DNA of 44,544 nucleotides from an uncultured Prevotellaceae bacterium (GTDB taxonomy: Bacteria > Bacteroidota > Bacteroidia > Bacteroidales > Bacteroidaceae), in the NCBI GenBank assembly GCA_902800585.1, contig CADCEW010000012.1, positions 1 through 44,544 of the forward strand, read 5' to 3'. Position numbers and translations under genes: made by a program. Numbering within the stretch: the stretch's first letter is position 1; each line of letters starts with the position of its first letter. This document shows, one piece after another, positions 1-44,544 of this stretch. The notes beneath the pieces are model-generated. The model was given only the letters and a program-made list of their open reading frames with translations, did no database searches and was not told where the DNA came from.

Positions 1-3000
1 GCTACTCCCATACCCACGCCACAGTTCTGACCAGCTCCGAACACTTCCAAATCTGCAAATTTGGTACCAGTGTCAGCAAGGTCCATCAACACATAGCTGC
101 GGTTTTGCATCAAGTTCTTATCCGTCAGGTTATAACCTGCAGAACCCTGTCCTGCTCCGAAAATCTTATTAACCTCGTTGCTGTTATGCTGATTAGGCTT
201 AAAGTTGACAAAAGCATTATTCATACGGGGCGATGTATAGCCAGCATACTCCGTAACATAGTCATAGTCGCCATAACAACCACCAAAGATATAATCAACA
301 TGACCCTGCACATACTCCATGTAGGCAGAAGCTGTCGTTACAGCAGAAGTCTCCTGAGGTTTATATGGTGTAATCGGCAAGTCGGTACTCAATCGTCCAC
401 TGAAGTCTTTAGAGCCCAAGATACTTCCACCGAGGTCATTTCCGCCATAGACATGGTCACGAACATAGGGGAAACCGAGATCTGTATCATTACTGGTATT
501 ACGTCCCACATAAGTCTCAGTATGTCCGAGGATGTCGGCGTCACATGAACCTGCAAAAGTGTTGAATACACGTCCATTACCCAAATTGATAATAGTATTG
601 CCACAAACAGGACCCTTAAAACCGCCACCATAAATAAACTCTGCTGCCGCCATGTTATCATTGTCACCCGTTGCATTACGGGCTACACCAGGGAAGTTGC
701 CCTTCACATTGATGGTGCAAGAGTAATTGGGGTCATAAGAGAACTTCTTACCATTGAAATTGTAAGTACCATTGGCATCGGGCTTACCGATAACACCCTG
801 CTCACCACCACCGAAGATCTGGAAGGTGTAACCGGCATTAAGATTAACAGTCACATTACCCCATATCTCTGAATCCTTACCATAGCCTCCACCAAAGACA
901 TTGAGTGCAGAACCGAGTACGTCCATTCCCTGCTCATCGAGGATGACACCAGAAACGCGTGTCGTGATGTGATAAGTATCATTCTCGTATAACTTCGCCT
1001 CACCCTCGTCTTCTAACACCTGGTCAAAGACAGCATACGTACCCTTGCGGTCCACTACCGTAGAGTTCATGTTGATAACGACATTGCCATTGATGTGTCC
1101 GCTATTGTAACAACCACCATAGATATTACCACCCGTGAAACGACGAGCTTTGTCTTCATCAGAACTCACGCCTGTACCCGACAGTACAGGGACAACCTCC
1201 TTGCCTGTGCTGGAGGAGATGGTGTTCCACTCCAACAAATGGTTTCCATTTGCATCAACCACATAGTCGGTGTAACCTGTATCTGTATCCCAAGCCTCTC
1301 CATCTGCCAAGTCAGGAGTATAATAATCACCGATTTTCTTCTTCCAACGCTTGGGTTGTATCTTCAATCCACTGAGGTTCAACTGCAACTTATCACCGTT
1401 TGTATCAGGAGTGCCGATGAAACCTCCCTCGTAGGCGGCATTAAATTCTGTAGATGCCACATTAGCATTATTACAGCCACCCACCAATTTATTATATACG
1501 ATAATACTCTCCGTGAAATTAAGAGAAGTCTTCTTTCCGTCAATCTTCATACTACCCACATTACCACCACAGTAAATAGAACCGAAATAGGAGGAGTATG
1601 GGACATAGTCGGCAGGATCACCATTAGACTTTTTTGCAAACACAATGCTGGGGATAAGAGGCATGGTTACACCTGTATTACCTGCATACTTTACAGGATC
1701 AATTTCACTGAGTTTTTTCTTATACGTACGCAACACACCTTCTTGCGCATGCGTCGCATCTTTTTCATGTGTTTCGACCATGTGTTCGCCATTATTGCCG
1801 AGGAACAGATTGTCGACAATCACATAGGGGCCTACCTTCAACTCTACTTTGGGGTTATCCATGCTTGAGGACAGAGAGGCACTGTTTCCACCACAATAGA
1901 CGGAGCCGTGAATAGTCGTTTTCTTGGTTTCCGTACCTTGCACATAGATAGACACCTGCTCGGCATTGGGACGGAAGGCTTTCAAAGCTGCTACAGAATT
2001 GGTGCCTGGGTTGTAGTATAGGTCACCATAAGTCGGGTTATCTTTCAAATCCGCATTGTCTGTATAAGGATAGGAGCCGTTACCACCGCCATAGACATCA
2101 CCATAGATGGTGGTATAAATACCCACAGAGCTACCACCAGAGATATGTCCAGTGATATCATTACCTCCATAAACGTTGTTGACATGCCCACCTAAGACAC
2201 GGACTCGTGCTGCCATGCCCCCTGGAATATGTAGCTCATGACCGAAATCGTCTTGGGTGATGGCAGCTGCAGTGACAGGGGTTCCATTTTCATCTTTCGG
2301 TGTGACATCAGCCATACGGCATCCACCATAGACATTATCAACTATCATGCTGGATCCCTCAGGGATTTGAAGCAGCAACCCATCGGGGCTTGTCATATCA
2401 CCCTTGTTACCACCACTGTATATGTTTCTTATTTTTCCACTCTTCAGGTTCCAGCGTGGACGAATCTTCATCTCTGCGGTATTGTTTCCTCCAAAGAAAC
2501 TACCAATCTGGTAAGCATCACTGCTCGGATAGGTATATCCAGGATTGAGTCCCATCTTATCGACCACGCGATTGTCTTTTGTTATCTGATCAACGCCGTC
2601 AACAAGAATCTCATTAACCACCTTACTGGGATTGTCGACATAAATAATTGTCTTTTCCGTCACTGTGGCATTGTTACCACCGCCGAAAGCATAGACGATG
2701 GAACCACCCATCACCTCCAAATAAGATTTGGCGAGTTCTGGTTTACTCAGATGGTAATAGGGATTTGGCGTCACCCCGTCACTGAGCTTTTCGGAATCAT
2801 AATCGTAGGCACCATTACCACCGCCGAAGAGCTGACCGATATATATCTTCTGATTGTCATCAGCCACTTGATCACCATCCATCTTAGACGAAATGCGCAC
2901 AAAAGCATTCCAGCTCTCATCCACCAAATTATCGGTGGCTTTTTCAATTTCTTCTGGAACAGACTTTGTCAGTTCACTATTGTTACCAATGACTCCTGAA

Positions 3001-3266
3001 ACATCATTACCACCATAGACATGATTGATGAGAATATAGTCGGAGGCTTTCTCACCATCAATATGAACGAAAGCATGACCACCAACATCTGCTTTCTGGG
3101 CACCACCGAATACACGATTCAAATCGCCTGCATATATTGTGACATTGGTATTACCTTTTGTATCTCCTGCATTACCGCCTCCATAAACATTACCACCAAT
3201 AGTAATCTGTGCCTGCACCAGTGTTGCAGACAAACAAAACAGTAAGATGGTCGTTATTTTGCGCAT
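1..3266 (-). CDS. Giant V(Y/F)GGG-repeat secreted protein (partial, C-terminus beyond window)
   Basis: The frame is open from ATG at 3266 to the left edge: 1088 codons and no stop. The first ~20 residues form a signal peptide (MRKITTILLFCLSATLVQAQ) with a signal peptidase I site and no lipobox, unlike the fimbrial lipoproteins upstream. The rest carries about two dozen irregular repeats. Each is centred on V(Y/F)GG(G/N/C), for example NVYGGGNAGD, RVFGGAQKAD, HVYGGNDVSG, QLFGGGNGAY, SIYCGGNVGS, NIYGGCYNSG and QIFGGGEQGV, followed by a Gly/Asn turn and a short V-x-I strand. The pattern suggests a repetitive beta structure such as a beta-helix (inference). It is the last visible gene of the fimbrial operon, 21 bp after the preceding stop, so a role as a pilus-associated adhesin is plausible but unproven. 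I recognise no catalytic motif. A C-terminal sorting domain, if any, lies outside the window. Confidence 0.85.
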   Translation of the reverse strand, partial: MRKITTILLFCLSATLVQAQITIGGNVYGGGNAGDTKGNTNVTIYAGDLNRVFGGAQKADVGGHAFVHIDGEKASDYILINHVYGGNDVSGVIGNNSELTKSVPEEIEKATDNLVDESWNAFVRISSKMDGDQVADDNQKIYIGQLFGGGNGAYDYDSEKLSDGVTPNPYYHLSKPELAKSYLEVMGGSIVYAFGGGNNATVTEKTIIYVDNPSKVVNEILVDGVDQITKDNRVVDKMGLNPGYTYPSSDAYQIGSFFGGNNTAEMKIRPRWNLKSGKIRNIYSGGNKGDMTSPDGLLLQIPEGSSMIVDNVYGGCRMADVTPKDENGTPVTAAAITQDDFGHELHIPGGMAARVRVLGGHVNNVYGGNDITGHISGGSSVGIYTTIYGDVYGGGNGSYPYTDNADLKDNPTYGDLYYNPGTNSVAALKAFRPNAEQVSIYVQGTETKKTTIHGSVYCGGNSASLSSSMDNPKVELKVGPYVIVDNLFLGNNGEHMVETHEKDATHAQEGVLRTYKKKLSEIDPVKYAGNTGVTMPLIPSIVFAKKSNGDPADYVPYSSYFGSIYCGGNVGSMKIDGKKTSLNFTESIIVYNKLVGGCNNANVASTEFNAAYEGGFIGTPDTNGDKLQLNLSGLKIQPKRWKKKIGDYYTPDLADGEAWDTDTGYTDYVVDANGNHLLEWNTISSSTGKEVVPVLSGTGVSSDEDKARRFTGGNIYGGCYNSGHINGNVVINMNSTVVDRKGTYAVFDQVLEDEGEAKLYENDTYHITTRVSGVILDEQGMDVLGSALNVFGGGYGKDSEIWGNVTVNLNAGYTFQIFGGGEQGVIGKPDANGTYNFNGKKFSYDPNYSCTINVKGNFPGVARNATGDNDNMAAAEFIYGGGFKGPVCGNTIINLGNGRVFNTFAGSCDADILGHTETYVGRNTSNDTDLGFPYVRDHVYGGNDLGGSILGSKDFSGRLSTDLPITPYKPQETSAVTTASAYMEYVQGHVDYIFGGCYGDYDYVTEYAGYTSPRMNNAFVNFKPNQHNSNEVNKIFGAGQGSAGYNLTDKNLMQNRSYVLMDLADTGTKFADLEVFGAGQNCGVGMGV

Positions 3267-3268
3267 TT

Positions 3269-3303
3269 ATCTTTCAATTATCAACTTTCAATTCTCAATT
3301 TCT
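3269..3303 (-). repeat. Heptamer direct-repeat array (GANANTT), five units
   Basis: On the minus strand the units read AGAAATT, GAGAATT, GAAAGTT, GATAATT, GAAAGAT. They cover the last codons and stop of the fimbrillin gene ending at 3288 and the gap up to two bases before the ATG of the repeat protein. Similar heptamers occur at 15107-15134 and 25257-25277. Confidence 0.8.
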
Positions 3304-4313
3304 ATTGTTGGGTTATCTAAATCCGGTTCTGATAACTGGTAGAGGTATGTAGGGGTAATTTTTAAGTTGAGAGTCACCTGCCATCCTCTTTGAGCCTCAA
3401 GGTCAGGAAGTTTGTTCGTAGCTTCACAGTCCTTACGTATCAGGTTGCCTTTGCTGTCATAGACATCATAGGTTGTTACAAGAGACAAGGTACTGCTTGC
3501 AGATGGTGCAAAGCAACAAACGAAATTGGTCGTCGTGGTCGGAATCTGCTCACCTTCCGTACTCTCAAAGAAGGTGGCAAGAGTCGATTCTTCACCCAGC
3601 GATAAGAACTCAACAGTGGCAGGGTAAACATCTGTTGTATTTGGCGTCAGGGTGATAGTAGCAGTCAGCGGAGCAATTGTAGTTGACAGTTTCAGCGACT
3701 TCAGTTTAATGGTACGTAACTTACTATAGTCAGTATCCACGGAGAAATTAAACTTAACAGACGCGAAGAGGTGGTCCATTAATAAACGGATATAATTCTC
3801 ATCCGATTTACCTTTGTAGCCGAACTGACCTTGGAGCAAATCACCTGTCAAATCCTTAACACCTGTAATAAAACAGATATCATCTGGACTGACAGCATCG
3901 ATATTAGAGAGCGTCAACACAACATTTTCGGAATTCTGAGTGATATTCGATGAAATCGGGTCTTTCTTAGGCATAAAGCCATAGATGGTATAATCTTTAT
4001 TATTCGCAACCGTTGTCTGTGAATGCCATGCACCACTGGTATAACGAAGAAGTTTCACTGAAGGAGTTTCTTCTGGGAGAAGATATAGACCAATAGCAAT
4101 ATCCTGATTGGGGGTATAGGCAGAATAGCCAGTAGAGACAGCACGACGAGACAAAGCGTCGTTACTCTGATAAGCAGCGATATAAGGCACTACCTGCAAG
4201 GGACTACCTGTTGACCGTTGCTGCTCACCAGAACTATCTGAAGAGCAACTCACAGCCAATAGCCAACAGCTAAAAGCCAACAACCAACCATATTTACCAG
4301 TTATATATTTCAT
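3288..4313 (-). CDS. Fimbrillin-family lipoprotein (Mfa-like)
   Basis: Encodes 341 residues from ATG at 4313. A longer in-frame start at 4376 exists but would put 21 residues before the signal peptide. The lipoprotein signal peptide ends at Cys23 (lipobox LAVSC followed by SSDSSGEQ), so the protein should be lipidated and exported as type V pilus subunits are. The segment MDHLFASVKFNFSV resembles the conserved strand of Mfa_like_1 fimbrillins, and the C-terminal half is rich in alternating Thr/Val beta strands. The start overlaps the end of the upstream fimbrillin gene by 20 bp, which suggests translational coupling. The signal-peptide codons are made of 7-bp repeats (4247-4288), giving the duplicated peptide WLLAFSC-WLLAVSC. 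Family assignment is fairly sure; whether it is a shaft, accessory or tip subunit cannot be told. Confidence 0.8.
   Translation of the reverse strand: MKYITGKYGWLLAFSCWLLAVSCSSDSSGEQQRSTGSPLQVVPYIAAYQSNDALSRRAVSTGYSAYTPNQDIAIGLYLLPEETPSVKLLRYTSGAWHSQTTVANNKDYTIYGFMPKKDPISSNITQNSENVVLTLSNIDAVSPDDICFITGVKDLTGDLLQGQFGYKGKSDENYIRLLMDHLFASVKFNFSVDTDYSKLRTIKLKSLKLSTTIAPLTATITLTPNTTDVYPATVEFLSLGEESTLATFFESTEGEQIPTTTTNFVCCFAPSASSTLSLVTTYDVYDSKGNLIRKDCEATNKLPDLEAQRGWQVTLNLKITPTYLYQLSEPDLDNPTIEIEN
4247..4288 (-). repeat. Coding heptamer array (NTTGGCT) in a lipoprotein signal sequence, six units
   Basis: On the minus strand: GTTGGTT, GTTGGCT, TTTAGCT, GTTGGCT, ATTGGCT, GTGAGTT. Three heptamers equal seven codons, so the encoded signal peptide is itself a seven-residue repeat. 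Gain or loss of one unit would shift the frame. Confidence 0.8.
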
Positions 4314-5418
4314 AACTCTTTTCTTTTGTTGTCCAATCCTTAATATATAATGTCTCCAGTTGCAGGAAGCCACCACCTACGTGGTAAGCATAGACTATCC
4401 ACGTGTGGTTACGTCGGAAATCACCTGCGGCTTTCATCTCAAAAGTTCCAGTCTGTTCATCTTTTCCTTCAAACTGATAAGTGATTGTACCCTTGAGTTG
4501 CTTGTCTGACTCACGCAGATAGAAAGGACCTATCTTAGTTAATTCCGATTGGTCGATGAGGTCTTCATACACCTGTGCTTCCTGTCCACCATAGATATAG
4601 ATAGTAGGATCGTCTACTTTCTCCACTATATCTTCCGTCTGTGTTGCTGTCCATAAGGGAGTCTCTACATTCCAATCAGTCTCAGGCATGCGTATCTGCT
4701 GAATCAGATATTCTGTATTGAGAATCATTTCAGCATCCAACTTGATATCTTTAATTGTCAGTTTAGGTGCTCCCGTCGTATTGGCAAAGACAAAACGCAC
4801 TTTTGACACGGCACGCTCCAGTCTTACTCTAGCAATATTACTTGAAGTTCCCACACGTAACACAGGGGCTTCTCCAATCACTGGTTGTGACGTCAAAGCA
4901 CCAGCCATAGGAAGGCCATCATCTGGTACCTGTGTCATAGGCGATGTCAGTCCAAAATAATTCTCTGGGATTGTTGCGTTGAGGATAGCGTCACGTGTAC
5001 TGTTTCCATCAAGTTTACTATCTGATGCATAGCCTTCTGTAGGAATATTGGCAAGGACATAGACATCCACATCAGGTTTGCTCTGGGTAAAATCATCACT
5101 GACAGGAAGTTGGTAGACAGCACCCTCACCGACATTCAGCTGCGAAGTTTCTTTCGTATCCAGATAGGCAACCTTCTCGTGTGTTCCATTCGTGAATACC
5201 CATATCTGAAGTCTCGTGATCTTGCTCTCGTCAAAAGACGCATTGACATTGCCGACATCTGAACGGATCAACAAGGGATGCTCTGGAGAGTACACATAGA
5301 CTGTCAGCGTCGTAGGCTGCTGCTCTCCTGACTCATCAGAGGAGCTGCAGGCTACTACCAATAGCAAAAAGCTAATAGCAAGAAACCACATCCTAATATG
5401 TATTCTTTCTCTTATCAC
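4294..5418 (-). CDS. FimA/Mfa1-like fimbrillin lipoprotein
   Basis: Encodes 374 residues. The frame starts with GTG at 5418, with an ATG at 5391. I prefer GTG because it supplies the basic n-region (MIRERIHIR) before the hydrophobic core and lipobox LVVAC (Cys24); the shorter form would begin MWFLAIS without a positive charge. Early mature residues (KITRLQIWVFTNGTHEKVAY, then DVYVLANIPTEGY) match the N-terminal beta-domain pattern of FimA/Mfa1 fimbrillins. A later stretch (SKVRFVFANTT, then KLTIKDIKLDAEMI) fits the second beta-domain. The gene lies 15 bp after the stop of the upstream fimbrial gene and overlaps the next one by 20 bp. Probably a pilus structural subunit; which position it takes is unknown. 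Confidence 0.8.
   Translation of the reverse strand: MIRERIHIRMWFLAISFLLLVVACSSSDESGEQQPTTLTVYVYSPEHPLLIRSDVGNVNASFDESKITRLQIWVFTNGTHEKVAYLDTKETSQLNVGEGAVYQLPVSDDFTQSKPDVDVYVLANIPTEGYASDSKLDGNSTRDAILNATIPENYFGLTSPMTQVPDDGLPMAGALTSQPVIGEAPVLRVGTSSNIARVRLERAVSKVRFVFANTTGAPKLTIKDIKLDAEMILNTEYLIQQIRMPETDWNVETPLWTATQTEDIVEKVDDPTIYIYGGQEAQVYEDLIDQSELTKIGPFYLRESDKQLKGTITYQFEGKDEQTGTFEMKAAGDFRRNHTWIVYAYHVGGGFLQLETLYIKDWTTKEKSYEIYNW
5349..5383 (-). repeat. Coding heptamer array (NTTNGCT) in a second lipoprotein signal sequence, five units
   Basis: On the minus strand: TCTTGCT, ATTAGCT, TTTTGCT, ATTGGTA, GTAGCCT. More degenerate than the array at 4247-4288 but with the same GCT-ending unit and in the same place, the hydrophobic core of the signal peptide. 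Confidence 0.6.
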
Positions 5419-5433
5419 GCGTACCTTATTATA

Positions 5434-7038
5434 TTAGAGTTTTATCGTTGTCGTTGTCGATTGAATCCATTGTGTTACCACCTGTACACCAATCTCTAAG
5501 CGTGGCTCCAGCAAATCGGGGATACAAGTATAGGCATTTTCCTTAGAACTCACAGTCATCTGCACCGTAGTGGTGAAGTCTTGTGTAAATACACGTCCGG
5601 CACAGTCCCCCTCTCCCTTTCCTGCAGGATCAAGATAAGCCACTAAGTAGAACTTCGTACCTGGATAGACAATGCCGTCCCTACCAGTGAATGCACTACC
5701 GTTGTTCTGAAACTCCAGGACGACAGGCACTTTTTCTCCATCATACGACTGGAGCACCAATGTATTCGTTTCCGTGCCGCTCACTACTTTGTCATAGATG
5801 AAACGAGCATCCACATCGCTCTTGGGTACTTTGGGCAGGAAGTCAAAACCAACTGCATGCTGACCACCGACAATGACTGCTGTCAACGGGCAATCTGTCA
5901 CAGCGGTTGTCAGTACGGTATGTAAACGAGCGACTCCATACTGCAAGGGGTTATTGACAGCCACTGACTTTGTATCAATTGTAACACTTTGCTGATCATA
6001 ATGGCTCAACACAGTTGTCCAGTTGTTCTCAGTCTCATAAGCTGTACGTCCTACCTCCTTCGTTGAGGTCTTTATAGCACTATTGACATAATACCAAAGT
6101 TCGGCAGGATAAGTGTATCGGCTCACATTATTGATATTATCAAGTGTCGTCGTTGTGGTACGGACGGAGAATTGGCTTCCCATTCCTGTTCCTGACCAAC
6201 GTAATGCCGCAGCACCATCAGGGAGTCCGAGGGAACTTGGATATTGATTTTGCAAACAAGCCACATTATCAATATCGCCAATAGACGTTTTTATCGCCTT
6301 ACTCAAATCGTCGGTTCTATTATCCAACTGACTTTTGAGGTTTTTTACATGTTCCTTAACATAAGCAGCAGAACCTGCCAAAAGTCCTGTCCCGTCGGGG
6401 GTTGCTTTGATAAACTCCCTGTAGAGCTGCTGCAATGTCTCGTCTGTCGTCGTACTCCATCCTTCCGTATTGGCAATCGCCGTCAGATAGGCTACCAAAT
6501 CTCTAGCGGGTTGGAAAATGTCGTCGATAGAAGCATCCTCTTTCTCGCAGATAGACAGTAAGTTAAACTTAATGTCAGTAGGTTTGATGTATGTCTCTCC
6601 AACTCCTGTTACCAATTTTCCATTTTGGTCATCTGCAGTTTTACCTGTAATAGAAGCAGCCTGTCCATAGACCAATACGCGGTTTGCGGTTTCCCTCAAG
6701 GAACAACGTGCAAAATAATAGAATTTCTCATTGTCAGAACGAGTCACCTTATTGGTCTCAGAACCCATTACAACAGAAACCAACGGGAAGTCATCGATGG
6801 TCACGGGATTCGCCGCACTGGTACAGAAAGGTATCACATACAATTTCTGAATGCCTCTAAAAGCAGTCTCCTCTGCCTGTACAACCTCGTTAGCCATACG
6901 CATATTTTTCTGAGATCCCACACTGAGTACAAACTCATAACGCTTATCCGTATTTTCAGACACATTATCATCTTTTGTGCACGATACAATGACCGCACAC
7001 AGGCAGAACAACCAAAAGATGATATCATGTCTTTTCAT
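5434..7038 (-). CDS. Large fimbrillin-like lipoprotein, paralogue B
   Basis: Encodes 534 residues. The signal peptide ends in lipobox IVSC (Cys20). It is a diverged paralogue of the 631-residue protein at 8107-10002. Shared landmarks in the same order are MRMA...VQ...FRGI near the N-terminus, a YG(Q/K)A strand, LPDGA before a repeated beta region, YPA(E/N)L-YVNS-IK, the segment P/QVQYGVARL, a (V/I)LVGSQ/VGGQ-V-G-F/W strand, VFTQDF, and the closing PDLL/R-P-(L/M)E(I/L)G. The duplication surrounds the Mfa2-like gene, which points to a local copy and insertion. It is in the fimbrial operon, 29 bp after the upstream stop. Likely a major or alternative pilus subunit (inference). Confidence 0.75.
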   Translation of the reverse strand: MKRHDIIFWLFCLCAVIVSCTKDDNVSENTDKRYEFVLSVGSQKNMRMANEVVQAEETAFRGIQKLYVIPFCTSAANPVTIDDFPLVSVVMGSETNKVTRSDNEKFYYFARCSLRETANRVLVYGQAASITGKTADDQNGKLVTGVGETYIKPTDIKFNLLSICEKEDASIDDIFQPARDLVAYLTAIANTEGWSTTTDETLQQLYREFIKATPDGTGLLAGSAAYVKEHVKNLKSQLDNRTDDLSKAIKTSIGDIDNVACLQNQYPSSLGLPDGAAALRWSGTGMGSQFSVRTTTTTLDNINNVSRYTYPAELWYYVNSAIKTSTKEVGRTAYETENNWTTVLSHYDQQSVTIDTKSVAVNNPLQYGVARLHTVLTTAVTDCPLTAVIVGGQHAVGFDFLPKVPKSDVDARFIYDKVVSGTETNTLVLQSYDGEKVPVVLEFQNNGSAFTGRDGIVYPGTKFYLVAYLDPAGKGEGDCAGRVFTQDFTTTVQMTVSSKENAYTCIPDLLEPRLEIGVQVVTQWIQSTTTTIKL

Positions 7039-7067
7039 ACTTTACACCTACTTAATAAATAAGGACG

Positions 7068-8096
7068 TCAAATGTCTATATCATGTTCGCCACCCTCTTT
7101 CCAGTTGAGTGTCACAGATACTCCGACCTCCTGATTATCGGTTTGCACACTACCGTCATCACTCATAAAGCCATTGATAATCTTCAACTCTCCGGCACTC
7201 TGCTTTTTTCTGACATTCAGTATCGACTCTGTAATGGTTCCGTCTTCACGTGTCACATAGACCAAGAACTGCCAGTATGTCTTATCAGACTCCCCGTCAT
7301 CAAAATCCGTTTCTACGACTGTGCGCATTCCTTCTTCTGACGAGGGGAAGTTGACTGAACAGAAGCACAGGTTCCCACCATCCGTATTCAGTTCTTTTGT
7401 ACGGACAATGGGCGACTTCTCGGAGAAGGTATAGGTACTGTCGTTGATATGGAACTGTGTGGCGAAACCTGTAGCATACACCCTGATGTCTTTATATTTC
7501 TGACCTCGTGGGTTGATGACAAGAGCCTCCGCACAATTCGCCATATAGAGCCTTACATGGAATGTCTGGTTAACACCTTCCAACACCTTCATAGGCTGAC
7601 GTGCCGTAAAGAGTCCTGTCGTATGTGAGTCGATGGTGTCCTTGTCTGTCATCTTCGTGACGAGCTGGGATGTCGGACAACGGTCATCACCTGATAGTTC
7701 TACAACTTTGTTGTCCCTGATATTAGCAACAGCAAGATGCATGTATTCACGCATGGGCAGATAAAGCGTATAGCTCTGCTCACTGGCATTCATCACATGC
7801 TGATCGTGACTTAGCCGATCCTGAGGATTCTCCGTATCATAGAACGAGAGGTCCACATCACGGGCATAGTCGCTAAAAATATCCTGCAGATGAGAACGCA
7901 GGGCATTGGCGACACTGGCATCAGCTGCAGTATTAAGCTGGGTATTCAACTCGGTGGTGATGTTCGTTACCAACCGCATCTCATAATCCAACTTAAAGTC
8001 ATTGCCGCAATCACTCAAGTCGTCGTCAATCGTCGAGCATGCTGTCAGCAGCAACACTGCCAACAACATAACGATATACCTCCACGTGCTCTTCAT
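7068..8096 (-). CDS. FimB/Mfa2-family fimbrial anchor lipoprotein
   Basis: Encodes 342 residues with lipobox LLTAC (Cys20) followed by STIDDDLSDCG. This short acidic stretch with a second Cys, then the strand FKLDYEM, is typical of FimB/Mfa2-type subunits, which cap the base of type V pili and tie them to the outer membrane in Porphyromonas. Other family-like features are SFYDTENPQDRL and YTLYLPMREYMHLAVANI. It sits between the two large fimbrillin paralogues, 10 bp after the stop of the 631-residue one. The C-terminus (GVSVTLNWKEGGEHDIDI) resembles the end of that neighbour (GLSVDLEWQPGLNFDVEI), which is unexpected because anchors and shaft proteins are otherwise dissimilar. Anchor role is inferred from the family. 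Confidence 0.85.
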   Translation of the reverse strand: MKSTWRYIVMLLAVLLLTACSTIDDDLSDCGNDFKLDYEMRLVTNITTELNTQLNTAADASVANALRSHLQDIFSDYARDVDLSFYDTENPQDRLSHDQHVMNASEQSYTLYLPMREYMHLAVANIRDNKVVELSGDDRCPTSQLVTKMTDKDTIDSHTTGLFTARQPMKVLEGVNQTFHVRLYMANCAEALVINPRGQKYKDIRVYATGFATQFHINDSTYTFSEKSPIVRTKELNTDGGNLCFCSVNFPSSEEGMRTVVETDFDDGESDKTYWQFLVYVTREDGTITESILNVRKKQSAGELKIINGFMSDDGSVQTDNQEVGVSVTLNWKEGGEHDIDI

Positions 8097-8106
8097 GCGC
8101 TAAATC

Positions 8107-10002
8107 TTAAATTTCAACGTCAAAGTTCAAACCAGGCTGCCACTCGAGATCAACGGAGAGTCCTAACTCCATCACCGGAGTACGCAGGTCAGGAAGTCCC
8201 TTCGTTGCGGTGCCGAGACCGTCTTTATTCTCTGGAGTAGCTGTTCCCTGCTTGATAGTAAAGTTGGCCATCGTCTTAAAGTCCTGTGTGAAAACACGGT
8301 CTTTGGCAGCAGCGACAGTAGTTTCATCTTTGTTGGTAGCCACACTTGTCTTCAATGTACCTACCAGATAGAATGTTGCACCATTCGGAATAATCTCTCC
8401 GTCAGCTCCTACGAAGTCAGGACAATTATTAATAAACTCCAAGGCAACATTGACTGTCTTATCTTGATCTGCCTCACCAGTCTGCAATACCAGCGTATAG
8501 TTTTTCGTTGTTGGCTGCTCTCTCTTCACCGTCATACTTGCAGCAGTAGTACCATTCATCGTCTTATCATAGATGGTATATGCCGTTGTCCCCTTGGTGA
8601 CATAGTTCCAACCAACTGACTTCTGACTACCCACCAAGATACCTGTCAATTGGAAACCATTTGTCACATCAACCTCATTACCTGCATAATCATAATACTC
8701 TCCTGCTGCCAACAATCCATTGACCAGAGCATCCAGACGAGCCACACCATACTGCACCTGATTGGTAATGGCAACAGAGCGTGTATCAGCAGTCACTGCA
8801 GTTCCATTGTACAAATCTAAAATGGTATTCCATGAATTTTCGCCATAATTAGGCGACTGCACGTTATTAGACACTTTTATTGGACTATTCACAAAATACT
8901 GCAAGTTAGCAGGATAGACATAGCTATCCAGAGATGCAACATCCATTGACGAATAGCTCATTTCCTCAACTGCCTTGAACTCCTTGGTTGTGGCATCATA
9001 GCTGACACGCACAGCACCATCAGGAAGATTCACACTTGCCGGATAGCCTGTATAATCAGTCTTCAATGTTACCGCTGTCGTCACGCCACTCGTCGCTGAT
9101 GTAGTACAATAGGTTTCAATTGCTGTCCTGATAGCTACTGCCATTTTATATCCGTCAGGAACAGTTGCTTGTGCTGCCTCAGTGGACAAACCATCCAGAT
9201 TCATGTAGAGCTCTTTGAAAACCCACTCTATGTTCTTGGATGAACCTGTCGTTATCTCCTTAAAGTTATTCCATAATGCGTTGATGGTAGCACTCTGTTC
9301 TGCTGTTACCTCCTTGAACTTTGGTTGAGTATTATCTGACAATTTGGTCGCTGGAGTGGCATCAGCCACAGCGTTCAGGGCTGCAACCAGATTGGTACCG
9401 ACTTCCTTGCCCGCATTGATGGCTGTTTTTTCGTCAGCAGTTCCATCTCCGTAGATTGGTACTGGAGTAAACTCCACAGAAGCCAAAGTTGGTTTGGCTC
9501 CCACTGTAAGGCCAGTAACAGTCAGAGCACCATACTTGAATTTGTCGGCTGCGCTTTCAATCGGTGTTCCTGCTTCCTTATCTACAGCCTTTCCATAAAA
9601 CAGGAAATTACTTGTTCCTATTGTCAGGTTTACATCGGCATATACCTTTGAATTACTATTAGCATTATCAAAGGCTGTTAGGGCTGATAGTGCAAACAAA
9701 TTCGCATTAGCTGTAGAGCCATTGGTTACGCCTGCAGCCGCACCTGTTCCTAATGAATATGGCACCAACTTGATGTTATCAATACCACGGAAAGATGCAC
9801 CAGTCTCCTGCACAGTAGCTGAAGCCATGCGCATCTTGATGTTTTCCGGCAAAGAGATGGTGAACTGTGTCTTTACACTCTCACCTTCATACGATGGAGT
9901 CGGGTCAAGAGCTGTCTCGTCACTGGATGAGCAAGCTGTGAATCCGACCATGCTCAGCAATGCTATCGCACCGACATAAGCAAAATACTTGATCTTATTC
10001 AT
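8107..10002 (-). CDS. Large fimbrillin-like lipoprotein, paralogue A (candidate major subunit)
   Basis: Encodes 631 residues with a lipoprotein signal peptide (lipobox GFTAC, Cys24, then SSSDETALDP). The mature part begins with a beta strand and MRMASATVQETGASFRGI, a motif shared with the paralogue at 5434-7038, and is Thr/Ala/Val rich throughout. It is the second gene of the operon and the first structural one, immediately before the Mfa2-like anchor. That order (subunit then anchor) recalls fimA-fimB and mfa1-mfa2, so it is the best candidate for the main shaft protein (inference). It ends with PDLRTPVMELGLSVDLEW, part of a C-terminal motif seen in three consecutive genes. I cannot assign a precise fimbrillin subfamily by eye. 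Confidence 0.75.
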   Translation of the reverse strand: MNKIKYFAYVGAIALLSMVGFTACSSSDETALDPTPSYEGESVKTQFTISLPENIKMRMASATVQETGASFRGIDNIKLVPYSLGTGAAAGVTNGSTANANLFALSALTAFDNANSNSKVYADVNLTIGTSNFLFYGKAVDKEAGTPIESAADKFKYGALTVTGLTVGAKPTLASVEFTPVPIYGDGTADEKTAINAGKEVGTNLVAALNAVADATPATKLSDNTQPKFKEVTAEQSATINALWNNFKEITTGSSKNIEWVFKELYMNLDGLSTEAAQATVPDGYKMAVAIRTAIETYCTTSATSGVTTAVTLKTDYTGYPASVNLPDGAVRVSYDATTKEFKAVEEMSYSSMDVASLDSYVYPANLQYFVNSPIKVSNNVQSPNYGENSWNTILDLYNGTAVTADTRSVAITNQVQYGVARLDALVNGLLAAGEYYDYAGNEVDVTNGFQLTGILVGSQKSVGWNYVTKGTTAYTIYDKTMNGTTAASMTVKREQPTTKNYTLVLQTGEADQDKTVNVALEFINNCPDFVGADGEIIPNGATFYLVGTLKTSVATNKDETTVAAAKDRVFTQDFKTMANFTIKQGTATPENKDGLGTATKGLPDLRTPVMELGLSVDLEWQPGLNFDVEI

Positions 10003-10031
10003 AATCGATTATGTATTTTATTTTCTTTTCG

Positions 10032-11372
10032 TTATTTGTTGTTCTCTACAAAATCAAAATATATCTTGAGATAACCTGCATTACGCTGGTCTGCCAGATG
10101 ATGCTCCTTGATATACTGATAGGTGCGGCCACCTTTCAACTTACGGATCTTCTGCTCACGACGCGGGAAATCAGAGTCCGTATCGATAATCTGAAGAACT
10201 TCTCTCAACTGGGAGATAATGCCGGCATTGCCCGATTCCCCTGAGAGTTTCTCAATCTCTTCCTCCACTTGGTCACGGAAGTCAGCCCAACTCTCACCAC
10301 CAAAGGATAACTCAAACTGGTCGTCGCCAATCGGCAAGCGCTCTTGGATATACTTCTTCAAAGCATAAGCACGCATCTTGGCAACATGTTCGTTAAGTTT
10401 ATTACCACCATCGAAGGAGGCAAGACCTACAATCTGTATCTTACAAATCTTTGCGTCATCATCCGCATTCAACTTCTGCGTGACGTCCATAATACGGTCG
10501 AGGGTCTGTTGGTTGCCACGATAATCGGGTTGGATATCGCTCTTCGCCATCGGGAAGTAAACAAACAAGGCAGCCTTGTTACGACGCAAAACCTGACTGC
10601 GGTCATAAGGTTTATATTCGGAGATATGTGCCAAGAGAGGTTCTGTCCGACGTAAAATATCGATGTTACGCTCTACAGGAGCAACAGGCTGTGTGTCTAC
10701 CGTGACAGGTGTCACCACTGGAGGCGGTGTTGTTGTAATGGTGTCGATAACAGGTGCTATCGGAATCTCAGGTACAACTTTCTTCGGACGTCCTGGGATA
10801 TTAAACACGATATTGATGGCTGCCTGCGGTAAAACAAACCATCGCTTGTCTTCCCCGATTTTCGAACCGCATTGTCCACACTCATAACGGTCATACTCGG
10901 TATAACCGACGACGGCACCTATCGCTGCCTCGATATTCCAGTGACGACCCAACGGCCAAGAATAACCGTAGAACACACCTAATGCGCCAAGGTCACCCTG
11001 ACGGCGCTCATGACGCAAACCCTTGTATAGTCCAAAGGGGAGTTTTAACTCTGCCAGATTGTAATGGCTATAAATCAAGTTGACACCGAAGAAATGATGT
11101 ACATTCACAGAGTCTGTCCAATAACGTACATCTGGAGAAATCAGCAAGTGTCTCCACTTGCGGGACGTTTTGTCATCGGAGGGCCAGGGACGATAGCCTC
11201 CAGTCACTCCCATTGACCAATGGGGAGCCAGTCGTAAACCTACTCGTAAGTTGGGGGTCAGCCATGCGTCGTACAACAGATTATTACTAATCGTTACCTG
11301 CTGTGCAACCGCTTGTTGACAAAAAGTCAAGAACAAAAAAACAACCCCAATATAGAATCTATTTCTCTTCAC
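10032..11372 (-). CDS. DUF3575 outer-membrane protein with C-terminal OmpA-like domain
   Basis: Encodes 446 residues; GTG start at 11372 with AAGG four bases before it, since no in-frame ATG is nearby. There is a signal peptide to about residue 23 (FCQQAVAQ). Residues ~25-205 form a DUF3575-type beta-barrel region (NNLLYDAWLTPNLRVGLRLA, then WSMGVTGGYRPWP) with a CGQC pair. A Pro/Thr/Val-rich linker follows to ~245, then an OmpA-like region (FPMAKSDIQPDYRGN, later IQIVGLASFDGGNKLNEHVA and RAYALKKYI). DUF3575 proteins commonly accompany Mfa-type fimbrial genes in Bacteroidetes. As the first gene it probably supplies an outer-membrane accessory or peptidoglycan-linked anchor for pilus display. 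It lies 29 bp before the major subunit gene. Confidence 0.85.
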   Translation of the reverse strand: MKRNRFYIGVVFLFLTFCQQAVAQQVTISNNLLYDAWLTPNLRVGLRLAPHWSMGVTGGYRPWPSDDKTSRKWRHLLISPDVRYWTDSVNVHHFFGVNLIYSHYNLAELKLPFGLYKGLRHERRQGDLGALGVFYGYSWPLGRHWNIEAAIGAVVGYTEYDRYECGQCGSKIGEDKRWFVLPQAAINIVFNIPGRPKKVVPEIPIAPVIDTITTTPPPVVTPVTVDTQPVAPVERNIDILRRTEPLLAHISEYKPYDRSQVLRRNKAALFVYFPMAKSDIQPDYRGNQQTLDRIMDVTQKLNADDDAKICKIQIVGLASFDGGNKLNEHVAKMRAYALKKYIQERLPIGDDQFELSFGGESWADFRDQVEEEIEKLSGESGNAGIISQLREVLQIIDTDSDFPRREQKIRKLKGGRTYQYIKEHHLADQRNAGYLKIYFDFVENNK

Positions 11373-11399
11373 TATACCTTATCATATGGTTTTATAGTG

Positions 11400-11432
11400 C
11401 AAAGATAGTAAATTTTTATATATAATGTGCAA
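11400..11432 (-). promoter_or_regulatory. Promoter of the fimbrial operon
   Basis: On the minus strand TATCTTTG (11400-11407) is an exact TAnnTTTG -7 box. A TTG at 11430-11432 lies 22 bp upstream, slightly longer than the usual 19-21. It predicts a leader of about 20 bases before the GTG at 11372. No inverted repeats flank it, so there is no sign of an invertible promoter. Confidence 0.7.
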
Positions 11433-11499
11433 CTTTTTGTCGATTTTTTTACAGGGTGGGGGATTTTTTAACATTTCGAAAAGACCCCAAACTAACAGA

Positions 11500-11973
11500 T
11501 TATTTCCATTCTTTGAATGGATGTTTGCGTAAATGACTATTATAATAGCGGCGATCTCCTGTCACTTCTTTTCCGATGAAATCGGGCAATTTTACACTTT
11601 CATAAACCGATGAAAGTTCCACTTCTGCCATTACCAAACCAGCATTTTCACCAAAAAACTCATCCACTTCAAAAATATGCTGTTCGAACTTCACTAACCA
11701 GCGAATTTTGTCAATCATGCCCGGTTCACACAATTGCATGAGTTGTTTACCTTCCTCTAAGGTAATCTCTTTCTCGAACTCATAACGGGAGAGACCGTTG
11801 TCCGTACTGAGGCCTTTGATGGTGAGAAAAGCCTGTTCGTCACGAATGCGTACCCTGACAGTACGACCACGTTCACTACAAATATAACCTTGTTGGATGT
11901 GACTATGACTGAACGATTCCTGTTTGTAGGAATCGTTCAGTACCAAGAATTTTCGTTCTATCTCCAATGCCAT
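11500..11973 (-). CDS. CYTH domain protein (class IV cyclase / triphosphatase fold)
   Basis: Encodes 157 residues from ATG at 11973, chosen because the signature ALEIERKFLV (the ExExK metal-triphosphate motif) follows at once; an upstream in-frame start at 12042 only adds the antisense-like end of another gene. Further tunnel-fold features are GRTVRVRIRDEQAFLTIKG, the strand RYEFEKEIT and HIFEVDEFFGENAGLVMAEVE. Family members hydrolyse tripolyphosphate or other triphosphates, or act as adenylate cyclases; short bacterial forms like this are most often inorganic triphosphatases, so cyclase activity should not be assumed. The start overlaps the stop of the 47-residue gene by one base (TAATG). 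Confidence 0.88.
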   Translation of the reverse strand: MALEIERKFLVLNDSYKQESFSHSHIQQGYICSERGRTVRVRIRDEQAFLTIKGLSTDNGLSRYEFEKEITLEEGKQLMQLCEPGMIDKIRWLVKFEQHIFEVDEFFGENAGLVMAEVELSSVYESVKLPDFIGKEVTGDRRYYNSHLRKHPFKEWK

Positions 11974-12116
11974 TATGACAACAAGGAGAAGGACCAGATC
12001 AGGTAAATAAGGGCAAGGGCTAACAGAACCCCGAAAATCCACACCATCACTTTCTTACCCTTCTCTTCCTGTTTTTTAGCGTATGCTTCACGCTTTGTCT
12101 GATTTTTCTTGCTCAT
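11973..12116 (-). CDS. Small single-pass membrane protein, 47 residues
   Basis: A short frame, ATG at 12116 to TAA at 11973. It has a basic/polar N-terminus (MSKKNQTKREAYAKKQEEKG) to about residue 22, one hydrophobic helix (VMVWIFGVLLALALIYLIW) and a few C-terminal residues, which predicts a cytoplasmic N-terminus. It begins 19 bp after prfB, and its stop shares a base with the CYTH start, as expected of translated, coupled genes. The region would otherwise be an unexplained gap in a tightly packed operon. I do not recognise a family. Confidence 0.75.
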   Translation of the reverse strand: MSKKNQTKREAYAKKQEEKGKKVMVWIFGVLLALALIYLIWSFSLLS

Positions 12117-12135
12117 AATATTTTAGTTTTAATGT

Positions 12136-13257
12136 TTATTGTTCATCCGTTACTGGGAATTCCATTAGATAAGCCTTGATGAAATCGTCGATTTTTCCAT
12201 CCATCACCCCATCGACATCCGACGTCTGATAGTTGGTACGATGGTCTTTCACTCGACGGTCGTCGAAGACATACGAGCGGATCTGCGAACCCCACTCTAT
12301 TTTTTTCTTACCTGCCTCTATCTTTGCCTGTGCCTCCAGGCGTTTCTTCATAGCACGGTCATAGAGTTGGGAACGGAGTAATGCCATCGCACGTTCCTTG
12401 TTCTTCGGCTGATCACGCGTTTCTGTATTCTCAATGAGGATTTCTTCTTCCTCGCCCGTATCCGGGTCGGTGTACCAATAACGCAGACGGACACCTGACT
12501 CCACTTTATTCACATTCTGTCCACCAGCTCCACTGGAGCGGAAAGTATCCCATGAGAGTTTGGCAGGGTCGACATACACTTCGATGGTATCGTCAACCAA
12601 TGGCGTGACAAAGACAGAAGCGAAAGAAGTCATGCGTTTACCCTGGGCGTTAAAAGGAGACACACGCACCAGACGATGCACGCCATTCTCTGACTTCAGA
12701 TAGCCATAGGCATACTCGCCACCTTCAATCTGCATCGTTACACTTTTGATACCTGCTTCATCACCATCCTGTAGGTTAGAGATGCTTACCTTATAGCCAT
12801 GCGCTTCCGCCCATCGCTGATACATACGCATCAGCATCGAAGCCCAGTCCTGACTCTCCGTACCTCCGGCACCTGGGTTGATTTTCAAGACACACTCCAT
12901 CGGGTCTTCCTTCTGGCGTAGCATGTTCTTGAGTTCCAAATCCTCTATCAGTCCGACAGCACGACGATAGTCCGCATCTACCTCTTCCTCTGTCACCATC
13001 TCCTCCTTATAGAAGTCAAAGGCAAGTTGGAGCTCATCAGCAGCACTACGCACCTCATTATAGCCGTCAATCCATTTCTTGATGGCTTTTACCTTCTTCA
13101 TCTGCTCTTCTGCACGTTTCTGGTCTTCCCAGAAGTCAGGAGCCTGTGTACGAAGATCCTCTTCCTCGTATTCTATCTTCTTTTCATCAATCTTCAGATA
13201 GTGACATAGCTTGTCTGTCCTATCCAAGACATCCTTTAGTTGGTCTTGTGTAATCAT
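12136..13257 (-). CDS. prfB: Peptide chain release factor 2
   Basis: Encodes 373 residues. It catalyses peptide release at UGA and UAA codons. The SPF codon-recognition tripeptide is at residues 200-202 (RLVRVSPFNAQGKR) and the catalytic GGQ at 245-247 (SSGAGGQNVNKVES), in normal spacing. The N-terminal part aligns with other RF2 proteins without interruption: LCHYLKIDEKK (18-28) covers the place where many bacteria carry an in-frame UGA and a +1 programmed frameshift. Here the codons are CAC TAT CTG AAG, so no frameshift is needed. The ATG overlaps the stop of the acyl-CoA ligase gene by one base (TAATG). Confidence 0.97.
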   Translation of the reverse strand: MITQDQLKDVLDRTDKLCHYLKIDEKKIEYEEEDLRTQAPDFWEDQKRAEEQMKKVKAIKKWIDGYNEVRSAADELQLAFDFYKEEMVTEEEVDADYRRAVGLIEDLELKNMLRQKEDPMECVLKINPGAGGTESQDWASMLMRMYQRWAEAHGYKVSISNLQDGDEAGIKSVTMQIEGGEYAYGYLKSENGVHRLVRVSPFNAQGKRMTSFASVFVTPLVDDTIEVYVDPAKLSWDTFRSSGAGGQNVNKVESGVRLRYWYTDPDTGEEEEILIENTETRDQPKNKERAMALLRSQLYDRAMKKRLEAQAKIEAGKKKIEWGSQIRSYVFDDRRVKDHRTNYQTSDVDGVMDGKIDDFIKAYLMEFPVTDEQ

Positions 13258-15065
13258 TACTCTTCGTACATCTTATCAATTTCCACCTTGTAGTTCTCAT
13301 AAAGTACGCGACGGCGGATTTTGAGCGTATTCGTCAGTTCTCCTTTTTCCATAGAAAGGTGGTGAGGCAATAGCGTGAAACGTTTTACTTGCTCATAATG
13401 GGCAAGTTGCTGTTGTAACGTATCGATGCGTTCCTTCATCATCTCAATAATCTGCGGATTAACACACAGTTGCTCACGGTTCTCAAACGGAATCTGATGA
13501 GCACGGGCATACTCCTCCAACAACGGATAAACAGGGATGATTAATGCCGAGACAAACTTACGCTGATCTGCAATAATAGCGATTTGATCGATAAATTTAT
13601 CAACCAACAACTTAGATTCTATCATCTGAGGAGCGATATACTTGCCGTTACTCGTCTTGAAGAGGTCCTTGATACGCTCTGTCAGGAACAACTCACCGTC
13701 TTTCAGATAACCGGCATCACCTGTCTTGAAATAGCCGTCTTCGGTAAAGGCTGCCTTCGTCAAGTCCTCTCGGTTATAATAGCCTGGTGTGATGGTCGGA
13801 CCTTTCAGCAGAATCTCGCCTTCTTCGCTGATCTTGATATCAATGCCTTCGATGGGCTGTCCTACCGAACCTACCGTATAAGGTTCTCCCAAATGATCGC
13901 AAGAAACCGTAGCAAGCGACTCCGTCAAACCATAGCCCACAATCATATTTATTCCGATGGAATGGACGAATTCTTCAACATGAGCACTCACTGTTGCACC
14001 TGCTGTTGGGAAGAAATGAGCATGCTCCAAACCCAACTCCTTTCGGACTAATGAGAAGACGGTGCGGTTAAGTACCTCATACTCTAAATGGAGTGCTATT
14101 GGCGGTTTCTTACCTATACTTAGATATTCGATATTATGTTTGCGACCTACGGCAAGGGCATGCTTGAAGAGTTTACGCTGCATGACACTCGCATGTTCTA
14201 TCTTATCCATCACACCCATGTATACCTTCTCCCAGAAACGGGGCACACTCGACATACAGGTAGGATGTGTTTCCCGCATCGACTGCTGTACTTCTTGCGG
14301 ATGGGTGTTCACTATCATCGTGGCACCCTTCGTCAACGCGAAGATAGCCCAACCGCGCTCAAAGATATGCGTATAGGGCAGGAAGTTCATTACACGGTCT
14401 TTTTCATTGACAGGCACACACTTACCGTTAGCAATGAAAGCTGCATGGAACTGGGAGTGCGGCAGAATGACACCCTTCGACTCGCCCGTAGTACCACTCG
14501 TATAGAGAATATTGGCGATTTCATCGAAAGAAGCTTCCTGTTGTCGTGCCTCTACTTCTGTCTGACGGGGGAGATTCTCACCCAATTTCAGGAAATCACT
14601 GAAATAAAGGGCATTGGGGTCGTGGGAGGAGATATGCACCAAAGGGTCAAATACGATAATCCGCTCCAAAGTAGGACAGAGCGATACCACCCTGCGTGCA
14701 CGGTCATACTGGTCCTGTTCGCCGACAAAGAGAAAACGAATCTTTGCATCATTGATAATAAACTGTATCTGCTGTTCCGAACTCGTAGCATAGAAAGGTA
14801 TTGTGACGGCACGAATACCCCAGGCACCAAAGTCACACTCCAGATACTGCACGGAGTTCTGGGAGAAGATACCGATATTCTCCTGCACCTTCACGCCCAG
14901 GTTCAACATCGCATTGCTGACCTGCTTGACCGTCTGTGACACCTGATTCCACGACAACGATTTCCATTCCTTGCCGCCGAAGTCCTGATAGACCAGCATC
15001 TCACGATCGCCATAATGTTTGGCTAAGTCGTGTATCAATACCGACATGTGACTGATTATCTGCAT
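13257..15065 (-). CDS. Long-chain acyl-CoA synthetase (AMP-forming)
   Basis: Encodes 602 residues, of the ANL adenylating superfamily. It activates fatty acids to acyl-CoA through an acyl-adenylate. The P-loop-like motif is ILYTSGTTGESKGVILPHS (about 180-200), followed by NFLPYTHIFERGWA, the adenine-binding region MIVGYGLTES, and FKTGDAGYLKDGELFLTERIKD with the hinge and TSNGKYIAPQ near the C-terminus. This matches FadD/long-chain ligase-like proteins of Bacteroidetes. ATG at 15065 is preceded by GGGGAAG; ATG at 15047 is an alternative. First gene of the operon with prfB, a small membrane protein and a CYTH protein. Substrate chain length cannot be judged from sequence. Confidence 0.92.
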   Translation of the reverse strand: MQIISHMSVLIHDLAKHYGDREMLVYQDFGGKEWKSLSWNQVSQTVKQVSNAMLNLGVKVQENIGIFSQNSVQYLECDFGAWGIRAVTIPFYATSSEQQIQFIINDAKIRFLFVGEQDQYDRARRVVSLCPTLERIIVFDPLVHISSHDPNALYFSDFLKLGENLPRQTEVEARQQEASFDEIANILYTSGTTGESKGVILPHSQFHAAFIANGKCVPVNEKDRVMNFLPYTHIFERGWAIFALTKGATMIVNTHPQEVQQSMRETHPTCMSSVPRFWEKVYMGVMDKIEHASVMQRKLFKHALAVGRKHNIEYLSIGKKPPIALHLEYEVLNRTVFSLVRKELGLEHAHFFPTAGATVSAHVEEFVHSIGINMIVGYGLTESLATVSCDHLGEPYTVGSVGQPIEGIDIKISEEGEILLKGPTITPGYYNREDLTKAAFTEDGYFKTGDAGYLKDGELFLTERIKDLFKTSNGKYIAPQMIESKLLVDKFIDQIAIIADQRKFVSALIIPVYPLLEEYARAHQIPFENREQLCVNPQIIEMMKERIDTLQQQLAHYEQVKRFTLLPHHLSMEKGELTNTLKIRRRVLYENYKVEIDKMYEE

Positions 15066-15088
15066 AACTTCCCCTTTTTATTTGCATG

Positions 15089-15118
15089 CAAAGATACGAA
15101 ATAATTGACAATTGACAA
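15089..15118 (-). promoter_or_regulatory. Promoter of the acyl-CoA ligase-prfB operon
   Basis: Minus-strand TATCTTTG (-7) at 15089-15096 and TTG (-33) at 15116-15118, spacing 19 bp: a textbook Bacteroidetes promoter. Start of transcription is expected near 15083, about 18 bases before ATG 15065. Confidence 0.8.
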
Positions 15119-15134
15119 TTGATAATTGATAATT
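15107..15134. repeat. Heptamer direct-repeat array (GA(C/T)AATT), four units
   Basis: GACAATT twice then GATAATT twice, lying between the divergent acyl-CoA ligase and ArgE-like genes. The repeats supply both -33 elements through a central CAATTG (15116-15121). Confidence 0.85.
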
Positions 15135-15147
15135 TTTTGTAACTTTG
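15119..15147 (+). promoter_or_regulatory. Promoter of the ArgE-like gene
   Basis: TTG at 15119-15121, 18 bp spacing, TAACTTTG at 15140-15147. The ATG at 15156 follows by only eight bases, so the transcript should have almost no leader. Confidence 0.7.
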
Positions 15148-15155
15148 CAACAGAT

Positions 15156-16214
15156 ATGACCTATAAGGACTATACCCAAGAAGCAGTAACGCTGTTGCAG
15201 GCACTGATTAGTACCCCTTCCGTCAGTCGGGACGAGAAGGCTGCCGCTGACGTGTTGCAAAAGCAAATCAAGGCATGGGGACTGCCCTGCAAGCGCATCG
15301 GCAACAACCTCATCGTTGCCAAGCGACTTAGTAAAAAGAAACCGACACTGTTGCTGAATGCACATATCGACACGGTGAAGCCTGTAGCCACATGGACGCG
15401 TCATCCTTTTGAACCTGTCGTTGAGGACGGGAAACTGTACGGACTCGGTGCGAATGACTGCGGAGGCGGATTAGTGAGTCTGTTACAGGCATACCGCATC
15501 CTGATGCAAGAGAAAGAGTTACCTTATAATATAATATATGTAGCATCCTGCGAGGAGGAAGTCAGCGGACCCAACGGATTCTCTGCTGTATTGCCCCACC
15601 TTCCGACTATTGATGTCGCCATCGTAGGCGAGCCTACAGAGATGCAGCCTGCTATTGCAGAGAAAGGACTGATGGTGATTGACGGTACGGCCCACGGAAA
15701 GAGCGGTCATGCCGCACGGGACGAAGGGGTTAATGCCATCTATGAGGCTTTGGACGACTTGCAATGGCTGCGTCATTACAAATTCAGCAAGGTCAGTCCT
15801 TTGTTAGGCGAGACCAAGGCGACCGTCACCATGATTCATGCAGGTACACAGCATAATGTCATTCCTGACAAGATGGAATTTGTGATTGACGTGCGTACCA
15901 ATGAGTATTATCAAAACGAGTATCTCTTTGCTTTCTTGCAGAAACACATGAAGAGCGAACTGAAGGCACGGTCCTTCCGACTGCATTCCTCCTGTATTTC
16001 ACAAGACCATCCCCTCATTAAGAAATGCATCAGGATGAAGATGAAGCCCTTCGGTTCTCCGACACTCTCCGATCAGGCTCTGATGCCTTTCCCCTCCTTT
16101 AAATTAGGACCAGGGGCTTCCAGCCGTAGTCATGCTGCTGACGAATATATCGGTATTGACGAGATTCAACAAGCGATTAAGACGTATGTCAAACTGATAA
16201 GAAAGGGCAGGTAG
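15156..16214 (+). CDS. argE: M20 family deacylase, probable acetylornithine (succinylornithine) deacetylase
   Basis: Encodes 352 residues from ATG 15156 (MTYKDYTQEAV); an in-frame ATG at 15126 would lie before the -7 box, so it is rejected. The two-metal M20 site is visible: NAHIDTV (first His), GANDCGG (bridging Asp), CEEEVSG (catalytic and ligand Glu), VGEPTEM (Glu), and SHAADEY near the C-terminus (last His). The dimerisation lid lies in the middle (HGKSGHAARDEG to TQHNVIPDK). Bacteroidetes carry such a protein as ArgE; their arginine pathway can use succinylated intermediates. No other arg genes are in the window, so substrate is inferred from family only. Confidence 0.8.
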   Translation: MTYKDYTQEAVTLLQALISTPSVSRDEKAAADVLQKQIKAWGLPCKRIGNNLIVAKRLSKKKPTLLLNAHIDTVKPVATWTRHPFEPVVEDGKLYGLGANDCGGGLVSLLQAYRILMQEKELPYNIIYVASCEEEVSGPNGFSAVLPHLPTIDVAIVGEPTEMQPAIAEKGLMVIDGTAHGKSGHAARDEGVNAIYEALDDLQWLRHYKFSKVSPLLGETKATVTMIHAGTQHNVIPDKMEFVIDVRTNEYYQNEYLFAFLQKHMKSELKARSFRLHSSCISQDHPLIKKCIRMKMKPFGSPTLSDQALMPFPSFKLGPGASSRSHAADEYIGIDEIQQAIKTYVKLIRKGR

Positions 16215-16229
16215 TTTACCTGCTCTTTC
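16201..16229. terminator. Bidirectional stem-loop between convergent genes
   Basis: A 13-bp stem (16201-16213 with 16217-16229, one G-U pair, loop GTT) between the ArgE-like and EnvC-like genes. The stop codon of the ArgE-like gene (16212-16214) lies in the stem. There is no long T tract, but a T-rich stretch follows on the plus strand. Confidence 0.65.
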
Positions 16230-16236
16230 ATATATT

Positions 16237-17844
16237 TTATCTTCCTAACCAAGATTCCGGATTCAGTTTTGCCGTTTCACGGCGCAGTTGGAACTGTAGG
16301 ATATCATCTTGTCCTACCCTTCCTAATGTCTGACGGGTACTTACCCTCTGTCCTTTATGAACACTGACGGAGGCAAGGTTGCAATAGACGGAGATATAAC
16401 TTCCATGACGAACCATCACCACCATGGTACCTCCGAAACTGAATACCGCACTCACTTCGCCATCGAAGATAGAACGTGCATAAGCACCTGATTGTCCCTT
16501 GATATTGATACCTTTGTTATCAAGTGTCACATTACTCAGACCTTCCACATTATACTGTCCAAAATGGCTCACAATACGATACGGACCAGTGATAGGCATT
16601 GGCAAGGCACCGCGATTGCTCTCAAAATTACCACTGAGACGGCGGTCTTCTGAACTCATTGTATAGTCGAACGTTTCTGCACTCTTCTTAGCCTCTGCCA
16701 CTTCCTTGGCATGCTCACGCGACTCTTTCTCTGCTCGACGCTCTGCAGCAATACGGGCTTCCTCTGCCTCTTTAGCCTGTCGCTCAGCAAGTTCACGAGC
16801 CTTCTTGTTACGGGCGGCACGAGCTTCTGCCTTCGCTTTCTCTTCCTTTGCCTTCGCTTCAGCGATACGACGGGCATTCTCCTTAGCGGCCTTCTCGGCC
16901 TCTGCTTTTTTACGTGCCAATTCAGCGGCACGCTTCTTCGCAGCCTCCGCCTCAGCCTTACGCTTCGCCTCTGCAGCAGCACGTGCCTTCTGACGAGCCA
17001 CCTCCTCTGCTATCAAACGGTCGATCTGCGCATTCAAGGCAGCATCTTTCTTCTTCTGCTGCGCGATAATACCCTGTATCTCTTTTTGCTGCTTTTGAAG
17101 GGTGGACACCACATTCTTCTGCTCTGTCTGCTTACCTTCCAGTGAACGTCGCTCACGCTCACCACGCGCCAGCAACGCGGTCTTGTTCTCACGAGCCGCC
17201 ATCAGTTCCACCTGCTTCGCATTGATTTCCGCCTGCTTGACCTTCACTTCCTCACCCTGAGAGCGTTGATAGGAGGCATATTCACGCATAAAACGCATAC
17301 GACGGAACATCTGTGTGAAACTGTTGGCACTAAAGATAAACATCAGTTTACTTTGTATCGACTGTTTCCGATGCATGTAACGCATCGACTTCACATAGCG
17401 TTCTTTACACGCCTCTAACTCCTTTTTCAAGAGCGCCAAGTCCGTGTTAAGCATCTCTATCTCTACGTCCAATGAAGACAAGTCCTTGCGGATCGTGTCA
17501 ATAGTACGACGTTTAACGGCTATCTCACTATTGAGAATCAACAGGTTTTCCAGACGTTTCTTCACATCACGCTCATTAGAGCGGAGACGCTGTTCCTGCT
17601 CCTTGATCTGCTGCTGAATTTTCTGGCGTTGGTTTTGCAGGCTCTGAACAGATACGGGTTGTGTCTTAGTATTTGACTTTTTCGTCGTTGTCGCCTTCTT
17701 AGCCGTCGTTGTCTTCTTTGAGACAGGTTTCTTTTTAGTGACAACAGTCTTGGTTGCCTTCTTCTTTACTCCCGTACGCTTCTGCTGCGCATAGGGAGTA
17801 AGGACAAAAAGCAATAATAATAAGACGACACCAATCCGTTTCAT
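16237..17844 (-). CDS. EnvC-like murein hydrolase activator (degenerate M23/LytM protein)
   Basis: Encodes 535 residues. Signal peptide to about residue 19 (LTPYAQQ), then a Lys/Thr-rich stretch to ~60 (KKKATKTVV, TTTAKKATTTKK). Two coiled-coil regions follow, ~65-265 and an Ala/Lys/Glu/Arg helix ~270-390. The C-terminal LytM domain is ~410-535. The Zn ligands look lost: where active enzymes have H...D and HxH, this one has GLSNVTLDNKGINIKG and ISVYCNLAS. Coiled coil plus inactive LytM is the plan of EnvC, which activates amidases at the division septum rather than cutting peptidoglycan itself. Last gene of the dut-TPR-DUF4292 operon, 6 bp after its neighbour. Confidence 0.88.
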   Translation of the reverse strand: MKRIGVVLLLLLFVLTPYAQQKRTGVKKKATKTVVTKKKPVSKKTTTAKKATTTKKSNTKTQPVSVQSLQNQRQKIQQQIKEQEQRLRSNERDVKKRLENLLILNSEIAVKRRTIDTIRKDLSSLDVEIEMLNTDLALLKKELEACKERYVKSMRYMHRKQSIQSKLMFIFSANSFTQMFRRMRFMREYASYQRSQGEEVKVKQAEINAKQVELMAARENKTALLARGERERRSLEGKQTEQKNVVSTLQKQQKEIQGIIAQQKKKDAALNAQIDRLIAEEVARQKARAAAEAKRKAEAEAAKKRAAELARKKAEAEKAAKENARRIAEAKAKEEKAKAEARAARNKKARELAERQAKEAEEARIAAERRAEKESREHAKEVAEAKKSAETFDYTMSSEDRRLSGNFESNRGALPMPITGPYRIVSHFGQYNVEGLSNVTLDNKGINIKGQSGAYARSIFDGEVSAVFSFGGTMVVMVRHGSYISVYCNLASVSVHKGQRVSTRQTLGRVGQDDILQFQLRRETAKLNPESWLGR

Positions 17845-17850
17845 TGATTG

Positions 17851-18696
17851 TTACAGAGCCATAAAGCGACGAAGAATCTCGTCGACAGATACTTCACGAT
17901 ACTTTCCAGAAACCTCTGTACGTGTCTCCCATTCCTCGTCATTACCCAGATAATTGAGGGTCATACCCATCTTAACCGTCTTGTTTGGCGTGTTAAACAG
18001 GATGTTATGAACAAATGGGAATTTTTTCTTTCCACTGGATCTGAAATCCTCATAGTCCCAGTTCAACTGATAGTCACCACGAATCTTGTCCTCATACATG
18101 ATGTTTGCCATCTTAATCTGGGCAGCAGCCTTATCGACAAGCCAACGATAGGACAATTTGTCATTCTCCATGGAGATGATGGCATCCTCGCCCATCAGGT
18201 CGGTCTTGTAATCCTTCAGCAACTCGTCAGTCATTCTGGTCTTTCCAGGCTGGAAGAACTCATTCCAGAACAGGGACTGCAGGGAATAGAAGTTCAATCC
18301 GCTGTTACGCATGAAATCCAACTGATTGTAGTTCGCCTTGATGAACTGTTTGTTGATACGATCCATAATCAGCACATAGTCCTTCGTGAACTCCAGACGA
18401 CCTGCCTCCACGAAACCGAAGGCCATCAGTTGCAGACGAATCACGTCGTCGCGCTTCATCTTCAGGTTTCCTGTCAAAGTCAACTGCTGATTACCTACCT
18501 CAACAGAGAATTTTACCTTAGAGGTAATGAACTTAGCATACATAGCGTTGTCGTTAACCTGCTGCAAGAACTGCTGCGCATTCTGAATAGCAGGTGTTAC
18601 TGAGGTTTCCTTCACAGCCTTTCGCTGTGTTCCGCAAGCTGCCAATACCAAAGGCAATGCCAATGCGGCAATTTTCATAATACGTGATGGTTTCAT
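17851..18696 (-). CDS. DUF4292 lipoprotein
   Basis: Encodes 281 residues with a lipoprotein signal (LVLAAC, Cys21). ATG at 18696 overlaps the upstream TPR gene stop (ATGA); ATG at 18678 is an alternative that keeps the signal peptide. Sequence features such as ITSKVKFSVEVGNQQLTLTG, KMKRDDVIRLQLMAFGFVEA and TKDYVLIMDRINKQFIKANY fit the DUF4292 family, whose half-barrel fold resembles LolA/LolB lipoprotein carriers. A function in the outer-membrane or lipoprotein pathway is inferred from that likeness and from the neighbouring TPR and EnvC-like envelope genes. Confidence 0.85.
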   Translation of the reverse strand: MKPSRIMKIAALALPLVLAACGTQRKAVKETSVTPAIQNAQQFLQQVNDNAMYAKFITSKVKFSVEVGNQQLTLTGNLKMKRDDVIRLQLMAFGFVEAGRLEFTKDYVLIMDRINKQFIKANYNQLDFMRNSGLNFYSLQSLFWNEFFQPGKTRMTDELLKDYKTDLMGEDAIISMENDKLSYRWLVDKAAAQIKMANIMYEDKIRGDYQLNWDYEDFRSSGKKKFPFVHNILFNTPNKTVKMGMTLNYLGNDEEWETRTEVSGKYREVSVDEILRRFMAL

Positions 18697-20429
18697 TCTT
18701 TTAGGTATTTTTTGAGTTTAATTTTTCGAGTCAATATCTGTTTTCTGTCTTCTGTTCCATTCTGGGGTGCCTCCGATGCCCTTGCCAACGCCTGTTGCCA
18801 ATAGGACAATGCCTGGGCACGGTCTCCCACATGATAATAAATGTCCCCCGCATGTTCCAGCAATACTGCCGACGTGTCGGAGTCACACTGCAACGTTTGG
18901 TCGATGTATATCTTCGCCTCGGCATAGCGTTCCTGCTTGAAGAGTATCCAGGCATAGGTGTCTAGGAAGGTCGCATTTTTCGGTTCTGCCTTGATGGTAC
19001 GGTATGACATCTGCTCTGCCTTATCCAACTGTTGGTTTCTCTCACTGAGATAATAGGCATAGTTATTCAGACAACCATAGTTGTCATCTTTCCATTGCAG
19101 ACAGGAATCATAGGCGGCATAAGCCTCTTTCTCCAATCCTTTCTGATGCAGGATGTCCCCCATCACTGCATAAAAGTCACTGACAATGTCAGGATCACTC
19201 TGTTGATTAATGACTCCGATACCGTTCTGAAATGCATTTAGGGCGTCATCCAGTTTCTCTTGCTTATAATAAGCAATACCCTGATAGTAATAAAATGCCA
19301 TTTCATCGGGATTATACTGTCGTGCATCCTGACAAAGCGTAATAATACGGGACATATCATTTGCCTGCCATGCATAACTAACTAACTGCAAACGTGCCGC
19401 TGCATTGTCGGGAGCGACTCTCAGTACCTGCTCCAATACACCGCTGATCGTATCATTCGGCATCTTTTTCAGGTTCATATAGGTCGCACAGAGGATGGCG
19501 ACATCCGCATCCATCTGCGGCTGTTCCAATATCCGGCGGAACAAATTCAGGACGCGGGTGGAGTCACCACCATCCTGTTCACTCTGCCCTATCTCCTGAC
19601 GCATCAGCAGGACACGGTCCTGTGAAGTGATGTTCTTGCACAACAAAACACGCTCCGTCAAGGCATCCACTTGATCCGGATTACCCTCGGTTTTCTCATA
19701 GGAAAGCAACGCCATCAAAGCATTACGGTTATCCGGTTCTATCCTGAGGATATCATTGTAGATCTCAAGGGCTTTCTTCTTCTGACCGTTCACAAACAGT
19801 GTGTTGGCATAGAGTCCCCGATAGTTCTGGTCGTTGGGATATTGGTCTGCAAGGGTTTTCATCTCCGCAATGGCAGCCTTCTTGTCGCCTAACTGGGTAT
19901 AGAAGTTACTCTTCGCATACGACAGACGCTCGCTCTTGCCTTCCATCGTCTCCAACTTCGTCAAGGTTTTGATGGCTGCCTCATAATCATGTTGCTCTTC
20001 ATACAACTCTATCAGAATACCAAGGACGTCATCGCGGTCATGATGCTTGTCATACAAGCGTTCCAAGACCATCGCAGCCTTGTCGTATTGCCGCATATTG
20101 ATGTACGTGTTTGCCAAAGTTTCCTGATAGGTCGTATTTGCCGGCTCAAGGGCTGCTGCCTTCTCAATACAGGCAATCGCCTTCTCGCGTTGCTTCAGTG
20201 CCCCATAATACTGAGCGATATAGTAATAGGCCTCTGACTTCGTAGAGTCAATCTCCACACAGCGGCGCAACAAATCGAAGGCAGCATCATTGTTACCTTT
20301 GGCACGCTCACAGATGGCTTCCAAGAAAAAGGCATCATAGCGACGGGACGGAGATACTACAGACTGGGCAAGACTTGTCATTGCCCAACCAGTGATTACC
20401 AACGTCAATATGTGCCGCCTGCTCATCAT
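18693..20429 (-). CDS. Tetratricopeptide repeat protein, exported
   Basis: Encodes 578 residues. Signal peptide to about residue 22 (TGWAMTSLAQS), then TPR units through most of its length: for example AYYYIAQYYGALKQREKAIA, YQETLANTYINMRQYDKAAM, FYYYQGIAYYKQEKLDDALN, YGCLNNYAYYLSERNQQLDK, FLDTYAWILFKQERYAEAKI and LLEHAGDIYYHVGDRAQALS. TPRs mediate protein contacts; the partner is unknown. Lies 3 bp after dut and overlaps DUF4292 by 4 bp. The same order in other Bacteroidetes, as I recall it, suggests a joint envelope function with the DUF4292 and EnvC-like proteins. Confidence 0.9.
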   Translation of the reverse strand: MMSRRHILTLVITGWAMTSLAQSVVSPSRRYDAFFLEAICERAKGNNDAAFDLLRRCVEIDSTKSEAYYYIAQYYGALKQREKAIACIEKAAALEPANTTYQETLANTYINMRQYDKAAMVLERLYDKHHDRDDVLGILIELYEEQHDYEAAIKTLTKLETMEGKSERLSYAKSNFYTQLGDKKAAIAEMKTLADQYPNDQNYRGLYANTLFVNGQKKKALEIYNDILRIEPDNRNALMALLSYEKTEGNPDQVDALTERVLLCKNITSQDRVLLMRQEIGQSEQDGGDSTRVLNLFRRILEQPQMDADVAILCATYMNLKKMPNDTISGVLEQVLRVAPDNAAARLQLVSYAWQANDMSRIITLCQDARQYNPDEMAFYYYQGIAYYKQEKLDDALNAFQNGIGVINQQSDPDIVSDFYAVMGDILHQKGLEKEAYAAYDSCLQWKDDNYGCLNNYAYYLSERNQQLDKAEQMSYRTIKAEPKNATFLDTYAWILFKQERYAEAKIYIDQTLQCDSDTSAVLLEHAGDIYYHVGDRAQALSYWQQALARASEAPQNGTEDRKQILTRKIKLKKYLKE

Positions 20430-20432
20430 CCT

Positions 20433-20870
20433 TTATTTCACTCCTGTATGTCCGTAGCCACCCTCACCACGCTCCGTCTGGTCCAATTCTTCCACCACGA
20501 CAAAGTCTGCCTGCTCGTGACGGGCAATGACTAACTGCGCGATACGCTCGCCGTCATTGATGACAAAATCCTCTTGCGAGAGATTGATCAGAACCACACC
20601 GATGTCGCCGCGATAGTCGGCATCAACGGTGCCTGGCGCATTTAACACAGTCAGGCCGTGCTTCAAGGCAAGTCCACTGCGAGGACGTACCTGTGCCTCA
20701 TAGCCTTCCGGCAGGGCGATATGCAATCCTGTTGGAATCAGACAGCGTTCCATCGGATGCAGCGTAATGGGCTCATCGATGTTTGCACGAAGGTCCATGC
20801 CCGCACTCTGTGGCGTGGCATAGGTGGGCAACTGCTGGTGCCCTTTGTTGACAACTTTTATCTTAATCAT
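20433..20870 (-). CDS. dut: dUTP diphosphatase
   Basis: Encodes 145 residues. Hydrolyses dUTP to dUMP and pyrophosphate, keeping uracil out of DNA. All five trimeric dUTPase motifs are present in order: [40 protein letters not shown] and the C-terminal [10 protein letters not shown]. Normal length. First gene of a four-gene minus operon and divergent from dgt, another dNTP-clearing enzyme. Confidence 0.97.
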
Positions 20871-20895
20871 TTCGAAATGTTACTATAATAATGTG

Positions 20896-20903
20896 CAAAA
20901 TTA
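20896..20903 (-). promoter_or_regulatory. -7 box for the dut operon
   Basis: Minus-strand TAATTTTG followed by C, 25 bases before the dut ATG. No convincing -33 TTG at the expected distance. Confidence 0.55.
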
Positions 20904-20987
20904 GTCATTTCTATTCAAATAGCCATATTTTTCAAAGAAAAATGTGAGTTTTTGTACAAAAAAGGCTACTTTTCACTCATTTATTAC

Positions 20988-20995
20988 TATCTTTG
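20988..20995 (+). promoter_or_regulatory. -7 box for dgt
   Basis: TATCTTTG followed by C, with only seven bases between it and ATG 21003, which predicts a transcript with almost no leader. No good -33 element is seen. Confidence 0.6.
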
Positions 20996-21002
20996 CACCA
21001 TA

Positions 21003-22343
21003 ATGGACTGGAAACAACTCATTTCAAACAAGCGGTTGGGACAAGAATACCGCCACACGGAACGTCATGACGACCGTACCGAATTCAAACGCGACTATGA
21101 CCGGCTTATCTTTTCGGCACCTTTCCGTCGCCTGCAGAACAAGACACAGGTATTCCCTTTGCCCGGCAGTGTCTTCGTCCACAACCGACTGACACACTCT
21201 TTGGAGGTGGCAAGTGTGGGCATGTCATTAGGTAATGACGTCGCCCAAGGTCTCATCCGTAGCAAATACCCCGAACTGAAGGACACCATGTTTGAGCAGA
21301 TCGGACAGATTGTCAGTACGGCATGCCTTGCACACGACTTAGGCAATCCTCCTTTCGGCCATAGTGGTGAGAAGGCGATACAGACCTTTTTCACAGAAGG
21401 GAAAGGAAGTGTTCTAAAAGAACAGGTCACTCCTGTCTTCTGGGATGATATCACCCATTTTGAGGGAAACGCCAATGCTTTCCGCCTCTTGACTCATCAG
21501 TTCAAGGGACGTCGTCCAGGTGGTTTCGTAATGACCTACAGTACGTTGGCAAGCATCGTGAAATATCCTTTTGCCTCTTCTGCCGCTGGCGAGAAGGGAA
21601 AGTTCGGTTTCTTCCATACTGAAGAGGAATGCTACCAGAGACTTGCCGATGAAATGGGCATTATTCGCCTCTCGAAAGAAGGAGAGCCATTACGATATGT
21701 CCGTCATCCTTTGGTATATTTGGTAGAGGCAGCCGACGATATCTGTTATGAAATCATGGATATCGAGGACGCTCATAAACTGAAGATTCTCTCTTATGAG
21801 GAAACAGAAGCGCTACTATTGAGTTTCTTTGACGAAGAGAATCAGACGAAGATTTTGAACCGTATTACCGACGAAGGTTTACTGGATGCCAACGAGAAGG
21901 TGGTCTATATGCGTGCCTGTGTCATCGGCAAATTAGAGAACGAATGCGTCAACACCTTCATAGAACACGAGGAAGAGATATTGGCAGGAACTTTCAAGGG
22001 CAGTCTGATTGAACATATCAATTCCACACAGGCAGAAGCTTACAGCCATTGCGCGAAGTTATCCTTCAAACGCATCTACCGCAGCCGCCCTGTTTTGGAC
22101 GTGGAGTTATCGGGTTTCAAAATCATGGCAACACTGATGGAACAGATGGTAGAGGCAGTGACACATCCCGACCGTTTCTATTCCAAGCAAATCATCGACC
22201 GTGTGTCCAACCAATACGACATCGACGCCCCCGACTTAGAGTCACGCATCATGGCGGTCATCGACTATATTGCCGGAATGACCGATGTTTATGCCTTGGA
22301 TGTCTATCAAAAGATTAATGGTATCTCACTTCCCATTGTATAG
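21003..22343 (+). CDS. dgt: Deoxyguanosinetriphosphate triphosphohydrolase (HD-domain dNTPase)
   Basis: Encodes 446 residues from ATG 21003, which gives the conserved N-terminus MDWKQLISNKRLGQE; an in-frame ATG at 20952 lies upstream of the -7 box. It removes triphosphate from dGTP or other dNTPs. The HD metal site is visible: RLTHSLEVASVG (first His), CLAHDLGNPPFGHSGE (His-Asp pair) and VEAADDICYEIMDIEDAHK (last Asp). FRRLQNKTQVFPLPGSVFVH is typical of the dGTPase family. The substrate range of non-enterobacterial forms varies, so strict dGTP specificity is not assured. Confidence 0.95.
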   Translation: MDWKQLISNKRLGQEYRHTERHDDRTEFKRDYDRLIFSAPFRRLQNKTQVFPLPGSVFVHNRLTHSLEVASVGMSLGNDVAQGLIRSKYPELKDTMFEQIGQIVSTACLAHDLGNPPFGHSGEKAIQTFFTEGKGSVLKEQVTPVFWDDITHFEGNANAFRLLTHQFKGRRPGGFVMTYSTLASIVKYPFASSAAGEKGKFGFFHTEEECYQRLADEMGIIRLSKEGEPLRYVRHPLVYLVEAADDICYEIMDIEDAHKLKILSYEETEALLLSFFDEENQTKILNRITDEGLLDANEKVVYMRACVIGKLENECVNTFIEHEEEILAGTFKGSLIEHINSTQAEAYSHCAKLSFKRIYRSRPVLDVELSGFKIMATLMEQMVEAVTHPDRFYSKQIIDRVSNQYDIDAPDLESRIMAVIDYIAGMTDVYALDVYQKINGISLPIV

Positions 22344-22350
22344 CCAGGAA

Positions 22351-22371
22351 GCGATAAAATCGCCTATTTTT
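22351..22371. terminator. Short stem-loop between convergent dgt and glsB
   Basis: GCGAT-AAA-ATCGC (22351-22363) followed on the plus strand by CTATTTTT. The stem is only 5 bp, so it is probably a weak terminator. The glsB stop codon lies at its edge. Confidence 0.5.
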
Positions 22372-23359
22372 CCTTATCCTTATAGATAATCTTATTGGCT
22401 CCTGACGTGATTTCCAGTTCATCATGGTGTTCACGGATATAGGAGTCAATATGACGTTTACGCTTCTCTTCGAAAATCTCGTCAATGGCAATCAGGATAC
22501 CGGTCTCCTCCACATCACCAAAACCATAATTGATAGCGGTACCGAAGAGCTTCATCGTAGGGGACAGTCCCATATAAGCATTTACCAACGGAGGAATATT
22601 ATATCCCATTTTACGGATTTCACGGTTCAGAATGAGGTAGTCTTCCTTGAAGTTATTGCCACTGAAAAGTGTTTTTAATTCCTTCGGATTACTCTCCAAT
22701 TCCAGCGGTTTCATCGGGATAATCAACTTATCCTTGTCATCAAAATATTTCTTCAGGAAATAAAGAATCATATCACGTCCCTTGCGGATATACGAGGGAT
22801 ACATCGTCATCTTACCGAAATAGTAACGGATATTGGGACGAATCACTGTCAAGGCACCCAAACCATCCCACAGGTTATCAAGGGCAAACAAACTCTTGGC
22901 ACCCATACGGGAAGACTGATATGGCAGTGACACAAATGAGCGTCCTAACTCTGCCGTATAAGGGGCGTATTCTTTCAGGAATTTCTCGGAGAAATGGAAC
23001 ATATGACTCGTGGCGAGGATGGGCTGTCCCTTATCGTCGTATTCCCAATCCGTACCTAACAAGTAACGATAGCCGCCGATAATCTCTTCAGCCTCCGGAT
23101 TCCAAACCAGCAACTGTTTGTAACAATTGTCACAAATGTCGAATTCATCGAGATCCATCTCCTTTCCAGTACCGCCTCCAGCCTCACGGAACACAATCTC
23201 ACGAAGACGTCCTACCTCCTTCACCACATTTGGTGCATTATGCACGGTCACGACATAAATCTCATTATTGCTCTTGTTAGTCAAGCGCAACTGCTTGTCG
23301 GGCGTCAGTTCGCTCTTGAGCAATTCTTTGTCAATCGGCTGGATAATGTTCTGTTCCAT
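22364..23359 (-). CDS. glsB: GNAT-type N-acyltransferase, GlsB-like (glycine lipid synthesis)
   Basis: Encodes 331 residues. GNAT/OlsB-like acyltransferase: VVKEVGRLREIVFREAGGGTG, then DEFDICDNCYKQLLVWNPEA, EIIGGYRYLLG and TAELGRSFVSLPYQ. In Bacteroides thetaiotaomicron GlsB transfers a 3-hydroxyacyl chain from acyl-ACP to glycine, the first step to the outer-membrane glycine and serine-glycine lipids. The pairing with a PlsC-like gene 21 bp upstream reproduces the glsA-glsB pair, which supports the call over a generic hemolysin label. Cytoplasmic or membrane-peripheral. Confidence 0.85.
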   Translation of the reverse strand: MEQNIIQPIDKELLKSELTPDKQLRLTNKSNNEIYVVTVHNAPNVVKEVGRLREIVFREAGGGTGKEMDLDEFDICDNCYKQLLVWNPEAEEIIGGYRYLLGTDWEYDDKGQPILATSHMFHFSEKFLKEYAPYTAELGRSFVSLPYQSSRMGAKSLFALDNLWDGLGALTVIRPNIRYYFGKMTMYPSYIRKGRDMILYFLKKYFDDKDKLIIPMKPLELESNPKELKTLFSGNNFKEDYLILNREIRKMGYNIPPLVNAYMGLSPTMKLFGTAINYGFGDVEETGILIAIDEIFEEKRKRHIDSYIREHHDELEITSGANKIIYKDKEK

Positions 23360-23380
23360 GTCTGTTATTGGTTGTTGGGT

Positions 23381-24205
23381 TTATAGGGAATATACTTTGT
23401 CTTGTACAAATTGTGCCCATTCCATCGGAGTCTTGCTCTTATCAAAAGTCTGCCAGGGGATGGGTTTTCCAATCTTCACTTCGAACGTCTTACCTACATT
23501 CTTATACATTTCATCGACTAAAAACAGCATCGCAAGGTTGAATTTCAGATGTTTGTCGCTGAAGTTTGCCAGACGGTAGAAGAATTTGGAGTTTTCTCCG
23601 CTGAAATGGATAGGAATGACATCACGCTGATACTCCACACTCTTGGCGATAAAGGTCTTCGACCAAGGGATGTCTCGGATGACTCCGTTGCGCTTGCGTG
23701 AGCATATACCTGCAGGATACATCAGCATGTGGTTGTCGCTCTCGAAACCAGCCTTTACCATCGCTGGGAAGTTACGACTCTGTTTGCCTGTCTTGTTGAT
23801 GGGAATACACAAGGGAGCCAGTCCTGGGAGATTCATCAACAGGTCGTTGACGAGATAGCGGAAACGGCTGTCATAGTGTCGACCAATAATGGCACCCAAG
23901 GCAACACCGTCTTCTCCACCCAAGGGATGGTTCGATACGAAAGTGTACAAACGGCCGTCGTTTTTGTCGGGCAGGTTTTCCTTACCTTTGACTACAAGTG
24001 TCATCTGCAGATACTCCACACAAGCCTCCAGCCATTCCGTGCCTGTCTTGTCACGACTCTCCCAGAGGAAGGCGTTCACCTGATCCTGATGGATAATGCG
24101 TTTCAACCATGAGACAAGAAAACCAGGAACCCATTTTGCCTTGGCTCCCATCTTGTTCTTGAGAATCTTCTCGATATCTATCGTTTTCTCCGAGATTTGT
24201 TCCAT
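23381..24205 (-). CDS. glsA: PlsC-type O-acyltransferase, GlsA-like (glycine lipid synthesis)
   Basis: Encodes 274 residues from ATG 24205 (preceded by AGAGGA); a GTG at 24214 would add three residues. Acyltransferase motifs: SNHPLGGEDG (the NHP-x4-D catalytic His/Asp pair), then PINKTGKQSRNF and MLMYPAGICSRKRNGVIRD (the FPEG-like block, here YPAG). It is expected to add the second acyl chain to N-acyl-glycine made by GlsB, which follows 21 bp downstream. Alternative: another lysophospholipid acyltransferase. Confidence 0.83.
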   Translation of the reverse strand: MEQISEKTIDIEKILKNKMGAKAKWVPGFLVSWLKRIIHQDQVNAFLWESRDKTGTEWLEACVEYLQMTLVVKGKENLPDKNDGRLYTFVSNHPLGGEDGVALGAIIGRHYDSRFRYLVNDLLMNLPGLAPLCIPINKTGKQSRNFPAMVKAGFESDNHMLMYPAGICSRKRNGVIRDIPWSKTFIAKSVEYQRDVIPIHFSGENSKFFYRLANFSDKHLKFNLAMLFLVDEMYKNVGKTFEVKIGKPIPWQTFDKSKTPMEWAQFVQDKVYSL

Positions 24206-24234
24206 TCCTCTCACGTTTTCACACTAACAGCATG

Positions 24235-24242
24235 CAAAAATA
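24235..24242 (-). promoter_or_regulatory. -7 box for glsA-glsB
   Basis: Minus-strand TATTTTTG followed by C, 29 bases before ATG 24205. No clear -33 element at 19-21 bp. Confidence 0.5.
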
Positions 24243-24316
24243 ATCATTTTGTTTGAGAATCTGCACTTTTTCCTGAAAAATGTGCAGCTTTTTTTACGAA
24301 AAAATATTTTAAAAGT

Positions 24317-24474
24317 GGTCATGAGTGTCATGAGTGTCATGTGTCATTAAGGAATTCGGAACTCTCTAAAAAGTCTCATAATATAAATATATATAAATAT
24401 ATATTTATATTATGGATGAAATTCGCATCAAAAATCCTTAATGACACTCATGACACATGACACTCATGACACTC
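24317..24474. repeat. Nested palindromic element built of ATGACAC modules
   Basis: Left arm 24317-24353 and right arm 24435-24474 are inverted copies. Both begin (outward reading) with TCCTTAATGACAC and continue with ATGACAC and TCATGACAC modules in a different order. Between them lies a near-perfect A/T palindrome at 24377-24414 with 18-bp arms around a central AA. The whole could form a large cruciform or a long hairpin RNA. Confidence 0.85.
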
Positions 24475-24503
24475 TAACCCTTAACCTTTAACCTTTATAT
24501 TCA

Positions 24504-24558
24504 CCCCTTACTCCAGTATCTGTTAAGGGGGTATTCCCGTATCTCCTATAGGGGTATA
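24504..24558. repeat. Two consecutive G/C-capped hairpins, partly a direct repeat
   Basis: CCCCTTA (24504-24510) pairs with TAAGGGG (24524-24530). The following 28 bases contain TATTCCC and GGGGTATA that can pair less perfectly. Both loops contain GTATCT and are followed by a GGGG(G)TAT block, so the unit may be a tandem repeat of about 26 bp. Confidence 0.5.
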
Positions 24559-24753
24559 ACTGTCTTTACCATCAGACATAACAGCCTTTAGAACACGTCA
24601 TAGAAGATACTCCAACAAGTAAGAGAAGGCATTAGAATAAGCGGAAAGCTCTAAAGCAGAATCTCCCCACCAATAATCAATCATCTAATTTGCTTAAAAT
24701 CAATGACTTATTATGTTTTAAGAAAATTTAAAAGTTTATTTATGAAAATAATG

Positions 24754-24778
24754 TGGGGAATTGTGGGGAATTGTGGAG
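24754..24778 (+). promoter_or_regulatory. Presumed MraZ operator: three TGGNG boxes at 10-bp period
   Basis: TGGGG at 24754-24758 and 24764-24768 and TGGAG at 24774-24778, with AATTG spacers. MraZ of E. coli binds three TGGGN repeats separated by 5 bases upstream of its own gene; the layout here is the same. The boxes lie just before the -7 box, over the expected -33 region, a position suited to repression. Confidence 0.8.
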
Positions 24779-24787
24779 GAAATTGAT

Positions 24788-24795
24788 TAATTTTG
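24788..24795 (+). promoter_or_regulatory. -7 box for the dcw cluster
   Basis: TAATTTTG followed by C, 27 bases before mraZ ATG. The only TTG triplets upstream are at 14 and 24 bp, within the operator repeats. Confidence 0.65.
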
Positions 24796-24822
24796 CAACC
24801 GATATCATTAAAAGAAGTACGC

Positions 24823-25272
24823 ATGCGATTTTTAGGTAATATTGAAGCAAAGACAGACGCCAAGGGACGTGCCTTCCTTCCTGCTGTTTTCCGCAAGGTT
24901 CTGCAAGCCGGCGGAGAAGAACGGCTGGTCTTGAGAAAAGACGTATTCCAAGCTTGTCTGGTACTCTACCCTGAGTCCGTATGGAACGAACAGATGGATC
25001 AGATGCGGCAGCGACTGAACCGTTGGAGCAAGCAGCAACAACAGGTGTACCGTCAGTTCGTCAGCGAGGTGGAGTTGATTTCCTTAGACGGCAACGGACG
25101 CTTCCTGATTCCCAAACGCTATCAGCGCATGGCAGCCATCGAGCAGGACATCAAGTTCGTAGGCATGGGTGACACCATCGAGATATGGAGCGTGCAAAAG
25201 GCCGAAGAGCAGCAGATGACGCCCGAAGATTTCGGAGCCGCCTTGGAAGAACTGATGAAAGTTGAAAGTTGA
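24823..25272 (+). CDS. mraZ: Transcriptional regulator MraZ
   Basis: Encodes 149 residues from ATG 24823 (MRFLGNIEAKTDAKGRAFLP); an in-frame ATG at 24793 lies in the -7 box. Two AbrB-like halves are visible: DAKGRAFLPAVFRKVL (about 13-28) and SLDGNGRFLIPKRYQRM (about 88-104), both matching the DxxGRxxxP/IP DNA-binding motif. MraZ forms rings and represses the dcw operon in E. coli; three matching boxes lie upstream here. First gene of the cluster. Its stop codon and the start of rsmH both lie in a heptamer repeat. Confidence 0.95.
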   Translation: MRFLGNIEAKTDAKGRAFLPAVFRKVLQAGGEERLVLRKDVFQACLVLYPESVWNEQMDQMRQRLNRWSKQQQQVYRQFVSEVELISLDGNGRFLIPKRYQRMAAIEQDIKFVGMGDTIEIWSVQKAEEQQMTPEDFGAALEELMKVES

Positions 25273-25277
25273 AAATG
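25257..25277 (+). repeat. Heptamer repeat (GAAAGTT) bridging mraZ stop and rsmH start
   Basis: GAAAGTT, GAAAGTT, GAAAATG. The TGA of mraZ (25270-25272) and the ATG of rsmH (25275-25277) are inside the array. Same family as the arrays at 3269 and 15107. Confidence 0.75.
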
Positions 25278-26189
25278 GTGACAACCGCTGAGACATACCA
25301 CGTACCTGTTCTCCTGAAGGAGAGTGTTGATGGACTTGACATCAAGTCTGACGGTATCTATGTGGATGTAACCTTCGGCGGAGGCGGTCACAGTCGTGAG
25401 ATTCTTTCCCGTTTAGGCAAGAAAGGACATCTGTACAGTTTCGACCAGGATGCAGATGCCGAACAGAACATCGTTGACGACGACCGTTTTACTTTCGTTC
25501 GCAGCAATTTCAGATACCTCAGTAACTGGATGCGCTATTACGGTGTGGAACAGATTGACGGACTGTTGGCCGACTTAGGCGTATCCTCCCACCATTTCGA
25601 CGATGAGACACGCGGTTTCTCTTTTCGCTACGACGCTCCGCTTGATATGCGCATGAACAAACGAGCAGGCAAGACCGCAGCAGACATCCTCAACGAATAT
25701 AGTGAAGAAGCTTTGGCGGACGTGTTCTATCTCTATGGAGAACTGAAGAATGCACGCCGTATCACTGCAGCCATCTGCGCTTACCGTCAGCAGAAACGGA
25801 TTGAGACCACTGCAGATTTGACGAAAGCAACCAAAAAACTCATCCGCACAGAGAAGGAGAAGAAAGATTTGGCAAGACTCTATCAGGCACTGCGTATTGA
25901 GGTGAACCACGAAATGGATGCCTTACGTGACATGCTGAAGAGTGCAACAAGTCTGTTGACAAAAGAAGGAAGACTCAGTGTCATCACCTACCACTCGCTG
26001 GAAGACCGTATCGTGAAGAATGTCATGAAGGCAGGGAATGCCGAAGGGAAAGTCGAACAGGATTTTTTCGGACGTATCTCCTGTCCTTTTAGAACGGTAT
26101 CCAACAAAGTCATCACTCCGACAGAGGATGAGTTACAGATGAATCCGAGAAGCCGCAGTGCCAAACTTAGAATCGCAGAAAAGATATAA
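25275..26189 (+). CDS. rsmH: 16S rRNA (cytosine1402-N4)-methyltransferase
   Basis: Encodes 304 residues from ATG 25275; the longer frame would start with TTG inside the mraZ stop region. SAM-dependent; methylates C1402 in the decoding site of 16S rRNA. Motifs: VDVTFGGGGHSREIL (SAM-binding), LYSFDQDADA, LLADLGVSSHHFD, RGFSFRYDAPLDMRM and ITYHSLEDRIVK near the C-terminus. Usual length. Second in the dcw cluster as in most bacteria. Confidence 0.97.
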   Translation: MVTTAETYHVPVLLKESVDGLDIKSDGIYVDVTFGGGGHSREILSRLGKKGHLYSFDQDADAEQNIVDDDRFTFVRSNFRYLSNWMRYYGVEQIDGLLADLGVSSHHFDDETRGFSFRYDAPLDMRMNKRAGKTAADILNEYSEEALADVFYLYGELKNARRITAAICAYRQQKRIETTADLTKATKKLIRTEKEKKDLARLYQALRIEVNHEMDALRDMLKSATSLLTKEGRLSVITYHSLEDRIVKNVMKAGNAEGKVEQDFFGRISCPFRTVSNKVITPTEDELQMNPRSRSAKLRIAEKI

Positions 26190-26193
26190 GCAC

Positions 26194-26676
26194 ATGAAAA
26201 AAGACGATATACAAGAAGAACTGCAGGAAATCGAACTGCCCGTTGAGCCAGAAGAAGAACAAGGCGATGAGAAAGACGCCCGTGCCGAAGAGGCGCTGAA
26301 GGAAACCATCAAGATCATCAAGGAGACGGCAAGTGAAGAGGACCCAAGGCCCTCCCAGCAAGTCAATCTCCGTACGATTCTTGGCGGTGACATCCTGACG
26401 GCAGGGATGGTGCGCTCACAAATATGGCTTTTCCTGCTCATCGTCGCCTTCACGATCGTCTATGTGGCATTCCGTTATCAGTGTCAGCAGGACATGCAGA
26501 CCATCGACCGATTGGAGACGGAGTTGAAAGATGCCAAGAACAAGGCACTGGCAGCCTCCAGTACACTGACGGAGAAATGCCGCGAGAGTCATGTACTTGA
26601 GATATTGAAACAAAACAAGGACTCCTTGCTGCACATCGCAGACCAGCCTCCTTATATCATTCAAATACCAGAATAG
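26194..26676 (+). CDS. FtsL-like cell division protein
   Basis: Encodes 160 residues from ATG 26194, 4 bp after rsmH. A long acidic cytoplasmic N-terminus (to about 84, rich in Glu), one transmembrane helix (~86-104, IWLFLLIVAFTIVYVAF) and a periplasmic helical part (MQTIDRLETELKDAKNKALA) able to form a coiled coil. Position between rsmH and ftsI and the topology are those of FtsL, which joins FtsB/FtsQ and activates FtsWI. The N-terminal tail is much longer than in E. coli FtsL; the Bacteroidetes family is often annotated only as FtsL-like. Sequence likeness to E. coli FtsL is not visible. Confidence 0.85.
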   Translation: MKKDDIQEELQEIELPVEPEEEQGDEKDARAEEALKETIKIIKETASEEDPRPSQQVNLRTILGGDILTAGMVRSQIWLFLLIVAFTIVYVAFRYQCQQDMQTIDRLETELKDAKNKALAASSTLTEKCRESHVLEILKQNKDSLLHIADQPPYIIQIPE

Positions 26677-26685
26677 AAGAACGTC

Positions 26686-28854
26686 ATGAGTAAATTCGAG
26701 AACGACAAGGTGATACCGCGCTATATGGCGATTGCCGTAGTGCTGACCATCATAGGATTGGCCGTCATCGGCAAGGCCTTCTATATCATGACGGCGAAGA
26801 AACAGTATTGGACGGAAGTGGCTGACCGACTGAAGAAAGACAGTGTCAGTGTAAAACCCAAACGCGGAAACATCCTCAGCAGCGACGGTCAGTTGATGGC
26901 AAGTTCCATCCCTGAATATAAGATATACATGGATTTCCAGGCAGGCGGCCAAGAGAAAGACTCTATCTTAGAGGAGAAAATAGACTCCATCTGCATGGGA
27001 CTTCATGAGATATTCCCACAGCAGTCTGCTGAGGAGTTCAAGAAGCATCTCGAAGAAGGACGAAAGCATGTCAACAAGAACGGTTCTGTCGGTGCCAAAC
27101 ACTGGCCCATCTGGCCTCACCGCATCGATTATAACACCTATACGGAAGTCAAGCAGTTGCCCCTCTTCCGCATGTCGAAATACAAGAGCGGCTTCCATGA
27201 AGAAGAATATAATGCACGTCGTCGCCCCTTCGGTTCTTTAGCCGTGCGTACCATCGGTTCGATGTTCGGCGCCAAGGACAGTGCGCGACAAGGACTTGAA
27301 CTCGCCTATGACTCTGTCCTGCGTGGAACTTCTGGTTTGACCAACCGACGTAAAATCCTGAACAAATACATGAATATCCCCGTCACACTGCCTATCGACG
27401 GCTGTGACATCGTCACTACCATTGACGTGAATATGCAAGACCTTGCCGAACGTGCCGTCATTGACGAGTTGAAACTGATTGGCGGTGACCTCGGTGTGGC
27501 GATTCTGATGGAAGTGAAGACAGGTGACATCAAGGCTATTGTGAACATGACACGCTGTGCGGATGGCGAATACCGTGAGGTGAAGAACAACGCCGTTTCC
27601 GACTTACGTGAGCCTGGTTCGGTATTCAAGACCGCCTCTATCCTCGTTGCCCTTGACGACGGTGTCGTTGATACGACCTACCGCGTAGAGACCGGTTGCG
27701 GTGTGTGGCCCATGCACGGCAAAGAGATGAAAGATCACAACTGGCGACGCGGCGGTTATGGCAATATCTCCCTTCCTCGTGTGCTGGAAGTCAGTTCCAA
27801 TATCGGTGTCAGCCGTATCATCGATGAGAAATACGGCAGTCATCCCGAGAAATATATTGAAGGCATCTATCGTACCGGCATCGCCGCAGACTTGAAACTA
27901 CCCATCAAAGGTTATGCACGTCCTCATATCCGTATGCCACAAAAAGACAAGTACGGACACTGGACGAACTGGAGTATGACGGCATTGCCCTGGATGTCCA
28001 TCGGTTATGAGACGCAGATTCCGCCCATTTCAACAGTGACATTCTATAATGCCATCGCCAATGACGGTATCATGATGCGTCCCCGTTTTGTCAAGAGTAT
28101 CATGAAAGACGGTAAAGTCATCGCAGAAATACCACCTGAGAAAGTCATGGAACGACGTATTGCCAAGCCACAGACCATCAAGACCATGCAGACTATTCTA
28201 GAACATGTTGTCAGCCAGGGTCTTGGAAGAAAGGCAGGTTCACGGATGTTCAAGGTGGCAGGAAAGACGGGTACGGCACAGATTGCAGAAGGCGGCGGTT
28301 ATAAAACCGGCGTTGTCAAATACTGGTTGTCATTTGCAGGATTCTTCCCTGCTGACAATCCCCGCTATACCTGTATCGTCTGTCTGAAAAAGACAGGACT
28401 ACCAGCTTCTGGTGGTGGTATGAGTGGTGTCGTCTTCCATCAGATTGCGGAAGGCGTAATGGCCCGTAACCTGAAACTGAGTGTCAAGGATGCCCATGAC
28501 ACCACCTCCGTCAGTATTCCCGACGTAAAGAACGGAAACATCATGGATGCCAATTATGTCCTCCAGCATCTGGGCATCAAGACCAATCAGGAATGGAGCG
28601 GTTCCTATGCCAATGGTAATCCGATATGGGGAAAGGCAGAGCGACAGCATTCACAGGTGGCCCTGCAGAAAGTGGATGTCAACAAGAACATCACCCCGGA
28701 TGTAACAGGCATGGGAGCGAAAGATGCCGTGTATCTTTTGGAAAGTCAGGGACTGAGAGTCAAACTGCACGGACGTGGCAAGGTGAAGAGGCAGAGTTAT
28801 CCTGCAGGAAAACAGGTCATGAGAGGCAGTGAGTGTGTATTAGTATTAGAATAA
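26686..28854 (+). CDS. ftsI: Division transpeptidase FtsI (class B PBP) with PASTA domain
   Basis: Encodes 722 residues. One N-terminal membrane helix (~12-34), dimerisation domain with [20 protein letters not shown], then the transpeptidase domain with active Ser312 (SVFK), SSN at 370-372 and KTG at 527-529. The C-terminal ~60 residues ([20 protein letters not shown] to [10 protein letters not shown]) form a PASTA domain. Cross-links septal peptidoglycan with FtsW. The PASTA tail is a normal trait of Bacteroidetes and many Gram-positive division PBPs, absent in E. coli. 9 bp after the ftsL-like gene. Confidence 0.95.
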
Positions 28855-28865
28855 AAACTATAGAT

Positions 28866-30326
28866 ATGAAACTAAGTGAACTCCTTAAAAACGTAAAACC
28901 GCTTTGTATCATCGGTTCTGAGAATGTTGACATCACAGGTGTCAACATCGACTCACGCAAGATTGAGAAAGGGCATCTGTTTGTTGCCATGAAAGGAACA
29001 CAGACGGACGGACATAAGTTCATCCCCAAGGCATTGGAACTCGGTGCCACTGCCGTCCTGTGTGAAGACCTGCCTGAAGAGAAGGCAGATGGAGTCACTT
29101 ATGTACAGGTAGACTCTACGGAGAGTGCCGTAGGACCCGTAGCCACCGTATTCTTCGGAGAGCCTTCCACTAAACTGAAACTGGTGGGTGTGACTGGAAC
29201 AAATGGCAAGACCACCATCGCCACCTTATTATATAATATGTTCCGTAAGTTCGGACATAAGTGCGGACTGCTTTCTACGGTTTGCAACTATATCGAGGAT
29301 GAGGCCATCCCTGCCGACCATACCACACCTGATCCTATTGAACTCAACCGACTGCTTCATCAGATGGTGGAAGCAGGTTGTGAGTATGCTTTCATGGAAT
29401 GTTCCAGTCATGCTATTGCCCAACAGCGCATCGGCGGACTGAAATTTACAGGTGGTTTGTTTACGAATCTGACACGTGACCACTTAGACTACCATAAGAC
29501 CTTTGAGAACTACCGTGATGCCAAGAAGGCGTTCTTCGACGGTCTTTCCAAAGATGCTTTCGCTATCACTAATGCCGACGACAAGAACGGTAGTGTGATG
29601 GTTCAGAACTGCAAGGCAAAGGTCAAGACCTATTCTACTCGTACGATGGCAGATTTCCGAGCCCGCATCATCGAGTGTCATTTTGAGGGTATGTACTTGG
29701 AGATTGACGGTCGTGAAGTCGGAGTACAGTTTATTGGGAAATTCAATGTCAGCAACCTTTTGGCGGTCTATGGGGCTGCCATCATGTTAGGCAAGAAACC
29801 CGAGGATATCCTCGTTATACTGAGTACACTTAAGAGTGTGGCAGGACGCTTGGAACCTATCCGTTCCAAAGAGGGAGTCACGGCGATTGTCGACTATGCA
29901 CACACCCCCGATGCCTTGGAAAACGTACTCAACGCCATCCATGAAGTGTTGGAGGGAAAGAGTGGACAAATCATCACGGTTTGCGGTGCAGGCGGCAACA
30001 GAGACAAGGGCAAGCGTCCGTTGATGGCGCAGGAGGCTGCCAAACAGAGCGACCGTGTCATCATCACCAGCGACAATCCCCGTTTTGAAGAACCACAGGA
30101 CATCATCAACGACATGCTAGCAGGACTCAATGCCCAACAGATGAAAAAAACTATCAGTATCACTGACCGTAAGGAAGCCATCCGTACAGCTTGTATGATG
30201 GCACAGAAGGGCGATGTCATCCTGATTGCAGGCAAAGGACATGAGGACTATCAGGAAATCAAGGGTGTCAAACACCATTTTGATGACCGTGAAGTAGTAC
30301 GTGAAATCTTCGGCGTGGTTCAATAG
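28866..30326 (+). CDS. murE: UDP-MurNAc-L-Ala-D-Glu ligase, meso-diaminopimelate type
   Basis: Encodes 486 residues from ATG 28866 ([10 protein letters not shown]); the earlier ATG at 28833 lies in the ftsI end. ATP-dependent addition of the third residue to the peptide stem. ATP-binding loop GTNGKTT at 111-117; substrate motif DNPR at 403-406, which in MurE marks meso-diaminopimelate rather than lysine. [10 protein letters not shown] and [13 protein letters not shown] are other family blocks. The DNPR motif agrees with the DAP-type wall of Bacteroidetes. Confidence 0.97.
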
Positions 30327-30360
30327 TAAATTGTAAATAGTCAAATTGTAAATAAAGAAT

Positions 30361-31635
30361 ATGCTATACTACCTTTTCAGATTTTTAGAACAGTACAACA
30401 TCCCAGGCGCGCATATCTGGGCGTATATCTCCTTTCGCGCACTGTTGGCACTCATCCTGTCACTCATTATCTCCGCATGGTTCGGTGAGCGATTCATCAA
30501 ATGGATGAAACGACGCAATATCTCCGAAACGGCACGCGATGTCAGCATCGATCCGTTTGGCGTAGAGAAGAAAGGGGTTCCCACCATGGGAGGCATCATC
30601 ATCATCGTCTCCATTCTGGTTCCAGTACTACTATTAGGCCGTATGCGAAACATCTATCTCATCCTAATGATTGTCACCACAGTATGGCTCGGTTTCCTGG
30701 GCTTCATGGACGACTATATCAAGATTTTTAGAAAAAACAAAGACGGACTGAAGGGAATCTATAAAATCATTGGACAGGTATCCATCGGTTTCATCGTCGG
30801 ATTAGTGCTTTGGCTCAGTCCTGATGCTGTCATTCGTGAGAACGTCTCAGTGCCTCAGCAAAACAAACAGGAGATTGTTGTCAAGCATAAGACGGAGGCG
30901 GTCAAATCGTTGCAGACCACCATTCCGTTTATCAAGAACCACAACCTGAACTATTCAGACGTGATGTCGTTCTGTGGAAAATACAAGGTAGCGGCAGGAT
31001 GGATTCTCTTTGTCCTGATGACGATCTTCGTTGTCACTGCTGTCAGCAACGGAGCCAACCTCAATGACGGTATGGATGGTATGTGTTCTGGAAATTCCGC
31101 CATCATTGGTGTCGCATTGATTATTTTTTCCTATGTGAGTAGTCATATCGTCTATGCTGCCTATTTCGATATCATGTATATCCCAGGCTCACAGGAACTG
31201 GTCGTATTCCTCAGTGCCTTCGTCGGTGCCATGATTGGTTTCCTCTGGTATAACGCCTACCCTGCACAGGTCTTCATGGGTGACACGGGTTCCCTGACGA
31301 TTGGCGGTATTATCGGTGTTTGTGCCATCATAATCCACAAGGAGTTGCTGTTGCCGATTCTCTGTGGTATCTTCTTCATTGAGAGCCTGAGTGTTATCAT
31401 CCAGACACAGTGGTTTAAGATACAGAAGCGCAAAGGCAAGCGCGTACGTGTGTTCCGTGCCACACCTATCCACGACACCTTCCGTCGCTTGGATTCTCAA
31501 CTCGACCAAACAAGCACGTATATCCTGAAAGGATGGCCTCATCGTCCCTTCCATGAGTCGAAGATTACCATCCGCTTCTGGATTACCACAATCATATTAG
31601 TAGCATTAACAATCATAACTTTGAAGGTAAGATAA
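30361..31635 (+). CDS. mraY: Phospho-MurNAc-pentapeptide transferase
   Basis: Encodes 424 residues, integral membrane protein with about ten helices. Makes lipid I from UDP-MurNAc-pentapeptide and undecaprenyl phosphate. Family motifs: KGVPTMGGIIII, LGFMDDYIKIF (the DDxxK site), SNGANLNDGMDGMCSGNSA and MGDTGSLTIGG; the usual PIHDTFRR occurs near the C-terminus. An insert of ~50 residues (about 160-210, ENVSVPQQNKQEIVVKHKTE) makes it longer than the ~360 of E. coli, as in other Bacteroidetes. 34-bp A/T-rich gap upstream with a repeated AAATTGTAAAT. Confidence 0.97.
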   Translation: MLYYLFRFLEQYNIPGAHIWAYISFRALLALILSLIISAWFGERFIKWMKRRNISETARDVSIDPFGVEKKGVPTMGGIIIIVSILVPVLLLGRMRNIYLILMIVTTVWLGFLGFMDDYIKIFRKNKDGLKGIYKIIGQVSIGFIVGLVLWLSPDAVIRENVSVPQQNKQEIVVKHKTEAVKSLQTTIPFIKNHNLNYSDVMSFCGKYKVAAGWILFVLMTIFVVTAVSNGANLNDGMDGMCSGNSAIIGVALIIFSYVSSHIVYAAYFDIMYIPGSQELVVFLSAFVGAMIGFLWYNAYPAQVFMGDTGSLTIGGIIGVCAIIIHKELLLPILCGIFFIESLSVIIQTQWFKIQKRKGKRVRVFRATPIHDTFRRLDSQLDQTSTYILKGWPHRPFHESKITIRFWITTIILVALTIITLKVR

Positions 31636-31642
31636 GAGATAT

Positions 31643-32974
31643 ATGAGTAGAATAGTGATATTAGGAGCTGGAGAAAGTGGTGCAGGTGCCGCTGTCCTCG
31701 CCCAGAAAGAGGGTTTTGAGGTATTTGTCAGTGACCTCTCAAAAATCAATGAGAAATACAAGAAACTTATGGATGACCACCATATTGAGTGGGAGGAAGG
31801 TCAGCACACGGAAGAGAAGATTCTGAATGCCGACGAGATTATCAAGAGCCCGGGCATTCCCGATACAGCACCGATGATTGCGAAAATCAAGGAGAAGGAG
31901 ATTCCTATCATCAGTGAGATCGAGTTCGCTGGTCGCTACACGGACTCTAAGATGATCTGTATCACTGGTTCCAATGGTAAGACAACCACCACGAGCCTCA
32001 TCTATCATATCTTCAAGAAGGCTGGATACGATGCAGGACTGGCAGGCAATATCGGAAACTCCCTAGCCCTGCAAGTGGCAGAGGACCCACACGAATACTA
32101 TATCATCGAGTTGAGTTCCTTCCAGTTGGACAACATGTATGACTTCCGTGCTAATATTGCCATTCTGCTGAATATCACACCAGACCACCTGGACCGCTAC
32201 GATTTCAAGATGCAGAACTATGTGGACTCGAAGATGCGTATCATTCAGAATCAGACTCCACAGGATGCCTTCATTTATTGGAACGACGATCCAATCATCA
32301 AGAAAGAACTGGAGAAATATCATATCCTCTCTATCCAATACCCCTTCTCTGAACTGAAGGAGAAAGGTAGTATCGGTTATATTGAGGAGGGACAATACAA
32401 GATAGAACAACCTGAGCCCTTCAACATGGAACAGGAGTCTCTCAGTCTCACAGGCAAGCACAACATCTATAACTCTCTGGCTGCCGGTATCGCTGCCAAC
32501 ATCGCAGGTATCAAGAAAGATGTCATCCGTCAGTCGTTGAGTGACTTCCCTGGCGTGGAACATCGTTTGGAGAAGGTGTGTACGGTTCGTGGCGTCCAGT
32601 ATATCAACGACTCCAAGGCGACCAATGTCGATGCCTGCTGGTATGCTTTGGAGAGTATGAAGACCAAGACGATTCTGATTATTGGCGGCAAAGACAAAGG
32701 TAACGACTATGATCCCATCAAACCACTGGTCAAGGAGAAATGTGCAGGGTTAGTCTACCTCGGTGCCGACAACCAGAAACTGCATGATAATTTCGATGGT
32801 CTTGGTATCCCCTTCCGTGACACCCATTCCATGAAGGAATGCATCGAGGCATGTTATGAGATGGCAGAGTCAGGCATGACGGTTCTTTTGAGTCCATGCT
32901 GTGCCTCTTTCGATCTCTTCAAGAATATGGAAGATCGCGGAGAACAATTCAAGGAACTGGCAAGGAATCTATAG
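31643..32974 (+). CDS. murD: UDP-MurNAc-L-alanine:D-glutamate ligase
   Basis: Encodes 443 residues. Adds D-Glu to UDP-MurNAc-L-Ala in the cytoplasm. Features: N-terminal nucleotide fold (IVILGAGESGAGAAVLAQKE), SPGIPDTAP, ATP loop ITGSNGKTTTTSL, LNITPDHLDRYD, and GVEHRLEKV followed by YINDSKATNVDA. Normal length. 7 bp after mraY and 3 bp before ftsW. Confidence 0.97.
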   Translation: MSRIVILGAGESGAGAAVLAQKEGFEVFVSDLSKINEKYKKLMDDHHIEWEEGQHTEEKILNADEIIKSPGIPDTAPMIAKIKEKEIPIISEIEFAGRYTDSKMICITGSNGKTTTTSLIYHIFKKAGYDAGLAGNIGNSLALQVAEDPHEYYIIELSSFQLDNMYDFRANIAILLNITPDHLDRYDFKMQNYVDSKMRIIQNQTPQDAFIYWNDDPIIKKELEKYHILSIQYPFSELKEKGSIGYIEEGQYKIEQPEPFNMEQESLSLTGKHNIYNSLAAGIAANIAGIKKDVIRQSLSDFPGVEHRLEKVCTVRGVQYINDSKATNVDACWYALESMKTKTILIIGGKDKGNDYDPIKPLVKEKCAGLVYLGADNQKLHDNFDGLGIPFRDTHSMKECIEACYEMAESGMTVLLSPCCASFDLFKNMEDRGEQFKELARNL

Positions 32975-32977
32975 GAT

Positions 32978-34225
32978 ATGAACAAAAAGATAGGTAATAT
33001 TTTCAAAGGAGACAAGGTCATCTGGATGGTGTTCTTCTTTCTCTGTATGATCAGTATCGTAGAGGTGTTCTCTGCCTCGAGTAACCTGACCTATAAGAGT
33101 CATAACTACATCGGTCCTATCGTCTATCATACGGGAACGATTATCTTTGGCGTGATTGTAGCCATCATCACGCTCAATATCCCTTGTCGCTTCTTCAAAC
33201 TCATGACTCCTTTCTTGTTATTTATCAGTGCGCTCACCCTGTTGTGGGTACTCATTGGCGGACAGACTATTAACGGTGCCAACCGTGTCATCTCCTTGGT
33301 CGGCTTTACCTTCCAACCCTCAGAGATTGCCAAAGGAACTATCGTCCTTGCCACAGCACAGATCCTCAGTGCCATGCAACGGGAGAACGGTGCCGATAGG
33401 AAGGCTTTCAAATGGATTCTCTGGATTACGCTGCCCACCTGTTTCCTCATCGGTCTTGAGAATCTTTCCACTGCAGCATTACTGTTTGCTGTGGTCGTTC
33501 TCATGATGTTCATTGGACTGGTCCCCATGAAGCAACTGGGCAAATTGATTGGCATCTGCGCCTTCTTGGTCTTCTTCGGTATATCTATGGTGATGATGGT
33601 AGGACGCGACACCACAGGACAGGAGGAACTGGCTAAGACGGAGCAAGTACAGAATGAACAACCAAAGAAAAAAAGCAAGATAGAGAAACTGCTTCACCGT
33701 GCTGACACTTGGAAGGGACGTATCCTGAAATTCGGAGAAGACGATGTGGCACCCAAAGATTATGACCTCGATAAAGACGCACAGGTAGCACATGCCAATA
33801 TCGCCATCGTATCTAGCAATATCATCGGTAAGGGTCCTGGACAAAGCGTAGAACGTGATTTCCTGTCACAAGCATTCTCCGACTTCATCTATGCCATTGT
33901 CATCGAAGAGTTAGGATTATTTGGAGCTGCGTTCGTCGTGTTCCTGTATGTCATCCTTCTCTATCGGGCGGCACGTATCGCAAGTCGGTGTGAGAATAAT
34001 TTCCCAGCCTTTCTGGTTATGGGATTTGCCCTGCTATTAGTTGTTCAAGCGGCATTCAACATGATGGTAGCCGTAGGACTCGCCCCTGTAACGGGACAAC
34101 CATTGCCTTTGATATCCAAAGGAGGTACTTCTACCATCATCAACTGTGCTTATGTGGGTGCCATTCTTAGCATCAGTCGCTCGGCAAAAATGAAGAAAGA
34201 ACCTATAGATGCAAAAAATATCTAA
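32978..34225 (+). CDS. ftsW: Septal peptidoglycan glycosyltransferase FtsW
   Basis: Encodes 415 residues of the SEDS family. Polymerises lipid II at the septum with FtsI. Multi-pass protein with NGANRVISLVGFTFQPSEIA, a central extracytoplasmic loop region, GKGPGQSVERDFLSQAFSDF and GLAPVTGQPLPLISKGGTST, all SEDS signatures. A basic segment (NEQPKKKSKIEKLLHRADTW) and an acidic stretch lie in the loop near 225-265. 62-bp gap to murG downstream contains an extra promoter. Confidence 0.96.
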   Translation: MNKKIGNIFKGDKVIWMVFFFLCMISIVEVFSASSNLTYKSHNYIGPIVYHTGTIIFGVIVAIITLNIPCRFFKLMTPFLLFISALTLLWVLIGGQTINGANRVISLVGFTFQPSEIAKGTIVLATAQILSAMQRENGADRKAFKWILWITLPTCFLIGLENLSTAALLFAVVVLMMFIGLVPMKQLGKLIGICAFLVFFGISMVMMVGRDTTGQEELAKTEQVQNEQPKKKSKIEKLLHRADTWKGRILKFGEDDVAPKDYDLDKDAQVAHANIAIVSSNIIGKGPGQSVERDFLSQAFSDFIYAIVIEELGLFGAAFVVFLYVILLYRAARIASRCENNFPAFLVMGFALLLVVQAAFNMMVAVGLAPVTGQPLPLISKGGTSTIINCAYVGAILSISRSAKMKKEPIDAKNI

Positions 34226-34230
34226 TAACA

Positions 34231-34262
34231 TTCGCCAAAAAGAAATTTAATTCGTAATTTTG
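34231..34262 (+). promoter_or_regulatory. Internal promoter before murG
   Basis: TTCG (34231-34234), 20 bp spacing, TAATTTTG (34255-34262) followed by C. This is the largest gap inside the dcw cluster, so murG-ftsZ can probably be expressed apart from the upstream genes. murG has AAGG seven bases before its ATG. Confidence 0.6.
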
Positions 34263-34287
34263 CAAGGTACTATATATAATAAGGTGT

Positions 34288-35400
34288 ATGAATGACGATT
34301 TAAGGGTAATTATCAGTGGTGGTGGCACGGGTGGACATATCTTCCCGGCTATATCCATTGCTAACGCTATTAAGGCTCTCCGCCCTGAGGCACAGATTCT
34401 CTTTGTGGGGGCTTTAGGTCGTATGGAGATGCAGCGTGTACCTGCCGCAGGTTATGAAATAAAAGGATTGCCAATTTGTGGATTCGACCGTAAGAATCTG
34501 CTGAAGAACTTCAAAGTCCTGTATAAGATATGGAAAAGCCAGCGAAAGGCAAAAAGCATCATCAAGAACTTCAATCCACAGGTTGCTGTCGGTGTGGGTG
34601 GCTATGCCAGTGGTCCAACTCTTAATAAAGCTGCTGCTATGGGTATCCCTTGCCTGATACAGGAACAGAATTCCTATGCAGGTGTTACGAATAAACTCTT
34701 GGCAAAGAAAGCCGAGAAGATTTGTGTCGCCTACGATGGGATGGAGCGTTTCTTCCCTGCAGACAAGATTATCAAGACAGGTAATCCTGTACGTCAGTCA
34801 TTATTGGAGACCACCGTATCCCACGAGGATGCCATACGCTCCTTCGGACTGGACCCCGCCAAGAAAACAATTCTTTTGGTAGGAGGAAGTCTGGGAGCCC
34901 GTACTATCAACGAGAGTGTCCTTCAACATTTGGACCTGATACGCGATTGTGGGGTTCAGTTTGTGTGGCAGACAGGAAAATACTATCATGCTTCCATCAT
35001 GGAACAATTACAGAAAGAAGGACAACCTGATAATCTGATTGTCACCGACTTCATCAGTGACATGGGTGTCGCTTATAAAGCAGCAGACCTGGTTATCAGC
35101 CGTGCCGGAGCAAGCAGTATCTCGGAGTTCTGTCTGATTGGCAAGCCTGTCATCTTAGTGCCAAGTCCGAATGTAGCAGAAGACCACCAGACGAAGAACG
35201 CTATGGCACTTGTCAACGTGAAGGCAGCCATCTATGTCAAAGACAGCGAGGCTTCCAAACTGTTACTGCCTCTTGCTATCGACACCGTGAAAGATGAAGA
35301 GAAACTGGCATCTTTGAAGGAGCATATATTAAAACTGGCACTGCCTGACTCGGCTGAGATTATTGCCAAAGAAGTCATCAGATTAGCCCAAACCCATTAG
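34288..35400 (+). CDS. murG: Undecaprenyldiphospho-muramoylpentapeptide GlcNAc transferase
   Basis: Encodes 370 residues, GT-B fold. Converts lipid I to lipid II at the inner face of the membrane. Motifs: ISGGGTGGHIFPAISIANAI (N-terminal Gly-rich loop), GVGGYASGP, IQEQNSYAGVTNKLLAKKA, LLVGGSLGARTINESV and ISRAGASSISEFCLIGKPVI with PSPNVAEDHQTKNA for UDP-GlcNAc binding. Usual length. Confidence 0.97.
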   Translation: MNDDLRVIISGGGTGGHIFPAISIANAIKALRPEAQILFVGALGRMEMQRVPAAGYEIKGLPICGFDRKNLLKNFKVLYKIWKSQRKAKSIIKNFNPQVAVGVGGYASGPTLNKAAAMGIPCLIQEQNSYAGVTNKLLAKKAEKICVAYDGMERFFPADKIIKTGNPVRQSLLETTVSHEDAIRSFGLDPAKKTILLVGGSLGARTINESVLQHLDLIRDCGVQFVWQTGKYYHASIMEQLQKEGQPDNLIVTDFISDMGVAYKAADLVISRAGASSISEFCLIGKPVILVPSPNVAEDHQTKNAMALVNVKAAIYVKDSEASKLLLPLAIDTVKDEEKLASLKEHILKLALPDSAEIIAKEVIRLAQTH

Positions 35401-35404
35401 ACCC

Positions 35405-36781
35405 ATGGAACTAAAAGATATCAAAGCAGTCTATTTTGTAGGAGCCGGTGGCATTGGAATGAGTGCCATCGCCCGCTACTTCATCAGCAAGGGACAGGTT
35501 GTTGCTGGTTATGACAAGACACCAAGCGACCTGACACGCCAGCTGGAGAAGGAAGGCATGCTTATCCATTATGAAGAAAACGTAGAGGAGATACCTCAAG
35601 CCTGCAAGAACCCGGAAAACTGCTTGGTCATCTATACACCAGCCATTCCCGAAGAGCATCAGGAACTTCAGTATTTCCGCAACAATGGTTTTGAGATACA
35701 GAAACGTGCCCAAGTATTAGGTACGTTGACGCGTCAACACAAAGGACTCTGCGTAGCAGGTACACATGGCAAGACCACGACTTCTACGATGTGCGCCCAT
35801 ATCATGCATCAGAGTCATCTGGACTGTAACGCTTTCCTTGGAGGTATCTCCAAGAACTATGGCACTAATTATATCCTATCGGATTCAGACTATGTGGTGA
35901 TAGAGGCTGATGAGTTCGACCGCTCCTTCCATTGGCTCCGTCCATGGATGACTGTTATCACCTCTACCGATCCCGACCATCTGGATATCTACGGCACCAA
36001 GGAGGCCTATCTCGAGAGTTTCCGCCATTACACCGAACTGATACAGCCGGGCGGTGCCTTGATTATCCACCGAGACTTGGAGATGAAAGAACACCTGCAA
36101 GAGGGTGTCACATGCTATGACTATGCGTTGAACGAAGGCAACTTCCATGCGGAGAATATCCATATTGAGAATGGTGAGATTACTTTCGACTTTATCTCTC
36201 CTATTGAATCTGTATCTAACATCGAACTGGGACAACCTGTTCCCATCAACGTAGAGAACGGAATAGCAGCTATGGCAATGGCACAACTTGCTGGTTGTAC
36301 AGCAGAAGAACTCCGTTATGGGATGAAGACCTACGGAGGTGTGGACCGTCGCTTTGATTTCAAAATCAAAAATGATAAGACCGTCTTCCTAAGCGACTAT
36401 GCCCACCATCCTAAAGAAATCTATCAGAGTGCCAAGAGTATTCGGGAACTGTACCAGAATCGGAAGATTACTGCCATCTTCCAACCGCATTTGTACACCC
36501 GCACCCGTGATTTCTATCAAGATTTCGCAGAGGCATTAAGTCAACTGGACGAGGTTATCCTCACGGAGATTTATCCTGCTCGCGAACAACCGATAGAGGG
36601 CGTGACATCCGAACTCATCTATAACAATCTGCGCCCCGGAGTGGAGAAACAAATCATCCACAAAGACGAGGTCTTAGACTTTGTCAAGAGTCGAAACTTT
36701 GATGTCCTCATCGTATTGGGAGCCGGGGACTTAGACAACCAAGTACCACAGATTACTAAAATACTTCAAGACCGAACATGA
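35405..36781 (+). CDS. murC: UDP-MurNAc:L-alanine ligase
   Basis: Encodes 458 residues. Adds L-Ala to UDP-MurNAc. Features: FVGAGGIGMSAIARYF (N-terminal domain), YTPAIPEEHQE, ATP loop AGTHGKTTTSTM, EADEFDRSF, TSTDPDHLDIYG, and DYAHHPKEI with FQPHLYTRTRDF in the C-terminal domain. 4 bp after murG; its stop overlaps the ftsQ start (ATGA), implying coupling. Confidence 0.97.
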   Translation: MELKDIKAVYFVGAGGIGMSAIARYFISKGQVVAGYDKTPSDLTRQLEKEGMLIHYEENVEEIPQACKNPENCLVIYTPAIPEEHQELQYFRNNGFEIQKRAQVLGTLTRQHKGLCVAGTHGKTTTSTMCAHIMHQSHLDCNAFLGGISKNYGTNYILSDSDYVVIEADEFDRSFHWLRPWMTVITSTDPDHLDIYGTKEAYLESFRHYTELIQPGGALIIHRDLEMKEHLQEGVTCYDYALNEGNFHAENIHIENGEITFDFISPIESVSNIELGQPVPINVENGIAAMAMAQLAGCTAEELRYGMKTYGGVDRRFDFKIKNDKTVFLSDYAHHPKEIYQSAKSIRELYQNRKITAIFQPHLYTRTRDFYQDFAEALSQLDEVILTEIYPAREQPIEGVTSELIYNNLRPGVEKQIIHKDEVLDFVKSRNFDVLIVLGAGDLDNQVPQITKILQDRT

Positions 36782-37524
36782 CATTTAACTGGAAGAAATC
36801 CTTCATCATCCTAGCAGACATCGCCCTCGCCGTCTATCTGCTTCTTGCCATCACGGCTTTCAATCAGCCTGATGACCAGAAAGCGGTATGCACGCAGGTG
36901 GACATTGCTGTCGAAGACGGTGTTGTTGAGGGTTTCTTGGGAGATATGGAAATCAAAAACCAGTTACAACAAGCGAAGATCTATCCGCAAGGACAGCCGA
37001 TGAAACAGATTGAGGTTCGTAAGATAGAAGAGACGCTGAAACAGAACCCCTTTGTTGAGAATGCCGAATGTTATAAGACACAAGGAGGACATATCCAGAT
37101 CAGACTCACACAACGATTGCCTGTCGCACGTGTCAAGGCAGAGAATGGTGATGACTATTATATCGACTCTCAGGGTGTCATCATGCCCAACACCAAGTAC
37201 ACAAGTGATTTGGTCGTTGTGACAGGTGTCGTCAATCGTAAGTACGCACAGAAAGTCCTGTCCCGCATCGGTACCTTTATCGTCCACCATCCGTTCTGGC
37301 ATAGTCAGATTGAGCAACTGAATGTTCTTGCAGACGGAAGTATCGAAATGGTGCCACGTATCGGAGACCATATCATCTACTTAGGACAGCCCTCCAATAT
37401 CCAACAGAAACTCGACCGCTTGGAGAAATTCTACCGCTACGGATTAAGTGAAGCTGGATGGAACAAATACTCCTATATCAGTCTGGAGTTTTCCAACCAA
37501 ATCATTTGTAAGAAAAAAAGATAA
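36778..37524 (+). CDS. ftsQ: Cell division protein FtsQ
   Basis: Encodes 248 residues. Short cytoplasmic N-terminus, one transmembrane helix (~9-27, FIILADIALAVYLLLAITAF), then a periplasmic part with POTRA-like and beta domains: IEVRKIEETLKQNPFVENAE, LPVARVKAENGDDYYIDSQG and LVVVTGVVNRKYAQKV. The fold pattern and the place murC-ftsQ-ftsA-ftsZ define it. A divisome scaffold joining early and late proteins. Confidence 0.93.
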   Translation: MTFNWKKSFIILADIALAVYLLLAITAFNQPDDQKAVCTQVDIAVEDGVVEGFLGDMEIKNQLQQAKIYPQGQPMKQIEVRKIEETLKQNPFVENAECYKTQGGHIQIRLTQRLPVARVKAENGDDYYIDSQGVIMPNTKYTSDLVVVTGVVNRKYAQKVLSRIGTFIVHHPFWHSQIEQLNVLADGSIEMVPRIGDHIIYLGQPSNIQQKLDRLEKFYRYGLSEAGWNKYSYISLEFSNQIICKKKR

Positions 37525-37547
37525 CAAGAAAATAAATATAAATAAAG

Positions 37548-38993
37548 ATGCCAAAAGAATTTATCGTCGCTATCGAACTGGGGTCATCCAAGATGACCGG
37601 TATCGCAGGAAAGAAGAACCTTGACGGCAGTATTCAAGTACTTGCCGTGGTGAAAGAGGAGTCTTCCTCATTCATCCGCAAAGGTTATGTGTACAACATC
37701 GACAAGACCGCTCAATGCCTGACAAGTATTGTCAGCAAACTGGAGAAACAACTCAGGACATCCATCACACAGGTGTATGTGGGTGTCGGCGGTCAGTCTA
37801 TACGCTCTATTCGCAATGTCATTACCAAGGAACTGCCTTCCGATACTGTTGTCACGCAGGATATGGTTATCGAACTGATGGATAATAACCGTAACATGAA
37901 GTATCCTGACCAGGAAATTCTCGATGCGGCAGTACAAGAATATAAGGTTGACTCACAATATCAATTGGATCCGGTAGGTATCCAATGCAGCCATATTGAG
38001 GGTAACTTCCTGAATATCTTGCAACGGAAGACATTTTACAAAAACCTCAATCTCTGTTTTGAGGCTGCGGGAATCAATGTGGCAGAGATGTACCTCGCAC
38101 CGCTTGCCCTTGCTGACAGCGTACTGACAGAGACGGAGAAACGCTCTGGTTGTGTCTTGGTGGACTTAGGAGCCGACACCACTACGGTCAGTGTCTATTT
38201 CAAGAATGTACTCCGTCATCTCGCTGTCATTCCTCTGGGCGGTAATAATATCACCAAGGACATCGCTTCCTTACAGATGGAAGAGCAGGATGCCGAAAAG
38301 ATGAAACAGAAATACGCCACAGCTTTCACCGACAATAATGAAATTGACAACAACCTGAAATATTCCATTGACCCGGAGCGTCAAGTGGAAAGTCGGAAGT
38401 TCGTTGAAATCGTCGAAGGACGATTGGAGGAAATAATTGCCAACGTATGGTGTCAGGTACCAGAGGAATACTATGACAAACTATTAGGCGGTATCGTACT
38501 GACAGGTGGAGGCTCTAACATGAAGGATATCGAAAAGGCATTCACAAATTACACCCATATTGACAAAATCCGTACTTCGAAGTTTGTGACACAGACCATC
38601 GTTTCCAACCTGCCTGAAATCAACGTCAAAGACGGGCAGATGAATACAGTTCTCGGACTTCTTGCTAAGGGTGAGATTAATTGTGCCGGACAGGAAGTTG
38701 ATCCGAATGGTGACCTCTTTGCAACTAAACAGCCTGTTGTGGATCCTCTTGCTGACCGCAAGGCACGTACAGCAACAGAAACCCCTGCTGGTGTCGTCCG
38801 CACGGCTGAGGAGATTCGTCGTGCAGAGGAGGAAGCCCGTCAAAAGCGCGAGGAAGAAGAGCGTATTGCTCGTGAGAAAGCCGAAGAAGAAGCCCGTATC
38901 GAGGCTGAACGTCGCAAAGAGAACAGTTTCTGGCATAAGGCTTTCAAGGGCCTGAAGAAATTTGGTGAGGATATTATCAAAGAAGAAGACTAA
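37548..38993 (+). CDS. ftsA: Cell division protein FtsA
   Basis: Encodes 481 residues; actin fold. Tethers FtsZ to the membrane. Motifs: VAIELGSSKMTGIAG (phosphate 1), VLVDLGADTTTVSVYF (phosphate 2), IVLTGGGSNMKDIE (adenosine). Beyond ~405 it has a charged Glu/Arg/Ala helix (AEEEARQKREEEERIAREKA) of ~45 residues ending in an amphipathic segment (FWHKAFKGLKKFGEDIIK) that fits a membrane-targeting sequence. The linker makes it longer than E. coli FtsA (420). A-rich leader (ATAAATATAAATAAAG) before the ATG. Confidence 0.95.
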   Translation: MPKEFIVAIELGSSKMTGIAGKKNLDGSIQVLAVVKEESSSFIRKGYVYNIDKTAQCLTSIVSKLEKQLRTSITQVYVGVGGQSIRSIRNVITKELPSDTVVTQDMVIELMDNNRNMKYPDQEILDAAVQEYKVDSQYQLDPVGIQCSHIEGNFLNILQRKTFYKNLNLCFEAAGINVAEMYLAPLALADSVLTETEKRSGCVLVDLGADTTTVSVYFKNVLRHLAVIPLGGNNITKDIASLQMEEQDAEKMKQKYATAFTDNNEIDNNLKYSIDPERQVESRKFVEIVEGRLEEIIANVWCQVPEEYYDKLLGGIVLTGGGSNMKDIEKAFTNYTHIDKIRTSKFVTQTIVSNLPEINVKDGQMNTVLGLLAKGEINCAGQEVDPNGDLFATKQPVVDPLADRKARTATETPAGVVRTAEEIRRAEEEARQKREEEERIAREKAEEEARIEAERRKENSFWHKAFKGLKKFGEDIIKEED

Positions 38994-39009
38994 CTAACAT
39001 TTAAAGATT

Positions 39010-40326
39010 ATGATAGACAATATATTATTAGATTTCGGAGAGCCCGAAAGAGAGAATAGCATTATCAAGGTCATCGGTGTCGGTGGCGGCGGTGGCAATG
39101 CTGTCAACCATATGTATCGTGAGGGCATCCACGACGTAACCTTCGTACTTTGTAATACGGATAATCAGGCACTCAACGACTCCCCCGTTCCAGTGCATCT
39201 GCAACTGGGCAAGGAAGGTCTTGGCGCTGGTAATAAACCTGAAAAGGCTCGTGCCGCTGCAGAAGAAAGTATTGAGGATATCAAGAATATGCTGAGTGAC
39301 GGTACTCGTATGGCTTTCATTACTGCTGGTATGGGTGGTGGAACAGGAACGGGTGCCGCTCCTGTCATAGCTCGTATCTCCAAGGAAATGGGTATTCTGA
39401 CGGTTGGTATCGTAACTATCCCCTTCCGTTTTGAGGGTGACCGTAAGATTGATCAGGCATTGGATGGTGTAGAGGAGATGGCAAAGCACGTTGATGCCCT
39501 GCTGGTTATCAACAATGAACGTCTGCGCGAAATCTATCCGGATTTGTCGGTTCTCGATGCTTTCGGAAGAGCAGACGACACGCTTTCTGTTGCTGCTAAG
39601 TCTATCGCAGAGATTATCACCGTCCACGGATTAATCAACCTCGACTTCAACGATGTGAAGACCGTCTTGAAGGATGGAGGCGTCGCTATCATGTCTACCG
39701 GCTACGGTGAAGGAGAAGGACGTGTAAAGAAAGCCATTGATGATGCGCTTAACTCTCCATTGCTGAATGACAACGATGTTTTCAACTCCAAAAAGATCCT
39801 GCTCAGCATCTCGTTTGCCGGTAGCAAGGATGGTAAGGATTCTCTAATGATGGAGGAAATGAACGATGTCAATGAGTTCATGGCGAAATTTGGTGACTTC
39901 GAGATTAAATGGGGACTTGCCACTGACCCTGACCTCGGTAAGAAAGTCAAGGTTACCATCCTCGCCACTGGTTTCGGTATCGAGAATGTCGACGGCATGG
40001 ACGGTCACCTGAAGAAACACAGTCAGGCAGACATCAACCGCATAGCAGAGGAACAGGAGAAGGCGGCACAGAAACAAGACCGCCGCAACCGCTACTATGG
40101 TGGCGATGGGGCAGCCAAACGTTACAAACGTCGTCCGAACATCTATCTGTTCCGTCCTGATGACCTTGACAACGATGATGTCATCTCTGCCGTAGAGCAG
40201 ACACCGACATACAGGCGCACCCGTGAAATCCTGGACAGTATCTATAGCCAGGCAAGCGGTGAGGAGCCTCAACAGCCTAATGATGCACCACAAGAACCCA
40301 TTCAGGGAACGATTGTGTTCTCATAA
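39010..40326 (+). CDS. ftsZ: Cell division GTPase FtsZ
   Basis: Encodes 438 residues, tubulin family; polymerises into the Z ring. GTP-binding GGGTGTG at 109-115 after ITAGMG; VIGVGGGGGNAVNHM near the N-terminus; the T7 loop is at ~205 (INLDFNDVKTVLKD). The C-terminal tail is ~95 residues with a basic stretch (DRRNRYYGGDGAAKRYKRRP) and ends QGTIVFS. The likely partner-binding peptide is the segment EQTPTYRRTREILD, not the E. coli-type end, as judged by its place. Last gene of the dcw cluster; convergent with recO (10 bp gap). Confidence 0.98.
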   Translation: MIDNILLDFGEPERENSIIKVIGVGGGGGNAVNHMYREGIHDVTFVLCNTDNQALNDSPVPVHLQLGKEGLGAGNKPEKARAAAEESIEDIKNMLSDGTRMAFITAGMGGGTGTGAAPVIARISKEMGILTVGIVTIPFRFEGDRKIDQALDGVEEMAKHVDALLVINNERLREIYPDLSVLDAFGRADDTLSVAAKSIAEIITVHGLINLDFNDVKTVLKDGGVAIMSTGYGEGEGRVKKAIDDALNSPLLNDNDVFNSKKILLSISFAGSKDGKDSLMMEEMNDVNEFMAKFGDFEIKWGLATDPDLGKKVKVTILATGFGIENVDGMDGHLKKHSQADINRIAEEQEKAAQKQDRRNRYYGGDGAAKRYKRRPNIYLFRPDDLDNDDVISAVEQTPTYRRTREILDSIYSQASGEEPQQPNDAPQEPIQGTIVFS

Positions 40327-40336
40327 GGAAAGCCAA

Positions 40337-41068
40337 CTACCATAATTGTTGGAGCACTGCCAGACTTTTCAATTCCGGGAAGTCTGGCAGATGTTGTTTG
40401 TAATATTGCAGCAAGACATCCGTAATCCTGTGGCGGTCTGTCCTGGACAATCGGAAGAGATGCATGGTGGGATAGTCCATACGCATCATCAGATGAATCA
40501 GACGTGCCTCATCAGGCTGTAAGAAATCGCGATGGGTAGGTGCCACACTACAGAAACGTCCTTCACGCAGATCAAAGAACATAGAATCTCTCTCCTCTCC
40601 TCCTTCTACCAAATTAGGATAAAACCCCAGAAAGCGCGACATACGCATGAGGAAGGTCAGATGAAAGTTCGCATAACCTTCTGTAACCGCATCTAACCAT
40701 TGTACAGAATCTGCAATGTATTCAAACAATGGCTCGTCATGCTGTTCAGAGCGCAGACTGTGATAGAGAAATTCTGCTATAAACAAGGTGATAGCAAGTT
40801 TATCGGGCGAAGAAGGTATCGACACGTAGGGAACCAAAATACGGGCATCTTTCAGTTTTTGTAACCGAATGCATTGACGCACCTCACATTCAATCTCTAA
40901 TAATGTCATCGGCTGAAAGTATTGTTTCTTCAGACGCCCCTTTGCCGTCTTCGGTACTGTGACAATAAAAGAGAGTCTGCCCTTTTTCCTCGTGAACATG
41001 TCCACGATGATTTTGGACTCTCCATATTTAAAAGAGTGTAATACAATACCTTCCGTTTTCTCTATCAT
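40337..41068 (-). CDS. recO: DNA repair protein RecO
   Basis: Encodes 243 residues from ATG 41068 (MIEKTEGIVLHSFKYGESKI); upstream starts to 41134 would lie before the presumed promoter. N-terminal OB fold (GIVLHSFKYGESKIIVDMFT, then GRLSFIV) and a helical C-terminal domain. Loads RecA with RecR in recombinational repair. The Cys4 zinc site of some RecO proteins is not seen. Its last codons share a hairpin with the ftsZ 3' region. Confidence 0.93.
   Translation of the reverse strand: MIEKTEGIVLHSFKYGESKIIVDMFTRKKGRLSFIVTVPKTAKGRLKKQYFQPMTLLEIECEVRQCIRLQKLKDARILVPYVSIPSSPDKLAITLFIAEFLYHSLRSEQHDEPLFEYIADSVQWLDAVTEGYANFHLTFLMRMSRFLGFYPNLVEGGEERDSMFFDLREGRFCSVAPTHRDFLQPDEARLIHLMMRMDYPTMHLFRLSRTDRHRITDVLLQYYKQHLPDFPELKSLAVLQQLW
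40357..40390. terminator. Strong stem-loop 30 bp after ftsZ, inside the recO 3' end
   Basis: CTGCCAGACTT (40357-40367) pairs perfectly with AAGTCTGGCAG (40380-40390) around a 12-base loop. No T tract follows, so it may protect the dcw transcript's 3' end or act as an imperfect terminator for it rather than a classic intrinsic one. Confidence 0.5.
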
Positions 41069-41073
41069 GAGGG

Positions 41074-41081
41074 CGAAATTA
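41074..41081 (-). promoter_or_regulatory. Possible -7 box for recO
   Basis: Minus-strand TAATTTCG, one mismatch to TAnnTTTG, five bases before ATG 41068. No good -33. If real, recO mRNA would have no leader. Confidence 0.35.
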
Positions 41082-41123
41082 CACAAAAAAGATGAAAAAA
41101 GTGCATTTTTCAGAAAGAAAATT

Positions 41124-41153
41124 TTGTGGGACAAAAAAAATACAGTACCTTTG
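41124..41153 (+). promoter_or_regulatory. Promoter of tRNA-Glu and rpsT
   Basis: TTG at 41124-41126 (in ATTTTGTGGG), 19 bp spacing, TACCTTTG at 41146-41153 followed by C: a full match to the Bacteroidetes consensus. Start expected near 41159, 16 bases before the tRNA. Confidence 0.85.
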
Positions 41154-41174
41154 CAGCCGCATTTTGCCCCCCTT

Positions 41175-41246
41175 GGTCCCTTCGTCTATCGGCTAGGACG
41201 AGAGATTTTCATTCTCTAAAGAGGAGTTCGACTCTCCTAGGGACTA
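41175..41246 (+). tRNA. tRNA-Glu (anticodon TTC)
   Basis: 72 bases fold as a cloverleaf: acceptor GGTCCCT/AGGGACT (first pair G-U), D arm GTC...GAC, anticodon stem AGAGA/TCTCT with loop TTTTCAT (anticodon TTC, reads GAA/GAG), T stem AGGAG/CTCCT with loop TTCGACT, discriminator A at 41246. CCA is not encoded. Confidence 0.95.
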
Positions 41247-41262
41247 CTTAAATCCGTCATCT

Positions 41263-41345
41263 GCACAGCCAAGTGCTACTCGCAAGGGAAACGGTGGCGG
41301 AGGGTTTTACAACCCGCCCAGGGCAGTCTATAGGACGTAAGACCC
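41263..41345 (+). promoter_or_regulatory. Structured leader between tRNA-Glu and rpsT
   Basis: Three consecutive hairpins in the 136 bases between the tRNA and rpsT: GCAC/GTGC (41263-41276), GGCGG/CCGCC with inner GTT/AAC (41296-41318), and GG/CC plus GTCT/AGAC (41322-41345). An A-rich stretch then leads to the ATG. No reading frame or second tRNA is seen. It may be an autoregulatory site for S20 or a processing signal. Confidence 0.5.
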
Positions 41346-41382
41346 ATAAGCTTTATATTAACAATAAAAAATTAAAAAGAAA

Positions 41383-41637
41383 ATGGCAAATCACAAATCA
41401 TCCCTGAAGAGAATTCGTCAGGAAAAGAAAAGAGCTGAGCACAACCACTACTATGCAAAGACCATGCGTAACGCTGTTCGCAAACTGCGTGCCATGACCA
41501 ACAAAGAAGAGGCTGTTGCTCTCTATCCCAAAGTACAGAAGATGCTGGACAAGTTGGCTAAGACCAATATCATCCACAAGAACAAGGCTGCTAACTTGAA
41601 ATCAAGCCTTGCACAACATATCAATCAGTTGGGATAA
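41383..41637 (+). CDS. rpsT: 30S ribosomal protein S20
   Basis: Encodes 84 residues: [20 protein letters not shown], then [10 protein letters not shown] and [20 protein letters not shown], the three-helix, highly basic S20. Binds the 5' and 3' minor domains of 16S rRNA early in assembly. Cotranscribed with tRNA-Glu and followed at once by a terminator. In E. coli S20 represses its own translation, which makes the folded leader of interest. Confidence 0.97.
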
Positions 41638-41657
41638 TTTTTCACAAGAGATAATGG

Positions 41658-41696
41658 AGGATCGTACCCTGAAAAGGTTGCGGTCCTTCTTTTTTT
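41658..41696 (+). terminator. Intrinsic terminator after rpsT
   Basis: AGGATCG (41658-41664) pairs with CGGTCCT (41681-41687, one G-U), with inner ACC/GGT, followed by TCTTTTTTT. Confidence 0.85.
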
Positions 41697-41746
41697 GTCT
41701 ACTTTTCCAAAGACTTAAAAATATTAATATTTTTACACATATTTTT

Positions 41747-41778
41747 TTCGTTTATTTCGTACAAATTTTGTATTTTTG
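41747..41778 (+). promoter_or_regulatory. Promoter of gyrB
   Basis: TTCG (41747-41750), 20 bp spacing, TATTTTTG (41771-41778) followed by C. Leader of about 20 bases to ATG 41805. Confidence 0.65.
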
Positions 41779-41804
41779 CAACCTATTAAGGACTATTTAT
41801 AACA

Positions 41805-43775
41805 ATGGCAGAAGAACTGAACAAAGAAAGTAATTATTCCGCGAGTAATATTCAGGTACTCGAGGGTCTGGAGGCTGTTCGTAAGCGTCCGGCAATGTAC
41901 ATTGGTGACATCAGTGAAAAGGGTTTACACCATTTGGTAAATGAGACTGTCGATAACTCCATTGACGAGGCGATGGCAGGCTATTGTACCCATATTGAGG
42001 TAACCATCAATGAAGACAATTCCATTACAGTACAAGATAACGGACGAGGCATCCCTGTCGACGAGCATGAGAAGATGCACAAGTCGGCACTGGAGGTCGT
42101 CATGACGGTGCTTCACGCCGGCGGTAAGTTCGACAAGGGTTCCTATAAGGTTTCTGGTGGTCTGCACGGTGTGGGTGTCAGTTGTGTTAACGCCCTTTCT
42201 ACCCGTATGTTGTCACAAGTCTATCGTAATGGACATATCTACCAACAGGAATACGAGAAGGGAAAGCCCCTCTACGACGTGAAGATTGTTGGTGATACCG
42301 ACAAGACAGGTACTCGTCAGCAGTTCTGGCCCGATGGTGGCATCTTTACCACAACAGAATATAAATACGACATCATTGCCCGTCGTATGCGTGAACTGGC
42401 ATATCTGAACGCAGGTATCACTATCACACTGAAGGACATGCGTCCTGATGAAGATGGAAACCTGAAGGAAGAGGTGTTCCATGCCAAGGACGGACTGAAG
42501 GAGTTCGTTCGCTACGTCGATCGTCATCGTACCCATTTGGTTGATGATGTCATCTATCTGAAAACAGAGAAGCAGGGTATCCCCATTGAGGTCGCTGTGA
42601 TGTACAATACCGACTATAGTGAGAATATCCATTCCTACGTCAATAACATCAATACGATCGAGGGTGGTACCCATCTTGCAGGTTTCCGCGCAGCCCTCAC
42701 TCGTACATTGAAGAAATACGCTGACAATGACCCGCAAATCTCCAAGCAGATTGAGAAGGCAAAGATTGAGATAGCCCCTGAAGATTTCCGTGAGGGTCTG
42801 ACAGCAGTTATCAGCATCAAAGTGGCTGAACCGCAGTTTGAGGGACAGACTAAAACGAAACTCGGCAACTCAGAGGTTGCTGGGGCCGTCCAGCAAGCCG
42901 TAGGAGAGGCTTTGACCGACTATCTGGAGGAACACCCGAAAGAGGCTAAGATGATTTGCGACAAGGTCGTTCTCGCAGCCACAGCACGTATCGCTGCCCG
43001 TAAGGCACGTGAGAGTGTACAGCGCAAGAGTCCTATGACTGGCGGCGGTCTGCCTGGAAAACTTGCTGACTGCTCTAAGAAAGACCCGAAGGAGTGTGAG
43101 ATATTCCTCGTAGAGGGTGACTCTGCAGGCGGTTCTGCCAAACAAGGTCGTCATCGTGAGTTCCAGGCCATCCTTCCATTACGTGGTAAGATCCTGAATG
43201 TGGAGAAGGTACAGTGGCACCGCGTCTTCGAGTCTGAGTCTGTTATGAACATCATCCAGTCTATCGGAGTACGCTTTGGTGTCGAAGGCGAAGGTGACCG
43301 TGAGGCGAACATTGACAAGTTACGTTATGATAAGATTATCATTATGACCGATGCTGACGTCGATGGTTCGCACATCGACACGCTGATTATGACACTCTTC
43401 TACCGCTTCATGCCACAAGTCATTCAGGGTGGTCACCTTTATATCGCCACTCCTCCACTCTATAAGTGTACTTATAAGAAGACTTCAGAATACTGCTACA
43501 CAGATCAGCAGCGTCAGGCCTTCATTGATAAGTATGTGGCTGGAGACGAGAATGCCTCTGGTTTCCACACCCAGCGTTACAAAGGTCTTGGTGAGATGAA
43601 TCCCGAGCAATTGTGGGAGACGACTATGAATCCCGAGAACCGTCTGTTGAAGCAGGTGACTATCGAGAATGCTGCTGAGGCAGATGAAATATTCTCTATG
43701 CTGATGGGCGACGACGTAGAGCCGCGTCGTGAGTTCATCGAGAAGAATGCTACCTACGCAAATATCGACGCATAA
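41805..43775 (+). CDS. gyrB: DNA gyrase subunit B
   Basis: Encodes 656 residues. ATPase part of gyrase. GHKL motifs: NETVDNSIDEAMAGY (Mg/ATP), DNGRGIPVDEHEK, GGLHGVGVSCVNALS; the QTKTKLGN loop; Toprim EGDSAGGSAKQGR with LPLRGKILNVEK, DADVDGSHIDTL; C-terminal QRYKGLGEMNPEQLWETTMN. It lacks the ~165-residue insert of E. coli GyrB, as usual outside Proteobacteria. The DPKECE...SAGGSAKQGRHREFQ sequence is typical of GyrB rather than ParE. Confidence 0.96.
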   Translation: MAEELNKESNYSASNIQVLEGLEAVRKRPAMYIGDISEKGLHHLVNETVDNSIDEAMAGYCTHIEVTINEDNSITVQDNGRGIPVDEHEKMHKSALEVVMTVLHAGGKFDKGSYKVSGGLHGVGVSCVNALSTRMLSQVYRNGHIYQQEYEKGKPLYDVKIVGDTDKTGTRQQFWPDGGIFTTTEYKYDIIARRMRELAYLNAGITITLKDMRPDEDGNLKEEVFHAKDGLKEFVRYVDRHRTHLVDDVIYLKTEKQGIPIEVAVMYNTDYSENIHSYVNNINTIEGGTHLAGFRAALTRTLKKYADNDPQISKQIEKAKIEIAPEDFREGLTAVISIKVAEPQFEGQTKTKLGNSEVAGAVQQAVGEALTDYLEEHPKEAKMICDKVVLAATARIAARKARESVQRKSPMTGGGLPGKLADCSKKDPKECEIFLVEGDSAGGSAKQGRHREFQAILPLRGKILNVEKVQWHRVFESESVMNIIQSIGVRFGVEGEGDREANIDKLRYDKIIIMTDADVDGSHIDTLIMTLFYRFMPQVIQGGHLYIATPPLYKCTYKKTSEYCYTDQQRQAFIDKYVAGDENASGFHTQRYKGLGEMNPEQLWETTMNPENRLLKQVTIENAAEADEIFSMLMGDDVEPRREFIEKNATYANIDA

Positions 43776-43786
43776 TCTATTTGCAT

Positions 43787-44544
43787 TTGGAAAGAAACCG
43801 AGAAATATATAAAGTGACATTGGTGGGTGGAGCCATCAATGTCATTTTGCTATTTTTTAAGTTCATAGCAGGCATCCTTGGACACAGTGCCGCTATGGTG
43901 GCTGATGCCGTCCACTCATTGTCTGACTTTGTAACAGACCTCATCGTCTTGGTCTTTATCCATATCAGCGGAAAACCTCAGGACAAGTCACATGACTATG
44001 GACACGGTAAGTATGAGACATTGGCGATGACACTGATTGGAGCGGCATTATTCATCGTCGCCATCGGCATCATCTATAGCGGTGCTGTTAAGATTTCCAT
44101 CTGGATGAATGGAGAAGAGTTGAAAGCACCTGGCATGCTTGCCCTATGGGCTGCTCTCGTATCTATCATTCTGAAAGAAGGTGTCTACCATTATTCGATG
44201 GTGAAGGCGCGCCAGTTGAACTCTCAAGCGGTTGAGGCGAACGCTTGGCACCATCGTAGCGATGCGTTGTCGTCGATAGGTACAGCAGTAGGTATCGGCG
44301 GTGCTATCTTCTTAGGACAGCAATGGACAGTACTCGACCCTATCGCCTCTGTTATCGTGGGTGCATTCATCGTGAAAGTAGCAGTAAGCCTGTTGCGGAA
44401 CGGTATCGGTGACCTGATGGAACAATCGTTGCCCGATGCCGTTGAAGAGGAGATTCTTCAGCTGGCGGCAACAGTGCCTGGTGTGGAAGAGCCCCATGAG
44501 TTATGCACTCGTCGTATCGGTAATCACTATGCCATTGAACTGCA
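43787..44544 (+). CDS. Cation diffusion facilitator (CDF) metal transporter, partial at right edge
   Basis: Open to the window end, 252 codons. No ATG gives the full N-terminus: it probably begins at TTG 43787 (reading MERNREIYKV), with GTG 43814 and TTG 43781 as alternatives; the first in-frame ATG comes only after the first helix. Metal-binding pattern D-A-V-H-S-L-S-D (residues 40-47) in the second helix and WHHRSDALSS in the fifth fit Zn/Fe/Mn-exporting CDF antiporters, as do KSHDYGHGKYE and the later LDPIASVIVG. The cytoplasmic C-terminal domain begins near DLMEQSLPDAVEE. 11 bp after gyrB, so probably cotranscribed. Metal specificity cannot be told. Confidence 0.9.
   Translation, partial: MERNREIYKVTLVGGAINVILLFFKFIAGILGHSAAMVADAVHSLSDFVTDLIVLVFIHISGKPQDKSHDYGHGKYETLAMTLIGAALFIVAIGIIYSGAVKISIWMNGEELKAPGMLALWAALVSIILKEGVYHYSMVKARQLNSQAVEANAWHHRSDALSSIGTAVGIGGAIFLGQQWTVLDPIASVIVGAFIVKVAVSLLRNGIGDLMEQSLPDAVEEEILQLAATVPGVEEPHELCTRRIGNHYAIEL

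Follow-up and report, generated by a model that had tools for sequence, protein, structure and literature searches.

A pilus gene cluster and the giant repeat protein encoded beside it

The window, i.e. the whole stretch of 44,544 nucleotides analysed here, is an entire contig from an uncultured Prevotellaceae bacterium. At its start, the minus strand carries a cluster of fimbrial genes behind which lies the open frame of a very large repeat protein, here called giant 1. The features of the locus are as follows, with bit scores given against the cut-off of the respective profile.

3..3266, minus strand: first 1,088 residues of giant 1, the YGGG-repeat protein, with 88% identity to the N-terminal part of the Prevotella lacticifex protein
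3207..3266, minus strand: signal peptide of the signal peptidase I type, MRKITTILLFCLSATLVQAQ, without a lipobox, read from the sequence
3267..3287, minus strand: 21-bp gap, within a short AT-rich repeat (3274-3294)
3288..4313, minus strand: FimE-like fimbrillin lipoprotein (Mfa_like_1, 25.5 bits, just below the cut-off of 27)
4294..5418, minus strand: FimA/FimD-like fimbrillin lipoprotein (P_gingi_FimA, 30.4 bits, cut-off 21.4)
5434..7038, minus strand: fimbrillin-like lipoprotein, from its position and lipobox (FimD_tip_adhes, 18 bits, below the cut-off of 170)
7068..8096, minus strand: Mfa2-like anchor lipoprotein (2 of 14 family members match PF08842, Mfa2)
8107..10002, minus strand: Mfa1-like lipoprotein, probably the major fimbrillin, from position and lipobox only
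10032..11372, minus strand: protein with DUF3575 (173 bits) and an OmpA-like part (20.3 bits, below the cut-off of 27.2), the first gene of the cluster

The matches to FimA and DUF3575 identify the cluster as that of a type V pilus, with giant 1 encoded behind its fimbrillin genes. The name FimE-like is our own label and refers to the position of the gene, with no homology to P. gingivalis FimE implied. The open reading frame list starts this gene at GTG 4376, and ATG 4313 stands before its lipobox. It overlaps by about 20 bp with the FimA/FimD-like gene, whose product also scored 58.4 bits against FimD_tip_adhes, below the cut-off of 170. Pfam scans gave nothing above cut-off for the 5434..7038 protein or for the Mfa2-like protein taken alone, and none of the 14 members of the Mfa1-like family matched a Pfam profile at E <= 0.01. 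PDB profile searches with the FimE-like, Mfa1-like and Mfa2-like families returned nothing useful. The AT-rich repeat in front of giant 1 recurs in similar form on four further contigs of this genome.

The frame of giant 1 runs from 3266 to base 3 without a stop and is open at the window edge, which is also the contig edge (G000:C12:1); since the window is the whole contig, the gene has been cut by the assembly. The preliminary description had reported an open frame of at least 1,088 residues, a 21-bp gap to the preceding fimbrillin and a signal peptidase I leader in place of the neighbours' lipobox, and all three were confirmed. The leader, whose type was judged by eye, reads MRKITTILLFCLSATLVQAQ and has no lipobox, in contrast to the LLAVSC of the FimE-like neighbour. 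The same absence was found by regular expression in all 46 distinct giant N-termini counted, from which three further N-termini outside the motif used by the script were left out.

The first YGGG repeats stand immediately after the leader, and giant 1 as a whole is very long and rich in glycine, asparagine and tyrosine. The repeat itself lies far above chance, but the strict motif V(Y/F)GG(G/N/C) occurs 7 times in the window part, not about two dozen times as first described (mean 0.035, maximum 1 in shuffled sequences). A relaxed pattern, [VILAF][YF][GSCA]G[GNCAS], occurs 18 times, whereas 1,000 shuffled sequences gave 0.39 on average and at most 4. The spacing of the repeats is loosely periodic, with peaks at 25-31 and at about 60 residues.

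The preliminary description knew of no described family with this repeat in pilus operons, and none was found in Pfam, NCBIfam, PDB or the mostly open-access literature searched. No family in these three databases matched the window part of giant 1 or covered the repeats of two full-length relatives, a profile of the repeats matched no PDB chain, and no match to a known family with a settled different role came to light. Two weak Pfam matches, to X25_BaPul_like and SbsC_C, fell below cut-off and were dismissed. Giant 1 matched neither fimbrillin domain searched for (Mfa_like and P_gingi_FimA), likewise lacks a lipoprotein leader, and gave no carbohydrate-binding domain above the Pfam cut-off.

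Full-length relatives and the type IX sorting domain

Matches to giant 1 were present in 58 of 200 same-genus genomes, including the window's own, and were strong in 53. Open giant frames of 3.6-4.4 thousand residues were found in 43 of these 53 genomes; the frame in G117, a one-contig genome, has 3,821 residues. A scan of named genomes yielded 12 loci, with Prevotella lacticifex as the closest full-length named species (88% identity over the window part). By its nearest named relatives, the organism is probably Prevotella-like. Four of the 12 record titles name gut organs of roe deer, yak or goat, and five more relatives are RUG isolates, which we take to be rumen genomes.

The P. lacticifex giant has 3,892 residues, with repeats up to about residue 1,805 and a type A sorting domain of the type IX secretion system (T9SS) at residues 3834-3890 (TIGR04183, 27.4 bits, cut-off 23). 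The L042 giant scored 24.8 bits against the same profile and cut-off. At E <= 0.01, TIGR04183 was detected in 31 of the 39 C-termini of relatives scanned, the other 8 falling short of this threshold. This C-terminal domain of the relatives, which lies outside the window, points to the export route of the giant. A PDB profile search with the giant C-termini gave only weak matches, near the ends of HBP35 and RemA (E 0.22 and 0.61), both of which are listed as T9SS effectors in a published account (PMC10202324).

Completing the gene from its own genome, as the preliminary description had advised, did not succeed. A query with P. lacticifex residues 1089-3892 found nothing of the remainder in the assembly, an empty result that says little by itself, and the window's genome is not among the 68 of 200 genomes matched by a C-terminal piece of the P. 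lacticifex giant. As the missing part of the gene was not found, we infer the sorting domain of the window's giant from its relatives. The window's genome does hold T9SS components, with an SprA match of 2,566 bits and a GldL match at E 1.8e-20, together with two other sorting-domain matches above cut-off. GldL occurs in 191 of the 200 genomes and is thus background rather than specific evidence. With a Sec-type leader, a sorting domain in the relatives and the machinery in the genome, the predicted export of giant 1 by the T9SS looks safe.

Pairing with the FimE-like gene

A same-strand FimE-like homologue was found directly upstream of the giant at 47 of 50 loci, or 46 of 49 without one duplicate, at distances ranging from a 50-bp overlap to a 97-bp gap. 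The exceptions, G181, G134 and G008, hold a giant of 53-57% identity and no FimE-like match. At strong cut-offs, both genes were present in 50 of the 200 same-genus genomes, the giant only in 3, the FimE-like gene only in 1 and neither in 146; with the giant in 53 genomes and the FimE-like gene in 51, this corresponds to a Fisher P of about 3e-42, kinship being ignored. When all FimE-like matches listed were taken, 50 of 55 genomes were shared with the giant. In G097, the FimE-like gene is present and the giant is absent.

Of the four weak FimE-like matches, three (G071, G111 and G158) stand before diverged giants. The diverged giants of these three genomes, with open frames of 4.1-6.4 thousand residues, follow a FimE-like gene at 6 of 6 loci; at one (G111:C47), the giant gene is split and the FimE-like gene adjoins a separate frame of 2,198 residues. 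Diverged giants in G181, G008, G001 and G175 stand elsewhere. Diverged family members at L152, L153, L157 and L158 have non-fimbrial surroundings.

The pairing extends beyond the genus. In an order-wide sample of 393 genomes, six gave giant matches at E <= 1e-10, the window's own among them. At all five strong loci outside the genus, from 3 genera and 2 families, a FimE-like gene directly precedes the giant; two weaker second copies (L188 and L189) lie at non-fimbrial places. The possibility raised earlier, that homologues would be found mainly away from fimbrial genes, is contradicted by the 46 of 49 distinct loci, and the 5 of 5 strong loci outside the genus, that are fimbrial.

The preliminary description had also proposed to examine co-occurrence with Mfa2 genes. 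An Mfa2-like anchor was detected in 48 of the 200 genomes, 33 with the giant and 15 without, and 20 genomes had the giant only, in a comparison that may miss diverged anchors. Set against the FimE-like counts, these numbers indicate a closer tie of the giant to the FimE-like gene than to the pilus as a whole. Of the 42 loci that exceed 12 kb, 39 gave a match to the FimE-like profile and 22-27 to the other pilus profiles.

Downstream genes and a second giant

Giant 1 had been described as ending the pilus operon. This found no support: the contig breaks off within the gene, and a same-strand ORF begins 3-126 bp past the giant 1 stop in each of the 8 named relatives with downstream DNA (8 of 8). 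A same-strand ORF also follows giant 1 in 20 of 20 longer downstream stretches, in some of them past intervening ORFs. Often, these stretches carry a gene for a mid-size protein, followed by one for another YGGG giant (giant 2). In some stretches, ORFs resembling mobile genes were seen in between. Four of the mid-size proteins were scanned, of which two carry MBG_2 or Fn3_assoc/CHB_HEX_C domains. Mid-size proteins were also seen, by regular expression and by eye, to have tails resembling sorting domains; NCBIfam gave no match for any of the four scanned.

Giant 2, with frames of up to 8,346 residues, was found in 46 of the 200 genomes; 42 of these are among the 53 with giant 1, and in 32 of the 42 both giants share a contig. 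A search for giant 2 in the window's genome did not find it. In G008, giant 2 follows giant 1 despite the absence of a FimE-like gene, and in G181 it lies on the contig of giant 1. All ten closed giant 2 ends seen finish in a YGGG or FGGG repeat, with the last 30 or so residues in most reading GNVYGGGNxAxVTGxTxVxIGKK, and the three giant 2 proteins scanned had no sorting-domain match. Eight of the ten ends were scored, and for seven the best resemblance within the repeat region of giant 1 was to the first repeat of the mature protein.

This resemblance suggests that the two giants could stack end to end. The pilus might then bear a two-giant fibre, in which giants 1 and 2 would form stacked beta-solenoids, with the FimE-like protein as the adaptor to the tip. 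Of the two, the giant that shows no recognised sorting domain would be exported by, or recognised through, the other. We consider such a fibre quite unlikely.

Proposed role and alternative explanations

We propose that giant 1 functions as a secreted adhesin, some 3.6-4.4 thousand residues long, in concert with the adjoining type V (Fim/Mfa-type) pilus, a reading to which we give an even chance. As read from its leader, the protein would be exported by Sec and cleaved by signal peptidase I, and then, as extrapolated from relatives to the cut gene of the window, would leave the cell by the T9SS. Its repeats would be displayed as a long rod rich in glycine, whose fold is probably that of a beta-solenoid, as suggested by the repeat spacing and by GLUG and M26_N matches in relatives. 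The FimE-like fimbrillin, a natural candidate for the adaptor, may couple the giant to the pilus, most likely at the tip, in line with the conserved pairing and by analogy to Mfa5. We infer that the pilus makes use of giant 1; as several relatives come from ruminant guts, plant particles, mucosa and partner microbes are candidate ligands.

The earlier suggestion of a large adhesin borne or presented by the pilus agrees with the fimbrial linkage, but in three genomes (G008, G134 and G181) the giant is retained in the absence of a FimE-like gene, and giant 2 is present in G008 and G181, indicating that the giant can do without this pilus. The three genomes also leave some likelihood for the other earlier suggestion, a surface protein that is only cotranscribed with the pilus genes. 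These genomes, with both giants retained in G008, favour a T9SS-exported giant adhesin that is anchored on the cell surface and acts mainly with the next gene and giant 2, sharing the locus and perhaps regulation with the pilus without being part of it. Surface anchoring is a common outcome for proteins with type A sorting domains. The constant presence of a same-strand ORF after the giant (8 of 8 relatives and 20 of 20 longer stretches) and the company of giant 2, 42 of whose 46 genomes have giant 1 too, with the two sharing a contig in 32 of these, fit such a protein as well. What it leaves unaccounted for is the near-exclusive pairing of the giant with one FimE-like fimbrillin (50 of 51 genomes at strong cut-offs), which is tighter than that with the Mfa2-like anchor (33 of 48) and is kept across families. 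We regard the surface-anchored adhesin as a serious possibility, at somewhat less than an even chance.

The richness in glycine, asparagine and tyrosine, the great length and the ruminant gut origin of relatives (4 of 12 titles, and the five presumed rumen genomes labelled RUG) would also suit a secreted protein of a matrix, S-layer-like or plant-fibre-binding kind. Its position after the pilus genes would then reflect a locus inherited as a unit, without physical contact. Yet giant 1 has no carbohydrate-binding domain above cut-off, and the FimE-like/giant pair is present where the other pilus profiles find nothing, so that this explanation appears improbable. S-layer proteins and large adhesins are both among the known T9SS exports (PMC10202324). 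A degenerate, chimeric or misassembled repeat ORF might be suspected from the contig break within the gene and from split frames in some relatives, e.g. G153, G109 and L036. Against this stand the long open frames in 43 of 53 genomes and the conserved start, repeats and C-terminus; conservation across relatives contradicts a pseudogene or chimera, and an artefact of this kind is almost certainly not the explanation.

The family to which giant 1 belongs, one of giant T9SS proteins, is real and conserved. It is paired with one fimbrillin, and no name for it was found in the databases and literature searched. The family points to a recurrent class that extends from a Prevotella-like genus to further families of the order. 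The FimE-like gene offers a dedicated partner with which the handshake of two export routes can be probed, in a named strain, Prevotella lacticifex.

Comparison with known systems

The FimD-type tip proteins of FimA fimbriae are resembled, below cut-off, by the window neighbour at 4294-5418 and not by the giant, which by any match is neither a lipoprotein nor a fimbrillin. Two other likenesses concern the repeats: one diverged giant matched GLUG (33.9 bits, cut-off 20.5) and one giant 2 matched M26_N (31.7 bits, cut-off 27.7), hinting at related repeat folds, whereas giant 1 itself has no such match. SprB and RemA of Flavobacterium johnsoniae are, as proposed for the giant, large surface adhesins exported by the T9SS. 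RemA has a type A sorting domain (PMC10202324), as do relatives of the giant, whose C-termini match its tail weakly (E 0.61). SprB has a type B domain, and the available part of the same source describes no pilus link for either protein.

The closest parallel is Mfa5 of P. gingivalis. Two reports place the Mfa5 gene in the mfa1 cluster, class its product as a type IX substrate and locate it at the tip of the Mfa1 fimbria (PMC7835359, PMC8313007). Mfa5 and the giant are alike in being large proteins whose genes stand after the fimbrillin genes in a type V pilus cluster, and in a route of export that differs from the one used by the lipoproteins encoded next to them. Mfa5 combines an N-terminal signal peptide with a C-terminal T9SS sorting domain, a domain seen for the giant in its relatives. 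The giant is about three times longer than Mfa5, which runs at 120-150 kDa (PMC7835359), and it has YGGG repeats instead of the vWA and Ig-like domains of Mfa5; its relatives also have further genes behind it, often giant 2. Pfam scans found no vWA domain in the giant, and some Mfa5 genotypes are likewise described as being without one (PMC8313007). A crystal structure of Mfa5 has been published (PMC7835359); the giant matched no PDB chain at E <= 1, in a copy of the PDB that may not hold this structure.

The tip location of Mfa5 was seen in purified Mfa1 fimbriae (PMC7835359). Since the giant shares the place, leader and route of Mfa5 without a vWA domain or sequence match, we do not file it as an Mfa5 member, and suggest by analogy that it would work like one. 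If our proposal of a pilus-associated giant adhesin is true, the Mfa5 arrangement of P. gingivalis, in which a type V pilus bears a protein exported by the type IX system, would be one case of a wider principle.

Proteins downstream of the giant beside the pilus genes

In relatives, a second YGGG-repeat giant of approximately 1.8-8.3 thousand residues, with a leader, was observed 3' of the first giant (downstream stretches L192-L211). No recognised sorting domain was found in the three second giants of this set that were scanned. The second giant's final ~30 residues are similar to the repeat that comes first in giant 1. Mid-size proteins are encoded between the two:

L193, L194, L196, L197, L200 and L205-L209: mid-size proteins of 421-1,432 aa, between giant 1 and giant 2

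A tail resembling the sorting domain was matched by regular expression on nine of these inter-giant proteins and recognised by eye on that of L207. Domain scanning of four revealed MBG_2 or Fn3_assoc/CHB_HEX_C domains in two.

Additional giant copies and other genomic sites

Three strong giant copies were present in a single genome, G067, on three contigs (L038, L048 and G067:C32). Diverged giants of approximately 5.9 thousand residues were located at two non-pilus sites, L152 and L153; at L152, DsbD-like, DUF5686 and GH88 genes precede the giant, and the surroundings of L153 appear similar by eye. Diverged giants also occupy non-pilus sites in another family of the same order (L188 and L189), both preceded by genes that look by eye like purA.

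Other features of the window

24793-40326: ordinary cluster of genes for the cell wall and division, running from mraZ-like to ftsZ-like (names assigned by eye)
3274-3294 (-) and 15109-15129 (+): intergenic repeat, short and AT-rich, with the sequence GAATTGAAAGTTGATAATTGA and a second copy that differs from it by three mismatches

The AT-rich repeat had zero occurrences in shuffled sequence, and short matches similar to it are carried by four other contigs of the same genome.
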